Positions 1 through 64,000 of a stretch of 64,000 nucleotides of DNA are shown here, one piece after another. Where the stretch lies: contig JAJUGU010000006.1 of assembly GCA_029265815.1 (NCBI GenBank), positions 62,001-126,000 on the forward strand. Reading direction: 5' to 3'. Source of the stretch: Anaerolineaceae bacterium (GTDB lineage Bacteria; Chloroflexota; Anaerolineae; Anaerolineales; Anaerolineaceae). The notes under the pieces were generated by a model. It was not told the DNA's origin and searched no databases. It saw only the letters and a list, made by a program, of their open reading frames with translations. The position numbers were made by a program, and so were the translations under genes. Positions within the stretch are counted from its first letter, which is position 1, and each line of letters begins with the position of its first letter.

Positions 1-240
1 GCATCCAACATTTGCATCCGCGTGAACGTTATCAAGGTTTTCTGATTGGTAATATGATTCCACATAAGGTTGAATATTGTGACATAGGTTGCATGTTTTA
101 GGATTATAGGTCAATTGCCAGCCGCCATAACCGAGTACAGCGATCAAGAGCACGATAAAAGGAACCAGGAATCCGCCAACCATTAGAAACCCAAGCTTCT
201 TGTTCTTTTTTGGTGAAGCGGTTTTGTTTTCTTCTTTCAT
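1..240 (-). CDS. NapC/NirT-type multihaem cytochrome c, N-terminal part
   Basis: Partial gene running off the left edge; 80 residues are visible from an ATG at 240. A Lys-rich cytoplasmic N-terminus is followed by one hydrophobic segment (about residues 17-38), then a c-type haem motif CNLCH at residues 50-54. The last visible residue is another Cys, probably opening a second haem motif. This layout is that of the membrane-anchored NapC/NirT/NrfH family, which takes electrons from menaquinol and passes them to an extracytoplasmic partner. The next gene upstream in the same direction encodes a Tat-exported FAD reductase, the usual partner type for such a cytochrome. The number of haems and the exact subfamily cannot be seen here. 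Confidence 0.75.
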   Translation of the reverse strand, partial: MKEENKTASPKKNKKLGFLMVGGFLVPFIVLLIAVLGYGGWQLTYNPKTCNLCHNIQPYVESYYQSENLDNVHADANVGC

Positions 241-279
241 GAATATCCTCTTCGGCGAAGATGGTTCAATTGTTGTTAT

Positions 280-307
280 GGGGAGGCTTGCAAACTCAAG
301 CCTCCCC
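280..307 (-). repeat. Intercistronic inverted repeat between FAD reductase and cytochrome genes
   Basis: A perfect 10-bp stem (GGGGAGGCTT / AAGCCTCCCC) with an 8-nt loop lies between the flavoprotein stop and the cytochrome start. On the minus strand no T-run follows it, so it looks more like an mRNA-stabilising or partial-attenuation hairpin than a full terminator. It could give unequal expression of the two genes; that is inference. Confidence 0.5.
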
Positions 308-333
308 ACTTTATTAATTACAAAGACTGTTAA

Positions 334-1860
334 CTACTCTGCATCCCAAGCGGGCTGAGCCACAACATATTTCGCGGCCTGATACCCGAATACCATGGCT
401 CCGGTAATCGCGGGGAGGGTGCGTGGTTCAGGAGGATATTTGATACCGATATTACCCATCAAACCAGTGGCGTAGAGACCTTCGATCGGATTGCCCCAGA
501 CATCGTAGACTCTGGCATTTGGATCGATCACTAAACCCATTTCTGTCGGGAAGTTGGCTGCCATTACTGCGAAGGAGTAGAATGGGCCAGTCTCGATTTT
601 CATAAGAGGGGATTTCTCATTGGCTACCAGAACGTGATCGCGGCCGAAATCAGTGTCAGCACCTGCATCAACCAGGGCATTGTACTTGTTCACAGTTTCA
701 ACCAGAGCAACTGGATCGATTCCAATCTGGGCAGCAAGGTCTTCGAGGGTATCTGCCTGATAGCAAACGCCATTCTGTGATTCCTGGCGTTGCCAGGTAA
801 TTTCCGCGATAGGATCGCTCTTCTGTACTGAGTCGGAAATCACATAGGCGATTCCGTCAGGTTGCACCGCAAGGGCATTCGCTTCAACGGTATGAGTCTC
901 GCTCTCATTTACGAAACGCTGTCCTTTCTTATTTACCAGAATGCCACCTGCGTGATAGAAACCATAAGCGGTGCCCTTTGCGGTAGCAAATGCAACGGCG
1001 GGAGGAGGAGCGATCCAGGCATCTTCTGTTGCAGCGCCAAGCGCCCACGCCATCTTGAAGCCATCACCAGTATTATTAGTGGTTCCGGCTGGTTTTCTGA
1101 GCGAAGGGAGATAGCCGTGATATGCATAGAGCATTTCAGGATTGCCTTCAAAACCACCGTTAGCAAGCAAAACGCCCTTATTTGCCTTAACATATACTAC
1201 TGAACCCTGATATTCAGCTTCAACACCCACAACCCGGTTGTCCTTGGTGATCAATTTCTTTCCCGGGGTTTCGAACAAAACCTGAACACCATTCTGCTGG
1301 CATTGGTCGAAAAGCACAGCAATTGGTTTCGCAGCACCGAGTGTGTGCAAACGCGGCTGATCCATACCTGGCCATGTTTTGATTCCAGCGCATTCGACAC
1401 CGAGGCTCAACAACCATTCATAGAGCATCAATGAGGTAGGCAGAAACACATCGATCATATCGAATTTCTGGAATCCTTCAGGGGAATTATCCTGGAAATA
1501 TTTCAAGAATTTTTCAGGTGAGTCCTCAATTCCCTGTTCCTTCTGCGTGGAAGTTCCGGCAGTGACGAATTCCCAAGCGCTGACTGCACTGCTGCTTTCT
1601 AGTTGAGATTTGCCCTTTTCGAGTGCAATAACAGATGCACCGTCTTTTGCAGCCCAAGCTGCGGCGGTCATTCCGCCTGCACCCATTCCGAGCACCACGA
1701 AATCTGCTTCATAATCCCATTTTTCTGGAAGTGTTGAAGTGGCACCCACTTCCTTGCTGCAGCCAGCCAGCATCGCTGTCGAGGCAAGAGCGCTACCACC
1801 AACAGCCAGTCCCTTAAGAAAACTTCTTCTGGAAAACTCTCCACCTTGCTTTTGGGTCAT
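334..1860 (-). CDS. Tat-exported FAD-binding reductase lipoprotein (fumarate-reductase flavoprotein family)
   Basis: 508 residues. The N-terminus carries a twin-arginine signal (RRSFLKG at 11-17) ending in a lipobox LAGC with Cys34, so the protein is predicted to be exported folded and lipid-anchored. A Rossmann FAD motif GMGAGG is at 58-63, and the RFVNE signature of the FAD_binding_2 / flavocytochrome c family is present. Family members reduce fumarate, urocanate or other alkenes, using electrons from a quinol-oxidising cytochrome; one is encoded just downstream. Compared from memory with Shewanella FccA, the Thr-Thr-Arg that holds the catalytic Arg is replaced by Glu-Thr-His, and the HHTMGG segment reads FPTEMG. 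Fumarate is therefore unlikely to be the substrate, and the true one is unknown. C-terminal Arg (EPRTLP) is kept. Confidence 0.85.
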   Translation of the reverse strand: MTQKQGGEFSRRSFLKGLAVGGSALASTAMLAGCSKEVGATSTLPEKWDYEADFVVLGMGAGGMTAAAWAAKDGASVIALEKGKSQLESSSAVSAWEFVTAGTSTQKEQGIEDSPEKFLKYFQDNSPEGFQKFDMIDVFLPTSLMLYEWLLSLGVECAGIKTWPGMDQPRLHTLGAAKPIAVLFDQCQQNGVQVLFETPGKKLITKDNRVVGVEAEYQGSVVYVKANKGVLLANGGFEGNPEMLYAYHGYLPSLRKPAGTTNNTGDGFKMAWALGAATEDAWIAPPPAVAFATAKGTAYGFYHAGGILVNKKGQRFVNESETHTVEANALAVQPDGIAYVISDSVQKSDPIAEITWQRQESQNGVCYQADTLEDLAAQIGIDPVALVETVNKYNALVDAGADTDFGRDHVLVANEKSPLMKIETGPFYSFAVMAANFPTEMGLVIDPNARVYDVWGNPIEGLYATGLMGNIGIKYPPEPRTLPAITGAMVFGYQAAKYVVAQPAWDAE

Positions 1861-1925
1861 TTCTTACTCCTTATAAGTAGAAATTCGGTTATGTTGATTT
1901 TGAACAAAAATGGAAGCAGTAAAAA

Positions 1926-1960
1926 GCCCCATCGGGTATTGTTTGGATACCCGATGGGGT
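1926..1960 (-). terminator. Rho-independent terminator after the response regulator gene
   Basis: A perfect 13-bp stem (CCCCATCGGGTAT and its complement) with a 7-nt loop, followed on the minus strand by CTTTTTA. It lies between the regulator stop at 2041 and the FAD reductase start at 1860, separating the two-component operon from the reductase operon. Confidence 0.8.
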
Positions 1961-2040
1961 AGGAAGCAATGACTTTCGGGTTGGCTAAGCCCTATCTACG
2001 CAAATAAAAATTTGGAGCGGATGAAGTGTAAGTGATATTG

Positions 2041-2670
2041 TTACAGGATACCCTTTTGTTTGGCCAGTAAAACTGCCTGTATGCGTGTTTTTGTGCTAGT
2101 TTTGCTTAATATTTCTTTGATGTGTCCTTTGACTGTATTTTCGCTCAAGTTTAATTGATCGCCGATTTCCTGATTTGTATATCCCTCTGCAATCAAACGT
2201 AAAATTGAAATCTCCCTACTTGTTAGAACCTTTGTACCAACAGGTTGGTGTTTGACGTATTCAGTCAGAAGGTCGGTTGCTCGTGGATCAAGTACATGAT
2301 GACCTTTTAAGGCGGTCATCAGTTGTGAGGGAAGGTCCAGATTTTCAGCGTCTTTAAGGAGGTAACCTCGTGCTCCTGCACGCAGGCATGCATCCACGCG
2401 GCTGCGGTCAATAAATGCAGTCAGGATGATGATGGCAATATCCGGATGTGATTTGATGATCTGTTCACAAACCTCGATACCAGTAAGGTCTGGCAACAGC
2501 AGGTCAAGCAAGATTAGATCCGGTTGGACCTTATCCACCAGTTTGATAGCATCTTTTCCAGTAGTGGCTTCTCCGACCAGCGTGAAACGTGAATCCTGAT
2601 CCAAAATGGATTTTAATCCACGGCGAACTAATTCGTGATCATCAACAATGAGAATTTTATATGCTTTCAT
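2041..2670 (-). CDS. NarL/LuxR-family response regulator
   Basis: 209 residues with an N-terminal receiver domain (acidic pair D10-D11, phospho-acceptor D56 in LLDLLLP, and the conserved Lys in LLKDA). A C-terminal GerE-type helix-turn-helix follows (LTSREISILRLIAEGYTNQE, then LSENTVKGHI). It overlaps the preceding histidine kinase gene by 14 bp, so the two are probably translationally coupled and form a cognate pair. A strong terminator follows. The nearest downstream genes on the same strand are the FAD reductase and cytochrome, which are plausible but unproven targets. Confidence 0.93.
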   Translation of the reverse strand: MKAYKILIVDDHELVRRGLKSILDQDSRFTLVGEATTGKDAIKLVDKVQPDLILLDLLLPDLTGIEVCEQIIKSHPDIAIIILTAFIDRSRVDACLRAGARGYLLKDAENLDLPSQLMTALKGHHVLDPRATDLLTEYVKHQPVGTKVLTSREISILRLIAEGYTNQEIGDQLNLSENTVKGHIKEILSKTSTKTRIQAVLLAKQKGIL

Positions 2671-4792
2671 TTTTTTTCACTTCTGGGTAGGGAAAATTTG
2701 CCTTAATCAGAACACCTTGTTCATCACCATTTTTTATGGAGATGACTCCATGTTCCTGGAGGACTAGTTGTTTGATGATTGAAAGTCCAAAATGCAATTC
2801 ATTACCGTCAGCTTCATTCTCATTGGTTTCCTTCAGACCGATTCCATCATCCTGAATTAATAATACAATGGATTCCTTATCATAAGTAAGATTCACAATG
2901 GCGGCTGTGGCATAAGAATGTTTGGCAATATTCGAGAGAGATTCGCGCACGACGCGGTAGATTGCTTCAGTTAATGACGGTCTAATAGCAGGCAATTTAT
3001 TCGAATTAATAAAGGTGGTTGCGATACCTGTTTTTTCTTGGAAATCTGAAACCATATCCTCGATAAGTGTGGTAATCCCTCTACTTTGAATATGGTTTGA
3101 AGGTTCCCGTAGAGCGAAAATTGCGCTGCGTAACTCGAGTGAACTCCGTGAAATCAAGGTTCGAATCGTTTTTAAAGAGGCCTGCAGTGACGGATCCTTA
3201 TCGAACTTCTGTATCAATTGATCAGCTTCCATACCGAGGGAAAATAACAATTGGGCGACCGAATCATGCAAAGTTTGCGCTATCCTTTGACGTTCCTGCA
3301 ACCTGGTAATCTCCTCGTTCTTTTTATGCAGCCGTGAATTTTCTATACACAATGTAATGTTGTTGCGAATGTATTTAAATAGTATTCTTTCTTCGGTTGT
3401 TATTTTATGATCAGGTGAAAAAAGTGCACCGATTTCGCCAAATAATTCTCCCTTAATGAAGATTGGTATGGCGATCGCGGGTTGAGTTTGGTGTGATGTA
3501 ATGAAGTTCTGCTTGAGAATCGTTCTAGCTTGCTTATTGTTTGGAAACGAATTTGCGATGACATCAGTAGAATATTCGATGTGATTCTGATCCTGTAAGC
3601 TTAATAACTCTTCTTGACAAAGTGCATATACTTTGTTTTTCCAATTATCGGGCGGGGAACCATATCTACCAACGATTTCGAAGGTTCCTAATGTTTTTTG
3701 ATACATGGAAAAATAACAACATTCACAAGACAACAATTCACCGATCAGCATGGTGATCGTTTGAAAAACATCCGGAAATGGCAGCTGAGAATCAAAAATC
3801 TTAAAGATCTCTTGAAAACCTTCAGCAACTTTCCGCCTATGTTCTGCCTCTAGTCTTCGTTCCTGTTCCACTTGATACAATCTTGCGTTTTCCACAGCGA
3901 TCACTGCGCTTGGGGCAAGCATACTGACAATGCGTTCATCTTCGTCTTCTAGTTGGCCTGTAAATTTATCAGCAACCATTAGTGCTCCAAGTACCTTGTC
4001 TTCGTAGATCAACGGGACGCTGATAAATGATTTCACTTGCAAGTGGTCACTGCGGAAAACGCTGGGATTGTCCCATGCATCCACTACCCTGACTGGACGC
4101 CGTAGACGGATGGAAGAACCGGTATTTGAACCGTCGATTGGAATAGGATAACCAATGTATACATCTGAACTGAAGGAGCCGGAAATTGCGGTAGTCACCA
4201 GTTGATCGCCATCCACAAGCATCAATATCGTGGTCTTTGTATTCGTTAAATATCTGGCTGTATCAGCGATGAGTTGCAGCACCCGATCAAGTTCGAGATG
4301 ACTTGAGATCGCTTTTTGAACCTCAATGATCAGTTGGTTTTCCTTGGTTCTTTTTTGGATGGAGGATAATTGGGCGTTCTTTTCTATTGTTAGCCCAAAA
4401 ATTCTTGCATGCGACAGAGCATTGTGCAAGTCCGTTGGTGAATATGGATGCTGCTCATTGCTTCCAACCACAAAAAAACCCAGCAATTTTTCAACGAAAA
4501 TTGGAGCAATTAGAAATGTAGGCTCGATCGCAGTTTCATCTTGTGCAGGAGATTTAACCCAGGGATTAAGATACATGATGAAGTCATCTTCGATATCATT
4601 GATCTCAACCTTTTCTTTGGAAAACCATTCACTAATATACCGGGTTGATAGTTTCGAAATTAATTTATCTTTGGCAATTTCTCCATTCTCTGCCTGAATA
4701 GATAATGAGCCGTTCCAGATAAAGATAGCAGAGTAGTCATTTTTGTATTGCTGCGAAATGTTTTGCAATAGTCCTGTATAGAAGGTATCCAT
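2657..4792 (-). CDS. GAF-domain sensor histidine kinase (NarX/HisKA_3 type)
   Basis: 711 residues from the ATG at 4792. The frame continues to a GTG at 4837, but the ATG has a purine-rich GAAGAAAA just upstream and is preferred. No membrane segment is evident, so this is probably a cytosolic sensor. At least two GAF-like regions (about 145-300 and 315-490, each ending in an AVENARL- or CIENSRL-type helix) precede the HisKA_3 dimerisation helix, with phospho-acceptor His509 in LHDSVAQ. The HATPase domain shows an N-box (RESLSNIAKHS), a DDGIGL G1 box and an HFGLSI G2 box. The ligand is unknown; GAF domains in such kinases may sense small molecules, redox state or gases. Confidence 0.9.
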   Translation of the reverse strand: MDTFYTGLLQNISQQYKNDYSAIFIWNGSLSIQAENGEIAKDKLISKLSTRYISEWFSKEKVEINDIEDDFIMYLNPWVKSPAQDETAIEPTFLIAPIFVEKLLGFFVVGSNEQHPYSPTDLHNALSHARIFGLTIEKNAQLSSIQKRTKENQLIIEVQKAISSHLELDRVLQLIADTARYLTNTKTTILMLVDGDQLVTTAISGSFSSDVYIGYPIPIDGSNTGSSIRLRRPVRVVDAWDNPSVFRSDHLQVKSFISVPLIYEDKVLGALMVADKFTGQLEDEDERIVSMLAPSAVIAVENARLYQVEQERRLEAEHRRKVAEGFQEIFKIFDSQLPFPDVFQTITMLIGELLSCECCYFSMYQKTLGTFEIVGRYGSPPDNWKNKVYALCQEELLSLQDQNHIEYSTDVIANSFPNNKQARTILKQNFITSHQTQPAIAIPIFIKGELFGEIGALFSPDHKITTEERILFKYIRNNITLCIENSRLHKKNEEITRLQERQRIAQTLHDSVAQLLFSLGMEADQLIQKFDKDPSLQASLKTIRTLISRSSLELRSAIFALREPSNHIQSRGITTLIEDMVSDFQEKTGIATTFINSNKLPAIRPSLTEAIYRVVRESLSNIAKHSYATAAIVNLTYDKESIVLLIQDDGIGLKETNENEADGNELHFGLSIIKQLVLQEHGVISIKNGDEQGVLIKANFPYPEVKKNESI

Positions 4793-5185
4793 TTTTCTTC
4801 GATCTTTTTTTATCTGGATTTTGATCTGCAATAACACTAACTATATAAGAATAGTTGGACAAAGTCATCTGTAGTATTGCATTCTTAAAGCTGCAAATCG
4901 GTCTGTAAACTTGGGGGTTTCCTTGTCATTCTAAAGAAAAAGCACGAATGTGATGTTTATCAACCATTGTACAGGATTCTGATTATCCGGTGTATTTCTA
5001 TTTATCCTTAAGAAACGGCTAAAGGTTTTTTATTGTAATCATGATTGTTGAAGTTTGATGTTTACAAACTATTTAATTTGTATTTATAATGTAACTATCA
5101 CTATCGTTCCTTCACGCGGGCTAATATTCGATTGAGACTGTTCCGACAAAGATCACGAACAGTCTAGTAACAGGCATTTATTCTT
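4793..5185. other. Divergent intergenic region
   Basis: An AT-rich region of about 390 bp between the minus-strand kinase and the plus-strand zinc-ribbon protein. It must hold both promoters, but no convincing -35/-10 pair was singled out. A loosely repeated TGATGTTTA element occurs near 4951 and 5058. No gene or RNA is recognised. Confidence 0.4.
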
Positions 5186-6616
5186 ATGTCTGATCATCGG
5201 TATACCCTTTTACAGGAAATTGATACATCCCGTTATGATCTCTCTTGTCCCATCGAAATCGAAACGGGGGCTTTGCTTTTTGACAGTAAGATAAATAAGG
5301 TCTTACTTCAATTACACCTGAATATCCTCGGGATTAATGAGCATCAATTTTCTAAAGTAAGCCTTCGAATTGACTGTTTCGATGAGGTGGGTGATCATGT
5401 TGCCGGGTTTAATCCCTTCCATCACACCTTTACCAGGCTCAATATTTTTAGCGCATTTTCTTTTGAAAACCAAATTCCAATCATCCTCGATTCAAGCGTA
5501 AGAAGAGTTGAAATTGCTCTCGAAAAAGTAGCCTATATCAATGGCAGCGAGTGGTACCCATCCGGTGAATTAATTGTTCCCCCTGCGCAGAAAAAAATTA
5601 ACACTCTGAACCTGGAGATGCGAGACCAGGTTAATAGAGATATTCATTTTTACTTACCAGATGAGAATCGAGACCGAATTGTTTATATTCCAATGCAAAT
5701 GGACCGTTACTGGTTGTGCGCGTGTGGGAGGCCTAATCTGAACAGTGAAGTGAACTGCTGCCGATGTGGTCTCTCTCGAAAATGGGCCTTCAGGAATTTG
5801 AGTGAAACTGGCATCCAGCTAAATCTCGAAAGGCATAAGGAAACGATAAAGGAAATTCAAGATGAAGAACGATTCGTTAAAGAACGGCAAATCATTCGAA
5901 AGAAGAAATTTATTTTTCAATTGCAGAGAAGTTTTCTCGCATTCTTAAGCCTTGGATTGTTCTTAGCCATATTCTTTTTCTTTGGGAGTCCTTATATTCA
6001 ATACGTTCATGCGAACAATCTGCTAAAAAATGCTGCGTATGATGAAGCGATATCCATTTATGAGAACCTTGGCGATTTCAAGGATTCTGTTGAAATGATC
6101 AAAGAAGCCTATTATCAAAAAGCTTTTAGTTATCTGGCTAATCGAAAATTTGATGAAGCGCTTGCTTTGTTTACGGAAATAAAAGAGTACCGAGATTCAA
6201 GTGAAATGATAACGGAGGTGAATTATCAAAAGGCGAATGACTTGCTTGCGAAAAAAAGTTACGCTGAAGCAGCATCGTTATTTACCGGGCTGAAAAATTA
6301 TAGAAATTCGAAGGAATTGGCGCGCGAAGCGTATTATCAAAAAGGAAAAAAGCTTCTGGAGCAGAATAATTTCGAAGCCGCTGCCGCTGCTTTTGATTTT
6401 TCTCTCGATTATAAGGACAGCAATAAGTTGTATAACAAAGCAAATTTTTTATGGGGATTGCAATTAATGGGACGTAATGAATGGCGTGCAGCTCAAATTG
6501 TTTTCAGTAAAGTGGATAAGAATTTATATCCTGAAGTATTGGTTCTTGCTGAGGACGCAAAAAAGAGGATTGATAAAGAGGAGAATGAGAAGAAGGATAA
6601 AAAAGACAAGAAATGA
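5186..6616 (+). CDS. Zinc-ribbon, single-pass membrane protein with TPR-like repeats
   Basis: 476 residues, not recognised as a named family. The N-terminal 165 residues look beta-rich. A four-Cys zinc-ribbon follows, around residues 178-198 (CACG ... CCRCG), then a charged helical stretch, one membrane segment near 250-275 (LAFLSLGLFLAIFFFF), and four repeats of about 39 residues in the C-terminal half. Each repeat has the pattern Tyr-Asp-Glu-Ala ... Phe ... Leu-Gly-Asp-Phe-Lys-Asp-Ser ... Tyr-Gln-Lys-Ala, a TPR-like repeat also seen in Firmicutes cell-surface proteins. With the zinc-ribbon N-terminal and the repeats C-terminal of the single membrane span, the repeats could lie outside the cell. 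The ribosome binding site is weak. Function unknown. Confidence 0.7.
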   Translation: MSDHRYTLLQEIDTSRYDLSCPIEIETGALLFDSKINKVLLQLHLNILGINEHQFSKVSLRIDCFDEVGDHVAGFNPFHHTFTRLNIFSAFSFENQIPIILDSSVRRVEIALEKVAYINGSEWYPSGELIVPPAQKKINTLNLEMRDQVNRDIHFYLPDENRDRIVYIPMQMDRYWLCACGRPNLNSEVNCCRCGLSRKWAFRNLSETGIQLNLERHKETIKEIQDEERFVKERQIIRKKKFIFQLQRSFLAFLSLGLFLAIFFFFGSPYIQYVHANNLLKNAAYDEAISIYENLGDFKDSVEMIKEAYYQKAFSYLANRKFDEALALFTEIKEYRDSSEMITEVNYQKANDLLAKKSYAEAASLFTGLKNYRNSKELAREAYYQKGKKLLEQNNFEAAAAAFDFSLDYKDSNKLYNKANFLWGLQLMGRNEWRAAQIVFSKVDKNLYPEVLVLAEDAKKRIDKEENEKKDKKDKK

Positions 6617-6931
6617 CTGTGTATTTGTGATCAATAATTGGATAACCTAACCTGGATATTGAGATGATGTCTTTCTGGAAGGTGGCCAAAACCGACGGTA
6701 ATCTTAAGAGCATTTGGTGTGTGGGTAACCGCAAGTAATTATCGTATTTAAAATCTCATGTGGCATAAATTCAATCATTTACGAAAACCTTCCTGATTTT
6801 GATGATAAAATTCATCTCCCGCTTGATTCGGGGATGAATATTCATTACCATATCAATAAGGCGCTGTATCGTCGATGATTAGTGGTAATTCATAATCCAC
6901 ATTAAAGATAATTAATTGAAAGGAGCAAGGA
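6617..6931. other. Intergenic region upstream of the molybdenum hydroxylase
   Basis: About 315 bp, AT-rich, with no coding potential seen. It ends in a clear ribosome binding site (GAAAGGAG about 8 nt before the ATG at 6932). No clear terminator hairpin for the preceding gene was found. The promoter for the hydroxylase operon should be here but was not pinned down. Confidence 0.4.
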
Positions 6932-9256
6932 ATGAAGTTCAAGTACCTGGGAAAGAGTTATAACCGGCCAGATGCGATCGCCAAGGTGACGGGTAAAGCC
7001 GTTTATCTTGACGATATCCGAATCCCTGGCATGCTTCACGCCGCTATCTTGCGACCTGAGTACGCGCACGCCAACATCCTCAATATCTTCACCGAGGAAG
7101 CTGAAAAAATGCCTGGCGTGGTAAAAGTTGTTACCGGTAAGGGCTGCAAGTATCACTACGGCGACAACATTAGAGATCTTGTCCCAATGGCTATCGATAA
7201 GGTGCGATATATTGGTGAGCCGGTTGCTGCTGTCGTCGCGGATACAAAAGCGAACGCTGAAGCAGCTTTGGCGAAGATTAAGGTTGAATACGAACCCTTG
7301 CCAGTTTATATCGACGGTCGTGAAGCCATGAAGCCAGATGCTGTGCTTATTCACAAGGAAAATGGCCAATACTGGCATTTACCTCATATTAAACCCACAC
7401 CCGGGACAAACATCGCGAACACCTATCATCTGATAAAAGGCAAGGGTGCCGAAGGTTTCAAGGATGCTGATGTGATTGTTGAGGGTGATTTCCATTACCC
7501 GCTGGGTTCCTGCGCTGCCATTGAGCCACACGGCGCAATTGTGTGGTTCAAAGAAGACCATACGATCGATGTATGGTCATCTTCCATTTGCCCCTTTATC
7601 ATCCGCGAAGATCTGGCGCATTCCTACGGGGTTCCTGTCTCTGATGTGCGCGTTCGAATCCCCGATATTGGTGGCTGCTTTGGCTATAAATCGGATATTA
7701 CGGTTGAACAGACCATCGCCTGGATCGCCAGTTTTGTACCAGGACGACCTGTTAAATGGGTAGCAAGCCGTAAGGAAGACATCACTTCAACACTTTTAGG
7801 GCACGGTATTCACTCTAAGATGAGAATTGGCGCCAGGAAGGATGGCAAACTCGTTGCCATTCAGAACGAAGTTGTTCACACGGGTGGCGCCTACGCTGAC
7901 ACTCCTGTCAATGTCACCATGGCCGCCACACACAACTGCGCTGGTGGCTATGAATGGGAACATTGTGATCTGATTGGTTATACCGTATATACCAACACGC
8001 CACCGGTGGGTGCATTCCGCGGTTACGGCCACCAGGAAGGTCAATTTGCGGTTGAACGTTTGATGGACATCCTTGCTCGAAAGTTGAACATGGATCCTAT
8101 CAAGCTGCGCGAAATGAATTACCTGTCTGAAGGTAAAACCAACTCACTTGGCGAAATGATGTGGAAAACTCACGGCGATATCCGCCAGTGTTCTGATTAC
8201 GTCAAAGAAAAGGTATTCAGCAAACCGAAACCCGCTGAAGACGAAAATTATTATTATGGCCGAGGTTTTGCAGCGGTCAGTAAATCACCAAAAGGTGCGC
8301 CATTCTCAACGAAAGGCTGCTACATGAAGATGAACATCGACGGTAGTGTGAATGTGTCGATGGGCGGAGCAGAAGTTGGACAGGGTTTGCGAACCGTGGT
8401 GCGGCAGGTGACGGCTGAAGCACTCAAGATCGATCCTGAGCGGGTGCGCGTTTACAATGATATTGACACACTATATTCACCTTATGAATGGCAAACCATC
8501 GGCTCAATGTTCACCACACAGGGCGGGCGGGCAATCATCCGTGCTGCTGATAAGCTGATCGCAATCTTAAAAAATACGGCTGCTCAGGTGCTGAAAACCG
8601 ATGTGGATTATCTTGAATATGACGGAGAGTATGTCTACCTGCGCAATGATCCCAGCATCCACGTTTCAGTGAAGGAAATCACTCGCGGCTACATTACGTC
8701 AGATGGAATCACGGTAGGCGAAATGGCCCAGGCGGTATCTGATGCCAGACTGCCACGCTACATGAATCCGGATGCGAATGGCCAGGGAAGCCTTGGTGTG
8801 AGTTACACCTTTGGTGCAACTGCGGCAGAAATCCGTATCGAAAAGAAAACTGGCAAGGTAATTGTTGATAACTTTACCTCGGCCTTCGATATCGGCCAGG
8901 TGATCAATCCACAGCAGGCGCGAGGTTCAGTAACAGGCGGTGTAACGATCGGAATGGGCGCTGCAATCTCTGAAAAAGTTGAATTTTCTGAGGATGGCAA
9001 AATCCTTAACCCACACCTGTTTAAATACCATATCCCAACCTACAAAGAGGCACCGAAGCAGGATGTTGAATTCATCGAAAATCCCGACGCGATAGGTCCA
9101 TTTGGAGCCCGCGGGATTGGTGAACATTCAGTCATTGGTCCGGCACCGGCGATTCTGAATGCGATTTACGATGCTGTGGGTATCGATTTTTATGAAATTC
9201 CCGTTACTCCAGATGTGCTTAAGAAAGCTCTGGAATCCAGGCAAGAGGTGAAATAA
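6932..9256 (+). CDS. Xanthine dehydrogenase-family molybdenum hydroxylase, large (molybdopterin) subunit
   Basis: 774 residues, the usual length for the large subunit of the CoxL/XdhA family. The N-terminal hammerhead domain begins near YNRPDAIAKVTGKAVYLDDI and is followed by two Mo-pterin-binding domains. Recognisable motifs are GGCFGYK, the substrate-side AFRGYGHQEG loop, GGAEVGQG, and the C-terminal GARGIGEHS with the expected catalytic Glu731. These enzymes hydroxylate or oxidise heteroaromatics, aldehydes or CO at a Mo-cytosine- or Mo-pterin-dinucleotide cofactor. The active-site loop gives no confident substrate. Its stop overlaps the start of the iron-sulfur subunit by one base (TAATG), so the two are coupled. 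No FAD subunit, cofactor-insertion chaperone (XdhC-like) or MobA-like gene lies next to it. Confidence 0.9.
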   Translation: MKFKYLGKSYNRPDAIAKVTGKAVYLDDIRIPGMLHAAILRPEYAHANILNIFTEEAEKMPGVVKVVTGKGCKYHYGDNIRDLVPMAIDKVRYIGEPVAAVVADTKANAEAALAKIKVEYEPLPVYIDGREAMKPDAVLIHKENGQYWHLPHIKPTPGTNIANTYHLIKGKGAEGFKDADVIVEGDFHYPLGSCAAIEPHGAIVWFKEDHTIDVWSSSICPFIIREDLAHSYGVPVSDVRVRIPDIGGCFGYKSDITVEQTIAWIASFVPGRPVKWVASRKEDITSTLLGHGIHSKMRIGARKDGKLVAIQNEVVHTGGAYADTPVNVTMAATHNCAGGYEWEHCDLIGYTVYTNTPPVGAFRGYGHQEGQFAVERLMDILARKLNMDPIKLREMNYLSEGKTNSLGEMMWKTHGDIRQCSDYVKEKVFSKPKPAEDENYYYGRGFAAVSKSPKGAPFSTKGCYMKMNIDGSVNVSMGGAEVGQGLRTVVRQVTAEALKIDPERVRVYNDIDTLYSPYEWQTIGSMFTTQGGRAIIRAADKLIAILKNTAAQVLKTDVDYLEYDGEYVYLRNDPSIHVSVKEITRGYITSDGITVGEMAQAVSDARLPRYMNPDANGQGSLGVSYTFGATAAEIRIEKKTGKVIVDNFTSAFDIGQVINPQQARGSVTGGVTIGMGAAISEKVEFSEDGKILNPHLFKYHIPTYKEAPKQDVEFIENPDAIGPFGARGIGEHSVIGPAPAILNAIYDAVGIDFYEIPVTPDVLKKALESRQEVK

Positions 9257-9732
9257 TGGCAGAGAAAATTTCCTTTACCATCAATGGACAGCCAACAACA
9301 GTTGAAGTTGATCCCGAAATGCTGGTCATCGATGTCATTCGTGAGGTTCTCAACCTTACCGGTACAAAACGTGGTTGCGATAATTCAACCTGCGGTTCCT
9401 GCACCATTGTTGTGAATGGCAAAGCCACAAAAAGCTGCAATATGCCGGTGAAGAAAATTGCTGGGGCAGATGTGCTCACAGTCGAAGGTCTGGCAAAGGG
9501 GATGGAACTGCATCCAATTCAAAAAGCAATTTCTGAATCTGGCGCCATCCAATGTGGTTTTTGCACGCCTGGAATTGTGATGGAACTGTACGGTCTGCTT
9601 GAAGCAAACCCACAAGCAAATCAAACGGAAATCGAAAACGCACTCAACAAGCACCTGTGCCGCTGCACGGGTTATGAACCCATCCGTGATGGGGCGTTGA
9701 TGGCGCAGAAGTTGATCCAGGATCGAAAGTAA
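9256..9732 (+). CDS. Molybdenum hydroxylase small subunit, two [2Fe-2S] clusters
   Basis: 158 residues, typical for CoxS/XdhC-type ferredoxin subunits. The N-terminal plant-type cluster uses Cys41, Cys46, Cys49 and Cys61 (GCDNSTCGSC). The C-terminal helical cluster uses Cys100, Cys103, Cys135 and Cys137 (QCGFCTPG and LCRCTGYEPI). It passes electrons away from the molybdenum centre of the preceding subunit. In three-subunit relatives the acceptor is a FAD protein; none is present here, so the onward acceptor is unknown. The gene is translationally coupled to the large subunit and followed directly by a strong terminator, so the operon appears to be just these two genes. Confidence 0.95.
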   Translation: MAEKISFTINGQPTTVEVDPEMLVIDVIREVLNLTGTKRGCDNSTCGSCTIVVNGKATKSCNMPVKKIAGADVLTVEGLAKGMELHPIQKAISESGAIQCGFCTPGIVMELYGLLEANPQANQTEIENALNKHLCRCTGYEPIRDGALMAQKLIQDRK

Positions 9733-9741
9733 AAAAATAAG

Positions 9742-9777
9742 AAAAAGGCCGTTCACCAATTGGTGAACGGCCTTTTT
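9742..9777. terminator. Bidirectional terminator between hydroxylase and pst operons
   Basis: A perfect 36-bp palindrome, with A5 before and T5 after a GC-rich GGCCGTTCACC stem, sits between two convergent operons (hydroxylase on plus, pstB on minus). It can end transcription from both sides. Confidence 0.88.
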
Positions 9778-9791
9778 GTGTTCCATTATTG

Positions 9792-10547
9792 TTAACCGTA
9801 CCGTCCAGTAATGTAATCGGAGGTGCGTTTATCTCTTGGGGTATGAAAGATCTCTTTTCCTGGTCCAAATTCAATCAATTCACCCATCAAGAAAAATGCA
9901 GCGTAGTCAGCCACCCGCACTGCCTGCTGCACATTGTGTGGTGCAATGATGATGGTATATTGCTGCTTTAATTCACCCAGCATTTCTTCGATATTTGATG
10001 TAGCGATGGGATCAAGGGCAGAAGTCGGCTCATCCAGCATGACCACTTCAGGTTCAAGCGCTAATACGCGGGCGAGACAAACCCGCTGCTGTTGCCCTCC
10101 TGAAAGGCTATAAGCGGAATCTTTTAGACGATCATTGACTTCATCCCAGAGGAAGGATTGTCTTAATGCCTGTTCCACTGCGTGGTCTAGTTTTTGTTTG
10201 TTCTTCTCACCCGCCATGACCAATCCATAAGCAACATTATCGTATATCGAAAGAGGAAGGGGTACAGGACGCGAGAAGACCATGCCAATCTTGCGCCGCA
10301 ATTCAATCACATCGGTTTTGGGGTCGAGGATGTTTTGTCCCTGGAAGATGACTTCACCCTTCATTTCTTTAACATCAGCCAGATCATTTAACCTATTTAA
10401 AACGCGCAGGAAAGTGGATTTACCGCCACCGGCAGGGCCAAAGAGCACTGTGATCGCTTTCGATTCAATCTCGAGTGAGATATTTCTTAAGCTCTCATTG
10501 TCATCTGAGTAGCGTAGAGAAAGGTTTTTGATGATGAATTCTTTCAT
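9792..10547 (-). CDS. pstB: Phosphate ABC transporter ATP-binding protein
   Basis: 251 residues from the ATG at 10547, which lies 4 nt after the pstA stop and gives the normal PstB length. An upstream ATG at 10577 would overlap pstA and is less likely. Walker A is GPAGGGKST, a small variation on the usual GPSGCGKST. The signature LSGGQQQR and Walker B VVMLDEPTSALDP are intact. It is the last gene of the pstS-C-A-B cluster. It powers high-affinity phosphate import with PstA and PstC. No phoU gene follows, unlike in many bacteria; a terminator comes next instead. Confidence 0.93.
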   Translation of the reverse strand: MKEFIIKNLSLRYSDDNESLRNISLEIESKAITVLFGPAGGGKSTFLRVLNRLNDLADVKEMKGEVIFQGQNILDPKTDVIELRRKIGMVFSRPVPLPLSIYDNVAYGLVMAGEKNKQKLDHAVEQALRQSFLWDEVNDRLKDSAYSLSGGQQQRVCLARVLALEPEVVMLDEPTSALDPIATSNIEEMLGELKQQYTIIIAPHNVQQAVRVADYAAFFLMGELIEFGPGKEIFHTPRDKRTSDYITGRYG

Positions 10548-10551
10548 GATG

Positions 10552-11418
10552 TCACCATTGACGTTTGGCACGCGCATGCGAACGGATGAGCGTGGCGATC
10601 AGATTCATACCCAGTACGAAGATCAAGAGTACGAGTACCGTTCCATATTGAATCGAAACGGGCATTCCAGGGATTTGAGTTGAGATTACAAAAATGTGAT
10701 ACGGGAGTGCCATGGTTGCGTCTAGGGGTGACTGGGGCAGAATAGGAAGGAAGAATGTTGCGCCAGTAAAGAGAATTGGGGCAGTTTCACCGGCAGCTCG
10801 TTCCAGGCCAAGGATGACACCGGTGATAATGCCAGGTAATGCTTGAGGTAGAACAATTCGCCTCACGGTTTGCCATTTGCTGGCACCGAGAGAGGTAGAG
10901 ACTACCCTGAAAGAATTGGGAACGCTTCGTAAGGCCTCTTCAGTGGTGCTGATAATCGTGGGCAGGGTCATGATCGACAGGGTGAGTGAGGCAGAGAGGA
11001 TGCTTGTACCAAATTTGAGAAATACGACAAAAAGCCCGAGACCGAAAAGCCCATATACCACTGAGGGAATCCCGGCGAGATTGATGATGGCAATTCGAAT
11101 GAGGCGGGTCAGGGTGCTTTCTTTTGCGTATTCCGAGAGATAGATACCCGCCATTACCCCAAGAGGCACAGAGAAAATTGCAGTGCCAATTGTTAAATAA
11201 ATGGTGCCTACGATCGCAGGAAGAATACCGCCCTCCCGCATTCCATTGGAGGGGGGGGCTGTTAAAAATTCCCAACTGATAGCGGGAGCGCCTTTTACAA
11301 TAATGTATGCCACCAATCCGAGGATAGGAATCACAGTCAACAGAGTGATGATCCGCAGCCCTATGAAACCGAGTTGTTCATTGATCTTTTCTTTACGATG
11401 CTTTGATGTGGTGGTCAT
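10552..11418 (-). CDS. pstA: Phosphate ABC transporter permease
   Basis: 288 residues with about six membrane segments. It shows the inner-membrane ABC permease signature with the EAA-type loop near SLGASKWQTVRRIVLPQALPG. GAPAISWEFLT and the PSVVYGLFGLGLF segment are typical of PstA. Its ATG overlaps the pstC stop by 4 bp (ATGA), so the two permease halves are translationally coupled. It forms the phosphate channel with PstC. Confidence 0.93.
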   Translation of the reverse strand: MTTTSKHRKEKINEQLGFIGLRIITLLTVIPILGLVAYIIVKGAPAISWEFLTAPPSNGMREGGILPAIVGTIYLTIGTAIFSVPLGVMAGIYLSEYAKESTLTRLIRIAIINLAGIPSVVYGLFGLGLFVVFLKFGTSILSASLTLSIMTLPTIISTTEEALRSVPNSFRVVSTSLGASKWQTVRRIVLPQALPGIITGVILGLERAAGETAPILFTGATFFLPILPQSPLDATMALPYHIFVISTQIPGMPVSIQYGTVLVLLIFVLGMNLIATLIRSHARAKRQW

Positions 11419-12311
11419 GAGAGCAGCCTTTCTGAACGCTGCCTGGATTTGGTACTGACAAGGCTGGCGAAAATGTTGATCACCAGGGATAGGAGAAAGA
11501 GGACAATACCGATTAAGAAAAGTACCTGATAATGCTGGCTTCCGGCTGCGACCTCTCCCATTTCTGAGGCGATGGTAGCCGTCATGGTACGGATGGGGGC
11601 GAACAATGAATTGAGGTGAACGGGCATGGTAGCCGCGTTTCCAGTTACCATCATGACTGCCATTGTCTCGCCCATCGAGCGGCCGATGCCCAGCATCACA
11701 GCAGTCAGCACTCCACTTTTAGCTGCTGGAAGGGTAACATCCCAGATGGTTTGCCAGCGGGTAGCACCCAGAGCCAGCGATGCCTGGCGGTATGAATTGG
11801 GGACTGTGTTAAGCGCATCTTCAGCCACAGAGACAATTGTTGGGATTGAGATCAATCCTAACAGGATCGCGCCGGTAAATGCGGTCAGTCCAGTGGGGAT
11901 ATCGAGAAATTTTCGAATGAAGGGGACAAACACCAGGATCCCGATAAACCCAAGCACAACTGAGGGAATTCCGGCTAGAATTTCAATTATCGGTTTCAAA
12001 ATATCTCGAATCCAGGGCGGCGCGACTTCTGAAAGATAGACGGCGGCACCAATACCAAAAGGAAGCGCGATCAAAGTCGCTACCACGGTAACCAGAATAC
12101 TCCCCAGGATGAGCGGAAGGATGCCAAAGTATCCTTCGATGGGATACCAGCGAATGGAAAATAAAGTCTTCAAAGGAGTGGATGCAAGCGCGGGGAGACC
12201 TTCACGTAGAAGGAAAAATAAAATGAGCAAAACAAAGAGAATGCTTGAATATCCGGTAATACGGATGACACTGTTGATTAGTTGATCGTCATGCTTTCTC
12301 GTCTGGTTCAT
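11415..12311 (-). CDS. pstC: Phosphate ABC transporter permease
   Basis: 298 residues from the ATG at 12311, which has an AGGA ribosome binding site and lies 10 nt after the pstS stop. A longer frame to 12350 would overlap pstS and is not favoured. About six membrane segments are visible. The EAA-type loop is SLALGATRWQTIWDVTLPAAKSG, with the PstC-type region GIPSVVLGFIGI before it. It pairs with PstA in the inner membrane. Confidence 0.92.
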   Translation of the reverse strand: MNQTRKHDDQLINSVIRITGYSSILFVLLILFFLLREGLPALASTPLKTLFSIRWYPIEGYFGILPLILGSILVTVVATLIALPFGIGAAVYLSEVAPPWIRDILKPIIEILAGIPSVVLGFIGILVFVPFIRKFLDIPTGLTAFTGAILLGLISIPTIVSVAEDALNTVPNSYRQASLALGATRWQTIWDVTLPAAKSGVLTAVMLGIGRSMGETMAVMMVTGNAATMPVHLNSLFAPIRTMTATIASEMGEVAAGSQHYQVLFLIGIVLFLLSLVINIFASLVSTKSRQRSERLLS

Positions 12312-12321
12312 TATCGTCCTG

Positions 12322-13203
12322 CTACTGGTTTTGTATGGGAACAAAGCCAAGTTCTTTTACGATATTCTGGGCTTCAGGTGTGAAGATCCAATCCAAATAA
12401 TCCTTGATCGCACCGGTCGGCTTGTTCTGAGTGTATACGTAAAGGTTACGTGAGATCAAGTATTCGTTATTTGAGACGGTCTCGGCGGATGGTATCACAT
12501 ATTTATCAGGTTGTTCTGGAGAAGAGATTCCCAGGATCTTTACCTCTTCGGTGATATATCCTAGTCCGTCGTACCCGATCGCGTTTGGATTATCACGCAC
12601 TTCTGCGATGATCCCTTCGGAAGAAGGAAGGAGTAGGGTGTCTGCCGCGAAAATTGTTTTATCATCTGAATTGCCTTTTCGAACTACTGATTCAAGGAAG
12701 TACACATGAGTGCCAGAGTTGGTTTCACGGGAAAGACGGACAATCGTGCGGTCTTCTCCACCGACTTCACTCCAATTATTGATCTCACCGCTGTAAATTT
12801 TAGAGAGCTGGTCAAGCGTAAGGTGGTCTACGGGGTTGGATGGGTTAACGATGACTGCGATCGCGTCTCTAGCGATGATGAATTCCTGAGGTGAGAGACC
12901 AGCCGCAATGGCAGCTTGCATTTCCTCGGGTTTGATCTGTCTAGATGCGTTGGCAATATCGACAGTCTTGTTAATCAATGCAGTGATTCCAGTACCCGAT
13001 CCGCCACCGGTAACCGAGATGCGTACACCAGGATTGATCTGCTGGTACCTTTCTGCCCAGGCAAGTGCAAGATTTACAATGGTGTCAGAGCCCTTGTTTT
13101 CAATGTATTCGCTTTGCGAAATAGGTGTGTCGTCGGTAGTTGACCGTTGAGTACAACCGGCTGTTAAGATGAGTATGATTAAAATAACTAAAAATCTCCG
13201 CAT
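12322..13203 (-). CDS. pstS: Phosphate-binding lipoprotein of the Pst transporter
   Basis: About 293 residues from the ATG at 13203 (two in-frame ATGs lie upstream at 13212 and 13230; none has a clear Shine-Dalgarno). The N-terminus is a lipoprotein signal (MRRFLVILIILILTAGC), so the protein is anchored outside the membrane. PstS-type phosphate-binding segments are visible: GSDTIVNLALAWAE near the N-terminus, VTGGGSGTGITAL, and SRETNSGTHVYFLE. It delivers phosphate to PstC/PstA. It is the first gene of the pst operon, divergent from gyrA. Confidence 0.93.
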   Translation of the reverse strand: MRRFLVILIILILTAGCTQRSTTDDTPISQSEYIENKGSDTIVNLALAWAERYQQINPGVRISVTGGGSGTGITALINKTVDIANASRQIKPEEMQAAIAAGLSPQEFIIARDAIAVIVNPSNPVDHLTLDQLSKIYSGEINNWSEVGGEDRTIVRLSRETNSGTHVYFLESVVRKGNSDDKTIFAADTLLLPSSEGIIAEVRDNPNAIGYDGLGYITEEVKILGISSPEQPDKYVIPSAETVSNNEYLISRNLYVYTQNKPTGAIKDYLDWIFTPEAQNIVKELGFVPIQNQ

Positions 13204-13282
13204 GTAAACCATTATATTCGATATCCGCAAGGTTTTGGAAAAAAATATTAATTGTTAGACGGTTTTAGAAAATCGAATGAGG

Positions 13283-13288
13283 TATAAT
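13283..13288 (+). promoter_or_regulatory. Candidate -10 box for gyrA
   Basis: A consensus TATAAT lies 33 bp before the gyrA ATG. No good -35 hexamer is found at 16-18 bp, so only the -10 element is supported. The divergent pstS promoter must share this 117-bp gap. Confidence 0.45.
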
Positions 13289-13320
13289 CAGGCGGCTAGA
13301 GATGTAGAAAGAGGATACCT

Positions 13321-15786
13321 ATGGACTTTGGAACAATTCAGCAAGTGGATATCGACGAACAAATGCGTTCTGCATATCTCGATTATGCGATGAGCGTAAT
13401 CGTCTCGCGTGCTTTGCCAGATGCGCGGGATGGATTAAAGCCGGTTCACCGGCGCATCCTGTATGCAATGTTTGACATGGGTATCCGGTCAAATTCGGCT
13501 TTCAAGAAGTCAGCCCGCATCGTTGGTGAAGTCCTCGGTAAATATCATCCGCATGGTGATTCAGCGGTTTATGATGCTATGGCACGTATGGCGCAAAATT
13601 TCTCTATGCGTTATATGCTGGTAGATGGCCAGGGCAACTTTGGATCGATTGATGGTGATGCACCCGCTGCGATGCGTTATACCGAGGCAAGGCTGCATGC
13701 TGCGGCTGAAGAAATCCTGGCGGATATTGATAAGGAAACGGTAGACTTTGTGGATAATTTCGACGGCTCCTTGAAAGAGCCGGCTGTGTTGCCTGCGCGT
13801 CTGCCCAACCTTTTATTGAATGGGGCTTCTGGAATTGCCGTAGGTATGGCAACCAGTATTCCTCCGCACAATCTGCGTGAGATATCCAGTGCTATCGGTC
13901 ACTTAATCGATAACTACGACCGGATCGATGAGGTGTCTACAGAAGAATTGATGCGTTTTGTTCAGGGTCCGGATTTTCCTACCGGCGGGGTGATTGTGGG
14001 CCGTGACAGCATTCAGCAGGCTTACAGCACGGGTAAGGGAAGACTGGTAGTGCGGGGTATGGCTCACATCGAAGAGATGAAAGGCAACCGGCATCGAATT
14101 GTAATCACTGAAATTCCTTACCAGGTTAATAAAACCGGGTTAATCGAGCGAATCGCTGAACTCGCGCGTGATGGAAAACTGGATGCCATTTCTGATTTGC
14201 GTGATGAATCTGACCGGCGTGGCATGAGCATTGTGATTGAGCTGCGCCGCGGTGCAGCACCCAAACAGGTTCTGAATCAACTGTACAAATATACACCGCT
14301 GCAGTCAACGTTTTCGGTGCATTTCCTGGCTCTGGTGAATGGTGAACCAAGATTACTCTCTCTGAAAAGGGCTTTACAAATTTACATTGAACATCGTGAA
14401 GAAATTATTTCGCGACGTTCAAAATTTGAACTCGAAAAAGCCAGGAATCGCGCCCATATACTCGATGGTCTCTTGATCGCCCTGGCCAACCTCGATGAAG
14501 TGATTAAAACCATTCGAGAATCAAAGGATGCTGATTTAGCCAAGGAAAGACTCATATCGCGATTTAAACTGTCTGAACCTCAAGCCCAGGCAATTCTGGA
14601 TATGCAATTGCGCCGACTGGCTGCGCTGGAACGCCAGAAGATTGAAGATGAACACCGAGAGGTTTTAGCCCGGATCGCTTATCTCGAGGATCTGCTCGAA
14701 CATCCACGAAAAATTCTAGGGTTAATTAAGGAAGATCTGACCGCATTGAATGAAAAGTTTGGTGATGAACGACGAACTCGCATTGTCGGCGAAACCCATG
14801 AGGAATTGAAAGAAGAAGACTTAATTCCTGATGAATCCGTGCTGATCACTTTTACCCAGAAAGGGTATATCAAACGAGTGGCTGCCAATCTTTATCGCAC
14901 GCAGGGCAGGGGTGGTCGTGGTGTATCAGGACAAACCGTGAGAGAAGAAGATGAAGTCTTGTTCCTCATTCCTGCGCGCACTCTACATACAGTGCTATTC
15001 TTCTCCGATCGCGGCAAGGTGTATTCAGAAAAGGTCTATCAAATTCCAGATGCAAACCGGACGGACCGCGGTATCCCAATCGTAAATGTGCTTTCACTCG
15101 ATGCGGGTGAGAAGATCACTGCAGCGGTGTCCGTTCCAAATTTTGATGAAGGTTCTTACTGCACGATGGCTACTCTCAACGGCCGTGTCAAACGGGTTTC
15201 GCTGTCAGAATTTGCAAGCGTTCGCCCTTCAGGCTTAATCGCCATTACGCTTGAAGACAAAGATCAACTTTACTGGGTAAGACTAACCAACGGGAATAAT
15301 GAGATTATTATGGTTACCCGCCAGGGTCAGGCACTACGGATTGATGAATCCGATATCCGCAGCATGGGACGCCAGGCGGCTGGCGTAACCGGCATTAAAC
15401 TTAAAGGTGATGACCTGCTGGCCTCGATGGATGTCATTGAACCCGAAGGGCAATTGCTTGTGGTTACCGAAAAAGGGTACGGTAAACGCTCAAAACTGGA
15501 TGAATATCCTGCCAAAGGGAGAGCAACCGGTGGGGTAGCGACGATTGATCAGAAAAATCTTTCTAAGATTGGTAATATTTCGGCAGCCAGGGTTGTTCAA
15601 GAAACAGATGAGATCTCTATGATCTCCTCTGGCGGGATCATGCTGCGTTTGAAGGTGAAGGATATTTCGATGAGTGGTCGCGCCACGCGTGGATTCAAGT
15701 TGATGGACCTTGGCAGCGACGATGTTGTGGCCTCAGTAGCGAGGATGGTAAATGCAGAAGTGCAAAAAGCTGATAACGGAGACTAA
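13321..15786 (+). CDS. gyrA: DNA gyrase subunit A
   Basis: 821 residues, normal for GyrA. The ribosome binding site GAGG lies 8 nt before the ATG. The winged-helix breakage domain has the catalytic Tyr120 in [10 protein letters not shown]. The quinolone-determining region keeps Ser81 and Asp85 (GDSAVYD), the residues equivalent to E. coli Ser83 and Asp87, so no common resistance substitution is present. The C-terminal DNA-wrapping domain carries a GyrA box at 528-534 reading QGRGGRG, close to the QRRGGKG consensus and in favour of gyrase rather than ParC. It forms the A2B2 gyrase with GyrB, which is not in the window. A terminator follows directly, so it appears monocistronic. Confidence 0.96.
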
Positions 15787-15807
15787 AACGTTCACAAACC
15801 TTAATTT

Positions 15808-15840
15808 AAAAGAACCCTGGTATTTACCGGGGTTCTTTTT
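15808..15840 (+). terminator. Terminator after gyrA
   Basis: A 14-bp stem with one G-T wobble (AAAGAACCCTGGTA paired with TACCGGGGTTCTTT) and a small loop, followed by T5. It starts 22 bp after the gyrA stop. Confidence 0.85.
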
Positions 15841-15866
15841 ATCTTGTTCATGCATTAAATACTTGT

Positions 15867-16085
15867 CTAAATTGGGGGAAAAACTTTCTGGAAGAGAATT
15901 AACACGAAAGCTCCGATGATTACCACCATCAGGAAAAGAAAGCAGGCGATAATGAACCGCTGTGGAGCGGTCATTCCCAGAAAAGGGCCGGATTTTTTTT
16001 CTGAAGAATAACTAATGGTGTTTTCTTCTTCCAGAGGTACATCTGGGAATTCCGTATTTACTGAGTTGCGTAAATCATCCAGCAT
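15867..16085 (-). CDS. Small single-pass membrane protein
   Basis: 72 residues with an acidic N-terminus and one strong hydrophobic segment (about 44-66, RFIIACFLFLMVVIIGAFVL) near the C-terminus. It overlaps the end of the biotin ligase gene by 11 bp, which supports real translation and a shared transcript. No family is recognised and the function is unknown. Confidence 0.6.
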   Translation of the reverse strand: MLDDLRNSVNTEFPDVPLEEENTISYSSEKKSGPFLGMTAPQRFIIACFLFLMVVIIGAFVLILFQKVFPPI

Positions 16086-16887
16086 TAGGTCCTCCTAAAT
16101 CGGTTGAAGTGCTCGGGCGTAGATGTACATCACCGATTTCAAAACTCATTTCCTGTCCGTCATCAAGAACCAAAACCAGGTTTCCCTGTGTGTTGATGCC
16201 TTTTATCTTACCTATTATAGATGGTTTTTCCGAATGTTCAATACGAACCTGTTCTCCAACAAACGCCAGATGATCTTCCCACGTCTTCATAAACTCAGAA
16301 GTACCGAGCTTTGCTCTCCAATGTTCAAGAGAAAGCAGCACGTTTTTCAGAATTTCGTATCGATCAATCGATCGAGAGGTTTCATCTTCAAGGCTGGTTG
16401 CAGGAAATTGCTGGAATTCTAACGGGGGAACCGAACCTCGGGAAATATTAATGCCAATCCCAAGTACAACTCCGGCTAGATCACCTTCCCTCCAAGAGGC
16501 TTCAACCAAAATCCCACAAAACTTTTTGCGGTTGATCAGCACGTCATTCGGCCATTTGATTTCTACTGCGGTCCCCAGGCATATTTCGACTGCCTCACGG
16601 ACAGCAATTCCGCAAAGTGGCGAGAATAATGGAATCATATCTCTTTCATTTGCCCGGGGTTTAAGAATCAAAGTGAAGGCGAGGGATGATCCTGGGCGAG
16701 TGACCCAGTGTCGGTCGAACCGCCCGCGCCCCTTTGTTTGTTCGTCGGCGATAACCAGTGAAAAGTCTTGGGCTTCAGCGTCTATCCATGCAAGTGCTTC
16801 ATCGTTAGTCGAGCCAATCGATTCGTAATATTTTAACTGACTAACGATTGTTTGAGATAAACATTTTTGTAGACTAACAGGAATCAT
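16075..16887 (-). CDS. birA: Biotin--[acetyl-CoA-carboxylase] ligase
   Basis: About 270 residues. The ATG at 16887 is taken as the start; a TTG two codons upstream is possible, and neither has a well-spaced ribosome binding site. The catalytic core shows the biotinyl-AMP loop GRGRFDRHW, the KWPNDVLIN motif and GILVEAS, followed by a small C-terminal SH3-like domain. No N-terminal helix-turn-helix is present, so this is a monofunctional ligase without the biotin repressor role of E. coli BirA. It attaches biotin to carboxylase carrier proteins. Confidence 0.92.
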   Translation of the reverse strand: MIPVSLQKCLSQTIVSQLKYYESIGSTNDEALAWIDAEAQDFSLVIADEQTKGRGRFDRHWVTRPGSSLAFTLILKPRANERDMIPLFSPLCGIAVREAVEICLGTAVEIKWPNDVLINRKKFCGILVEASWREGDLAGVVLGIGINISRGSVPPLEFQQFPATSLEDETSRSIDRYEILKNVLLSLEHWRAKLGTSEFMKTWEDHLAFVGEQVRIEHSEKPSIIGKIKGINTQGNLVLVLDDGQEMSFEIGDVHLRPSTSTDLGGPNAG

Positions 16888-16910
16888 CTCCAAATTGTAC
16901 CGTAAAAAGA

Positions 16911-16935
16911 AAAAAGCGGCTTATCGCCGCTTTTT
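16911..16935 (-). terminator. Terminator after hsp20
   Basis: AAAAAGCGGC and its exact complement flank a 5-nt loop. On the minus strand the stem is GC-rich at the loop end and finishes in a T5 run. It is placed 13 bp downstream of the hsp20 stop. Confidence 0.85.
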
Positions 16936-16947
16936 CTGGATAGAAGG

Positions 16948-17367
16948 TTATTTGGCAATGATCTTAATGCTTTTTGGTTTTGCTTCTTCAGCTTTAGGGA
17001 TACGGATGGTAAGAACACCATCCCTCATAGAAGCTTCGATCCTATCTGAAACAATCGGATCTTCGATTTCGATTGACCGGCTGAACTTACCAACCGGTAA
17101 TTCGGAGAACAGATATTCAGAATTTTCGTCACGGATTTCCTGGTATTCTCCTTCAATAGTGAGTAAACCATTGTTGAACTGAATATTTATTTCATCAGCG
17201 TTCAAACCAGGAAGCATACCGGTAAGGGTGTATTCATCCTTGGTGGATTTCATTTCCATGGGGAAAGTGAGCATTCTTTCAGTGTTGAATGAGTTCTCGA
17301 TCATTTTTCTCATCATGCGGCGGCGGGCTTCAGCTACCAACTCGGGATTTCTTAAGTAAAGTGTCAT
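16948..17367 (-). CDS. Hsp20/alpha-crystallin family small heat-shock protein
   Basis: 139 residues from the ATG at 17367, chosen because GGAGG sits 6 nt upstream; a start at 17379 is also in frame. The alpha-crystallin domain spans roughly 40-130 and includes DEYTLTGMLPGLNADEINI and the end-strand motif GVLTIRIPKAE. A short C-terminal tail contains an I-x-I-like SIKII. Such proteins hold unfolded clients in large oligomers without ATP. No CIRCE operator was found upstream. A terminator follows, so it appears monocistronic. Confidence 0.93.
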   Translation of the reverse strand: MTLYLRNPELVAEARRRMMRKMIENSFNTERMLTFPMEMKSTKDEYTLTGMLPGLNADEINIQFNNGLLTIEGEYQEIRDENSEYLFSELPVGKFSRSIEIEDPIVSDRIEASMRDGVLTIRIPKAEEAKPKSIKIIAK

Positions 17368-17463
17368 TTCAACCTCCATTAGATTCTCTATTGTTTATGA
17401 GCCAATATTAAACTGGCTCTATTTGAGATAGATTAGTGAAGTATAAAAATGATATTAATATTT

Positions 17464-17492
17464 TTGTTTTGATGAAGTAGATATGGTATGAT
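17464..17492 (+). promoter_or_regulatory. Candidate promoter for the 17514 gene
   Basis: TTGTTT and TATGAT are separated by 17 bp, and the -10 is preceded by TGG, making an extended -10. The predicted start of transcription is near 17499, giving a very short leader that still includes the GGAG ribosome binding site. Confidence 0.45.
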
Positions 17493-17513
17493 GGGCAGCG
17501 TTGGAGATGAACT

Positions 17514-17834
17514 ATGGAAGACAGAATTACTATCATCGAAGGTCCCCCTCCAGTCTTTGAGCGTATTGACGACGGGTGGCCGCTTGGGTTGAATGAAGCC
17601 CCAGCATATTACGGTATGGCTTTGACGAGGCTGCGAACATTCAACGGTCCTGCTCTCGTTGAAAGGTGTCACCGCGCATGGAATCAGAAAGAGCCAATCT
17701 ATTTACACTACCGAAATGAGATGGGTCTGGAGAACAAAGTGCCTATTTTGGCTATCAGAGCCAGTGAGGTGGAAGAAGGACAGGTATTGTTCTTATGGGT
17801 CAGGAATACTCTCGATGATCCAGTTGTGGATTAA
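17514..17834 (+). CDS. Conserved-looking small protein of unknown function
   Basis: 106 residues, preceded by a GGAG ribosome binding site 8 nt upstream and followed by a terminator, so it is a real single-gene unit. The protein is acidic, soluble and has no signal or membrane segment. A central stretch, YYGMALTRLRTFNGPALVER, looks helical, and the C-terminal part (VPILAIRASEVEEGQVLFLW) looks beta-rich. No family is recognised and no function is proposed. Confidence 0.65.
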   Translation: MEDRITIIEGPPPVFERIDDGWPLGLNEAPAYYGMALTRLRTFNGPALVERCHRAWNQKEPIYLHYRNEMGLENKVPILAIRASEVEEGQVLFLWVRNTLDDPVVD

Positions 17835-17853
17835 TTCTAGGATGAAGAATCAT

Positions 17854-17880
17854 TCCCGGAATCTATAAGTTCCGGGATTT
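17854..17880 (+). terminator. Terminator after the 17514 gene
   Basis: An 8-bp stem (TCCCGGAA / TTCCGGGA) with an 8-nt loop is followed by TTTGTCTT, 19 bp after the stop codon. Confidence 0.7.
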
Positions 17881-17996
17881 GTCTTAAAAACGATACACAT
17901 CTGGGTGAGGGGGGCACCCAAATGTGTATTAATTAATAATATACTACATTAATGATTAGCAATCAAGTCTTTTTCGAAATTGGAATCAAATGAATT

Positions 17997-18072
17997 GTGC
18001 CCCAGGAGGGACTCGAACTCTCAACCTAAGCGTTAGGAGTGCTTTGCTCTGTCCTATTGAGCTACTGGGGCA
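17997..18072 (-). tRNA. tRNA-Arg (anticodon CCT)
   Basis: 76 nt. The 7-bp acceptor stem is TGCCCCA / TGGGGCA. The D-arm stem is GCTC/GAGC. The anticodon loop CTCCTAA gives CCT, which reads AGG. The T loop is TTCGAGT. No CCA is encoded. Two A-C mismatches stand out: one closing the anticodon stem (31-39) and one in the T stem (52-62); the discriminator would be C. The overall fold is still clearly a tRNA. Confidence 0.85.
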
Positions 18073-18127
18073 ACACACACGATTATAGCATTGCCGTAAC
18101 CCTGCTTCAAGGGTAAAAGGAGATTAC

Positions 18128-19387
18128 ATGAAGGTGACAGAAGGAGATTTACTGGGGAAAATAATCGAGGTTGAAATAGGCAATGCCATTTATGGCGGAA
18201 GCTTTGTAGGAAGGGCTGCAGATAGAAAAGCTGTTTTTGTACCCTTTGTGCTGCCAGGCGAGCGGGCTAAAGTGTTCGTTACTGAAGATAAGAAGAATTA
18301 CGCCAGGGCAACCCTGGTGGAGTTATTGGAATCGTCACCAGAGCGCATTTCAGCTCGTTGCATGCATTTCGAGGTATGCGGTGGATGTCATTACCAACAC
18401 CTTGCTTATTCATCCCAACTCGCAGTGAAACGAGCCATTGTTGCTGACCAGTTTAGCAGGGTCGGGAAATTCACCAATGTTGTGGTTAATGCGGTCGTTC
18501 GCTCACCGAAGGAATGGAACTATCGCAATACCGTCCAGTTTCATGTTTCGGGTGCTGGCAAACTGGGTTTCCAAAGAAGCAGCAGCGCTGATACCGTTGA
18601 AATCTCCGAATGTCATCTTCCACTGCAGGCAATCAGTGACCTTTGGCCACTGATTGAACTTGATCCTGAACTCCAATATAAGCGGGTGGCGATACGTGCC
18701 GGGTCGGATGGAGAAGTATTGATGGGTTTAGAGGGCGATTCGTTAGAACTCCCAGAGTTCAGTCTTGATTTTCCGCTTTCGGTAGTGCTGCTAGGGAGTG
18801 ACCGTGATCTTGTTCTTTCAGGTGAGCCTACAAACCGGTTTATGGTCAGGGATGCTGAGTTCATCGTCAGCGCTCGTTCTTTTTTTCAGGTGAATTTGAA
18901 CCAGGCGGAAGCCATGGTTGAATATGTGTTGGAATTGTTGCCGTGGAATAAAGACATGACCGTTTTCGACCTCTACTGCGGAGTGGGATTGTTCTCGCGC
19001 TTCATCGCACCTTTGGTGAAGGAACTGGTGGGTGTGGAACTCTCAGAAAGCGCCTGTAATGATTATGCTGCGAACCTCGACGCGTTTGAAAATACTTCTC
19101 TGTATGTGGGCGCAGTCGAGGATATCTTACCCGGATTAGAAATTACACCAGACGTGGTAATTCTTGATCCACCACGGGCCGGGCTGGCACCCCGCGCATT
19201 GGAAGCGCTGGTCAAGTCAAAGGTCAAGCAGATCATTTATGTTTCCTGCGATCCCACCACGCTGGCGCGCGATTGCCGCAATCTGGTTGAGAAGGGCTAC
19301 CGGTTGGAAAGTATTCAGCCTTTTGATCTGTTTCCACAGACTTACCACGTTGAGTGCGTGGTATTGATGTCAAGGCTAAAAGAGTGA
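18128..19387 (+). CDS. RlmD/TrmA-family RNA (uracil-5-)-methyltransferase
   Basis: 419 residues with an AAGGAG ribosome binding site. An N-terminal TRAM-like beta-barrel (about 1-65) is followed by a [4Fe-4S] Cys cluster around CMHFEVCGGCHYQHL and by a SAM-binding methyltransferase domain (VFDLYCGVGLFSRFIA). The nucleophile motif is YVSCDPTTLARD, and the C-terminal segment has the expected QPFDLFPQTYHVE. The family makes 5-methyluridine in 23S rRNA (U747 or U1939) or tRNA (U54). The Fe-S cluster points to the RlmC/RlmD branch, but the exact site cannot be assigned from sequence alone. Confidence 0.9.
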   Translation: MKVTEGDLLGKIIEVEIGNAIYGGSFVGRAADRKAVFVPFVLPGERAKVFVTEDKKNYARATLVELLESSPERISARCMHFEVCGGCHYQHLAYSSQLAVKRAIVADQFSRVGKFTNVVVNAVVRSPKEWNYRNTVQFHVSGAGKLGFQRSSSADTVEISECHLPLQAISDLWPLIELDPELQYKRVAIRAGSDGEVLMGLEGDSLELPEFSLDFPLSVVLLGSDRDLVLSGEPTNRFMVRDAEFIVSARSFFQVNLNQAEAMVEYVLELLPWNKDMTVFDLYCGVGLFSRFIAPLVKELVGVELSESACNDYAANLDAFENTSLYVGAVEDILPGLEITPDVVILDPPRAGLAPRALEALVKSKVKQIIYVSCDPTTLARDCRNLVEKGYRLESIQPFDLFPQTYHVECVVLMSRLKE

Positions 19388-19488
19388 GGGTGAAAAAAGC
19401 ATAGTAAATATGGGCTTTTCGAGGTTTTAGAGAAAATATTCGATATACAAGTCTTATGGTGAGGGATCTTGGCGACCTTTATTTGTAC

Positions 19489-19517
19489 TTGACTGGCGAT
19501 TCCCAAACTAATATACT
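19489..19517 (+). promoter_or_regulatory. Promoter for the FecR-domain protein
   Basis: TTGACT and TATACT are separated by exactly 17 bp, one of the best sigma-70-type matches in the window. It would give a leader of about 150 nt before the ATG at 19677. Confidence 0.6.
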
Positions 19518-19676
19518 TACTGTATCCAGCTTTTCGCTGGAATGGTTGCTTAGACTTCTCCTACTGTGCGTCGTAGTAAGCCCTCTTTTCAAAAGTATTT
19601 ATCACACAATACAGCCGCTGCTTCAGCTCTTTCATTCCTATATGTGCTGACGCAAAGCGGCAGAATGGAGATTAGG

Positions 19677-20978
19677 ATGAAAAAAGCTATAACATTCGCT
19701 ATCATGTTATTTTTGGTGTTCACCCCTATAAGCCCAGTATCAGCGGCAGGTTTTAGTCTGGTTCAAGGAAGCATCACAGGCAACTATCTTGATAATAAGT
19801 TGCTTGAAACATTTTTTAGCACGCTTATCATTTCGTCAGAATTCTCGGATCAGCAGCAAAAATATATATTATCAGGTTCGACGCAGGTTCAATCGCCGAC
19901 ATATGAGTATCCAGACGGTAACGACCTTTATGTCGGAACGGATACTGGAATTGGGAATATTAACGGTGAATATGATCCGCTGACAGGCGGATTTTACGGC
20001 ACAGTCCATTATGAGGCGAAATTCAGCGGAGCGGTAGGGACGTCAACGCTGACTGCGACAGTGTCTTATGTAGATTGCGAGTTTACTGGAATCGCTAATC
20101 CGGATGATACCAGCGTAAAACTTGAGTTCGTTGGAAAGGATCTCAATAAAAATAAAGACGTGGCTTTTACCGTAACGTTCTCGGTTCAGGGCACTGTGCC
20201 GTTCACACAGGAGTCATCAGAGGAACCGGAAGAAACTGAAGAAATGCAGCTCGAGCCTTCGGAAACAGTGAAGTTGCCCGATTCCAACACACGCTTCAGC
20301 GATATGACGGGCCAGGTTGAAATGCTCTTTCCAACAGGCTATGACTCTAATGGCGAACCGATATATGATGAGGAAGCCTGGCAGTTTGCAAAGTTGGGTG
20401 CTGTTCTTCCCGAAGGCACAAGGATCAAGACAAGTGAAAGAAGCTCGGTCGTGCTGTCCTTTGCCGACATGACGACCTTTGTTATGAAACCCGAAACCGA
20501 AATTATGCTATCCAAACCGGAGGCGGGTCCTGGGCCATTTAAGCTACTTGTCGGGAATCTGTGGGTCAATTGGACGCATATGATTAAGACGGGTTATCTC
20601 CCTTTCGAGGGATCTCAAGCTGTTGCGGGTATTAAGGGTACAACCTTTGTCCTTGAGGATGATGGAACGGAAACAACGCTTAAGGTAATTGAAGGTACTG
20701 TTGAATTTACATCAAAAGTGACGGGTGATTCACTGACGGTAAAAGGCGGCAACATGCTAAGCGCCAGCAAAGACGGGCTTAGCGATATAGAAGAATTCGA
20801 TGTTGATGCTGAAATGGAGCAATGGCAAGTGTATGGCGCAAATATGCCAAAACAGAGTTTTCCGCTCTGGGCTGTTTTAACGATCATAGGTGCCGTACTC
20901 CTCGCGGGAGTTATATTATTCACGGTATTGTCGATAAACAAAAAGAAATCCGCTAGCGCGTCTACCTCTCACAAATAG
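19677..20978 (+). CDS. Exported FecR-domain membrane protein
   Basis: 433 residues from the ATG at 19677 (GGAG 5 nt upstream); the open frame continues upstream without a signal peptide. An N-terminal signal peptide (MKKAITFAIMLFLVFTPISP, cleavage near AAG) is followed by a beta-rich domain to about residue 170, a Glu-rich acidic linker, then a FecR-like domain (about 190-370) with LPEGTRIKTSERSSVVLSF and the typical VAGIKGTTFVL. One C-terminal membrane segment (about 395-418) ends in a Lys/Ser tail. FecR domains occur in signal-transducing or scaffold surface proteins. No sigma factor lies beside it, so a classical FecIR role is not supported. Confidence 0.75.
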   Translation: MKKAITFAIMLFLVFTPISPVSAAGFSLVQGSITGNYLDNKLLETFFSTLIISSEFSDQQQKYILSGSTQVQSPTYEYPDGNDLYVGTDTGIGNINGEYDPLTGGFYGTVHYEAKFSGAVGTSTLTATVSYVDCEFTGIANPDDTSVKLEFVGKDLNKNKDVAFTVTFSVQGTVPFTQESSEEPEETEEMQLEPSETVKLPDSNTRFSDMTGQVEMLFPTGYDSNGEPIYDEEAWQFAKLGAVLPEGTRIKTSERSSVVLSFADMTTFVMKPETEIMLSKPEAGPGPFKLLVGNLWVNWTHMIKTGYLPFEGSQAVAGIKGTTFVLEDDGTETTLKVIEGTVEFTSKVTGDSLTVKGGNMLSASKDGLSDIEEFDVDAEMEQWQVYGANMPKQSFPLWAVLTIIGAVLLAGVILFTVLSINKKKSASASTSHK

Positions 20979-21725
20979 GTGCCGTAAGATTAGGCGCATA
21001 ATCACAAATTCTGTATCCAATGTGGCGCGCCACTGGGCGGTATTCTTTGCACAGTGTGGCTGGAATTGAATAAGTGATTATTATCTGAATTATCTGAACT
21101 TGACACAAACCTAACTAAATATGCGTCAGTTGTAATATGTTAAATTTGCATGTTACAACAATCAATGGGCAAATAATCCTAGCGGACATTCCCCCGAAGG
21201 AAGCATTTCATTCGTGGTATTTAAAGATACTCATGCAACACCATATAACACAACGGCAGCGTCTGCGCCACATGCATCCAACGGCGAACAACACAGGATA
21301 ACCCCTGATTTCTATCGTGTAGGTGCACTGAGTCAGGCCGTCAGGCAGCGCCTGTCAGCGAGATAAAGGTTTGCCAGCGTGACATCATATGAAACTATGC
21401 AACCTGCTTTCACCGGCCCTTGTATCGCGTTTTGCGTTAACCGAAATGCACATTTACAACGCTGAAAATATGCTCGACCTTGGCTCAGACAGAGGTTTTT
21501 TCCGTTTCCTCCGGTTGACTTGCCCCTGTGAATATGTGGATTTATTTTAATATTGCGGTCCGAACCCGACCTTGCATAGAATTAGCACGCTGAGCGCGAG
21601 GGCGTGGAACTCAACTTCCGGGTGATGAGTGAAGCGGTTGCCACATTCCGAGAATGTGCTGCCATACCAAAGGAGTGGAAAGGCGAGATTAAAAAGGATT
21701 AGAAACGAAAAGGAGGTCGAAAATA
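20979..21725. other. Gene-poor region, possibly decayed DNA
   Basis: About 750 bp with no convincing gene. Only short open frames occur, for example about 53 codons from an ATG at 21389, without a ribosome binding site or recognisable protein. Codon-like stretches broken by stops on both strands suggest a decayed gene or mobile-element remnant, but no transposase motif or terminal inverted repeat was found. It ends in the strong AAGGAGG ribosome binding site of the next gene. Confidence 0.4.
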
Positions 21726-22577
21726 ATGCTGGGTGCAATAATTGGTGACATCGTTGGCTCCGTCTATGAGTGGCATAATATCAAGACGAAAGACTTTCCT
21801 CTGTTCAGAGACGACTGCTTTTTCACAGACGATACCGTGATGACCATTGCCACTGCTGATGCTCTAATGAAAGGCGGCAAAAAGGATGATTTCATTGATG
21901 CCTATAAAAAATGGGGACGGTTGTATCCCAACGTTGGTTATGGCGAAAGATTTTGGAGTTGGTTGGACTCGGATGAACGTGAGCCGTATAACAGTTGGGG
22001 CAACGGATCGGCGATGCGTGTGTCACCCTGTGCATGGGTCATGAACTGCGGATTCTACAGCAGAACTGGTTGTTGGCCATCAAATGGCTGGGGTATGGTT
22101 ACTCGCTCTGCCGAAGTAACACACAATCATCCCGAAGGCATTAATGGCGCACAAGCCACGGCAGCAGCCATATTCTTGTGCAGGTTCTATTCCGAAGGTC
22201 ACGCTTTCGACTTTTGTGAGCCGTGGTCGATTGATGAATTGAAAACTGAAATAAAAAAACTGATAGAGAAAAATCATGGCTACGATCTTTCCAAAACGTT
22301 GGATGAGATTCGCCCAACCTACCGCTTCAACGCAAGCTGTCAAGAGACCGTGCCACAGGCGATCGTAGCCTTTCTCGAAAGTACCGATTTTGAGGACGCA
22401 ATTCGAAACGCCATCTCGTTAGGCGGCGACAGCGACACACTTGCTGCCATAACGGGTAGCATCGCTGAAGCAGCTTATGGTATTCCGGAATGGATAAAGG
22501 ATAAGGCATGGACATATCTCGACGAGACGCTCCGCGACGTCTGCTGCCGCTGGCATAAGTTCACACACGAAACATAA
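21726..22577 (+). CDS. ADP-ribosylglycohydrolase family protein
   Basis: 283 residues, preceded by AAGGAGG. The fold signature is clear: the N-terminal GAIIGDIVGSVYE, the metal-binding FTDDTVMT, a central NGSAMRVSP, and the C-terminal GGDSDTLAAITGSIAEA, which supplies the second set of metal-binding Asp residues. DraG-type enzymes remove ADP-ribose from proteins or nucleic acids using two Mg2+ ions. The acceptor here is unknown; no ADP-ribosyltransferase (DarT, DraT) gene is adjacent. The gene lies between long non-coding gaps, consistent with acquisition by transfer. Confidence 0.9.
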   Translation: MLGAIIGDIVGSVYEWHNIKTKDFPLFRDDCFFTDDTVMTIATADALMKGGKKDDFIDAYKKWGRLYPNVGYGERFWSWLDSDEREPYNSWGNGSAMRVSPCAWVMNCGFYSRTGCWPSNGWGMVTRSAEVTHNHPEGINGAQATAAAIFLCRFYSEGHAFDFCEPWSIDELKTEIKKLIEKNHGYDLSKTLDEIRPTYRFNASCQETVPQAIVAFLESTDFEDAIRNAISLGGDSDTLAAITGSIAEAAYGIPEWIKDKAWTYLDETLRDVCCRWHKFTHET

Positions 22578-22982
22578 AACCGTGCTTACGATTGATTAGA
22601 AAAATGCACATAGTTTAAAATATTATCCTTTGCCAACGTAGGTGTCGGGAGCTTAACCTTACTGTCGATTGATTCCCGAGAACTGATATAACTAATAAAA
22701 AGAATGTGGACTTATTCTCTTATCTGAAAAAAGTAAAAATACAGACCTGACATCAATTTATTGATATCGTGCCATGTCGAGACGGATTATCTATTTAACC
22801 GAAAATGAAATGGTTACGATCTTGGTCAAAGATCGGGTGAGTTAATGTATGTTAATGAAAACTTATGAGGTTGAAGGTATTCTGGTCATAAAAAGGGCAA
22901 AAAATGCGAAGTGTATGTCGCCGTCCATAGATGTCTATCTCGCCAGGGAAACACAGTCATGACCACTGTTCAGGAAAAATCT
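22578..22982. other. Intergenic region
   Basis: About 400 bp with no assigned gene. The reading frame of the DUF1284 gene extends back to 22911 with alternative ATGs at 22911 and 22959, so the last 70 bp may be coding. The rest is AT-rich with no clear promoter, terminator or RNA. Confidence 0.35.
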
Positions 22983-23384
22983 ATGAAGATCCAAAACAAT
23001 GACAACGCCAAGATTCATTTGAGACCTCATCATATCCTGTGCCTATCGCTCTTTGAGGGCAAAGGTTATAACGAGAAATTTACTGAAAATATTCAAAAAA
23101 TATTGGATAATTTTCAAAACATACAAATTGTCTCCAGTGCAGATGATATTTGTAAGTCATGTCCAAACAATGTTCATGGCGAATGCAGCCTGGGCGAAGA
23201 AGATGTGCGTTTAAAAGACAGGAATGCATGCGCGAGTTTGAAAATACAACCTGGCGACATTTCTGTAGACAGCATTAATCTCAAGCTGTCCATGCTTTCT
23301 AAAATGGATTTCGAAAAGTGCTGCAGGACTTGCAGATGGTATAAGGCGAAGGTTTGCAGGTTCGAAAACATCAAGCAATTGTAA
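22983..23384 (+). CDS. DUF1284 family protein
   Basis: 133 residues from the ATG at 22983 (AGGA 9 nt upstream); starts at 22959 or 22911 are possible but would add an atypical N-terminus. The hallmark LRPHHILCLSLFEGKGY follows closely after the start, as in other DUF1284 proteins, which are common in Clostridia and methanogens. Cysteine pairs CKSCPN ... C and CRTCRWYKAKVC look like metal or iron-sulfur ligands. The biochemical role is unknown. Confidence 0.8.
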   Translation: MKIQNNDNAKIHLRPHHILCLSLFEGKGYNEKFTENIQKILDNFQNIQIVSSADDICKSCPNNVHGECSLGEEDVRLKDRNACASLKIQPGDISVDSINLKLSMLSKMDFEKCCRTCRWYKAKVCRFENIKQL

Positions 23385-23417
23385 TGACATAGAAACACCA
23401 TTTTATCGGAGGTGTAG

Positions 23418-23990
23418 ATGAAAAAGAGAGAGGAGGAAGATGTCATGAACCCATTTCAAACAATTGCGACAGAAAGACTATTGATTCGAAAACTTGAGCT
23501 CGAAGACACAGCTGCCTTTTTTGCTTATCGTTCACTACCAGAGGTCTATGAATATCAAACTTTTCGCCCGGTGAAAATTTCTGAAGCCGAGGGTTTGATA
23601 AAAAAGATCCCTGATTATCCAAACATTCCCAATACCTGGTTTCAACTCGCCGTGTGTCGTAATGAAGATGGTCAATTGATTGGAGATGTTGGTCTTCATT
23701 TCCTAGAGAATCATGGACAGGTAGAGATCGGATACACGATCGCACCAAATTTTCAGGGGCTGGGATATGCCCATGAAGCATTAATCGCGATTATCGATTA
23801 CCTTTTCATAAAGTTAAAGAAACATCGCATTATTGCGTCAGTTGATCCTAACAACATAAAATCTGTATTCTTATTAAACAAAATTGGAATGCGAAAAGAG
23901 GCGCATTTTGTGAAAAGCGTCCGAATAGATAACCATTGGGTTGATGATTGCGTATATGCAATGTTAGAAGAGGAATGGAGAAGGGGATAG
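23418..23990 (+). CDS. GNAT-family N-acetyltransferase (RimJ/RimL type)
   Basis: 190 residues from 23418 (GGAGG upstream). A second ATG at 23445 also has a purine-rich site and gives the more usual start MNPFQTIATERLLIRKL. The acetyl-CoA-binding signature around FQGLGYAHEALIAIIDYLF is followed by the typical C-terminal ASVDPNNIKSVFLLNKIGM. RimJ/RimL-like members acetylate protein N-termini or small amines; the substrate cannot be told. It lies 33 bp after DUF1284 and may share its transcript. Confidence 0.88.
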   Translation: MKKREEEDVMNPFQTIATERLLIRKLELEDTAAFFAYRSLPEVYEYQTFRPVKISEAEGLIKKIPDYPNIPNTWFQLAVCRNEDGQLIGDVGLHFLENHGQVEIGYTIAPNFQGLGYAHEALIAIIDYLFIKLKKHRIIASVDPNNIKSVFLLNKIGMRKEAHFVKSVRIDNHWVDDCVYAMLEEEWRRG

Positions 23991-24079
23991 AAAGGGGAAT
24001 TAATCTTAATACTATCCGGATTTTCCGGCAGTAAAGAAATGTGCGATCAGTGGATGCTATTTCAAATCTAGCATAATCC

Positions 24080-24110
24080 TTGCATCTTTTTCTTAAAGAG
24101 TTGCTATAAT
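24080..24110 (+). promoter_or_regulatory. Candidate extended -10 promoter for the CBM9-like lipoprotein
   Basis: TTGCAT and TATAAT are 19 bp apart. The -10 is preceded by TGC, so TGCTATAAT is an extended -10 element that can tolerate the long spacer. It lies 55 bp before the ATG at 24165. Confidence 0.5.
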
Positions 24111-24164
24111 AATTGCGTATAGGATGTTAATTCAAGATTTGTAAGGGTTCTTTGTGGAGGAAAC

Positions 24165-25118
24165 ATGAGAAAAGTTGCTAGATTGATCCCTGTATTATTG
24201 CTGATCGCGTTGTTTACCGCCTCGTGTCAGGGGCTTTTTGGAGGAAACGAGGAGGTACCAACAGCTGAAGCTCCTAACCTGACCTTAACGGCATTATTCG
24301 ATACCAGTTTAAATATTCCGCCGACTGTTACTCCACAACTGGTGGCAACATCCACCGAGGTTCCAACTGCGGCACCTACTACAGCAGTTCCATCTGAAAC
24401 CTTAGCAGCAACTGCAACATCAACGGTTGCACCTACGACAGCCATACCAGCTCCTGCTCAACGCAGCGGAGCCCAGATGAGGGCTGCATATCTTTCGACT
24501 GAACCGGTTATGGACGGAACGTACGCCGAGTGGGTTGAAAAAACCAACAAATATGCTATTCCTTACGTGGTGTGGAAACCCGCCAACTGGAAGAATGTGG
24601 CAGATCTGGAAGGCGCTTTTGCAGCTGCATGGGATGATGATTATCTCTACGTTTCGATCAAAGTTACCGATGACGTCATTACCCAGACTCAGACCGGCAG
24701 CAAGCTGTATCTGGGCGATTCAACAGAAATTTTGATTGATACTAACCTGTTGGGAGACTTTTATGTCCAATCGCTGGATAGTGATGATTTCCAATTTGGG
24801 ATTTCACCCGGGAATCCTGCCAAGGATATCGATCCTGAAGTCTATCTCTGGTATCCATCCAGCAAAGCAGGAACGAAATCGAGTGTACTAGTCTCTTCGA
24901 TATTCGAGGACTCGAAAACGATTTATCGAGTGGAGGTAGGCATTCCGTGGTCGCTGCTTGGTATTACTCCGACCAGTGGGATGCGCCTGGGATTCGCGGT
25001 ATCAGTTAGTGATTGTGATAATACCAGCGCCCCTTCACAGGACTCAATGATCTCCACAGCACAATATCGTAATTTCCTGAATCCTACCACGTGGAATGAG
25101 TTAGTTCTGGTGAAGTAG
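24165..25118 (+). CDS. Lipoprotein with a C-terminal CBM9-like carbohydrate-binding domain
   Basis: 317 residues, preceded by GGAGG. A lipoprotein signal (LLIALFTASC) is followed by a Thr/Pro/Ala-rich linker (about 35-105) and a beta-sandwich domain resembling family 9 carbohydrate-binding or DOMON-like modules. Typical phrases are MDGTYAEWVE near its start, AAWDDDYLYVSIKVTDD, and the end-strand WSLLGITPTSGMRLGFAVSV. The module is probably displayed on the cell surface and binds sugars or a cell-wall glycan; the ligand is not known. It has its own promoter and terminator and so is probably a single-gene unit. Confidence 0.8.
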   Translation: MRKVARLIPVLLLIALFTASCQGLFGGNEEVPTAEAPNLTLTALFDTSLNIPPTVTPQLVATSTEVPTAAPTTAVPSETLAATATSTVAPTTAIPAPAQRSGAQMRAAYLSTEPVMDGTYAEWVEKTNKYAIPYVVWKPANWKNVADLEGAFAAAWDDDYLYVSIKVTDDVITQTQTGSKLYLGDSTEILIDTNLLGDFYVQSLDSDDFQFGISPGNPAKDIDPEVYLWYPSSKAGTKSSVLVSSIFEDSKTIYRVEVGIPWSLLGITPTSGMRLGFAVSVSDCDNTSAPSQDSMISTAQYRNFLNPTTWNELVLVK

Positions 25119-25138
25119 CATTTGTGAGAATTATACGA

Positions 25139-25171
25139 TCAGGCTGTCCTTTGGGGCAGCCTGAATTTTTT
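25139..25171 (+). terminator. Terminator after the CBM9-like lipoprotein
   Basis: An 8-bp stem (TCAGGCTG / CAGCCTGA) with a 10-nt loop is followed by ATTTTTT. It sits at the convergent boundary with the YbbN-like gene, whose last codon it touches. Confidence 0.8.
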
Positions 25172-26003
25172 AGAACAAGATTGCGGCTAATTCTGACCGG
25201 TATTTTCGAGTCTGATCACCTTCTGGATCAAGAAGTTCAAGCAAGCCAAGGATCACTTGTTTTGCCCGGTCTTTGCGGTACCTTTTATCCTGGCGCAGCA
25301 CATCCAGTAACCCGTCGATGCTGGCAAGAATATTGCCGCGTGAGGCAAGGCGTAATGAATTTGAAAACGCAGCATCAAGATCAGACTCTAAGGGAATTTT
25401 ATTGTTGCGGAAATCTTCCATTGCTTTTATCAAAGGGACAAGTTGCTCGGCAGCATTGTATTCCTGGCTGGCAGGGAACGCCTTGTAAATCTGCATGGCG
25501 TCGGCAGAGTGACCTTTGAGCAAGCTGACTTTCATGATTCCCAATAAACTTGCCGGGTGATGGTCATTGAGTTCTAGTGCTTCAAGGAATGCTTCTTCTG
25601 CGGCAGTCAGGTCACCAGAAGCAAGTAAACTGTTACCTTTTTGAGCGAGTAGATCTGATGGTTGCGGTGGAAGTATCTTATTAATGAAATCACGAATCAG
25701 GGGTTCAGGGATCACACCGGCAAAATCAGATACTTTTCGACCCTGGCTAAACGCGATGACTGTGGGAATAGTGCGAACACTGAAACGCAAGGCAAGGTTA
25801 GGATTTGCATCGACATCCACCTTGGCCAGCCTGAATTCGCCCTCTGCTTCTAACGCAAGTTTCTCTAACAAAGGGGTGAGGATGCGGCAAGGCTTGCACC
25901 ATTCAGCCCAAAAATCGACCACAACGGGTTTATTTTGTGAATAAGCGATCACATCGTATTCAAAGCTTGATTCCGTGACCGAAATAATGAAATCCGACGG
26001 CAT
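25170..26003 (-). CDS. Thioredoxin-TPR chaperone-redoxin (CnoX/YbbN-like)
   Basis: 277 residues. An N-terminal thioredoxin fold (about 10-110) has the intact active site WCKPC in FWAEWCKPCRILTPLL. The C-terminal half carries TPR-like helical repeats (LASGDLTAAEEAFLEALELN and following). This matches CnoX/YbbN, which protects proteins from oxidative aggregation and hands clients to GroEL/DnaK. E. coli CnoX has a degenerate SQHC site, whereas this one has a full CxxC and should be redox active, as in Caulobacter-type members. It is convergent with the preceding lipoprotein gene. Confidence 0.88.
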   Translation of the reverse strand: MPSDFIISVTESSFEYDVIAYSQNKPVVVDFWAEWCKPCRILTPLLEKLALEAEGEFRLAKVDVDANPNLALRFSVRTIPTVIAFSQGRKVSDFAGVIPEPLIRDFINKILPPQPSDLLAQKGNSLLASGDLTAAEEAFLEALELNDHHPASLLGIMKVSLLKGHSADAMQIYKAFPASQEYNAAEQLVPLIKAMEDFRNNKIPLESDLDAAFSNSLRLASRGNILASIDGLLDVLRQDKRYRKDRAKQVILGLLELLDPEGDQTRKYRSELAAILF

Positions 26004-26040
26004 TTTTTCTCCCGGCTAGTTTTGTTTTCTTTGGTCCAAT

Positions 26041-26472
26041 TTAATCACCTTCGCCACTACTATCTGGTGGAGCAGAAGGTTGATCGATTCTGATGATTTC
26101 TCCATGGACGTCGATGACCACCCGGAAACCAAGCATACCCAGATAAGCGCGGGTGTTTTCAGGAATACCCATTTCTAGCATCATTTCATATTGTTTCTCA
26201 ATGTTTTTTAATTGGTTTTCCAAAATAGCATGAGTAAAAAGGTCTTCCTGCCCCATCATTTTAGCTGCCTGATCTGCGATTAACTCTTCGTTCCCGGCGA
26301 TCTGACCACCCAGAGCTCGAAGGATTTCAAGGTCAATAGGTCTTGATGGAACATGACGCATAAAACCCGCATCATTGATCACATAGCAGGGCTCATTACC
26401 GATCTTAGCAATCCCAACTGGTTGGTCAAATTCGTCGATCACTAATCCTTTAAATAATGGTTCATCAGACAT
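26041..26472 (-). CDS. Uncharacterised protein
   Basis: 143 residues, no signal or membrane segment. The N-terminus (LFKGLVIDEFDQPVGIAKIG) looks like a small beta domain, followed by YVINDAGFMRHVPSRPID and a long helical middle rich in Gln, Glu and Met. The C-terminal part (GFRVVIDVHGEIIRID) is again beta-like. It follows the YbbN-like gene by 37 bp in the opposite order of transcription (this gene is transcribed first), so the two may be co-transcribed and linked to protein quality control; that is inference only. Confidence 0.65.
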   Translation of the reverse strand: MSDEPLFKGLVIDEFDQPVGIAKIGNEPCYVINDAGFMRHVPSRPIDLEILRALGGQIAGNEELIADQAAKMMGQEDLFTHAILENQLKNIEKQYEMMLEMGIPENTRAYLGMLGFRVVIDVHGEIIRIDQPSAPPDSSGEGD

Positions 26473-26541
26473 TGCGTTTTCCTACCTGTATTATAAAGCA
26501 ATCCACTTGAAAGGTGGACTGTGCTTAAGAGAAACTGCAGA

Positions 26542-27597
26542 CTAGAGCACAACTGTAACTCTGGTTCCGCCGTTCTTGTATGCCCTTTGTTCTTCGTAAG
26601 GAACATGGGGTAAGGTCCAGCGGTACACCCATTTTGCTGCTTCAGATGGCAGGTTGATACAGCCATGACTGCGTGGCCTACCAAAATCATTATGCCAGTA
26701 GGTACCGTGAAAAGAAATGCCATCTTCGGTAAAAAAAGTGACCCAAGGCACGCCTGGCAGATCGTAAGTGGTGGCTGTGGCTTTGTTACCGTTGATCATG
26801 TGACGGGAGGGTCTTTTATAATCGGTGGTGAAATTTCCGGTTGGAGTCAAATAATGATCATAGAATTCGGTTCCACCTGAACAGCGGAACATTTGAACAG
26901 GTGTGTCTGCTTCATAAGCGATAACTATTTGATCTCTCAGATGAACTTCAAGTTTCTTATCAGCGGCAGGAACATTCGGTGAAAGGGTGGACGTTTCTTC
27001 AGGGGGGATAATTCGAAGATGCGAAGAATGGACAAAGTACCTGAATTGATAGAAATCCTCGAGAACCTCGTACCAGGTTTCACCTTTATCATCCTGAAGA
27101 ACGTCCAGAATCCAATGAGTCGTTGAGTAATACAATCTGTAAGCAACCAGTTTTTTGAAGATTGGATTCCACACAGCGTCTGTATACGGGACAGTAACTT
27201 CAGCAAGGACACCTTTTTCTGGAATGGAAACAGCGGGATCGTTTTTTCTGATCTCAACGGGTTGAACACTCCCAGAATGAACATACCCTTCATTATTCAT
27301 TAAATACCATACTTTGTTGTGCGCGGGTTCTCCAAGACCGATTTCTACTTTGTTAATTGGCATTACCAGATCTTTCCACAGCGTGCGGATTAATTTACCT
27401 TCCAGGCTGGGGGTGTCGTACATATCCACTCTATTGGTCGTTATGCGCCCTAATTTGACTTCTTCTGAAGTCTGAGTGAGGGATTCAGCGTACACGAAGG
27501 TGGATTTGTTCAAGGCGAGCAGAGAAACCAGAGAGATACTGCTAAGCCAGAGGAACTCGCGCCTTGTAAGAGAATGGACGTCTAATTTATTGGCCAT
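26542..27597 (-). CDS. Exported L,D-transpeptidase (YkuD domain)
   Basis: 351 residues. The N-terminus has an Arg-Arg signal (TRREFLWLSSIS) resembling a Tat signal, then a hydrophobic stretch. The middle contains SH3-like repeats (for example near RVDMYDTPSLEGKLIRTLW). The C-terminal YkuD catalytic domain has HGTYWHNDFGRPRSHGCINL with nucleophile Cys313. Such enzymes form 3-3 cross-links in peptidoglycan or attach proteins to it. It is the third gene of an amidase / L,D-transpeptidase / L,D-transpeptidase operon, with only 5 bp separating it from the second. Confidence 0.9.
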   Translation of the reverse strand: MANKLDVHSLTRREFLWLSSISLVSLLALNKSTFVYAESLTQTSEEVKLGRITTNRVDMYDTPSLEGKLIRTLWKDLVMPINKVEIGLGEPAHNKVWYLMNNEGYVHSGSVQPVEIRKNDPAVSIPEKGVLAEVTVPYTDAVWNPIFKKLVAYRLYYSTTHWILDVLQDDKGETWYEVLEDFYQFRYFVHSSHLRIIPPEETSTLSPNVPAADKKLEVHLRDQIVIAYEADTPVQMFRCSGGTEFYDHYLTPTGNFTTDYKRPSRHMINGNKATATTYDLPGVPWVTFFTEDGISFHGTYWHNDFGRPRSHGCINLPSEAAKWVYRWTLPHVPYEEQRAYKNGGTRVTVVL

Positions 27598-27602
27598 AAT
27601 AA

Positions 27603-28790
27603 TCAGTAATGAATATTAACCAGAGTCCCAACAGAAGCCCAATTAAAGAGCCACTCTGCATCGCTGGTACGCATATTGACACAGCCATGACTCATAGGTA
27701 CACCAAAATTATTATGCCAGTAAGTGCCGTGAATTCCATATCCTGAATAAAAATACATAGTATATGGAACATCGGGGAGATAGTAACCAGGCCCTGACAT
27801 ATCGGTATACAGGTATTTGACATAAATGTAATATTGGCCAGTTACCGTTGGGTGGGCAGCAACGCCAGTGGAAACCACGAACGATCCAACGATCTCATTT
27901 CCATCGTAAGCATAGAGCATCTGTTCGCCGAGATCGATGTCGATCCAATATCCCGAAGCATCGGCCGCAGGTTGATCTGGATTTGATATTGCAGGAACTG
28001 CCGTTGGTTGTGGCTGGGGAGTGTTGGTTGGCCATAGGGTACTTGTGGCAGTAGGGGTACGGGTGGGCGTTGACGTGGGTGTTGGCGTAAAGGTTGCAGT
28101 CGCGGTAGGAGTAAAGGTCGCTGTTGGAGTGGGCGTAAGTGTGGGTTTGTTCAGTGCGCCAGCCGGGATCGGCGCAGATGAACTACGTGCCAACGCAATC
28201 CAATTGGGCATTGCCGCCCAGACAACCACTGCGCTGCTCAAAATAATCAGCGCGATGATAAGCGTGGCAATCCAATTACTGCTATGTTTGCTGTGTGCGG
28301 GTTTGGTTTTGCCTGTTGTTTTTTTCTTTTCTACAGGCTGAACAGGTTTCTCTCTCAACTGGTCGATTACGTTAGCTGATGTTGATCTCTCAAATGCAAC
28401 AGGAGTTTTTGAAAAAGTAAAAGGTGGAATAGTATTTCCAGACCGAAGTTCGGTTGAAGGCGCTTTAACTGGTTGTGTGTCTTGTCTAGAAATTGGAATG
28501 GGGGGGACTATATTTTCGATCGATACCTGAGATAAACGTTGTAATGCCCACTGCATACCTTTTGCAGCACGCTCACTTTGCGGGTTGATCGCCAGTGCGC
28601 GCTGTAAGTAAGCCACGCTGGCTGTTGGATTTGAGATCGCAGCCAGGATGAGCCATGGTTCTTCGCTATCTGGATAAAGACGGGCGGCTTTCAATGCCCA
28701 GCGCCTGGCTTCCATGTTATTGTGTTGTTGGAGGCCTGCTCTGGCATTTAATAATGCCATTTTAAAATCGATGGTATTTGGATCGTTCAT
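27603..28790 (-). CDS. TPR-containing membrane-anchored L,D-transpeptidase
   Basis: 395 residues with an unusual order: an N-terminal cytosolic TPR-like segment (about 1-85, WALKAARLYPDSEEPWLILA), a basic linker, one membrane segment (about 172-194), a long Thr/Pro-rich extracellular spacer (about 215-260) and a C-terminal YkuD domain ending in SHGCVNM with catalytic Cys370. It is probably anchored in the membrane with the catalytic domain reaching the wall. Its ATG overlaps the amidase stop by 4 bp, and the next transpeptidase starts 5 bp after its own stop. It is closely similar to its neighbour in the catalytic core (HGTYWHNNFGVPMSHGC), suggesting duplication. Confidence 0.9.
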   Translation of the reverse strand: MNDPNTIDFKMALLNARAGLQQHNNMEARRWALKAARLYPDSEEPWLILAAISNPTASVAYLQRALAINPQSERAAKGMQWALQRLSQVSIENIVPPIPISRQDTQPVKAPSTELRSGNTIPPFTFSKTPVAFERSTSANVIDQLREKPVQPVEKKKTTGKTKPAHSKHSSNWIATLIIALIILSSAVVVWAAMPNWIALARSSSAPIPAGALNKPTLTPTPTATFTPTATATFTPTPTSTPTRTPTATSTLWPTNTPQPQPTAVPAISNPDQPAADASGYWIDIDLGEQMLYAYDGNEIVGSFVVSTGVAAHPTVTGQYYIYVKYLYTDMSGPGYYLPDVPYTMYFYSGYGIHGTYWHNNFGVPMSHGCVNMRTSDAEWLFNWASVGTLVNIHY

Positions 28791-29632
28791 GGTGTTGGCT
28801 GTGTTGTGGCAACGCTCTCGTTACGGATGTAGCAAAGCAATCCGTCAACGATGCCCTGAGCCACCAGATCAGGGTGCTGGGTTAATATCTGGCGGTCTAG
28901 ATTCATGAAACCGGTTTCAATGATCGCCGCGGTGGTTTCTGTGTGAATTTCATCAAACGCATGATAATAGGTCATGTCATTGGTTACTGAGTTGGCCAGA
29001 TATTTAAGTCCTGTCGCTGATTGGTAACGATCGGCCATGCAAAGTACGAGCCTGGAGGCTTTCTCGGGGTATACACTGTTGATGGCAGCGGTTACTTTAA
29101 AACCAGTTGCCTCGTTGCTGATCCACTCGCAGGTATCGCTATGAATGGATATGAGCGCAATCCCCTGATAAAGCGAAAGCCTGGGATCGAACTCTTCTAA
29201 CAGGTCTACTGTGAAACCTTCAGCGATAAGTTTTTGTTGAACAAGTGTGGCAATAGTGAGGTTGACTTGTTCCTCGGTCAATCCATCCGGGCACACTGAA
29301 CCAGAATCATTTTTCCAATGACCAGATACGATTCCAATTCGACCAGTAGTTGTGCTGGCAATATTATTTACCGGAGCAATCACAGTGGGATTGGCCTGCC
29401 AGGCTTGAAAAACACGTTCTAAAGTTTGGCCAGAGAAAAGGTTGTTGGGAGTAAATAAGGTAAAAAGTGAAGCAAGGAGGAATGCGTATACACCGATGGA
29501 TTGAATACTGCCAAACACACTGAACTTTTCTCTTTCAGGTTTAACTGAAGAATCACCAGAGAATTTCGCATCGGTGTTGATTGGAGAGCCATTATTTGAA
29601 TCAGGAATGGAGGTTTCAGGGTTGATTGGCAT
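28787..29632 (-). CDS. Membrane-anchored N-acetylmuramoyl-L-alanine amidase (Amidase_3)
   Basis: 281 residues from the ATG at 29632; the frame is open to 29725, but an extended -10 promoter at 29663-29671 lies inside that extension, so the shorter start is preferred. Its ribosome binding site (AAGGAG) is unusually far, about 18 nt away. A cytosolic N-terminus and one membrane segment (about 47-65) precede the catalytic domain, which begins IGIVSGHW and continues to ISIHSD, giving the zinc-ligand histidines; the ETGFMNL segment near the end supplies the catalytic Glu. It cleaves the amide between MurNAc and the stem peptide. First gene of the wall-remodelling operon. Confidence 0.87.
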   Translation of the reverse strand: MPINPETSIPDSNNGSPINTDAKFSGDSSVKPEREKFSVFGSIQSIGVYAFLLASLFTLFTPNNLFSGQTLERVFQAWQANPTVIAPVNNIASTTTGRIGIVSGHWKNDSGSVCPDGLTEEQVNLTIATLVQQKLIAEGFTVDLLEEFDPRLSLYQGIALISIHSDTCEWISNEATGFKVTAAINSVYPEKASRLVLCMADRYQSATGLKYLANSVTNDMTYYHAFDEIHTETTAAIIETGFMNLDRQILTQHPDLVAQGIVDGLLCYIRNESVATTQPTP

Positions 29633-29662
29633 AGGTTCGCTCGTTTTTTCTTCTCCTTGAGA

Positions 29663-29671
29663 ATTATAGCA
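29663..29671 (-). promoter_or_regulatory. Extended -10 promoter of the amidase/L,D-transpeptidase operon
   Basis: On the minus strand TGCTATAAT is an exact extended -10 consensus; the -35 (TTCGAT at 17 bp) is weak. Transcription would begin near 29655, just upstream of the ATG at 29632. Confidence 0.55.
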
Positions 29672-29853
29672 AGGATTGTGCCAATATCGAACGATAAATC
29701 TATTCAATTTCATGCTTGACTTCAAGCAAATGTAACAGTATAAACAATAAAACAGCGATTATCTCAAGAAAAAATCCAATAATTGAATTTGCCACTTAAA
29801 CTGAATTTTGCTTAGGCGAGGGAAAATTTTATTTATTCACTAATCAGGATCAC

Positions 29854-30426
29854 ATGACGACAACCCTACTGACACCCGAGGAACGTTCTTATCTGCTCAA
29901 GCTGGCACGCGATTCGATTACGAATGCCGTACTGCACAAACCTTCTCCACAAATCTCTCTTGAGACACTTTCACCTTCTCTGGCAGAACCCGGAGCCTCA
30001 TTTGTGACGTTAACCATTGAAGGTGATTTACGAGGATGCATCGGCTCACTGGAAGCCCACCAAAGTCTGGCAGAGGATGTCAGAGAACGGGCGGTACAGG
30101 CGGCTCTAGAAGATTATCGATTTCCGCCTCTATCAAAAGAGGAAATTGATCTTGTTCAAATCGAAATTTCCCGGCTGACAAAACCAGAACCGTTGACTTA
30201 TGAAAAACCGGAAGATCTTCCGCGCTTATTGAAACCAAACGTAGATGGCGTTATTTTACAACAGGGATTTCGAAGAGCAACTTTCCTTCCTCAGGTCTGG
30301 CAGCAACTACCAGATCCACAGGATTTCCTCTCTCATTTGTGCGTAAAAATGGGTGCTTCACACGACCTGTGGCAAAAAACGGTATTGCAGGTCATGATCT
30401 ACCATGTTGAAGAATTTCATGAGTAA
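29854..30426 (+). CDS. AMMECR1-domain protein (AmmeMemoRadiSam system protein A)
   Basis: 190 residues, the usual length for bacterial AMMECR1 proteins. The hallmark LRGCIGSLEAHQSLAEDV is present, with YRFPPLSKEE and the C-terminal ATFLPQVWQQLPDPQDFLSHL also typical. In many bacteria it is encoded near a MEMO protein and a radical-SAM enzyme; neither is beside it here. Its biochemical role is unknown, though an RNA- or thiol-modifying function has been suggested for the system. Ribosome binding site AGGA. Confidence 0.92.
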   Translation: MTTTLLTPEERSYLLKLARDSITNAVLHKPSPQISLETLSPSLAEPGASFVTLTIEGDLRGCIGSLEAHQSLAEDVRERAVQAALEDYRFPPLSKEEIDLVQIEISRLTKPEPLTYEKPEDLPRLLKPNVDGVILQQGFRRATFLPQVWQQLPDPQDFLSHLCVKMGASHDLWQKTVLQVMIYHVEEFHE

Positions 30427-30459
30427 ACGATCCGCTACCACGTTGTGCAGATTCGCGAA

Positions 30460-30726
30460 TTAGAAGTGATGATATTCAACAACATTAATGACGAAGATAG
30501 TGCATCGTTTTGGAGCATCTTCAGCAATAGGGGGGTAATATCCGCGAATGACTGCCAGGGCATCTTCTAATTTTTGATCTTCAACTGCGCAGAGCAGAGT
30601 AGTCAATCCGTGGCGCAAGAATCCACCTGTTGAAGCAATTGTGGTTACTCTAAAATCAGCGTTGGTTAGCGCATGCAACAGATGGTCAGAATCCACGTCA
30701 TTAACGATGGCAATGATCATTTTCAT
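30460..30726 (-). CDS. Cyclic-di-AMP receptor-like protein (DUF970), short form
   Basis: 88 residues, preceded by GAGGAG. The sequence follows the DarA/PstA-type c-di-AMP receptor, a PII-like fold: IIAIVNDVDSDHLLHALTNA, then the ligand-loop motif STGGFLRHGLTTLL. It is about 20 residues shorter than typical DarA and lacks the VEVGGATVFVL strand in its usual form (reads KRCTIFVINV). It lies 2 bp after a second, divergent member of the same family. The family binds c-di-AMP and passes the signal to unknown partners. Confidence 0.88.
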   Translation of the reverse strand: MKMIIAIVNDVDSDHLLHALTNADFRVTTIASTGGFLRHGLTTLLCAVEDQKLEDALAVIRGYYPPIAEDAPKRCTIFVINVVEYHHF

Positions 30727-30728
30727 GG

Positions 30729-31076
30729 CTACAACTCCTCATAGTGTTCTACTTCAATTGCAAAAACCGTTGCTCCTCCCACGGTAACAGGGGTTGGAGC
30801 AGGCAGGGGTAAAGGAGCGCTTTCCAAAGGCACTGCGATATATTCTATGCGTTGACGGCAGTTTTCTTTAAGCGCAGTCAATATCTTTTGCTGGTGTTCG
30901 TGAGGAAACCCAACAAGAAGAGTAGCGTTCCGGCGGCCAAGAAAGGCTCCCGTGCTTGGTAACCGGGTAATTGAGATTTTCATTTCCCGGAAGATATTTT
31001 CAACGATATCGGCATCCTGAGATTGTACAATCGCCATTAACAATGTATCACATGTCTCTGAAGGTTCAGGTGTCAT
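30729..31076 (-). CDS. Cyclic-di-AMP receptor-like protein (DUF970), divergent paralogue
   Basis: 115 residues from the ATG at 31076 (AAGGAGG 9 nt upstream); the TTG two codons earlier is not needed. It keeps the DUF970 outline, with an N-terminal TLLMAIVQSQDADIVENIF, a ligand loop STGAFLGRRNATLL changed from the usual STGGFL, and a C-terminal VGGATVFAIEV. A Pro/Ala-rich insertion sits before that last strand. Directly upstream of the short paralogue in one transcript. The altered loop may change nucleotide binding. Confidence 0.85.
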   Translation of the reverse strand: MTPEPSETCDTLLMAIVQSQDADIVENIFREMKISITRLPSTGAFLGRRNATLLVGFPHEHQQKILTALKENCRQRIEYIAVPLESAPLPLPAPTPVTVGGATVFAIEVEHYEEL

Positions 31077-31094
31077 ATTCAATATCCTCCTTTC

Positions 31095-33407
31095 TTATTC
31101 AAAAACAATCCGATGTGCCTGTGGTTGATCTATTATGATTTTTTCTCCTGACGGCGCAATGATTTCGGTCCGATCAGACCTTAGGATCATCTTTGTTTGA
31201 TTATATTGTACCGTAACCGGGTTTGGATTTCTATTAAAATGCGTGACAATCATCTCATGTGGTGTGATTTTTTTAATGCCACAAACAGCCAGGAATAATT
31301 TTATCGGGATGAGATCCTGTAGACGCACTTTAGCCATGGATTCAGATAATTTTGATTTTGCTTGCCTTTCAATTGAATCGGGGTCAAAATGATGGCGGAA
31401 GAATCGTTCTGCAAGGTCAGGACGGTGGTAATTTAGCATTCCTTCAATAATCATTGCAGCCAAAAAATTTGGAATTCGATCAACTGATGCTTTCTTTTCT
31501 GATGAGAAGAAAGATATTCCGTTCATCCCCAAGAAAGATTCAGTGTTGGTTGACTGGAGGATTTTTTCCGCCTGGCGTGGTGAAGGGATACCAGCCCAAA
31601 GCGGAAGAAGTGAAGTGATGTCGCGCCTGCTAAGATCAACCTGCCCGATCTGGCCCTCATCGCCTTTTTTCCAGTTTACAATTTCGATTGCGTCGAGGGT
31701 TGAAAAGGATTGGGTTGTAACACCAATACCGGTGGTACCGATCCACTCGAAGGACTGATGGGAAAGTGCTGTTTCAATCTCACCTTCGTTTCCCATACCT
31801 TTCAATCTGCAGCAAAAATCGGGTGAAGTTCTGGTTTTTGTCTGGAGACGGATGAATAACCTGCCGGGCGTTGTGATCTTACGCGTAGGTTTGTGTTTTC
31901 CTCCCTGTTTAAATTCACACAAAATATTTTCGCTGTAATTGGCACCAGAGATGCAGTCTTGATATTGATAAAATCCTGTATCCTCATCCCATAATTCTTC
32001 TATTTTTCTGGTTATATTACGTTGAGTGTCTTCCAGCCAAACCTGGAACAGGTTAGATTTCAACCATTTTTCGATCTGTAGGAGAGATTTACATTCTCGA
32101 TATAGCAGTGATAACAAGAAAGGACTTTCACTGACCTTGTGTTTTATCCAGAGATGAGCCACCTGATCCAATTCGAAAGCATCTGGGTTTAGAAATCTAA
32201 TCTGAACCGGATGGGTTAATTCTTGATGACACAGAGAATGCCTGGAAAACCAGTTCTGATAGAAATGCACCAACCTGGGATATATCCCTTCCAACCAGTG
32301 GACATCTTCATTACTGAAAAAAACTTCGCAAACGAGGCTCGCAAGCATTGGCAGAGCAAGATGTCCGGTAAATTTATGATTTGTGCTGATCTGAAAGTCT
32401 ATCCATCCGTTATCTTCCTGGGCATCCAGGATGTTTTGGATGAATTCCCTGACAGCATTAGGCCTACCTGGTAAAAGATTTTGTGCCATCAACCAGGTGT
32501 CGGGAATGGTCTGCCCGCACCATTCTGGATTTATCTCTAAGACTTCTTCACCGGGGTGAAAACCTAGATCTGGATCACGACGCAGGATAAAAGTTGAAAA
32601 CTTGATTTGCTGAACGGCAGGCATTATTAGTTGGTATGCTTGGTTCTGTGATTGGTTAAGGGATTCAGCCAGATTGTGCTGCGGGCTTTCAATAAAGATT
32701 TTTTCATGTCTGTCAACCATCTCAATTTTGAATTGTTCTACATCCAGCTGATGAGAAGAATAATGGCGTGCCAGATTGAATGATGCATCCTCTGAGGCTT
32801 GTGAGGCCATTACCCAGGTTACCTGACGTGTTGCACCTGGAGTCAGAAGCATTTTGATCGATAAACCAGGGTAAACTGATGAGCTTTCTTCTGGGCCACC
32901 AGTTAAATAGAATAGGGGGCATAAATTACTGGTCTTTCCTCGCAGAACTGTATTCATACCCATTCGAGCAGAACTCATTGTTTGCCCACCTGGCAATGGA
33001 TCAAGCTGAACCAACCAATCCATTTGTAACTGCCGGGAGACGTTGGAAGTGTTCGTAAGGGTGAATTGCCCGGTGATCACCTGTGATAATGGAACCCAAA
33101 TTTTGAGCTGAGCGTCTAAGGATAAAAATGGAGTAAAAAGGATTTCTGTGAAATTTGTCGATCGAAAGTTCACCTGAGGAAACTTATAGAAATCTGCAGG
33201 GTTTGATGTTGATCGATCATTGGAGGAAAATTCCGGAAAAATCAACATACGCCTGGCACGCAATCCGAAAGTTGTGGAAATTGTAATAGGCTTTCCTGAT
33301 TCTACCGTCAGTGACCAAACCTGATCGTCAGTAATGGATGGCCTGGAAAATCTCACATCGGCTGCCAGGATCTGGTGGATTACTTTATCATTGCCGGATA
33401 AGGACAT
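31095..33407 (-). CDS. Putative (alpha/alpha)6-barrel glycoside hydrolase-like protein
   Basis: 770 residues, no signal peptide. The N-terminal 250 residues look like a beta-sandwich (FTLTNTSNVSRQLQMDWLVQ). The central and C-terminal parts are helical, with phrases typical of GH63/trehalase-like six-hairpin enzymes: NGWIDFQISTNHKFTGHLA, LWDEDTGFYQYQD, and LLPLWAGIPSPRQAEKIL. A short beta domain closes the protein. The likely role is hydrolysis of an alpha-glucoside or alpha-mannoside in the cytoplasm, but the substrate and catalytic acids are not certain. It sits 18 bp upstream of the DUF970 pair in the same direction, so it may share their transcript. Confidence 0.6.
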   Translation of the reverse strand: MSLSGNDKVIHQILAADVRFSRPSITDDQVWSLTVESGKPITISTTFGLRARRMLIFPEFSSNDRSTSNPADFYKFPQVNFRSTNFTEILFTPFLSLDAQLKIWVPLSQVITGQFTLTNTSNVSRQLQMDWLVQLDPLPGGQTMSSARMGMNTVLRGKTSNLCPLFYLTGGPEESSSVYPGLSIKMLLTPGATRQVTWVMASQASEDASFNLARHYSSHQLDVEQFKIEMVDRHEKIFIESPQHNLAESLNQSQNQAYQLIMPAVQQIKFSTFILRRDPDLGFHPGEEVLEINPEWCGQTIPDTWLMAQNLLPGRPNAVREFIQNILDAQEDNGWIDFQISTNHKFTGHLALPMLASLVCEVFFSNEDVHWLEGIYPRLVHFYQNWFSRHSLCHQELTHPVQIRFLNPDAFELDQVAHLWIKHKVSESPFLLSLLYRECKSLLQIEKWLKSNLFQVWLEDTQRNITRKIEELWDEDTGFYQYQDCISGANYSENILCEFKQGGKHKPTRKITTPGRLFIRLQTKTRTSPDFCCRLKGMGNEGEIETALSHQSFEWIGTTGIGVTTQSFSTLDAIEIVNWKKGDEGQIGQVDLSRRDITSLLPLWAGIPSPRQAEKILQSTNTESFLGMNGISFFSSEKKASVDRIPNFLAAMIIEGMLNYHRPDLAERFFRHHFDPDSIERQAKSKLSESMAKVRLQDLIPIKLFLAVCGIKKITPHEMIVTHFNRNPNPVTVQYNQTKMILRSDRTEIIAPSGEKIIIDQPQAHRIVFE

Positions 33408-33450
33408 AAGGACATTGTAAGAGGATTATTCTTCAAGGTCAATTGATTTA

Positions 33451-33459
33451 TGCTAGAAT
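33451..33459 (+). promoter_or_regulatory. Candidate extended -10 promoter for the PBP gene
   Basis: TGCTAGAAT, an extended -10 with one mismatch, lies 37 bp before the ATG at 33496. The -35 region (CTTCAA at 17 bp) is weak. Confidence 0.4.
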
Positions 33460-33495
33460 CAAAAAGAATTTCAAAGAGAGAGTGTTAAGCAAAGA

Positions 33496-36400
33496 ATGAA
33501 TAACCCAATCAATCCAGACGATCCTGCGTCACGAATGCGCCGTATCATGACTGAGAGTGGTGCGAATTCAACCCAACCGAAATCAGACCCTGAACCAGAA
33601 CTCCAGCCGGATAAACAGCATGAATCGATTCATGAAGAAGCCAAAAAGACAATTAAGGTAAATAAAACAACTGAGGGGCTAGAATCTGAAGATACTTTTG
33701 AAAACCAACCTACCGTAATTTCAAATGTTTCGGATCTCTCAGATACGACGCCGACGGTAAAAGTTCACATGGATCAGCCCTTGCCGCCCCCACCGGGAGC
33801 ATCAGATCATTTACCGGAACATGTGGATGAAATAGACCTGTCAGCGACACGTGTATCCCCTAGCGCGATTTATTTGAACACGAAACCAACCCAAACCAGA
33901 AAACAGCAAGTACCGCCTGCAATTACTGTTCACAATGCTGTAAAAAAGAATGGACTTCCAGCCAATAAAAATAAGGGTGGTTTTGATATTAGCGGTTGTC
34001 TTGTGAAGGTAATCATCATCTTGCTTTTCGCGATTGTTCTGGGAATTCTGATCGCGGCAGGTTTTCTCGTTTATCAGTATTTCACCATTGCTGCTACGCT
34101 GCCCAGTGTTGAGGAAATGCGCGCACGGGCATCTCAGTTTGAGACAACACGGTTCTATGACCGGAATGGAAATTTGATTTACGAAATGATTGACCCTAAC
34201 GCTGGCCGTAGAACTTATACCCCGCTGGAAAAGATTTCGCCTTATGTGGTGGCCGCTACGATTGCCATCGAAGATAAGGAATTTTATAACCATCCCGGAT
34301 TTGATATTTTAGCGCTTGCACGCGCGATGGTGCAAAACTACACCAGCGGGGAAATTGTTTCTGGCGCATCAACTATCACTCAACAACTTGCCCGAACGTT
34401 GTTTCTGACCGCAGAAGAACGGGTAGAAATCTCTTACAAGCGGAAAGCGAAGGAGATCATCCTCTCAGCAGAAATGACCAGACGCTATACCAAGGATGAG
34501 ATTCTTGAATTGTATTTGAATGAAATTAATTATGGCAATCTGGCGTATGGGATCGAAGCTGCGGCTGAAACTTATTTCAATACCACAGCTGATAAACTAA
34601 CCCTATCTCAGGCTGCTTTTCTGGCGGGTATTCCACAAGCACCGAGTGTCTACGATATTTTCACCAATCGAGATGCCACACTCGGCCGCAACAAGCAGGT
34701 ATTAACCGCTATGTACAATGTCAGCCAGGAAAAGGGGTGCATTCGTGTCAGCAATAGCCTGCAACCGATTTGTGTTGAAGCTCAGCAGGCTGCTGATGCG
34801 TATGTGGAGATTGAGTCATATCCGTTCAAACAGCGTGCTAACCCGATGGTTTATCCGCATTGGGTTACCTATATTCGCAGTTTGCTTGAATCGACTTACG
34901 ATCCACAAACGATTTACCGCTCAGGATTTCGCGTCTATACCACACTTGATCCCACTCTACAGCAGGAAGCCGACCGAATTGTTAAGGAACAGGTTGATAG
35001 CCTCGCTGACCGGCATGTAACGGATGGCGCGCTGGTGGCGATCAATCCCAAAACTGGCGAGATCCTTGCGATGACAGGTTCGGCGGATTTCTATAATGAT
35101 GATATTGCAGGACAAATCAATATGGCACTGTCTCCACGGCAGCCAGGGTCTTCGATAAAGCCTCTGACATACGCAGCGGCATTTGAAAAAGGATGGACAC
35201 CTTCTACACTGATCTGGGACGTGGAAAGCGAATTTCCGCCTTCAGGTGATCCCAACGATCCACGGGATCCATATATTCCAGTTAATTACGATGGAAAGTA
35301 CCATGGACCGGTCACTGTACGAAGCGCGCTGGCTAATTCATATAATGTACCTGCGGTAAAAACCCTTCAGTATGTGGGAATTTATGATGATCCAAACACA
35401 AGTGAAGCAGATGGGTTGATCGCGTTTGCCCGCAGGATGGGAATTACAACCCTCGAACGTAACGATTACGGTTTATCGTTAACCCTTGGTGGTGGCGAAG
35501 TAACAGTTATGGAAATGGCAGAGGCATTCAGCGTATTTGCCAACAACGGGAAAAAAATTGAACCTATAGCGATCACCAGAATTGAAGATCATGAAGGTAA
35601 TGTAATATTTACTGCTGAACCACAAACACCCACTCAAGTGATTCGTGAAGAACATGCATACTTGATTACGTCCATTCTCTCTGATTCCAAGGCGCGCGCG
35701 CCTATGTTTGGCATTGATTCGATCTTAAACCTGGCCTTCCCGGCAGCGGTAAAAACCGGCACGACCAATGATTATCGTGACAATTGGACAATAGGATACA
35801 ATCCTGATCTGGTGGTTAGTGTTTGGGTAGGGAACGCCGATAACACTCCCATGATCAATACATCTGGTGTGGCGGGGGCCGCGCCGATCTGGAACGAATT
35901 CATGAGTTATGCTGTGCCTTATCTGACTAACAATAATCCGAGCAATTTCATCAAACCTGCAGGTATCGTCGAAAAAGAAATCTGTGCGATATCTGGGGCA
36001 CAGCCTTCAGAATATTGCCCCAGTACCACAACCGAAATCTTCGCTTCTGATCAATTACCCCCCTCTAAAGAAGACGATCTCTGGAAAATGGTTGAGGTAG
36101 ATTCATGGACAAATCTGGTGGTATCACCAGCCTGTGAAGGATTCAGCTCAAAAAAACTAATGTTGAATGTTACTGATAAATGGGCAAAAAAGTGGATTAC
36201 AGAAACCGAACAAGGGAAAGCCTGGGCAGAAAAATATGCTGCGATGTCTCCTGTGATCTTTGCACCAACGCGCACCTGTAATTCTGACGATTCACGGCCG
36301 ACACTGGTATTTGTCGGACTTGAAAATAAACAAACGATCACAAGTGACCCTCTGGACCTGTATGCAGTGGTGAATGCGACCAGTAATTTTAAGGATTTTT

Positions 36401-36738
36401 ACCTCGAATATGCTTATGCTGATAATCTAAATAAGTGGACGAGATTGGTTAAGCCAGGAGGAACAGCATCTGCACAACCTCAAAAACTGCTAACCTGGGA
36501 ATTAGGTGGATTGAAACCAGGCACTGTAGTATTAAGGTTATTTATGAGGTCGACAAAAGGAGGGACTGCTGAAAGATTAATAAGATTAAATATTCAGGTA
36601 CCAACCTATACTCCTACCTCCACCAGTACTCCAACTTCGACGAGCACCCCGACACCCACGCCTACTATCACAATGCTGCCAACAGATACTCCAACGCCAA
36701 CTGAAACACCCACACCATCTATGACGACATCACCATAA
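33496..36738 (+). CDS. Class A penicillin-binding protein (transglycosylase/transpeptidase)
   Basis: 1080 residues, long for PBP1A. A disordered cytosolic N-terminus of about 170 residues precedes one membrane segment (about 171-195). The GT51 domain contains AIEDKEFYNHPG with catalytic Glu259, plus GASTITQQLARTLFL. The transpeptidase has S552-x-x-K (PGSSIKPLTYA), the second motif Ser-Tyr-Asn in LANSYNVPAVK, and K753-T-G-T. A C-terminal Ig-like region is followed by a Thr/Pro/Ser-rich tail, as in several extracellular proteins of this window. It polymerises glycan strands and makes 4-3 cross-links. A terminator follows; it appears monocistronic. Confidence 0.95.
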   Translation: MNNPINPDDPASRMRRIMTESGANSTQPKSDPEPELQPDKQHESIHEEAKKTIKVNKTTEGLESEDTFENQPTVISNVSDLSDTTPTVKVHMDQPLPPPPGASDHLPEHVDEIDLSATRVSPSAIYLNTKPTQTRKQQVPPAITVHNAVKKNGLPANKNKGGFDISGCLVKVIIILLFAIVLGILIAAGFLVYQYFTIAATLPSVEEMRARASQFETTRFYDRNGNLIYEMIDPNAGRRTYTPLEKISPYVVAATIAIEDKEFYNHPGFDILALARAMVQNYTSGEIVSGASTITQQLARTLFLTAEERVEISYKRKAKEIILSAEMTRRYTKDEILELYLNEINYGNLAYGIEAAAETYFNTTADKLTLSQAAFLAGIPQAPSVYDIFTNRDATLGRNKQVLTAMYNVSQEKGCIRVSNSLQPICVEAQQAADAYVEIESYPFKQRANPMVYPHWVTYIRSLLESTYDPQTIYRSGFRVYTTLDPTLQQEADRIVKEQVDSLADRHVTDGALVAINPKTGEILAMTGSADFYNDDIAGQINMALSPRQPGSSIKPLTYAAAFEKGWTPSTLIWDVESEFPPSGDPNDPRDPYIPVNYDGKYHGPVTVRSALANSYNVPAVKTLQYVGIYDDPNTSEADGLIAFARRMGITTLERNDYGLSLTLGGGEVTVMEMAEAFSVFANNGKKIEPIAITRIEDHEGNVIFTAEPQTPTQVIREEHAYLITSILSDSKARAPMFGIDSILNLAFPAAVKTGTTNDYRDNWTIGYNPDLVVSVWVGNADNTPMINTSGVAGAAPIWNEFMSYAVPYLTNNNPSNFIKPAGIVEKEICAISGAQPSEYCPSTTTEIFASDQLPPSKEDDLWKMVEVDSWTNLVVSPACEGFSSKKLMLNVTDKWAKKWITETEQGKAWAEKYAAMSPVIFAPTRTCNSDDSRPTLVFVGLENKQTITSDPLDLYAVVNATSNFKDFYLEYAYADNLNKWTRLVKPGGTASAQPQKLLTWELGGLKPGTVVLRLFMRSTKGGTAERLIRLNIQVPTYTPTSTSTPTSTSTPTPTPTITMLPTDTPTPTETPTPSMTTSP

Positions 36739-36764
36739 CCGAGAATGATACTGAACAACAAGCC

Positions 36765-36798
36765 CCTCTCTTGTTTGATACACAGGAGAGGTTTTTTT
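36765..36798 (+). terminator. Terminator after the PBP gene
   Basis: A 10-bp stem with one wobble (CCTCTCTTGT / ACAGGAGAGG), a 7-nt loop and T7 follow the stop by 27 bp. Confidence 0.88.
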
Positions 36799-36857
36799 GT
36801 TCTGGATATTTATGAAATTGTTGCTGTTGACCTTTGATTTTGTTGATCTTAAGAGAG

Positions 36858-38078
36858 TTAATGTTGCCGCGGCGTGAGCGAAATTGGGGTACTGCCCGAT
36901 AGCAGCGAAGTAAGTGATTGCCCATCGAGCGGCATTATCCTGCTGTTTGCGAAGAATCCAAATTTAAAATCGGTTTCATCGCCGACTTTCTTTCCAGGGA
37001 TGGGCATCAACCTGGCTGTCAGCGGTTTACCTAGACGCACTGAGAGTGCGGCTACATCCATTAGGATACTGGTGATCTCACCAGTTGTGATATCTCCAGC
37101 AAGGGGTATGGTATCCAACCCGGTGCCGCAAACAGCTGAATAAAGCAGTAGATCTTTAACCGATAACCGTCCTTCTGATGCTCGTTTGGCCAGAACAGAA
37201 TCTTCAAGCACAGGGAGCATCATACCGTTGAAACCTGCGTGGAGCCACTTACCCTTATCGAGTGTATCGGCGATCACTGCGACTGCTGCTAACGAACCAG
37301 TTCCACCAATGTGGTTCAACCCCAGTCGCTCAACTGCTCCGCCAAGCGAACACCAATCCTCAGGGAATGGAGCTGGCGAGAAATCAAATCCTTTGAAGAC
37401 GATCCCCGAGCCCTGGAGTGTTTTATTCATCACAGTTGATATTTTTTCAGCAGCATCTTCCAAGACGGTGAGGAGTCGAATCCTGCCCTCCTCAAGTGTT
37501 TCTGATTGCCTGAAGGTATCAATTACAACATCTGCACATTCAACGGCAATTGAAATCGCGGGAGGCTGGTTGAATCGGTGGAATGCGGCAGGGAGGAATG
37601 GCGTCCAGGGTGGAACGTTAGCGAGTGCTGCGAAGCGTAAGTTAGTAAAGCCATCTGAGGAGATGACGGCATTTCGCTGGATCACTTCGGCACAGAGATT
37701 GACTGCTGCGGGGTAAATGACCCGGCTATCTGCTATTATGCCACTGAAAAATACATTTTTCGTTACAGCGAGCAAGTCTGGGATTAACTGATAGGATTCG
37801 GGGTATTCAGGCAGAGCGGGACCGAGTGAGAGGTAAGACCAACCTAGCTGCCCGGCTGTACTTTCGAATTGCACGGTTTCCTTGATCTGCAGATCTTTAC
37901 TTTTACCATTGAATAAAAAAGGAAAAGGGGGAAACGCCAGGCGTGTTGATTGAACCGGTATGATACTGCCAGCGATGATCTCATTCAGCGTCTGGCTGAC
38001 CTTAGAAAGCCGTTCCAAATTCTGATATACATTCTGATTTGAGGGATCGTAAAAACTGGTAATTGATCTGATTCTCAT
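36858..38078 (-). CDS. DUF711 (UPF0210) family protein
   Basis: 406 residues. Family-typical segments are the start IRSITSFYD, the central NHIGGTGSLAAVAVIADTL, LHAGFNGMMLPVLED and VCGTGLDTIPLAGDIT. The protein is cytosolic and its activity is unknown; structures in the family resemble a glycyl-radical or formate-lyase-like fold without a known reaction. Its start overlaps the preceding TrmH-like gene by 4 bp, so the two are translationally coupled, although no functional link is known. Confidence 0.85.
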   Translation of the reverse strand: MRIRSITSFYDPSNQNVYQNLERLSKVSQTLNEIIAGSIIPVQSTRLAFPPFPFLFNGKSKDLQIKETVQFESTAGQLGWSYLSLGPALPEYPESYQLIPDLLAVTKNVFFSGIIADSRVIYPAAVNLCAEVIQRNAVISSDGFTNLRFAALANVPPWTPFLPAAFHRFNQPPAISIAVECADVVIDTFRQSETLEEGRIRLLTVLEDAAEKISTVMNKTLQGSGIVFKGFDFSPAPFPEDWCSLGGAVERLGLNHIGGTGSLAAVAVIADTLDKGKWLHAGFNGMMLPVLEDSVLAKRASEGRLSVKDLLLYSAVCGTGLDTIPLAGDITTGEITSILMDVAALSVRLGKPLTARLMPIPGKKVGDETDFKFGFFANSRIMPLDGQSLTSLLSGSTPISLTPRQH

Positions 38079-38881
38079 TGGGTTCTCTGACGAATGATTT
38101 CAAAAAGGAGGATGGACGCGGCGACGCCGGCGTTTAAAGATTCAAATTTTCCGGGCATAGGAATATGAATGAGGTGATCTGCGACCTTTCGGGCTTCGAT
38201 GCTGGCGCCTTCTGCTTCACCGCCGATGATCAAGGCAAGTGGATCTCTTAAGTTCGCCTGCCACATATTCATGCCATCACCTGATTCTGCAAGAAAAATG
38301 TTAAGCCGGATGCCAGATGTTGGTTTGCAATATTGTTGTATTTCGCTCCAGTCAGTCTGGCGAATGCACATGCGAAGGTGTGCACCCATACCTGCCCTGA
38401 CCACTTTGGGCATGAAGAGGTCAGCACTGCCAGGAGTATTGAAAACAAGTTGAACACCGGCTGCGGCTGCAGTGCGCAGGATGGTACCGCAATTTCCGGG
38501 GTCTCGAAGCTGGTCAAGGATTAATACCAGATTACACCCTGCCGGAATAGGGATGGCGGTCTGCGGAACGACCATTAAAATACCCTGCGCAGTTTCAGTG
38601 TCAGATATTTTTTTCATTACCTCTGCACTTACTTCAAAGCCTTGGGCTCCAGCATCCAGACTCCGTTGAATCAGATCTTTACCCCTGGATGAATTTTCAT
38701 CTGTAAAAAAAATATATTTGGGCACGATTCCCGCATTTATCACTTCTTCAGAAAGACGTACTCCCTCAGCAACAAACAGGTTTTCGGTCTTACGAACGGT
38801 TCTATCAAAAAGTAATGCGCGGACAAATTGCACCCGTGGATTTTTCAATGAAGTGATTTTCTCGGGTTTATGATCGCTCAT
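38075..38881 (-). CDS. SpoU/TrmH-family RNA 2'-O-methyltransferase
   Basis: 268 residues. An N-terminal substrate-binding domain (SLKNPRVQFVRALLFDRTVR) precedes the SPOUT knot. The three SpoU motifs are visible: LDQLRDPGNCGTILRTAAAAG, LIIGGEAEGAS and IPMPGKFESLNAGVAASILL. It methylates a 2'-OH in rRNA or tRNA, and the order of domains resembles RlmB or TsnR rather than TrmL. The target base is unknown. It lies 78 bp after the rplT gene, beyond a terminator. Confidence 0.92.
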   Translation of the reverse strand: MSDHKPEKITSLKNPRVQFVRALLFDRTVRKTENLFVAEGVRLSEEVINAGIVPKYIFFTDENSSRGKDLIQRSLDAGAQGFEVSAEVMKKISDTETAQGILMVVPQTAIPIPAGCNLVLILDQLRDPGNCGTILRTAAAAGVQLVFNTPGSADLFMPKVVRAGMGAHLRMCIRQTDWSEIQQYCKPTSGIRLNIFLAESGDGMNMWQANLRDPLALIIGGEAEGASIEARKVADHLIHIPMPGKFESLNAGVAASILLFEIIRQRTQ

Positions 38882-38911
38882 CAGTCAATTTTACCTGATT
38901 CACTTATTAAA

Positions 38912-38941
38912 ACAAAACGGGATGGCAATATGCCATCCCGT
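38912..38941 (-). terminator. Terminator of the infC-rpmI-rplT operon
   Basis: ACGGGATGGCA and its exact complement flank a 3-nt loop; the minus strand continues TTTTGTTTTAA. It is located 18 bp after the rplT stop. Confidence 0.85.
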
Positions 38942-38959
38942 ATTTATTCGAATCTAATG

Positions 38960-39310
38960 TTATGCCGTTTTCGCTTTTGCAACGATGGCAGCAAATGTCT
39001 GCGGGTCACGGGCGGCGAGGTCGGCTAACATCTTACGATTCAATTGAATATTTGATTTGCGCAACGCATAAATCAATTGACTGTAAGATAAACCGTTCAG
39101 GCGAGCGCCAGCGTTGATGCGGGCGATCCATAAACGGCGCAGATCACGTTTGCGATTGCGTCGGTCACGGGTCGCATACCACAGGCTTTTCAGGCGGGCT
39201 TCATTGGCGCGGCGGATGAGGAGATGCCTGCTTCCGAACTGACCTTTTGTAAATTTTAATACTTTCTTATGACGCAGATGGCTTTTTGGACCACCTTTCA
39301 CACGAGCCAT
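38960..39310 (-). CDS. rplT: 50S ribosomal protein L20
   Basis: 116 residues, normal for bL20. The highly basic N-terminus ([18 protein letters not shown]) and the C-terminal [20 protein letters not shown] are characteristic. The ribosome binding site is AAAGGAG. The 83-nt gap to rpmI can fold into a stem (TGGGTGC with GCGCCCA at 39333-39339 and 39360-39366), possibly part of an L20 autoregulatory site as known in E. coli and B. subtilis; that is inference. Last gene of the infC-rpmI-rplT operon. Confidence 0.97.
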
Positions 39311-39393
39311 ACTTTACTCCTTTGCTAACCCCTGGGCGCCGGCGGTGAGCCAGTTGTGAGCACCCAACAGTTGCACTAATGCGGATACGATAA

Positions 39394-39624
39394 TCAATCG
39401 TCCATGTGAGGTGCGAGGCGATTGACGCGCTGAATGATCTTTTCACCTTTTACAGTGACCATTTCACTCAGCTGGGCTAAGGTGCGTTTTGAAGTGCGGC
39501 GCCGGAGGTGGCTTTTTCCACCCTTGGTGCGCATCAAGACGCCAGACCCGGTCAGACGAAATCTTTTGGATGTCGCTTTATGGGTCTTTAATTTGTACTT
39601 ACCTGTCTTTTGCTTGCGTGGCAC
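39394..39624 (-). CDS. rpmI: 50S ribosomal protein L35
   Basis: 76 residues, slightly longer than the usual 64-66 because of a C-terminal extension. The start PRKQKTGKYKLKTHKATSKR and the RLTGSG ... KSHLRRRTSKR core are typical of bL35. It lies between infC and rplT as in most bacteria. Confidence 0.96.
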   Translation of the reverse strand: MPRKQKTGKYKLKTHKATSKRFRLTGSGVLMRTKGGKSHLRRRTSKRTLAQLSEMVTVKGEKIIQRVNRLAPHMDD

Positions 39625-39706
39625 AGCGAACTCCTCTCAACAAATTACGCGGTTGGTTGCGCAACAGCGAATTATACCAGAATTGTTTTCAATTGTGTGA
39701 AATCTA

Positions 39707-40273
39707 TCAGGATTCTTTGGGCTGCTCCGTTTTTTCGGGTTCTGCAGCCTTTTTCTTGCCAGGACGTGAAGGAGCCAGCACCATTCCCATCGTACGGCCT
39801 TCAATATTAGGCGCCTGTTCGATCGTGGCAATATCAGCCAATTCCTCTGCGATCTCCTTCAGATCTTCAAGAGCGATCTCAGGATAGGTAATTTCGCGTC
39901 CTCTAAAACGAATGGTCACTTTTACCTTGTTACCTTCAGTGAGCCAACGGCGAGCGTCACGGGTCTTAAAACCACGGTGATGTTCGTTGGTTTTAGGGCG
40001 TAAGCGAATCTCTTTTACCTCAATTTTGGTTTGAGATTTGCGAGCTTCCTTTTCCTTTTTCGTTCGTTCGTATAGGAATTTTCCAAAATCCATTACCCGG
40101 CATACTGGGGGGTCAGAATTGGGGGCAACTTCGACCAGGTCAAGCTCTGCTTCACGAGCAATTTGTAGTGCTTTTTGAATGGGAACTACACCGATATTTT
40201 CATTCTGCGGTCCAATCAAGCGCACTTCTGCAACCCTGATCAATTCATTTACACGAAAATTTTGAGTACTGAT
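39707..40273 (-). CDS. infC: Translation initiation factor IF-3, probable ATC start
   Basis: 188 residues if translation begins at the ATC codon at 40271-40273, with AAGGAG 6 nt upstream. The only standard start in frame is a TTG at 40288, but it lies upstream of the Shine-Dalgarno and would put that site inside the coding region. From ATC the protein begins ISTQNFRVNELIRVAEVRLI, the normal IF-3 N-terminus. Non-standard AUU/AUC starts are a known property of infC, allowing IF-3 to repress its own synthesis. The C-terminal domain (KTNEHHRGFKTRDARRWL) is intact. First gene of the operon with rpmI and rplT. Confidence 0.93.
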   Translation of the reverse strand: MSTQNFRVNELIRVAEVRLIGPQNENIGVVPIQKALQIAREAELDLVEVAPNSDPPVCRVMDFGKFLYERTKKEKEARKSQTKIEVKEIRLRPKTNEHHRGFKTRDARRWLTEGNKVKVTIRFRGREITYPEIALEDLKEIAEELADIATIEQAPNIEGRTMGMVLAPSRPGKKKAAEPEKTEQPKES

Positions 40274-40301
40274 AGTCTTCTCCTTCAACTATTTTTAAGA
40301 C

Positions 40302-40324
40302 TAGCCCGTTATTAGAACGGGCTA
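40302..40324 (-). promoter_or_regulatory. Hairpin in the infC leader
   Basis: A perfect 9-bp stem (TAGCCCGTT / AACGGGCTA) with a 5-nt loop between the acyltransferase stop and infC, 15 bp before the infC Shine-Dalgarno. No T-run follows immediately on the minus strand (GTCTTAAAAAT). It could be a weak terminator of the upstream operon or part of an infC leader. Confidence 0.45.
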
Positions 40325-40384
40325 TAAACTGAATTGATAATACCATAATCAAGGTTTTCTAGTCAACAAATTCACCGAATTAAT

Positions 40385-41068
40385 TTATGACATTGGGAAT
40401 TCAAAATATTCAAGGTACTGCCGCCTAGAGTGTGAAAGGTCGTGATAAATACCGCGCTGTTCCTCAGGAAGCAGTCTGGCGATTTCGAACATGATCTCAT
40501 CGGTCATTTCTTGTCTGATTTCCCGCGTCAATCTTTCTCTAGGAAAGCGTAGATGGAATGGATGACCAACCTTGATAGTCATTTTGGTACGGCGGTAAAT
40601 TGTGAATTTTTCATTAAAATTTTCGTTACCAGTAAAAACAACTGGAAGGATTGGTGATCCAGTTCGCATGGCCAGGTATACAATTCCAGGCCGGCCGATG
40701 TTCAAACAGCCATTGTGTGAACGAGTTCCTTCAGGAGCGATCGCAATCATTTTTCCATTAGAAAGGTACTCTTCAGCTTTCTTAAATGCGGTCAGATCTA
40801 ATTCACCTCGCCTGATGGGAATGGTATCCCAGGCGTTAAAAAGAATGCGCATAAAAAAGCTGTTCCATGTTTCAATTTTTGCAAATGCCGACAATGGTCT
40901 GGGGTGGAGATGGCTGAATCCAACCGGTGCATCCAACCAGTTAACATGATTGGTGGCGATAATTAACGGGCCTTGCATGGGAATTCGCTCTACCTCATGG
41001 TCATCGACCTGCAGGAAGGTGCTGAGAAGCGCCTTGAGGGGAGGATTAATATGGTTAGCGTTTAGCAT
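40385..41068 (-). CDS. plsC: 1-acyl-sn-glycerol-3-phosphate acyltransferase
   Basis: 227 residues. The acyltransferase motif I is NHVNWLDA (His-x4-Asp), motif III is APEGTRSHNG, and GSPILPVVFTGNE is motif IV. It makes phosphatidic acid from lysophosphatidic acid at the inner membrane face. Its start overlaps the preceding lipid-kinase-like gene by 7 bp, and both act on the same lipid pool, which supports joint expression. Confidence 0.9.
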   Translation of the reverse strand: MLNANHINPPLKALLSTFLQVDDHEVERIPMQGPLIIATNHVNWLDAPVGFSHLHPRPLSAFAKIETWNSFFMRILFNAWDTIPIRRGELDLTAFKKAEEYLSNGKMIAIAPEGTRSHNGCLNIGRPGIVYLAMRTGSPILPVVFTGNENFNEKFTIYRRTKMTIKVGHPFHLRFPRERLTREIRQEMTDEIMFEIARLLPEEQRGIYHDLSHSRRQYLEYFEFPMS

Positions 41069-41994
41069 GATTCGTTAAGCCTGGTTATTATTTCCAATCC
41101 GCGAGGGATGATTTCGATCATTAAATCTTTGCCTTCTTCGCAAACGGTGACGCCATCTGCATGGCAAGGCATTGACCCTTTGAGAGCGGTAACGCGTATA
41201 TTTTTTGACTGGGTCATAACCACTGCTGGGTCAGTTATATGTGTTCCCTTCATGATCTTAACAATGAGACCGAACATTGCCATTTGTGGTACCTCACGGA
41301 CGATATTCAATCCAAAAATACCGTCATCTGGCTTGGCAGAGGGAACCATCATAAAACCGCCTCCCATACGCTGACCATTCATAATGGAAACCAGCAACGC
41401 AGGAACGGTAAGGCTCTCATGATCCAGGGTGACCTGAATGAGGGGTGATTTGTAATAGATAAAAATTGTCTTGATCGCCGCAACCAAATATGAGAGCATT
41501 CCTGAGAGTTTCATTTTTGCGGCTATGAAGCCTACCATCGCGTCAAAGCCGATTCCTACACCGTTTCCGAAATAAAGACCTCGCTCTTGGTCGCCGCCAG
41601 TGATTTTTCCTATATCGATCCATTTTCGGGGGAGGGATGCAATCAATGCGCATGCTTCGTCGAGGTTGGCAGGTATGTTAACACCAAAAGCAAAATCGTT
41701 ACCTCGTCCAACGGGAATGATTCCCAACACCGGTACTGGAAGACCTGCTGCTCGGGCTTGCATTAATCCATTAAGCACTTCATTTGCGGTACCGTCTCCT
41801 CCGGCAGCAACGACAAAATCATAACCATCTTGGGCAGCCAGACGCGCCAGTTCGGTGGCGTGTTCGGGAAATTCCGTGAGCACGATGTCGTAATCCAGTT
41901 GATATTGTGAAAACAGATCTTCAATTTTTGAACGATTCTTTAAAGCGTAACCTTTTCCAGCGATCGGATTTAATATAATCTTGTAGCGGGACAT
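41062..41994 (-). CDS. Diacylglycerol/lipid kinase family protein (DagK/YegS-like)
   Basis: 310 residues. The nucleotide-binding motif GGDGTANEVLNGL is close to the family consensus, with the N-terminal NPIAGKGYA and the later PVGRGNDFA. YegS/DagK proteins phosphorylate diacylglycerol or related lipids with ATP; the precise lipid cannot be told. It is the first gene of a two-gene unit with plsC. DagK recycles diacylglycerol to phosphatidic acid in Gram-positive bacteria, which fits this pairing. Confidence 0.88.
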   Translation of the reverse strand: MSRYKIILNPIAGKGYALKNRSKIEDLFSQYQLDYDIVLTEFPEHATELARLAAQDGYDFVVAAGGDGTANEVLNGLMQARAAGLPVPVLGIIPVGRGNDFAFGVNIPANLDEACALIASLPRKWIDIGKITGGDQERGLYFGNGVGIGFDAMVGFIAAKMKLSGMLSYLVAAIKTIFIYYKSPLIQVTLDHESLTVPALLVSIMNGQRMGGGFMMVPSAKPDDGIFGLNIVREVPQMAMFGLIVKIMKGTHITDPAVVMTQSKNIRVTALKGSMPCHADGVTVCEEGKDLMIEIIPRGLEIITRLNESC

Positions 41995-42111
41995 GGGTCT
42001 CCAGTCGATGCGAATTTTATTGTTTTTGAAAATGGAAAATCGAATAAATTTTTGGGATATTTGATTTTTCCGATAATACTAAATAACACTGGATAACATT
42101 ATACGATACGA

Positions 42112-42143
42112 AACGCGAGCGGTGTTTATTTACCGCTCGCGTT
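42112..42143. terminator. Terminator-like hairpin after thrS
   Basis: A 12-bp stem (AACGCGAGCGGT / ACCGCTCGCGTT) with an 8-nt loop lies 10 bp beyond the thrS stop. The T-run is strong on the plus strand and short on the minus strand (TTT), the direction in which it would have to work, so efficiency is uncertain. Confidence 0.6.
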
Positions 42144-42152
42144 TTTTCAGGG

Positions 42153-43940
42153 TCATTTCTTTTCTGAGATTTCTTTCAGAGCCAGTTCGGTGAAACTGTC
42201 AATAGAGATCGGTCCAGGATTTTCTCCGTTGCGTAAGCGGAGGGCAATTTGATTGGATTCCATTTCTTTGTCACCCACTACCAGCATGTATGGAATTTTT
42301 TGTGTCTGCGCATCACGGATCTTGGCATTCATGCGCTCGCTGCGTTCGTCAACAATGGCGCGGATACCAAGGGCTTTCAGTCTGGAGGTAACTTGTTGGC
42401 AATAATCGACATGCCTGTCTGCTATGGGAATGATCACCGCCTGCACAGGACACAACCAGACTGGAAATGCTCCTGCATAATGCTCGATGAGAACGCCAAA
42501 AAACCTTTCCAAACTTCCCAGTAAGGCACGATGAACCATATATGGGCGATGGGGTTGTCCATCTTCGCCGATGTATGTCAAATCGAAGCGCTCAGGCTCG
42601 TTGAAATCAAATTGGATGGTTGAAAGCTGCCATTCACGTCCAATGGCATCCTTGATCTTTAAATCGATTTTTGGACCGTAGAATGCGCCACCACCTTGAT
42701 CTACTTCATAATCAATACCGGCACGTTTAAGAGAGCTTTCGAGAGCAGTTTCAGCTGCATGCCATTGTTCTGTGTCGCCGACTGATTTTTCTGGTTTGGT
42801 GCTCAAATATGCGTGAATATCGGTAAAACCAAAGCTCCGAAGGATATGTAAACTGAAATTGAGAACGAAATCAATTTCAGCAGGCATTTGGTCTGGACGG
42901 CAGAAATGATGTGCATCATCCTGGGTAAACCCACGCACGCGCATTAATCCATGTAATACACCACTTCGTTCATAACGGTAAACCGTTCCCTCTTCTGCGT
43001 AGCGGATGGGTAAATCACGGTATGAGCGTGTGGCATTTTTATAGATATAGAGATGGAAGGGACAATTCATGGGTTTAATGAAATACTGTTGTCCCTCAAT
43101 ATCTATTGGCGAATACATGTTTTCTTTGTAGAAACCAAGATGTCCGCTCGTTTCCCATAATTGCGCCTTACCGATATGGGGCGTGAAGACAAAATCATAA
43201 CCGTTGTTCTCGTGTTCTTCGGTCCAGAATTGTTCAATGATCTTGCGAATCTTTCCGCCTTTCGGATGCCAGAGGATCAAACCTGCACCGATATCTTCCT
43301 GGATGCTATAAAGATCCAGGTCATGGCCGATCTTGCGATGATCACGTTTTTTGGCTTCTTCAAGCCGCCAGAGATAATCTTTTAACTCTTGTGGCGAGTT
43401 CCAGGCGGTCCCGTAGATACGTTGAAGCATTGGCCGCTTTTCATCGCCGCGCCAGTAAGCACCAGCCACTGAAAGTAATTTAACAGCAGCAGGATTGATC
43501 TGGGAAGAGTTTTCAACGTGGGGTCCACGGCACAGATCGGTAAAACTGCCCTGGGTATAGAGAGAGATTTCTGGTTTTTCAGTTACGGGGTTTCCATCAT
43601 CATCCAGGCTGCCCTCTTCCAGTCCGGCGATCAATTCAAGTTTGAAAGGTTGGTCTTTGAATACGCTCCTGGCTTCGTCTGCGCTGACCACTTTGCGTTC
43701 AAAGGCTACCCTCGATTGGATAATTCCCCGCATTCTCTTTTCAATACTTTCCAGATCTTCTGGGGTTAACGGGCGGGGAAGTTCAAAGTCGTAGTAATAT
43801 CCATCCTCGATTGCCGGGCCAATAGCGATCTTGGCAGTTGGAAATTTCTCGAGGACTGCCTGTGCCATAATGTGCGCAGTGGAGTGCCTGATTTTGTAGA
43901 GCAATGATTCTTCGTACTGTTCCTTTTTTCCTTCAGCCAT
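42153..43940 (-). CDS. thrS: Threonyl-tRNA synthetase lacking the TGS domain
   Basis: 595 residues. The protein begins directly with the N2 editing domain (IRHSTAHIMAQAV, the HxxxH zinc/editing motif), so the roughly 60-residue N-terminal TGS domain of E. coli ThrS is absent. The T-box terminator ends only 50 bp upstream, leaving no room for it. The class II core is complete: MNCPFH (zinc Cys), RGFTQDDAHHFC, and motif 3 near MVHRALLGSLERFFGVLIEH; a C-terminal anticodon-binding domain follows. It charges tRNA-Thr and is controlled by the upstream T-box. Confidence 0.96.
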   Translation of the reverse strand: MAEGKKEQYEESLLYKIRHSTAHIMAQAVLEKFPTAKIAIGPAIEDGYYYDFELPRPLTPEDLESIEKRMRGIIQSRVAFERKVVSADEARSVFKDQPFKLELIAGLEEGSLDDDGNPVTEKPEISLYTQGSFTDLCRGPHVENSSQINPAAVKLLSVAGAYWRGDEKRPMLQRIYGTAWNSPQELKDYLWRLEEAKKRDHRKIGHDLDLYSIQEDIGAGLILWHPKGGKIRKIIEQFWTEEHENNGYDFVFTPHIGKAQLWETSGHLGFYKENMYSPIDIEGQQYFIKPMNCPFHLYIYKNATRSYRDLPIRYAEEGTVYRYERSGVLHGLMRVRGFTQDDAHHFCRPDQMPAEIDFVLNFSLHILRSFGFTDIHAYLSTKPEKSVGDTEQWHAAETALESSLKRAGIDYEVDQGGGAFYGPKIDLKIKDAIGREWQLSTIQFDFNEPERFDLTYIGEDGQPHRPYMVHRALLGSLERFFGVLIEHYAGAFPVWLCPVQAVIIPIADRHVDYCQQVTSRLKALGIRAIVDERSERMNAKIRDAQTQKIPYMLVVGDKEMESNQIALRLRNGENPGPISIDSFTELALKEISEKK

Positions 43941-43990
43941 TTTTACCTCCTTCGTTGGTACAGCACAATATTTATATTGTGGGCTGGAAT

Positions 43991-44221
43991 AAAAAAACCG
44001 CCCCAGTTACTGGGGCGGGAGAAATTCTCACGCGGTTCCACCCAGATTCATGCGCCTTTCAGCATGATCTTGTGAGACGGGTAACGGTGTCGACCGATTT
44101 CCTTACTTGGGTGGCCTGTTCAGGATTTGGCTCGCGGGTGGTTTTCGCTTGCGGGTGATTGAGACTCTCAGCCGGTGGTCTCAAATTTCTGTTGTGGGTT
44201 GCAAGTTACTCGTCCCGGTCA
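43991..44221 (-). promoter_or_regulatory. T-box riboswitch (Thr) upstream of thrS
   Basis: Read on the minus strand, the leader starts with a Stem I-like GGACGAGTAA near 44215. A GAAA-ACC-A specifier loop follows, with the threonine codon ACC at 44140-44142. The conserved T-box GGTGGAACCGCG ends near 44031. The intrinsic terminator comes last: CCGCCCCA / TGGGGCGG, 44018 to 43998, then T7 to 43991. Uncharged tRNA-Thr should pair with the T-box and favour antitermination, turning on thrS when threonine is low. Confidence 0.93.
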
Positions 44222-44276
44222 ATGCTTTTGAATTATGAACGGTTCATCAAAAACCGCTGTAATGAAAATTATTGTG

Positions 44277-44350
44277 TGGGCGGTATAGGACTCGAACCTA
44301 CGACCTTTGCGATGTCAACGCAACGCTCTAACCAACTGAGCTAACCGCCC
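44277..44350 (-). tRNA. tRNA-Val (anticodon GAC)
   Basis: 74 nt. The acceptor stem is GGGCGGT / ACCGCCC and the D stem GCTC/GAGC. The anticodon stem TTGCG/CGCAA encloses TTGACAT, giving GAC. The T arm is GTAGG TTCGAGT CCTAT, and the discriminator is A. No CCA is encoded. It lies just upstream of the thrS T-box. Confidence 0.93.
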
Positions 44351-44413
44351 GACGAGCCTATTATAAATGCGATTTTTTTCCCTGACAATGGTAAAAGTCT
44401 TAAGAATTTTAGA

Positions 44414-44836
44414 TTACAGGATATTGACAACCCCGGCCCAAAGGATGGTAAATTTGGGCTGGTTCCGATCGGGTCTTGGGGGTGCCAAATGACCAATGGC
44501 GATAATAAATTTTTGGTCTTTTTGAAACCCTGTAAATTTCCGTGAGCCATACATTGGAACGAGATTAGCGGCATCAATGGTATAGAGGGTGCAATTGGGC
44601 TCATATGCCATGGCATAAAGCTGATCTTTGCCGATCACCACCTGAATAATATTGGGAGAAGAAAAACCTGCATCTTCAGGAATAGTAAAATTAAAGGCTT
44701 TTGTGGAGAGCCTGAATCCATCACGGTTTGAAATGGAATACTCGACTCCTTCACTGCCAGAAGGATTAATTTTTTGCCAGTGGGTATCATCCACTGCGAT
44801 AATTGGAAGTTCCAAATCAGGAATAATGGAAGACAT
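44414..44836 (-). CDS. Uncharacterised small protein
   Basis: 140 residues, soluble, no signal peptide. The sequence looks beta-rich (FRLSTKAFNFTIPEDAGF, QLYAMAYEPNCTLYTID). An AAGG purine run is upstream of the ATG. It lies between tRNA-Val and tRNA-Ser, divergent from the latter. No family is recognised. Confidence 0.6.
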   Translation of the reverse strand: MSSIIPDLELPIIAVDDTHWQKINPSGSEGVEYSISNRDGFRLSTKAFNFTIPEDAGFSSPNIIQVVIGKDQLYAMAYEPNCTLYTIDAANLVPMYGSRKFTGFQKDQKFIIAIGHLAPPRPDRNQPKFTILWAGVVNIL

Positions 44837-44925
44837 TATGTAACCTTGTTTTTCACACTTTCTGAAAATTCTTCGTCTTGTTTTTAATTATAGATGAAAA
44901 ACGAAATGAAATTATGTAAATTAGG

Positions 44926-44953
44926 TTGATATTTAGGGGTGAAATGGTATAAT
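44926..44953 (+). promoter_or_regulatory. Promoter of tRNA-Ser
   Basis: TTGATA and TATAAT are separated by 16 bp, 26 bp upstream of the mature tRNA 5' end. It is a strong stable-RNA-type promoter. Confidence 0.7.
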
Positions 44954-44979
44954 AATCGGCGCTTGTTCCTTTCATATAC

Positions 44980-45066
44980 GGAGAGGTTGCGCAGTCCGGC
45001 CTAACGCGCCCGCTTGGAGAGCGGGTATACCGCAAGGTATCGTGGGTTCGAATCCCACCCTCTCCG
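44980..45066 (+). tRNA. tRNA-Ser (anticodon GGA)
   Basis: 87 nt with a long variable arm (TATACCGCAAGGTATC). The acceptor stem is GGAGAGG / CCTCTCC. The anticodon loop TTGGAGA gives GGA. The T arm is GTGGG TTCGAAT CCCAC, and the discriminator is G. No CCA is encoded (GCCTT follows). The last ten bases are part of a 66-bp tandem repeat that continues downstream. Confidence 0.95.
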
Positions 45067-45208
45067 CCTTAGACTCCTCGGATAGAGGAGTTTTTGTTTA
45101 CGTGCTTCGAGGGTGCTGTGCGACCCTCTCCGCCTTAGACTCCTCGAATAGAGGAGTTTTTGTTTACGTGCTTCGAGGGTGCTGTGCGACCCTCTCCGCC
45201 TTAGACTC
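45057..45208 (+). repeat. 66-bp tandem repeat carrying the tRNA-Ser 3' end and its terminator
   Basis: Two full units start at 45057 and 45123, and a third partial copy of about 20 bp starts at 45189. Units differ by a single base. Each begins with the tRNA 3' end (ACCCTCTCCG) and contains a terminator hairpin (ACTCCTC, 6-nt loop, GAGGAGT, T5), so transcription passes two copies of the terminator. The 115-residue open frame seen on the minus strand here is made of this repeat and is not a gene. Confidence 0.9.
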
Positions 45209-45375
45209 ATTTTAGGGAATGTTAAGAGATATTTGCTCTTGATATATGTCCTGGAAAAAACTGCCAGAAAACAATCGATCTCGAGGCGTATTTGCGTGAA
45301 TCTGCGTGTTAAAGATGGAAAACTTGAGTGTGCATTCCAAAATGTCAACTGGATTTCAAATATTTATTAATAGGC

Positions 45376-45516
45376 GATTGGCAGACACGAGGAGATGCCT
45401 GCCAATCTCTATGGAGTGAACTCCACCGTTCCTTTGCGCAGTTCCGGTGGAATAACACACTGGTGTTCATACCGATAAAAAGTGTGTTATATAGATATTG
45501 TATATCAATAATATCC
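45376..45516. other. Cluster of strong consecutive hairpins in a non-coding gap
   Basis: The 470-bp gap between tRNA-Ser and the NYN-domain gene has no gene. It holds several successive inverted repeats. These are: a 9- to 12-bp stem at 45376-45407 (GATTGGCAG / CTGCCAATC); TGGAG / CTCCA at 45412-45425; CCACCG / CGGTGG at 45423-45450, which competes with the previous one; a perfect 10-bp stem at 45452-45461 with 45481-45490 (ATAACACACT / AGTGTGTTAT); and an AT-rich one at 45494-45515. The cluster directly follows the stop of the minus-strand gene. It could be a structured 3' UTR, a small RNA or a palindromic repeat element. Confidence 0.6.
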
Positions 45517-45537
45517 GATATGCAATGAATAAATTTT

Positions 45538-46035
45538 CTATTTCTTCGATTTAAATATTTTTTCCCATTCTTCAACTTCTGTGTCTGTGAGATGCTTTTC
45601 TCGTTCTTCCTGTATTGCCTGTGGACTGGATAATGCTTTCTTGATTTCCTGAGAGAATTGTTCCGAGGACATGACTCTGGCATGAAGCGCTCTCGATTCG
45701 ACCTGCACTCTGTGATCTGAGGTAACCACCAATATGTTCCGCGCGTTTTTTCCCGCTGATCGCAGAAATGCAATAATCGCATCATCTGCTTTTAGGCCTA
45801 TACGGATGTGGTGAATGTGGATTGGTCCTTGATGAGTCTCTCGACGATATCCAGGTGGTGCACCATCAAAAAACAATTCAATTTGTGTCTGAGATAGGCG
45901 GCAGTAATCTGATAGAAGCCCGATTAACTTGATTTCGTCATCAAGGTCCTCCAATCGAAACCCTGAGATTTTGGGTATCAAATTATGACCATCAATCACG
46001 ATCGTTTTCAAAATTTTAGGCATCTCCATAAACAT
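45538..46035 (-). CDS. NYN-domain (YacP-like) putative ribonuclease
   Basis: 165 residues from 46035; ATGs at 46029 and 46023 are also in frame and close. The PIN/NYN fold is shown by IVIDGHNLI at the N-terminus, FFDG in the middle, the acidic ADDAI and VVTSDHRVQ. In the YacP family these Asp residues bind metal, and B. subtilis Rae1/YacP cuts mRNA on the ribosome. The C-terminal helical tail is charged. It is divergent from the LTD-domain gene with a 41-bp gap. Confidence 0.82.
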   Translation of the reverse strand: MFMEMPKILKTIVIDGHNLIPKISGFRLEDLDDEIKLIGLLSDYCRLSQTQIELFFDGAPPGYRRETHQGPIHIHHIRIGLKADDAIIAFLRSAGKNARNILVVTSDHRVQVESRALHARVMSSEQFSQEIKKALSSPQAIQEEREKHLTDTEVEEWEKIFKSKK

Positions 46036-46053
46036 TTTACTTTGAAATTATGC

Positions 46054-46059
46054 TATGAT
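46054..46059 (+). promoter_or_regulatory. Candidate extended -10 for the LTD-domain gene
   Basis: TGC precedes TATGAT, 17 bp before the ATG at 46077; the flanks TTATGC ... TCAAAAAG match those of the PBP promoter at 33451. The -35 is not clear. Confidence 0.4.
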
Positions 46060-46076
46060 TCAAAAAGTCCTGTGAA

Positions 46077-46574
46077 ATGCTCATGAAAAAGATCATCCCA
46101 TATCTCATATTAAATTTCTTCGTTTCAGCAGCTGCGATGGCGATCGTTTTACTGATCTGGAATGCGACGCACAAAGCGCCTGGTGTTGCTATATCTACTG
46201 ATTCACAACCAATTGATTTAGCAGTTGTTACAAAACCAACGCCAACACTGCTGCCGCTTGATACACAGTCCATTGAAATTCAAGTTGTTGTTGGTGCAGG
46301 GGATATTAATTTGGAACACATTCAACTGGTTAGTATTGCTGACATGGCGATTGATCTACAGGGTTGGAAAATTAGGGATGAACAACATCATGAGTATATT
46401 TTTCCTTCACTAATAATTTATCCAGAAGGGGGATTGAGTCTTTATACCCGTTCAGGCGCGAATACCTCAATTGAGATCTTTTGGGGAATGAAAACGGCCG
46501 TATGGAGTTCAGGTGAAACTGTCGAATTGCGAGATGCAGAAGGCAACCTGCGCAGCTCATACCGGATTCCTTAA
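46077..46574 (+). CDS. Exported lamin-tail (LTD)-domain protein
   Basis: 165 residues. A signal/anchor segment (residues 5-28, ILNFFVSAAAMAIVLLIW) is followed by a short Thr/Pro linker and a beta-sandwich domain from about 65 to the end: LEHIQLVSIADMAIDLQGWKIRDE, then FPSLIIYPEGGLSLYTRSG and AVWSSGETVELRDAEG. This is the LTD pattern found in bacterial surface proteins and nucleases. No catalytic domain is attached, so a binding role is most likely. An alternative start two codons later is possible. Confidence 0.78.
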   Translation: MLMKKIIPYLILNFFVSAAAMAIVLLIWNATHKAPGVAISTDSQPIDLAVVTKPTPTLLPLDTQSIEIQVVVGAGDINLEHIQLVSIADMAIDLQGWKIRDEQHHEYIFPSLIIYPEGGLSLYTRSGANTSIEIFWGMKTAVWSSGETVELRDAEGNLRSSYRIP

Positions 46575-46670
46575 AAAATGGCGAATTACCAGTATCGCTT
46601 TTGGATTCAGGTACAATCAACAATGAACTTTTGAGTTAAAATCACACACTCGTAAATTGGATATGACGTT

Positions 46671-48284
46671 ATGACACAGGCTTTGTATCGAAAGTGGCGT
46701 CCCCGTAAATGGGAACAGGTGGTTGCACAAGATCACGTGGTGTCAACCCTGCGCAACGCGATCAAATCAGACCGGGTAGGGCATGCTTATCTGTTTTCAG
46801 GCCCGCGCGGAACCGGGAAAACAACAACCGCACGGCTACTGGCAAAAGCAGTCAATTGCCTTTCAGACGACCTGGCGAACCGTCCTTGTGACGAGTGTAA
46901 GAATTGTAAAGCCGTAAATGATGGACGTTTTCTGGATCTGATCGAGATTGATGCCGCCTCTAATACCAGTGTGGAGGACGTGCGCGACCTGCGGGATAAG
47001 ATTAATTTTGCACCAACAGATGGCAAGTATAAAGTTTACATTATTGACGAAGTTCATATGCTTTCTACTGCGGCTTTCAATGCGCTGCTCAAGACACTGG
47101 AGGAACCACCTCCTCACGCGATTTTCATTCTTGCTACAACCGAAGTTCACAAAATCCCGGCAACGGTGCTCTCACGCTGCCAAAGGCATGAGTTCCGGCG
47201 TATTCCTGTGATGGAGATTGTCAAAACATTACAGGGATTATGCCAGGATGAGAAGATTGAGGCAGATGAAGATGCTCTGATTCTCATTGCACGGCAATCC
47301 ACAGGAGCTTTGCGGGATGCAATCTCGCTGCTTGACCAGTTATCATCGACAGGTCAGGCCATCACCCTTGAGCTGGCGCAGGTTGTTTTAGGAACAGCAA
47401 CCAACCAGCTGGTGATTGACCTCATCGAAGCGATCGAAAAAAATGATCATTCTGGTGGATTGGCAACGATTCACCGTGCACTTGATAGCGGCAGTGATCC
47501 ACGGCAGTATGCGAGGCAGGTTGTGGAATACCTGCGTAACTTACTGCTCGTGCGTATGGGAAACGAAAAACAGATCGAGGCGACGAAAGAAAACAAAGCA
47601 CTCATGCGCCAGCATAGTGAAAAATTTGACATCTCAGTTTTAATGGAGTGGATTGGCTATTTTAATGATGCGATCAATGATTTACGGACATCATGGCAGC
47701 CCAGCCTTGCACTTGAGATCGCTTTTGCGAAGAGCATAAATACTGGCCATGCTGAAAAAAGGTTTGAAGTAAATTCAGAACCCCCGATTCGACGAGATTC
47801 TGAAAGACAGGTTGAAAGTAAAAATATCGATATTCCGCGAAAAGTGGTAGAGCCAGTCAAGGAGAAACCAGCGGTTGAAGAAAATCCAAAAGCTGAGCAC
47901 GTTGTTTCATCACCGGTTTCGATCCCCGGTGAAGCAATTTCCACACAAGAAATCCTTTCAGTATGGAACCAGATCAGAGCAGAAGTGAAGCAGAGGCGCC
48001 CTCAAACAGAAGCACTGCTGAATTCCCAACGTCTGGTCAAGGTTAAGGATGGTGTGTTAATCCTGGGATTTCCCAGCGAGGTACTCCGATCAAAAATGGA
48101 GAACTCAGAAAACATCGAAGTCACCCAACGCGTGATCAGGGGGATTTTAAACAGAGATGTTCCCATTGAGTGCATTGTCGTTGGTGATAAAGCTGGAAGT
48201 TCTACCCTGGATACTGATGTAGACCCAGACGGGCTGGTTAGTACAGCGCTTAATCTGGGTGGTAAACTTGTTCATAAAGATTAA
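46671..48284 (+). CDS. dnaX: DNA polymerase III subunit gamma/tau
   Basis: 537 residues. The N-terminal clamp-loader AAA+ domain has Walker A GPRGTGKTT (44-52), a zinc-binding Cys set around CDECKNCK, Walker B/DExx in VYIIDEVHML, and sensor 1 in ATTEVHKIP. A linker and C-terminal domain follow from about residue 365. An A6G run near 47753 sits at that boundary, and a -1 shift there would meet a TGA after two codons. First gene of the standard dnaX-ybaB-recR cluster. Confidence 0.95.
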   Translation: MTQALYRKWRPRKWEQVVAQDHVVSTLRNAIKSDRVGHAYLFSGPRGTGKTTTARLLAKAVNCLSDDLANRPCDECKNCKAVNDGRFLDLIEIDAASNTSVEDVRDLRDKINFAPTDGKYKVYIIDEVHMLSTAAFNALLKTLEEPPPHAIFILATTEVHKIPATVLSRCQRHEFRRIPVMEIVKTLQGLCQDEKIEADEDALILIARQSTGALRDAISLLDQLSSTGQAITLELAQVVLGTATNQLVIDLIEAIEKNDHSGGLATIHRALDSGSDPRQYARQVVEYLRNLLLVRMGNEKQIEATKENKALMRQHSEKFDISVLMEWIGYFNDAINDLRTSWQPSLALEIAFAKSINTGHAEKRFEVNSEPPIRRDSERQVESKNIDIPRKVVEPVKEKPAVEENPKAEHVVSSPVSIPGEAISTQEILSVWNQIRAEVKQRRPQTEALLNSQRLVKVKDGVLILGFPSEVLRSKMENSENIEVTQRVIRGILNRDVPIECIVVGDKAGSSTLDTDVDPDGLVSTALNLGGKLVHKD

Positions 48285-48304
48285 TGATCTGATAGGAGCA
48301 AAAA

Positions 48305-48646
48305 ATGGCAAAAGGTTTTAATCGACCTCCGATGGGCGGAGGAGCAGGCGGGGGGATGATGGCGCAAATCAAACGTCTGCAAGAGCAGATGGAAGCCGCA
48401 CAGCAGGAATTAGCTGTGACTACCGTTACTTCTTCAGCCGGTGGTGGTGCTGTAAAAGTTACAATGACGGGCGATCAAAAATGCACTGAAGTGATCATCG
48501 ATCCAGATTTGCTGAAAGATGCTGATGCTGAAATGCTGCAGGATCTCGTACTTTCAGCTGTCAATCTTGCTCTGGATGATTCCCGCAAGCTGGCTTCTGA
48601 AAAGATGGGGCCACTGGCTGGCGGTATTCCTGGACTGGGATTTTAA
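48305..48646 (+). CDS. YbaB/EbfC nucleoid-associated protein
   Basis: 113 residues, preceded by TAGGAG. The N-terminus is Gly/Met-rich (PPMGGGAGGGMMAQI), followed by the typical helix RLQEQMEAAQQEL and the core VKVTMTGDQKCTEVIIDPDL. It binds DNA as a dimer. Its position between dnaX and recR is conserved across bacteria. Confidence 0.95.
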   Translation: MAKGFNRPPMGGGAGGGMMAQIKRLQEQMEAAQQELAVTTVTSSAGGGAVKVTMTGDQKCTEVIIDPDLLKDADAEMLQDLVLSAVNLALDDSRKLASEKMGPLAGGIPGLGF

Positions 48647-48658
48647 TTCATCAACGCA

Positions 48659-49267
48659 ATGCCTATCTTACCTTTACCCATTCAGAATTTGATTGAAGCC
48701 TTAGAACGGTTGCCTGGAATTGGCCCAAAATCTGCTTCGCGGCTGGCATTTTTTTTGTTGCGAGCACCCGATGAATTATTGCACCAGTTGTCAGGCGCGC
48801 TGACTGACCTAAAGACCACAACTGGCTCTTGTTCGCTATGTTATAACATCACCGTTGCAGGACAAGACCTGTGTGAAATCTGTTCCAATCCCAAGCGGGC
48901 GGATGGAACCATTTGTGTGGTGGAAGAACCGCTGGATGTACTGGCTTTAGAGCGAACCGGAGGATTCAATGGCCGCTATCATGTCTTACAGGGAGTTCTT
49001 TCTCCAATTGAAGGGGTGAGCCCTGACGATTTGAAAATTCGGCCCTTGATCGAACGAGTACGCAGCGGAGAAGCCAAGGAAATTATCCTCGCAACCAACC
49101 CCAGTATGGAGGGCGATGCTACCGCGCTTTATTTGCGTCAGCAGCTGTTGCCATTAGGGGTGCGCATTACCAGGCTGGCACGCGGGTTGCCAGTGGGAGG
49201 AGATCTGGAATACGCGGATCAAAACACACTGCTGCGGGCGTTAGCCGGCAGACAGGAGATGCAATAA
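48659..49267 (+). CDS. recR: Recombination mediator protein
   Basis: 202 residues. The N-terminal helix-hairpin-helix (LERLPGIGPKSASRLAFFLL), the four-Cys zinc finger (CSLCYNITVAGQDLCEICSN) and the Toprim domain (VVEEPLDVLALERTG, then ATNPSMEGDATALYL) are all present. It acts with RecF/RecO to load RecA. Third gene of the dnaX-ybaB-recR operon, followed by a terminator. Confidence 0.96.
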   Translation: MPILPLPIQNLIEALERLPGIGPKSASRLAFFLLRAPDELLHQLSGALTDLKTTTGSCSLCYNITVAGQDLCEICSNPKRADGTICVVEEPLDVLALERTGGFNGRYHVLQGVLSPIEGVSPDDLKIRPLIERVRSGEAKEIILATNPSMEGDATALYLRQQLLPLGVRITRLARGLPVGGDLEYADQNTLLRALAGRQEMQ

Positions 49268-49271
49268 AATT

Positions 49272-49300
49272 AAAAACCGAAGCAATGCTTCGGTTTTTTT
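49272..49300 (+). terminator. Terminator of the dnaX-ybaB-recR operon
   Basis: AAAAACCGAAG / CTTCGGTTTTT with a 5-nt loop and a longer T7 run, 5 bp after the recR stop. It can also act for the convergent ATPase gene ending at 49320. Confidence 0.88.
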
Positions 49301-49319
49301 GAATCATATTCTATACTGA

Positions 49320-51782
49320 TCATCGTTTGAAAGCTGGTAGTTCAATTTTCTTCCCGTTTTGTTCCACAATAAAATATGGCAGCCAGATCACAGCAAAAAT
49401 TTCTGTGAAAATATCACTTTTTGTCGGCCGGATGCTAATTTCAGTGATCTCATCAACGACATTAGCCCATTTCTCATTGACTTCTTTAACCACTTCTTCT
49501 TTGGCTTTTTGAAGTTCTGCGAGCTGCTGCTGGTATTGTTTTAAGGTTTGCTGTTCTGCTACAAGTCGATCCTTTGCCTCTGAAGCCATTCTGGTTTTGG
49601 TGATTGTGCTGGTAATACTGCGTTTTCTTCCTGTCAACATGCCAAAAACCGCTGCGCCACCGGTGGCAAGGGTTTCGAGCCGGCGTTGATTAACAGAGTT
49701 TTCGGCAGAGTTAACTTCAAGTTGTTGGGATTCTATTTTACGCTGCATAGCCGCGATTTTTGTGTCGAAGGTTTTGGTGGCTTTTTCGATTTCGGTATAT
49801 ATCGTATCTTCAACAGCTTCCCGGCATTTTTGATGGAATTCAGCTGCAGTCATTTCAGGTGTGGCATATACTTTGAGTTTTGTGTTGGCTTTCAATTTCA
49901 ACGCACCTCTGCGGTATAACCACTCAAGAAAATCTTTTTCGAGAGCGGCAACTCTCTTACTATCCGAAAGCCAAGCGGGCACTGGATGAAATTGAGTTTT
50001 GGGAAGAGGCTGGGTTTCTAATTTTTGTTTATCAATAGCTTCTCCGGCAAAGTCTTCCCAACGCACCAGACCGCTGCCTGGTTCTTCAAGAATGGCAGAA
50101 CTTTTACTGATTTGCTCGACATTGTACTGGCGGGAAAGATACCGTACTTCTGCCTGTGCAAGAATTCCTGCACGGTAGACAATCCCTTCAGAGGTGATTT
50201 GATTTGTGATGCCCGCCGCTGCTGCAGATTCGCTGACCCCCAGGTTATTCGCCAGAAAGAATTCAGGGATACTCCCTGGAATAGCTGGGCGGCTGGTGGT
50301 GATTCCTGAACCTTCTTTTATGCCAGTGGCTTTCTTTTGTGTTGATTGAACTGTTGGTTCTGCGGTGGTTACCGCAGCGCTGCTTTTTGCAAGAGCGTTG
50401 GCAGCAGCCAGTTGATCACGTGTCATCGGACCAGCCAGAAAATTCATTGCCCAGCGTGTGTTGAACAGGATGGGGGCAGATTTATACACACTGTGCAACA
50501 AAAAAACTCGTTTTTGTAATCCAGAAATGAGTTTATCAAGTGTTTTTAAGTCGGTGGTTCCACCTGCTGATGATAAACCGTCGAGCAAGCGCTGTTTATC
50601 TTGATCTGTCTGTAAACGGCCGATCATCCAGGTGCCGGCGTTTGAAAGGGCTTTGTAATCAACGTCGACCGGGTTTTGGGTAGCCAGAAGCAATCCAACC
50701 CCAAAGGCGCGGGCCTGTTTGAGCATGCGCAGCATGACAGTCTTAGAAGGGGGGTTAGCGACTGGAGGGAGATATCCCATGATCTCATCGAAATAGAGGA
50801 TAGCGCGTAAATTTCCGGTTCCGCGTTGCCCACGCATCCAGCTCTCGACCGCAGCAAAAAGCAGGGTGACAAAAAACATACGTTCGTTTTCGCTCAAATG
50901 AGCCAGATAGAAGATCGAGTGGCGCGGCTTTCCATCTTTAGTGTAAAGCAATGCGCCGATATCAAGCGGCTGACCCTGCTGCCAGACCTGGAAGGAGGGA
51001 GAGGCAAGAAAATTGTTCAACAAGAGCGCCAGTTCAAAGCGGTCCTTCTCTGGGAAAAATGAATCCATCGGAAACGCTCCTAGGCGATCCATAGGTGGGT
51101 TTTGAACCTGCAAAATGAGGTCAGTAAGGGTTAGAGAACTGCCGCCTGACCAGGCTGTTTCGATAAGGTTAGAAAGGAGGATGTGTTCACGCGAACGCAG
51201 TGGATCGATGTCACTTAGTCCCACAAGACCTAAAAGCGCGGTGACCGTAGTGGAGATCCTCTCGCGCAGCACTTCAGCATTCTCTTCCCATGGAATCGAT
51301 GGAACTTCAAAAGATGAAAGGATATTCACCGAGATACCGGAACTGGAGCCAGGGGAGTAAATGGTGTAATCGGCTGCGTCAGTCAATGCTTGAAGATCTT
51401 CTTGCCCTAAACCCCAGTCTTGAAGGCCTTTTTTCCAGCGGGCAGCAGTTTCTTCTGCCATTTGAGGAACCGTTTTACCCTCTCTTTTTGCCGCCTCCGG
51501 ATCGATCCATGGTTCGAAATCAGCCGCCTGTTGGGCTGGAAAATGTAGTAGGAGGTTGGTCAGGTCTCCTTTTGGATCGACGATGATCGCAGGAGTGCCG
51601 TGTAGAGCAGCTTCTTCAAGCAATCCAATACAAAGACCAGTTTTACCAGAGCCAGTCATGCCTGTGACGACTGCATGCGTGGTGAGATTTGCAGGATCTA
51701 ACGTAACGACCTCATCTGACATGGCATTTTTCTTAGAATCGAATACTTTCCCAAGGAAATAATTAGGATTTGAAGGAGACAT
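49320..51782 (-). CDS. HerA/DUF87-type ATPase of unknown function
   Basis: 820 residues. An N-terminal HerA-like P-loop ATPase has Walker A GMTGSGKT at 41-48, VDPKGD shortly after, and Walker B AILYFDEIMGYLPP. The RLQTDQDKQRLL region resembles the arginine-finger part of HerA/FtsK-like motors. The C-terminal third contains a beta domain and a long Lys/Glu/Gln-rich coiled coil (about 690-780). It is likely a hexameric DNA- or protein-translocating ATPase, but no NurA nuclease partner is nearby. It is divergent from a PP2C-like membrane protein with a 46-bp gap, so their promoters overlap. Confidence 0.8.
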   Translation of the reverse strand: MSPSNPNYFLGKVFDSKKNAMSDEVVTLDPANLTTHAVVTGMTGSGKTGLCIGLLEEAALHGTPAIIVDPKGDLTNLLLHFPAQQAADFEPWIDPEAAKREGKTVPQMAEETAARWKKGLQDWGLGQEDLQALTDAADYTIYSPGSSSGISVNILSSFEVPSIPWEENAEVLRERISTTVTALLGLVGLSDIDPLRSREHILLSNLIETAWSGGSSLTLTDLILQVQNPPMDRLGAFPMDSFFPEKDRFELALLLNNFLASPSFQVWQQGQPLDIGALLYTKDGKPRHSIFYLAHLSENERMFFVTLLFAAVESWMRGQRGTGNLRAILYFDEIMGYLPPVANPPSKTVMLRMLKQARAFGVGLLLATQNPVDVDYKALSNAGTWMIGRLQTDQDKQRLLDGLSSAGGTTDLKTLDKLISGLQKRVFLLHSVYKSAPILFNTRWAMNFLAGPMTRDQLAAANALAKSSAAVTTAEPTVQSTQKKATGIKEGSGITTSRPAIPGSIPEFFLANNLGVSESAAAAGITNQITSEGIVYRAGILAQAEVRYLSRQYNVEQISKSSAILEEPGSGLVRWEDFAGEAIDKQKLETQPLPKTQFHPVPAWLSDSKRVAALEKDFLEWLYRRGALKLKANTKLKVYATPEMTAAEFHQKCREAVEDTIYTEIEKATKTFDTKIAAMQRKIESQQLEVNSAENSVNQRRLETLATGGAAVFGMLTGRKRSITSTITKTRMASEAKDRLVAEQQTLKQYQQQLAELQKAKEEVVKEVNEKWANVVDEITEISIRPTKSDIFTEIFAVIWLPYFIVEQNGKKIELPAFKR

Positions 51783-51828
51783 ATCACACCGCCTGATTTT
51801 TAAATATTATAGAAGATTTTATTTTTTC

Positions 51829-54261
51829 ATGTTCGGAATAGATGGCCTGATTCTTGTATCCTCTTTTGCTGCGAGCATGCGTACGGACTATCCGTTGTAT
51901 AATCAATCAGATTCACGAGGTTTAACTTTGTTCAACCTGAACGTTTATCCTGTCATTCTTCAAGATGGAAAACTCGGCAGATCTTTGCCGGGATTATTTG
52001 CGCTTGTCCCTCCACGAAAATGCGCACGAGGTAGAGAATACGACCAACTGGCGGGATTGATTCAATTAACCGGTCAGACGAGCATCACCCCTGATGCGTT
52101 GCAGGATTGGCTGATTTCAAAAACCGCTCAGTTTTACAAGATCCCGGGAACCGTGACCAATGCCATGCGTTTTCTGGCTGAATCTATAAATTCAGAGCTG
52201 CTTGAGAGGAATGCGAAACGAGCTGGCGATGGATCACAGGTAAACGGTTCTCTATGTTTGATCGTGATTCGACGTAATGTGGTATTTAGCTTGATAATCG
52301 GACAGGCGCGTATTTTTGTGCTATCGAATCAGGATGCTTTCGAATTCGAAGACCGTGAAAACCATCCCCGCGGACTGGGTGTGGTGGATAACGTTGTTTG
52401 CCGGTTTACACAAACAGAGATCTCTGAAAATGCCACCATCCTACTGGCACCTCAGGTTAATCGGGCGTGGTCAGTGGAATCGCTCCGCGGGGGTGCGCTT
52501 CTTTCTATTGATTCGCTCGCGCGCAGGATTTTTAACCAGGCACCGCCAACTCTAACAGGTGCATTGATCAGGCTCACGGCAGGAAACGGACAGGTTTCCT
52601 ATTCGCCGTTGCGACCTGCCGAAGCATTTCAGGAAAACGCTTCAACAAATATGGGTTTTGAGAGAAAGGCTGATGCCTCTGTTAGTGAACTCCAGGAAAT
52701 CTCAAATGCAGTAGAGCCGGTATCGAAGCCGTCATCTGTCACGGTTATTCAACCTCCGCAAAAAGAGATCTTAGAGCAGGCTGAACTTCCACTAAGCATA
52801 GAAAACCAAAACCAGAATACTGCATCAGTTCAGGGGTTATCACCCGAAGCTATCCCTATTGACCGCCGTAGACCATCAGAAAGGTCTAAGCAACAAAGGA
52901 ACACTTCTGAAACAGTTGTCACAAGTGCCGAGATTAAGGCTCAGGTTGGAAATTATGCAAAAGCAGTGGATGATTTTCAAAACAAAGCCAAGAAGGGAAT
53001 TTCCCAGTTCTTGGTTAAGCTGCTGCCAGGGTCGACAGGAGAATCCCCGGCGCTTCCACAGTCGGTCTTGCTGATCACTGCGATAGCTGTTCCGATCCTG
53101 GTAGTTGCTTTGGCAAGTTTTATTTATTTTCGAAAGGGAGCGAGTCAGCAGTTTGACTTCTATTTCCAGCAAGGACAGTTGTATGCAGCTCAGGCGCAAA
53201 GTTTGGTGGATGATCCAGCTGGTAGGTTGGCGAATCTTCAACAAGCGCTCTACTTCCTTGAAAAAGCGTCAGAATTCGGACAATCCGATGATTCAAACTT
53301 GCTTCAATCTCAAATTCAGACCGAATTGGATTCGATGCAAGGGATTGTCAGGCTTAATGTAACACCTATCAGTTCGATTGGATTGGCTGAAAATGTAAAT
53401 ATCACTCAAATGGCAGCTACAGCTACCGACCTGTATCTTCTCGATTCAATTTCAGGAAGGGCGTTACGATTTTATTTATCTGGAGCAGAATATGTTCAGG
53501 ATACTGATTTTGATTGCGGGCCAAATCCTGAAAACCCGCTAAGCAATATAGGTAGCCTGGTAGATATACTGCCGCTTCCTGCGGGTAGTTCCTTCAACGC
53601 GACAATACTCGCCATTGATGCCGTTGGAAACATCGAGTTTTGTAACCCCGGAGATTCAGGCGCAATCGTTAGCTTGATTCCTCCCGATGCCGGTTGGAAA
53701 CAAATTCGTTCGATTTCGCTCGATGCAAAATACCTCTACGTTCTCGACCCAGAGATGAACGCGGTGTACCGTTACAAGGAAGTCGAAGAATCATACAGTG
53801 AAAAACCGACACTGTTCTTTGACAGTGTGGTACCTTCGTTAACCAATGCAATTGATATTGAAGTAAATGGCGATGAATTGTATATACTGCGTTCAACCGG
53901 TGAAATGGTGGAATGCACTTACAGCCACATGAAGGATTACAAACTAACCGAATGTACTGACCCTGCGCCTTATGGTGATATGCGGACTGGTGAGAGCCCG
54001 CAGGCGATCAGTTTTCCTGATGCCCAATTCATCCAAATGCGCATGACCGCTGCACCCGATTCTTCGCTCTATCTGTTGGATGCAAACGGAGGTAATCTTT
54101 ACCATTTCAGCCTGCAGCGTAACTTGCAAAAAATTCTACATCCGGGATTTGTGGATAAAGGCTTTGCTCCAGAATATACACTAACCGCAGTAGCTGTCTC
54201 ACCAGCAAAGATCGTTTTTCTGGCATATGGCAGTCAGATTTTCCACGCTGCACTACCCTGA
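51829..54261 (+). CDS. Single-pass membrane protein, PP2C-like N-terminus and propeller-like C-terminus
   Basis: 810 residues, not recognised as a named family. The N-terminal cytosolic part (about 1-270) shows a PP2C-like outline, with LFALVPPRKCARG and TILLAPQVNRAW, but the metal-binding Asp-Gly motif is not convincing, so it may be inactive. A low-complexity linker leads to a membrane segment (about 411-432). The extracellular part contains repeated TDLYLLDSISGRALRF-type and KYLYVLDPEMNAVYRY-type strands suggestive of a beta-propeller. No clear ribosome binding site is seen; a start at 51877 is possible. Divergent from the HerA-like ATPase gene. Confidence 0.65.
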   Translation: MFGIDGLILVSSFAASMRTDYPLYNQSDSRGLTLFNLNVYPVILQDGKLGRSLPGLFALVPPRKCARGREYDQLAGLIQLTGQTSITPDALQDWLISKTAQFYKIPGTVTNAMRFLAESINSELLERNAKRAGDGSQVNGSLCLIVIRRNVVFSLIIGQARIFVLSNQDAFEFEDRENHPRGLGVVDNVVCRFTQTEISENATILLAPQVNRAWSVESLRGGALLSIDSLARRIFNQAPPTLTGALIRLTAGNGQVSYSPLRPAEAFQENASTNMGFERKADASVSELQEISNAVEPVSKPSSVTVIQPPQKEILEQAELPLSIENQNQNTASVQGLSPEAIPIDRRRPSERSKQQRNTSETVVTSAEIKAQVGNYAKAVDDFQNKAKKGISQFLVKLLPGSTGESPALPQSVLLITAIAVPILVVALASFIYFRKGASQQFDFYFQQGQLYAAQAQSLVDDPAGRLANLQQALYFLEKASEFGQSDDSNLLQSQIQTELDSMQGIVRLNVTPISSIGLAENVNITQMAATATDLYLLDSISGRALRFYLSGAEYVQDTDFDCGPNPENPLSNIGSLVDILPLPAGSSFNATILAIDAVGNIEFCNPGDSGAIVSLIPPDAGWKQIRSISLDAKYLYVLDPEMNAVYRYKEVEESYSEKPTLFFDSVVPSLTNAIDIEVNGDELYILRSTGEMVECTYSHMKDYKLTECTDPAPYGDMRTGESPQAISFPDAQFIQMRMTAAPDSSLYLLDANGGNLYHFSLQRNLQKILHPGFVDKGFAPEYTLTAVAVSPAKIVFLAYGSQIFHAALP

Positions 54262-54265
54262 CAAA

Positions 54266-54304
54266 ATGAACTCACCTATTGGAATTAATGACAGGTGAGT
54301 TCAT
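54266..54304. terminator. Inverted repeat at a convergent gene boundary
   Basis: A perfect 12-bp stem (ATGAACTCACCT / AGGTGAGTTCAT) with a 15-nt loop lies 5 bp after the plus-strand stop. T-runs are lacking on both sides, so termination is only probable. Confidence 0.5.
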
Positions 54305-54338
54305 AAATGTACCAGGAAGGGAAAACCGAATGGTTTTT

Positions 54339-55538
54339 TTATGAAATGACGAGCAGGGGAATAGGGATGAAAGTGAGTATAAAGATGATCAGAGCGACCA
54401 CTCCAAGTATTTTACGGCCAGTACCCAATTTGGTGATCTGATCTAGCGGCTCGGCATAAATGCGCCCGAGCAGAAAAACCAGAACTGCCCAGATCCACCA
54501 GCCAGACCAAACGAAGCCTAATCCAACCAGCGCAACCAAAAAGAAGGGAAATATACGACGCGACCACTTTTTTCCGAAAAGCAGGTGAAAAATGTGACCA
54601 CCATCAAGCTGTCCGGCAGGAATGAGATTGAGGGAGGTAACGAGTAAACCTGCCCATCCAGCCCAGGCGACCGGGTGAATCATCACATCCAAACCACCAT
54701 ACGGAAAGGGTCTTCCTGTAAAGAAGTATTTAATCCAGTAGAGGATGGGATTAACGCCACCATAACTTACAGGCTGGGGGAGTAGTTGATCAAAACTGAT
54801 GTATTTAAGGAACAGGTAAGTGAGCGAATTGCCTTCCATCTGGATTCCCTCACCGGCTGGAAAGCTCATCGGGATTGTGTCTAACCGTGACAACGATAGA
54901 CCGATCAGGATGACGATGACTGAGACGATGTACCCGGCGATTGGACCGGTAATACCGATATCCATTAAAACACGCTTGTTCTTGGGAACTTCTTTCATGT
55001 TAATAAAAGCACCCATCGTGCCAAGTGGGGTGAATGGCAGCGGGATAAAAAATGGCAGGGTTACATGGACCCCGTGTGCACGACCTGCGAAGTAATGTCC
55101 GAATTCGTGAGCAGCGAGGATCCCCAATAAACTGACGGCAAACGGCCATCCTGCTTCAATCAGTTGACCGGCTGCGGTAATCCAATTCTTCGATAGTGGA
55201 TCTTCGAGGCTGGTCAGACCCCCAGAGAGCAGTACACTGATCACCGTTAAGATGAACATGAGCAGGTTAATCCCAGGTCTTGAAGGTTTTGGATCTGGCT
55301 GAGAAGGGACCAGAAGAATTACCTGGGTGTCATTTTCTTTCCTAAACAAAGGGGTGAGCGCATACGGTTTAAGAGATTCAGATAGCTGGTCATACGCGGC
55401 AGCTGTATCATTAACAACCAGGTGACCGCGATAACGTTTGATGAATCCTAACTCGACATTTCCATCGGTGATATCCTCTACTGCGAATATGCGCCTGACC
55501 AGCTGATCTAGATGCTGTGTGGTATCGAACTCATCCAT
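54339..55538 (-). CDS. Site-2 protease family (M50) intramembrane metalloprotease
   Basis: 399 residues from the ATG at 55538; the longer frame runs into tRNA-Sec and is rejected. A soluble N-terminal domain (about 1-85) precedes six or more membrane segments. The zinc motif HEFGH is at 144-148, and the third ligand is in LIPAGQLDGGH. S2P-type enzymes cut membrane-bound regulators within the bilayer. The N-terminal soluble domain replaces the PDZ domain of RseP-type members. It starts 28 bp after tRNA-Sec and may be co-transcribed with it. Confidence 0.9.
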   Translation of the reverse strand: MDEFDTTQHLDQLVRRIFAVEDITDGNVELGFIKRYRGHLVVNDTAAAYDQLSESLKPYALTPLFRKENDTQVILLVPSQPDPKPSRPGINLLMFILTVISVLLSGGLTSLEDPLSKNWITAAGQLIEAGWPFAVSLLGILAAHEFGHYFAGRAHGVHVTLPFFIPLPFTPLGTMGAFINMKEVPKNKRVLMDIGITGPIAGYIVSVIVILIGLSLSRLDTIPMSFPAGEGIQMEGNSLTYLFLKYISFDQLLPQPVSYGGVNPILYWIKYFFTGRPFPYGGLDVMIHPVAWAGWAGLLVTSLNLIPAGQLDGGHIFHLLFGKKWSRRIFPFFLVALVGLGFVWSGWWIWAVLVFLLGRIYAEPLDQITKLGTGRKILGVVALIIFILTFIPIPLLVIS

Positions 55539-55566
55539 TTGGCAGCTCCTGTTCTTGAAGAAAAAG

Positions 55567-55660
55567 GCGGGAATGGATGGGAGTCGAACCCACCGCGGCC
55601 CGCAGAGCGACCCGCCACCGATTTTGAAGACCGGGGAACCCACCGGGACTCATCCACTCC
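55567..55660 (-). tRNA. selC: tRNA-Sec (anticodon TCA)
   Basis: 94 nt. Diagnostic features are the 8-bp acceptor stem (GGGAGTGG / CCATTCCC, one G-T pair), a 6-bp D stem, the anticodon loop CTTCAAA giving TCA, a long variable arm and the T arm GTGGG TTCGACT CCCAT. The discriminator is G. It implies that the organism decodes UGA as selenocysteine; selA, selB and selD are not in this window. Confidence 0.95.
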
Positions 55661-55728
55661 CGGAATTAAGAATACCCCAGCCGTGGTAATTTGACAAGCA
55701 ATCGTTGATCAAAAAAGGAGTCTTCTTG

Positions 55729-56274
55729 TTAGAAAATGAATGGGAATGTGGATACCAGCCAGGGCGAAAGTTCGAGTACAACCAGGCCTGCGACAATTCC
55801 CAGTGCCACACCGACAACAACATCAGAAAGGTAATGTACACCCATCCATACCCGGGCAAGGCTTACGAGGGGAGCCCAGATAATGAGGAGAATTCCTAAC
55901 CATAAGGGACCGACAACGGCGGCAATCACAGCCAGCATAGCGGTTCTGGCAGCGTGACCAGAGGGGAAGGAATGAGGATCGGTATTACGGTAGATCGCAC
56001 CCCATTTTCCTTCTGGACGGCGGCGCTTGATGGTGAATTTAAAAACTAAGACGATTACAGCCAGACCGACGGAACCGGCAGCCATCAATGCTGTCAGCTG
56101 ATGCCATAGCCCTTTCGTTGTCAGCCAAATGATGAATAGCGCCAGCAGAATGAACCAGGAATCACCCGAATGGGCAAAGAAAATTCCGAAAGGTCTGAGT
56201 TTTGACTGCGGTTCTTTAATTCGGAGTCTGGCCGTTAGCTCGACATCCAGTTCCAGAAGTCTGGTGAAGGTCAT
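55729..56274 (-). CDS. PAP2-family phosphatase
   Basis: 181 residues from the ATG at 56274, 10 bp after the nucleotidyltransferase stop. Four to five membrane segments. The three PAP2 motifs are visible: KFTIKRRRPEG, PSGHA in HSFPSGHAARTAML, and SLARVWMGVHYLSDVVVG. Such enzymes remove phosphate from undecaprenyl pyrophosphate or phosphatidic acid. It is the last gene of a three-gene unit. Confidence 0.9.
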   Translation of the reverse strand: MTFTRLLELDVELTARLRIKEPQSKLRPFGIFFAHSGDSWFILLALFIIWLTTKGLWHQLTALMAAGSVGLAVIVLVFKFTIKRRRPEGKWGAIYRNTDPHSFPSGHAARTAMLAVIAAVVGPLWLGILLIIWAPLVSLARVWMGVHYLSDVVVGVALGIVAGLVVLELSPWLVSTFPFIF

Positions 56275-56284
56275 AATTTTAATT

Positions 56285-57049
56285 CTACCGCAGCAAATCT
56301 TTTTCGACGATTTCGAACTGGAATGGTTTATCAACGTCCATACCAATCTCGGCAAATGGAGAACGAACAGCTTTTCCCGTAATACCCAGGCGTTTGCATA
56401 CACGCTTCGCGGCATCCTCAAGGGTCAGTCTTCTCAGCGCCATCAGCACCAGCGTATCAAAGCCAATCAAAAAGGCCTGTTTTAGAGGATTCTTGCGGGT
56501 TTTGATCAATTGTTCCCAGAGCCCAGCCGGTTGAAGCACGGCTTTTTTTCGGATGTAATTGAGATCACCCCCGCACACATCACCATCTTTTATTTTTACA
56601 TAGGTGCGTTTTGAATTTGGGAAGCGTTTTTCCATAACAGCGCGGTCGAGAACGGTATAGCAGACATCTAGATCAAATTTTTGAACCATTTCAATGCTCT
56701 GGTCGATAATATCTGAAGTCAATGTTGGGATATCGGCAGAAATGGTGATCACATGAGTGTATTGAGGATGGATCCGGTCAAGATAAACACACCCTTGTTG
56801 GATGTTGTTGATCAATGAGCCTTCGTCTTTAAGAAAAGTAATATCTTTGCTGCAGCGCAAGTTACTTGCTTCATCGATGCCGATGACGACAACACTTTCG
56901 ACCAATTTTGCATCAGATAGAGCATCTAGTACCCACTGCACCATAGGTTTGCCTGCGATATAGATCATCGCTTTAAGCCCATCAGGTACCATATCGTAAA
57001 GTGGATCTTCACGGGTTGTTTTTCCGCCAGCCAAAACGATGACATCCAT
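56285..57049 (-). CDS. MobA-like/NTP-transferase domain protein
   Basis: 254 residues from the ATG at 57049 (AAGGAG upstream), starting 1 bp after the preceding stop. The N-terminal VIVLAGGKTTREDPLYDM is the nucleotide-binding loop of the NTP-transferase superfamily, and VITISADIPTLTSDIID contains the metal-binding Asp. A C-terminal helical extension (MALRRLTLEDAAKRVCKRLG) is also present. The product could be a nucleotide-sugar or a molybdenum-cofactor precursor; the neighbours do not settle it. Confidence 0.8.
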   Translation of the reverse strand: MDVIVLAGGKTTREDPLYDMVPDGLKAMIYIAGKPMVQWVLDALSDAKLVESVVVIGIDEASNLRCSKDITFLKDEGSLINNIQQGCVYLDRIHPQYTHVITISADIPTLTSDIIDQSIEMVQKFDLDVCYTVLDRAVMEKRFPNSKRTYVKIKDGDVCGGDLNYIRKKAVLQPAGLWEQLIKTRKNPLKQAFLIGFDTLVLMALRRLTLEDAAKRVCKRLGITGKAVRSPFAEIGMDVDKPFQFEIVEKDLLR

Positions 57050-57050
57050 A

Positions 57051-57968
57051 TTACAACTCCTTGACCTGAGGCCGCAGTGGAATTTGCTTGATTGCTTCTT
57101 CAATAACATTGAAGTAGTCACCTGGATGGGCATAATCGACAGGTTCTTTCCTTCCAAGAACAGATACGATTGCGGCTTCGATCATGTTCGTTCCGAAGGA
57201 GCGGCCATCAATTATAGGAGTGGTGGTGATTAGATACTTAATACCGGCGTTCCTGAAAAATTCCTGGTCTGATGGAGTGGTGGTGTTGGTCACAATCACC
57301 CGGCCAGGAAGTTTTTCTGGCATGTGACGCCAGAGATAATGACAATCCCCAGCAACAACGGTTGCCCACTCGAAATACTTTTGATACTTAGGATTGCGTT
57401 GTTCCTGCTTTTCACCAGTTGGATAGAGCCATTTGAATGGTAAATGTTTCATCAACGGGAGTAATGTATTAGCCAGGTTACGGATTGCTTTTTCGGAGCG
57501 AACCGGAATTCCCAGTCCTAGAGAAAACATGACATCTCCAAAGATAACATCATAACCGTCATCCATGAATGCGCGCGCGGTTCCCCAGCGGTCGAGGGCT
57601 ACAGCCACGAGGGCGCGTTTTACCTTCACATAACCGTTCAATTCATTATTAATTACACTGGTGACCTGTTTCTCAAGAGTCATCTTCAACCCTGTGCCGT
57701 CAACGACTGGAGTTTTATGCACATATTTCAAAAGAGATTGGACTGAATTGAGTGTTGTCCATTGATCTTCAATCATGAAGCCTAAAAGAGCTCCCCCTAC
57801 GCCGAAACAATCGACTTTACCGTCTAATTCACCATAGAGCCTGGCAGCCTTTTCCATATCCCCGTCGGTGCCAATTCTTTCCATGCGCACCGTTTCACCC
57901 ATTAGCTGGATTTCAACGGTTTTATCACGGCGTGATGATCCAATGCTGATGCTGACAGCCCGTTTCAT
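57051..57968 (-). CDS. Conserved protein of unknown function (often labelled quinate 5-dehydrogenase)
   Basis: 305 residues with a GGAGG ribosome binding site. Segments include KRAVSISIGSSRRDKTVEI, DCFGVGGALLGFM, VKVKRALVAVALDRWGTARA and GRVIVTNTTTPSDQEFF. I recall databases naming such proteins quinate 5-dehydrogenase, but no shikimate-dehydrogenase-type NAD(P) motif is seen, so that name looks unsupported. It is first in a unit with the nucleotidyltransferase and PAP2 phosphatase, hinting at an envelope or lipid-linked glycan role. Confidence 0.7.
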   Translation of the reverse strand: MKRAVSISIGSSRRDKTVEIQLMGETVRMERIGTDGDMEKAARLYGELDGKVDCFGVGGALLGFMIEDQWTTLNSVQSLLKYVHKTPVVDGTGLKMTLEKQVTSVINNELNGYVKVKRALVAVALDRWGTARAFMDDGYDVIFGDVMFSLGLGIPVRSEKAIRNLANTLLPLMKHLPFKWLYPTGEKQEQRNPKYQKYFEWATVVAGDCHYLWRHMPEKLPGRVIVTNTTTPSDQEFFRNAGIKYLITTTPIIDGRSFGTNMIEAAIVSVLGRKEPVDYAHPGDYFNVIEEAIKQIPLRPQVKEL

Positions 57969-58116
57969 TGTTCCTCCATGAAAAATTAAGGTAATGAGCG
58001 GTATTCTTCAAAGTCTATTGAGGAATAATACATTCTCCTCGTATTGAGGTCAACCTTGATTGCGATTTTAGGAGTTGCCAATATTGATAACCCAGAAAAA
58101 AGGAAAAAGTAATGAA

Positions 58117-58154
58117 ATAACCGGCAGAATGTTCAATCAAATTCAGCCGGTTAT
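58117..58154 (-). terminator. Terminator-like hairpin after the ATP-grasp gene
   Basis: A 14-bp stem with one mismatch (ATAACCGGCAGAAT / ATTCAGCCGGTTAT). On the minus strand it is followed by TTCATT, a poor T-run. It lies in the 260-bp gap after the ligase stop. Confidence 0.55.
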
Positions 58155-58228
58155 CTTTATGAAAATTATAAAGAGATTTTGCCTTAGGTCCGAAAATTCA
58201 ACATGAACCGGAGCGCAGAACGAAATCA

Positions 58229-59206
58229 TCAATCGATGATCAGATTCCAACGTTTGGCGGCAGAGTCAATGATCTTTTTAACGATATCTGTATATGAGTA
58301 TCCAGCTGCGTCAGCTGCATAGACCAGTGAAGCCTGCAAAGGATCAGGATACATCAGTGGGATAGGATTGACTTCCAGGACGTAGGGGTTGCCTGTTTCG
58401 TCCATGCGCATATCCATTCGGCAAACATCTTTCAACTCGAGCACCTGCATGGCATGCATCGCAATACTCTGGAATTCCGTGGTCTGCTGCGGCGTCAGCT
58501 CAGCGGGGCATACCCGGTAAACCTCGCTGTTGAGATCTTCTTTTTGAGACGCCGAGTAGAACCCGGTAGGCGAGACGATTTCGACGATTGGCAAGACCTC
58601 GTCTCCAAGGATGCCGATGGTGAATTCACGCCCTTTGATATATTCTTCAACCAGGATTAATGAATCTACTTGCGATCTAACCCAGTTAATCTGTCTGACC
58701 AGTTCATCCTCATTATTTACACGAGCTGATTCATTGATCCCGATGGATGATCCTTCGACTGCGGGTTTGACGAATAACGGGTAGCGTAGATTATGATTGG
58801 GAATTCTGGTATCGTTTTCAACAACAAAGAAATTTGCTGTGGGAATATTGGCCGCCTTAAAGAGACGTTTCGCCATGGCTTTGTTGTGAGCCAGAGACAT
58901 TCCCAGAACTCCGGCACAGGTGTATGGAATACGCAGGATATCCAGTATCGCGGGCATCTGTGCTTCACGTGAATCGCCATAATGGCCCTCTGAAGAATTG
59001 AAGCAGAGGTCTGGAGAAAATCTCACGAGTTCGTCAATTGAATCCAGTGTGGCAGGAAAATACCTGGCATTATGTCCAAGGCGCTGCAGAGAATCAAGGA
59101 TAGCCTCGACGGTGACTAAATCATCAAGGTCATCCCAACGCCCAGGAGGGTCCTCAAGGCTAACAGGAGCGTCTTCTTTTAAGTTGGCAAGGACTGCAAC
59201 TTTCAT
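58229..59206 (-). CDS. D-alanine--D-alanine ligase-like ATP-grasp protein
   Basis: 325 residues from the ATG at 59206 (GGAG 6 nt upstream); the longer frame upstream is not needed. The ATP-grasp core has LFVKPAVEGSSIGI, LVEEYIKGREFTIGIL and the metal-binding YVLEVNPIPLMYP. It resembles Ddl in fold but departs from the usual Ddl motif EINTLPG (EVNPIPL here), so it may ligate other substrates. It is not in a mur cluster. It carries its own likely terminator. Confidence 0.85.
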   Translation of the reverse strand: MKVAVLANLKEDAPVSLEDPPGRWDDLDDLVTVEAILDSLQRLGHNARYFPATLDSIDELVRFSPDLCFNSSEGHYGDSREAQMPAILDILRIPYTCAGVLGMSLAHNKAMAKRLFKAANIPTANFFVVENDTRIPNHNLRYPLFVKPAVEGSSIGINESARVNNEDELVRQINWVRSQVDSLILVEEYIKGREFTIGILGDEVLPIVEIVSPTGFYSASQKEDLNSEVYRVCPAELTPQQTTEFQSIAMHAMQVLELKDVCRMDMRMDETGNPYVLEVNPIPLMYPDPLQASLVYAADAAGYSYTDIVKKIIDSAAKRWNLIID

Positions 59207-59362
59207 TTTTTCTCCAAAAATCATGATAAAAACAGAAGGGATTATATGACGATTCTTCATTAGTGCAAGAGTGCAATAATTTATCCACAATTTCTCTCAA
59301 TATCTCAAGGTTATGGGTTGATTATTGGCGATATAATATGCACGGTTGCGGCCAAGCGCCTT

Positions 59363-59391
59363 TTGTTATTTCAGGGGTTTTAAGTTAAACT
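59363..59391 (+). promoter_or_regulatory. Candidate promoter of the hydrogenase/complex-I-like operon
   Basis: TTGTTA and TAAACT are 17 bp apart, 39 bp before the ATG at 59430. A separate TATAAT at 59333 lacks a matching -35. Either could serve. Confidence 0.35.
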
Positions 59392-59429
59392 AGAGCAATT
59401 GAATCCGATTTTTCAAGGAGGATTTCGTT

Positions 59430-59918
59430 ATGGTTTATGTCCTGATCGGAGTGGGGATATTAGTCTGTGCGTTGTTAGCAATCTTAACTCGCCGGCTATT
59501 ACTTTCAGCAGCCTGGCTGGCACTAACCAGTGCCCTTGTAGCTTTGATGACTTACCTGCTGGGTGCCCCACATATCGCCGTAATTGAACTAAGTGTTGGG
59601 GCAGGTCTGGTAACCGTGCTGTTTGTTTTTGCCATCAATATTGCAGGTGAAGATATCACTCCACTCAAATCTCTCATTCCCAAGCCACTGGCTGTGGGAT
59701 CGATTGTTTTAGCAGGGGGGTTGGCTCTTTTTCTTATCCTGCGTGCAGCAGGAGTTCTCAATCTGACACCGCTAACGAATCTCGAAAGTGCGATCTTGTG
59801 GGAGGAAAGGTACCTTGATCTTCTTCTTCAAATCGTACTAATTTTCTCAGGTGTGCTGGGTGTAATCGGTCTGCTGGCAAATGGAAAACATACTCCCGAT
59901 GTTGAGGAGCAATCATGA
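59430..59918 (+). CDS. NuoJ/MbhD-like membrane subunit
   Basis: 162 residues with about five membrane helices, preceded by AAGGAGG. The APHIAVIELSVGAGLVTVLF segment resembles the NuoJ/MnhB helix that carries a pi-bulge in complex I. It overlaps the next gene by 4 bp. First gene of the ion-pumping membrane module that ends at the window edge. Confidence 0.78.
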   Translation: MVYVLIGVGILVCALLAILTRRLLLSAAWLALTSALVALMTYLLGAPHIAVIELSVGAGLVTVLFVFAINIAGEDITPLKSLIPKPLAVGSIVLAGGLALFLILRAAGVLNLTPLTNLESAILWEERYLDLLLQIVLIFSGVLGVIGLLANGKHTPDVEEQS

Positions 59919-60226
59919 ATCTTCCAATTCCTCTCGTTGTTCTCATTACGATCTTGTGTCTGGCGGGAATTGGGCTTTACTGTCTGTTGATTACCCGCAA
60001 CCTGATCAAGGTGGTTATCGCTCTCCAATTGATCGTCAAAGGAGCCGTTCTGGCGTTTATTCTGGCAGGCAATATGACCGGCCAGCTGAACCTGGCACAA
60101 TCGATGGCGTTGACCGTCATCGTGGCAGATACGATTGTCGCTGTGGTCGGTCTGGCGCTGGCTGTTCAGATCCGTCTAAAAACTGGTTCTCTGGATATTA
60201 AATCTCTATCGAGTTTGAAGAGGTAA
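59915..60226 (+). CDS. NuoK/MrpC-like membrane subunit
   Basis: 103 residues with three membrane helices. LCLAGIGLYCLLITRNLIKV and QSMALTVIVADTIVAVVGLALA match the NuoK/MnhC pattern, including the helix that ends the subunit family. It forms part of the E-channel region between antiporter-like subunits and the catalytic arm. It overlaps its neighbour by 4 bp. Confidence 0.85.
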   Translation: MNLPIPLVVLITILCLAGIGLYCLLITRNLIKVVIALQLIVKGAVLAFILAGNMTGQLNLAQSMALTVIVADTIVAVVGLALAVQIRLKTGSLDIKSLSSLKR

Positions 60227-60229
60227 CCG

Positions 60230-61978
60230 ATGACTCCTATACTGATCGCATTAACCATTGGTATCCCCTGGCTCGGTGCAATCATCGTCTGGTTGATGGG
60301 AGATCGCCGTGAAGATCTCACTCATTGGGTTTCAATCCTGTTTTCGATCGGGGCGGCCATCACCTCGGTGTTGCTGCTTCCGAACGCTTCTCAAGAAACT
60401 GCTCTCACGATTCCAATCGGCGGTGACTTTGGTGATTTCACTTTTGTGGCTGATGGTTTGGGAATTTTTCTAAGTGTCATTGCGGCCGTCATTGGTTCGT
60501 TGGCAGTCATATTTTCCAAGAGTTACATGAAGGGCGAAGGCTCTCTGGGTAGATACTATGCCTTCGTTCTTTTCTTTATCGGTGCAATGGTTGGATTGGT
60601 GTTGTCGAGCAATTTGCTTTTAATCTTCCTCTTCTGGGAGATCACAGCTCTTTGTTCTTATGCACTGATCTCATTCCATAATGATGATCCAAAAGCGGTC
60701 AAAGGTGGCATTAAAGCATTGATCATTACCTCAATCGGTGGTGTTGGATTGATGGTTGGAGCGCTTATCGTTTACGCTTATACCGGAAGTTATGATATTA
60801 ATAACTTCCTTGCCAATTATTCCACCATACCCGGGAACATCCTGGCTTTACTTGCTTTTGGTTTCTTGATTGCGGCGGCGGCAAAATCTGCTCAATTTCC
60901 ATTCCAGACCTGGCTTCCAGACGCGATGGAAGCGCCTTCTCCGATCAGCGCGCTGATTCATGCTGCTACCATGGTGAATGCAGGCGTTTATCTGCTGGCG
61001 CGTTTTTATCCGGCATTCAAAGACGTGCCCTATTGGAGTGAGGCGGTGATGATTGTTGGCGCCCTTTCAGCCCTACTGGCTGCGGTCATGGCGCTGGTAT
61101 CGAACGATTTGAAGCGTGTCCTGGCTTATTCCACCGTGAGTCAATTGGGTTATATGGTGTACGCCATTGGAACCGGCAGTGTTTATGCCAGTCAGTTCCA
61201 TCTTTTTAGCCATTCCATTTTTAAAGCTCTGCTTTTCCTGTCTGCAGGTGCGGTAATCCATTCGATTGGAACCCGAAACATGCTCGAAATGGGCGGAGTA
61301 GGTAAGAAACATCCACTTGTGAAATGGGTGTTCATTATTGGAGCACTGGCGCTGGCAGGGCTTCCCATTCTCAATGGATTCTGGAGTAAGGAATTGATTC
61401 TTGAATCCGGCTTGAAAAATGGTCCGTTATGGCTCTATATTGTCATGGTGTTTGTGGCAGGTTTGACTGCGTTATATACCATTCGCTGTGTCTGGCTGGT
61501 GTTCTTTGGCGAACCGCGCTCTGATTATCATGCTCACGCGATTGGCTGGGAGATGATAGCGGCACTCTTACCCCTGGCTGGCGCTGCACTGGTCAGCTGG
61601 TTGGCTGCCGGTCGATTCTCAGTGCTTTTAGGAGAGAAATCGCTACCTTTTCATGCGATCGAACCTTTGCCATATAAGGAAATGATGCACGAGATTCTCT
61701 CGCTGCCGACACTGGTGGTGATGGCGGTTATCACCGCAGCAATTCTTTTATGGGTATTCCGTAAGAAACTGGAAGGTTTAATCAACGGTCTCAAAAGCAT
61801 TCGCTGGGCGGCAGAAAACAGTTTTGGATTTGAAGCCATCAATAACGCTATTGTCAAGGTTACCCAGAGCACTGCAGAAGCATTGCGGGTGACTCAAACG
61901 GGCATCTTGAATTGGAATGTTTTTGGGATCCTGGCTTCCGTCATTCTCTTACTCGCCATTCTCGTTCTGGGAGCCTGA
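60230..61978 (+). CDS. NuoL/MrpA-like proton- or sodium-translocating subunit
   Basis: 582 residues and about 14-16 membrane helices. The antiporter signature is clear: LLIFLFWEITALCSYALISF with a conserved Glu, AKSAQFPFQTWLPDAMEAPSPISALIHAATMVNAGVYLLARF, then KRVLAYSTVSQLGYM. Conserved Lys and Glu residues of the half channels are present. The C-terminal helix is amphipathic. Adjacent to the K-like subunit (3 bp) and the next antiporter-like subunit (1 bp). Confidence 0.92.
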   Translation: MTPILIALTIGIPWLGAIIVWLMGDRREDLTHWVSILFSIGAAITSVLLLPNASQETALTIPIGGDFGDFTFVADGLGIFLSVIAAVIGSLAVIFSKSYMKGEGSLGRYYAFVLFFIGAMVGLVLSSNLLLIFLFWEITALCSYALISFHNDDPKAVKGGIKALIITSIGGVGLMVGALIVYAYTGSYDINNFLANYSTIPGNILALLAFGFLIAAAAKSAQFPFQTWLPDAMEAPSPISALIHAATMVNAGVYLLARFYPAFKDVPYWSEAVMIVGALSALLAAVMALVSNDLKRVLAYSTVSQLGYMVYAIGTGSVYASQFHLFSHSIFKALLFLSAGAVIHSIGTRNMLEMGGVGKKHPLVKWVFIIGALALAGLPILNGFWSKELILESGLKNGPLWLYIVMVFVAGLTALYTIRCVWLVFFGEPRSDYHAHAIGWEMIAALLPLAGAALVSWLAAGRFSVLLGEKSLPFHAIEPLPYKEMMHEILSLPTLVVMAVITAAILLWVFRKKLEGLINGLKSIRWAAENSFGFEAINNAIVKVTQSTAEALRVTQTGILNWNVFGILASVILLLAILVLGA

Positions 61979-61979
61979 C

Positions 61980-63491
61980 ATGACATCAAATTTCCTTTTC
62001 TCAAGTTTACTTCTTCTGCCCTTCCTGGCTGCGCCGATTGTTTACATGCTTGGGCGCTCAACAGCTCGTAACGGGAATGTGCTGGGCATCAGTCTGACAC
62101 GGGCGTTAACCGTTTTCTTCTTGCTTGTGGAAGGCTGCCTCTTGTACCTTGTGGTCAAACAGGCTCTTTCGAGTGGCGGCACGTATCTGCTGATTGGTGA
62201 TGAACCGCTTGTTTTCGACGGGATTGGGCTCATTCTCGCTTGTGTTGTCCTTTTTCTTGGGTTGATGGTCACTTTATTTTCCATCGACTATATGAGTAAT
62301 GAAAAAGGTGAAGAGAAATTTTACGCGCTGCTATTAGCAACCATAGGCTCAATCATTGGACTGGGTATGTCGTATGACCTGTTCAATCTATGGCTCTGGT
62401 TTGAAGCCATGGCGATCAGCACCTATCTTTTGGTTGCATTCTACAATGATGAACCACCATCCCTCGAAGCCGGTGTCAAGTATCTGGTTCAATCAGCAGT
62501 GGGTTCAGCTCTGGTCATGTTTGGTATCGCGATGATGTTTTCACAGACAGGTTCGACCACGCTTACCGATCTGTGGCAAATGACATCCAGCGAGGCACCA
62601 CTGGCAAAAATTGCGGGCGTGCTCCTCATTGTAGGCTTTGGGGTAAAGACAGCGCTTGTTCCGCTGCACACCTGGCTTCCGGATGCTCACTCTCAGGCAC
62701 CATCAGGGATCAGTGCCATGCTTTCAGGTGTGGTGATCGAAGCTGGTCTGGTAGCCATGCTTCGTGCGATTAGCATGTTTGGCAAGGTTGATTTTAACTG
62801 GGGTGCCATTCTGATCGGCTTTGGCTGTCTCAACATCCTCGTGGGCAACCTGATGGCACTGCGCCAGACACAAGTTAAAAGACTGTTGGCATATTCGAGC
62901 CTCGCACATGTGGGGTATATGCTCTTAGGTTTTGGTTTCGGTATGGCCTTTGGCCGTTTTGAGGGTGCAGCTGGCGGCTTTTTCCACTTGCTCACCCATT
63001 CAATGATGAAAGGTCTCGCATTTCTTGCGGCAGGCTCTCTGTTGTTTACGCTTCATCTATCCAAACAAGAACATGTTCCCCTTACACTGGACGACTTGAA
63101 TGGTGCATCTCGGAAATATCCTGTTGCTGCTTTCGCTCTAGGACTGGCTGTGCTTGGGCTTGGAGGAATTCCGCCTATGGCTGGATTCATGTCGAAATGG
63201 CAGGTACTGGTGGCCGGTGTCAAAGCTGAAAACACTTTGATGCTGATCGTGGTGATCTTTGCGGCGCTGAACAGCATCCTGTCATTAGGCTATTATGCTC
63301 CTCTGGTTAATCGCATGTACCGCCACGAACCTTCGACGGCTGTCGAACAGGGCAACAAGATGCCAGGATTGATGATCATTCCACTCGTTATTCTAAGTAT
63401 TGCCATCGTTGTTATTGGTATCTGGCCTTCTTCAGTGCAGTTCTTGACTGAACAGGCTGGCTTGAGCCTTTTGTATACTTTCTTCTATTAG
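61980..63491 (+). CDS. NuoM/NuoN-like proton- or sodium-translocating subunit
   Basis: 503 residues from the ATG at 61980, one base after the preceding stop; the longer frame overlaps that gene and is rejected. About 14 membrane helices. The conserved LFNLWLWFEAMAISTYLLV, KTALVPLHTWLPDAHSQAP and KRLLAYSSLAHVGYM segments place it in the antiporter-like Mrp/NuoM-N family. Together with the 60230 gene it gives the complex two pumping subunits. Confidence 0.92.
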   Translation: MTSNFLFSSLLLLPFLAAPIVYMLGRSTARNGNVLGISLTRALTVFFLLVEGCLLYLVVKQALSSGGTYLLIGDEPLVFDGIGLILACVVLFLGLMVTLFSIDYMSNEKGEEKFYALLLATIGSIIGLGMSYDLFNLWLWFEAMAISTYLLVAFYNDEPPSLEAGVKYLVQSAVGSALVMFGIAMMFSQTGSTTLTDLWQMTSSEAPLAKIAGVLLIVGFGVKTALVPLHTWLPDAHSQAPSGISAMLSGVVIEAGLVAMLRAISMFGKVDFNWGAILIGFGCLNILVGNLMALRQTQVKRLLAYSSLAHVGYMLLGFGFGMAFGRFEGAAGGFFHLLTHSMMKGLAFLAAGSLLFTLHLSKQEHVPLTLDDLNGASRKYPVAAFALGLAVLGLGGIPPMAGFMSKWQVLVAGVKAENTLMLIVVIFAALNSILSLGYYAPLVNRMYRHEPSTAVEQGNKMPGLMIIPLVILSIAIVVIGIWPSSVQFLTEQAGLSLLYTFFY

Positions 63492-63504
63492 GAGTGTGTA
63501 ATCA

Positions 63505-63816
63505 ATGGAAATTCTAACTTCACCTCCGATCGCTTTTCTGATCTATCTACCACTGGTGCTGGCATTGTACTTCATAGGGAAGGGTCTGGTTGGAAAAGAG
63601 CATCCGACTCCTGAGAAGTCGAGCCTTTACGCAAGTGGTGAAGAAGCTCAAACTTCGTTTGCCTCTCCGGGTTATCGGCCATTCTTCCTGATTGCCTTTT
63701 TCTTTGCGGTCCTTCATCTAGGTATACTGGTGATTGGTACGGGAAGTATTTCGTTAAAAATGCTGCCATTGATCCTTGGGTTGGTTCTAACCCTGGTAGC
63801 ACTAATCCTGGGGTAA
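63505..63816 (+). CDS. NuoA/EchA-side small membrane subunit
   Basis: 103 residues with three membrane helices. The N-terminal helix (IAFLIYLPLVLALYFIGK) is followed by a polar loop with YASGEEAQTSF and two further helices, as in NuoA-type subunits, which have a conserved YECG-like loop; here it reads YASGEE. It sits between the antiporter-like and the NuoB-like genes. Assignment to NuoA is likely but not certain. Confidence 0.65.
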   Translation: MEILTSPPIAFLIYLPLVLALYFIGKGLVGKEHPTPEKSSLYASGEEAQTSFASPGYRPFFLIAFFFAVLHLGILVIGTGSISLKMLPLILGLVLTLVALILG

Positions 63817-63841
63817 TGACCAGAAAAAGGAGAAACGATCA

Positions 63842-64000
63842 ATGGAAAACCTAGCACAAACAGTAATGGATAAATTAAAAACATGGGCTCGGGTGAATTC
63901 CCCATGGGCAATCCATTTTAACAGTGGATCCTGCAATGGATGTGATATCGAAATCCTGGCGACGTTAACCCCGCGTTATGATGTGGAACGGTTTGGCATA
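63842..64000 (+). CDS. Group 4 [NiFe] hydrogenase/complex-I small subunit, N-terminal part
   Basis: 53 residues before the window ends; GGAG lies upstream. The visible SGSCNGCDIEILATL is the proximal-cluster motif of the NuoB family in the form used by energy-converting hydrogenases (Ech, Hyc, Mbh), in contrast to the CCAIE of true NuoB. The full protein should hold a [4Fe-4S] cluster near the [NiFe] or equivalent site. The rest, including the catalytic large subunit, lies beyond the window. Confidence 0.85.
   Translation, partial: MENLAQTVMDKLKTWARVNSPWAIHFNSGSCNGCDIEILATLTPRYDVERFGI

Follow-up and report, generated by a model that had tools for sequence, protein, structure and literature searches.

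Among the described systems with which the gene pair treated here can be compared, the Cgr1/Cgr2 pair of Eggerthella lenta DSM 2243 deserves to be mentioned first. In the part of their paper that deals with the active site, Koppel et al. (2018; PMC5953540) state that Cgr2 diverges at six of the seven fumarate-reductase residues, four of the five urocanate-reductase residues and three of the five ketosteroid-dehydrogenase residues. We found the Tyr333 codon of cgr2 in strain DSM 2243 at the coordinate published there, and residues 333, 381, 532 and 536 (Y, M, Y and G) agree with the same account (PMC5953540). A survey by Meheust et al. (2021; PMC8238504) gives, in one of its passages, a count of 147 clusters of separate fumarate-reductase-like and cytochrome genes in 108 genomes.

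Here we describe a pair of this kind at one end of a stretch of 64,000 nucleotides (the window) from an Anaerolineaceae bacterium (assembly GCA_029265815.1, contig JAJUGU010000006.1, positions 62,001 to 126,000). It is best read as a divergent example of a modular respiratory system that is already known, in which a haem donor is combined with an exchangeable flavin reductase.

The FAD protein and its cytochrome

The reading frame at positions 334 to 1860 of the minus strand encodes a probable reductase of 508 amino acids that belongs to the FAD_binding_2 family (PF00890; E 3.1e-49, 168.7 bits against a gathering cut-off of 20.4). Its first 33 residues form a Tat signal with the motif SRRSFLKG, followed by Cys34 of the lipobox MLAGC (positions 1759 to 1860); PF10518 TAT_signal scored 19.4 bits, under its cut-off of 22.7. 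These motifs predict export of the protein and its attachment by a lipid to the external surface of the membrane; a lipid anchor had also been proposed in the earlier note. The dinucleotide-binding motif GMGAGG (residues 58–63, positions 1672 to 1689) has two glycines, Gly58 and Gly60, that are nearly invariant in the aligned homologues. The segment RFVNE, with an Arg315 that is invariant across 44 sequences (alignment A1), is present. Near the FAD most aligned rows have GGN/TS, whereas this protein has LESSS, so that tight binding of FAD is not assured. An AlphaFold model (mean pLDDT 86.9, pTM 0.86) matches urocanate reductase first, at a Z value of 40.0, and then FccA-type fumarate reductases and ketosteroid dehydrogenases, at Z values of about 37–39, in each case over the whole length. 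The solved relatives of this type among the matches listed are 22–30% identical, a similarity far beyond chance, and none of them qualifies as a characterised enzyme of close identity.

The cytochrome gene lies downstream on the minus strand, separated from the FAD gene by 93 bp. Since the window edge cuts this gene, only the N-terminal part is covered (positions 1 to 240, minus strand, with the ATG at 240); the full Cgr1-like protein, read from contig 21 of the same assembly (positions 61701–62240), has 180 amino acids, five CxxCH motifs and a single N-terminal hydrophobic segment. It scored 29.5 bits with PF03264 NapC/NirT (gathering cut-off 24.1), a family assignment that concerns residues 11–86 only, and Cytochrom_c3_2 matches residues 108–168. 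The combination of a cytochrome and a Tat-lipoprotein FAD protein noticed earlier is real, and it agrees with the definition of a Cgr1/Cgr2-type pair, which is an adjacent Tat FAD_binding_2 protein and membrane-anchored multihaem cytochrome. The broader claim that it resembles known reductases fed by NapC/NirT cytochromes stands as far as Cgr1/Cgr2 is concerned, but the residue set of fumarate and urocanate reductases is absent.

Relatives of both components occur elsewhere in this genome. A second Cgr1-like five-haem cytochrome (locus L109, positions 8424–9023, minus strand) is 42% identical to the first and is flanked by TatA-like and ccm-like genes; the reading frames seen over those 18 kb include no FAD reductase. 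On a different contig (contig 1, positions 73567–77074) the FAD protein has two paralogues of the FAD_binding_2 family in tandem, and 1.5 kb on each side showed no haem gene.

Surroundings and electron supply

A LuxR-type response regulator (positions 2041 to 2670, minus strand), possibly the regulator of the pair, and a GAF-HisKA_3 sensor histidine kinase (positions 2657 to 4837, minus strand) lie upstream of the FAD gene; they are linked to the reductase pair by their position only, and may induce it. Between the regulator and FAD genes there is a terminator-like hairpin of 13 bp with a T tail (positions 1927 to 1959, minus strand; folding z −4.77), and between the FAD and cytochrome genes a hairpin of 12–13 bp (positions 279 to 308; folding z −5.44). 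Since scans of promoters (11 observed, 10.8 expected) and of terminator-like sites (6 and 5.2, respectively) gave counts near expectation, both hairpins rest on their folding z-scores. The hairpin at positions 279 to 308 could separate the FAD and cytochrome transcripts; because it has no T tract when read on the minus strand, it may also stabilise or tune the upstream message instead of ending it. Past the cytochrome gene, on the same strand, a gap of about 660 bases is followed by ArsR, Pyr_redox_2 and DsrE-family genes.

Regarding electron supply, nuoL within the window scores above the TIGR01974 cut-off. The genome has two matches above cut-off to the cytochrome c assembly family PF01578, one of them spanning a TAG, within a cluster resembling ccm that lies close to TatC- and TatA-like genes (names from translations; only PF01578 was scored). 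MenD reached 32.1 bits in this genome against a cut-off of 244.2, and a menaquinone pool or quinone donor is therefore putative.

Elsewhere in the window, a molybdopterin-binding xanthine-dehydrogenase-like subunit is encoded at positions 6932–9256 (plus strand). A tRNA-SeC gene (positions 55566–55661, minus strand), which suggests the use of selenoproteins by this organism, adjoins a frame of 434 amino acids (positions 54339–55643). Neither this frame nor those at positions 49320–51782 (minus strand, 820 amino acids), 51829–54261 (plus strand, 810 amino acids) and 31095–33407 (minus strand, 770 amino acids) had an NCBIfam match at 1e-10.

Residues in the active-site columns

Residue columns were read from 45 resampled MAFFT alignments, made in three modes with 25 homologues each. 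Foldseek and VIA-align report ranges only, with no superposed coordinates behind residue equivalences, so that the equivalences given here rest on sequence alignments. In FccA, we take Arg402 to be the catalytic acid and His504 and Arg544 to be substrate residues.

The column of Arg402 is occupied in all 45 alignments by His323, the last residue of RFVNESETH (residues 315–323, positions 892 to 918, minus strand), and that of His503-His504, again in all 45, by Phe437-Pro438 of the segment FPTEMG (residues 437–442, positions 535 to 552, minus strand), which replaces HHTMGG. A phmmer alignment placed the latter segment with an offset of one residue as compared to MAFFT, and still without a His at this point. 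The replacement of Thr-Thr-Arg by Glu-Thr-His and of HHTMGG by FPTEMG, proposed in the earlier note, is thereby confirmed: alignment with FccA, UrdA and Cgr2 placed no Arg at the Arg402 position and no His at the His504 position. Glu378 of FccA corresponds to Tyr299 in 36 of the 45 alignments and Arg381 to Tyr302 in 39, and both are replaced wherever some residue aligns. No stable assignment was obtained for the column of His365, which holds Pro286 in 20 alignments and Ala284 in 16.

The statement in the earlier note that the C-terminal Arg is retained could not be upheld. In the segment KYPPEPR (residues 474–480, positions 421 to 441, minus strand), the Arg544 column contains Tyr475 in 35 alignments, Pro479 in eight, Glu478 in two and Arg480 in none; Tyr475 also occupies the columns of Tyr487 of 3-ketosteroid dehydrogenase (KSTD) and Tyr532 of Cgr2, in 36 alignments each. 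Because the pLDDT averages only 69 over loop 471–480, the assignment of the Arg544 column is the least certain in this protein.

With His323, Pro438 and Tyr475 in the three columns, identification as a fumarate reductase of the flavocytochrome c type was rejected, and so was identification as a urocanate reductase, the corresponding Arg402, HHTMGG and Arg544 columns of UrdA being unmatched. Judged by sequence, the protein is neither of these enzymes.

Homologues and their cytochromes

A set of 81 homologues, including Cgr2, was collected with tblastn (E ≤ 1e-12), frames under 440 amino acids being excluded. These rows were chosen by similarity to the FAD protein and are not a census, and a few are doubtful (L053_7971 is 16% filled; L069_1324 and L059_1 are apparently one protein, entered twice). 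For L058 (G714, contig 95, positions 14799–16307), two TAA codons were reported in the matched stretch, yet a frame of 500 amino acids is listed as open.

The Arg402 column in this set holds Tyr in 46 proteins, Arg in 15 and His in one, and the Arg544 column Tyr in 51 and Arg in 13. Since Arg402, His504 and Arg544 are all kept in only eight of the 81, loss of the fumarate-reductase residues is the common state in this sample, and the rarity that had been implied for the changed active site is not supported. Cgr2, too, lacks these residues according to the passage on its active site (PMC5953540). What is uncommon is the combination of His in the Arg402 column with FPTEMG.

L056 and L104 reach the highest identity over the greater part of the protein (39–40%, residues 50–468), and both retain the Arg/His/Arg set; no cytochrome adjoins the L056 gene in the sequence read around it. 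The best E-values belong to L102 and L103 (36–37% identity), both with Tyr in the Arg402 and Arg544 columns, which were found later and stand outside the tree and the counts for 81 rows; among the reading frames of at least 100 amino acids in 7.3 kb near L102, no haem gene was recognised by eye.

In the tree the FAD protein (branch length 1.35) joins L036 and three proteins of genomes G712, G713 and G1005 with an SH-aLRT value of 88 and long branches. The fork is open and the deepest forks have a support of 12, and no sister group is claimed. The protein falls outside the group of 16 rows that contains FccA and UrdA, and also outside the KSTD group, for which no adjoining cytochrome is listed with any of its 16 homologues.

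Pairing with a cytochrome was scored for the 65 homologues, out of 82 distinct ones, that have 600 bp on both sides: an adjacent multihaem cytochrome occurs with 13 of the 39 that have a Tat-like motif, as identified by a loose regular expression in the first 230 residues of the stop-to-stop frame, versus none of the 26 others. The query and Cgr2 are counted among these 13, and since three loci are each counted twice (L055/L064, L012/L036 and L038/L014), they represent about ten separate places. Within its own class, the cytochrome is 46–49% identical to those adjoining FAD proteins in genomes G062, G028 and G013, the first two of which adjoin Arg/His/Arg reductases, and 29–37% identical to at least five others. 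Among the reductases that are paired with a cytochrome, the three active-site columns hold eight or more different combinations of residues, so that the cytochrome looks like a shared donor and the reductase like the part that varies.

The genomes sampled yielded no orthologue with clearly more than 40% identity, and the function of the protein therefore rests on distant analogy. In the own class 25 of 298 genomes, counting the own one, had a match at E ≤ 1e-30, the best other being 38% identical; in the own phylum only the own genome among 400 reached E ≤ 1e-45, these two scans sharing some genomes. Six matches at E ≤ 1e-20, one being the own genome, were found in 61 genomes of the family. 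For five genomes reached through individual loci, matches at E ≤ 1e-40 were obtained in four. The class to which the Coriobacteriaceae genome G712 belongs (296 genomes) gave two matches at E ≤ 1e-55, one of them in G712 itself, and four genomes of that class all had matches at E ≤ 1e-25, the best being 34–40% identical. The class of G714 (72 genomes) gave two matches at E ≤ 1e-52, G714 among them. The best match listed from a plasmid collection was 34% identical, a scan of genome contigs gave six loci of at most 33% each, and a single scan of viral contigs, requiring exact words of eight residues, gave none. Among the matches listed, at most five candidates per genome were scored in the 298- and 296-genome scans and at most three in the 400-genome scan, up to 67 being seen; because of this, and of the exact words of eight residues required in contig scans, orthologues may have escaped.

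Proposed function

We propose, with a probability of about 0.75, that the two proteins constitute a respiratory reductase of the Cgr1/Cgr2 type. The membrane-anchored five-haem cytochrome would receive its electrons from the quinone pool, or else from a different membrane donor, and hand them to the FAD of the Tat-exported lipoprotein, which, if its signals act as predicted, is located on the outside of the membrane. The reduced flavin would then reduce an organic acceptor outside the cell; by analogy with the superfamily, the most likely chemistry is the addition of hydride to an activated C=C bond. The adjacent GAF-kinase/LuxR pair may switch the reductase on.

Because the carboxylate clamp is missing, with His323, Tyr299, Tyr302, Phe437, Pro438 and Tyr475 in the aligned columns, a less anionic acceptor, perhaps aromatic or enone-like, seems more likely than a dicarboxylate; the retention of Arg/His/Arg by the homologues of highest identity would count against this. 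The earlier suggestion of an unrecognised electron acceptor is likely to be correct, but it could equally be made for many members of the family. It is a tentative and rather doubtful extension that the protein founds a separate subfamily of reductases, with His323 at the catalytic Arg/Tyr position and an aromatic clamp of Tyr299, Tyr302, Phe437 and Tyr475, and that it respires an acceptor without precedent in any organism, for which the adjacent kinase would be the sensor.

An extracytoplasmic FAD dehydrogenase working in the opposite direction, which oxidises its substrate and passes electrons via the cytochrome into the membrane, in the manner of ketosteroid or cyclohexanone dehydrogenases, is an unlikely alternative. 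The three top PDB matches by phmmer are 3-ketosteroid dehydrogenases, and the fold agrees over its whole length with that of ketosteroid and cyclohexanone dehydrogenases (Z about 37–39). Characteristic of KSTD is the combination of Tyr318, Tyr487 and Gly491; Tyr475 fits Tyr487, but His323 takes the column of Tyr318 in all 45 alignments and Leu482 that of Gly491 in 38, on which ground identification as KSTD was rejected. The position in the tree and the resemblance of the cytochrome to Cgr1 and to the N-terminal region of NapC/NirT proteins also argue against a dehydrogenase.

We consider it improbable that the protein is a divergent reductase of fumarate or another dicarboxylate, in which non-equivalent residues such as Arg480 hold the substrate carboxylate. 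Arg480 lies one to five residues from the Arg544 column, in the loop that was modelled at low confidence, L056 and L104 are Arg/His/Arg proteins, and the top NCBIfam match is TIGR01813 flavocytochrome c, though at 199.8 bits, which is below the cut-off of 285.45 for membership. Against this, none of the alignments retains Arg402 or His504, Glu378 and Arg381 are replaced wherever a residue aligns, and the protein stays outside the FccA/UrdA group. A decaying or inactive paralogue, as might be imagined from the long branch, the altered FAD segment and the three other genomes of the genus (two without a match at E ≤ 1e-20, one with a partial match of 33%), is hardly credible in view of an intact frame of 508 codons with its signal sequence, an intact five-haem partner and a well-predicted fold.

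Comparison with known systems

The fold of KSTD and, in most alignments, the Tyr at its Tyr487 column are shared by the FAD protein, which differs in having His323 and mostly Leu482 at the other two positions and in its place outside the KSTD clade. In structure UrdA comes closest (Z 40.0, 28% identity), but it possesses the Arg, HHTMGG and Arg that are absent here. With the flavocytochromes c3 FccA and Ifc3 the protein has the fold, the FAD_binding_2 domain and an RFxNE-type segment in common; it differs in the columns of Arg402, His504, Arg544, Glu378 and Arg381. In those enzymes, as described in a passage of the survey (PMC8238504), the haem domain is on the same chain, whereas here it is a separate protein. 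The clusters counted in the same survey (PMC8238504) are similar to the present locus in that reductase-like and cytochrome genes are separate but clustered.

In Cgr1/Cgr2 of E. lenta DSM 2243 the FAD gene likewise precedes the cytochrome gene, and Cgr1 is an anchored cytochrome with five sites (CX2-4CH) that is 32% identical to the present one (E 4e-18) and belongs to the same type. Cgr2 has a Tat-like motif and a lipobox, lacks the fumarate-reductase residues, and has its Tyr532 aligned with Tyr475. The two FAD proteins are only 25% identical, however, they have Trp (Cgr2) versus His323 and Gly536 versus Leu482, and they are placed separately in a tree with weakly supported deep forks, so that the present protein was rejected as an orthologue of Cgr2. 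The arrangement as such was already known, and changed active sites are common in this large and mostly uncharacterised family. The present pair shows the Cgr1/Cgr2 arrangement in a lineage that does not belong to the Eggerthella group, and one type of cytochrome combined with reductases of many active sites would provide a modular route to new electron acceptors.
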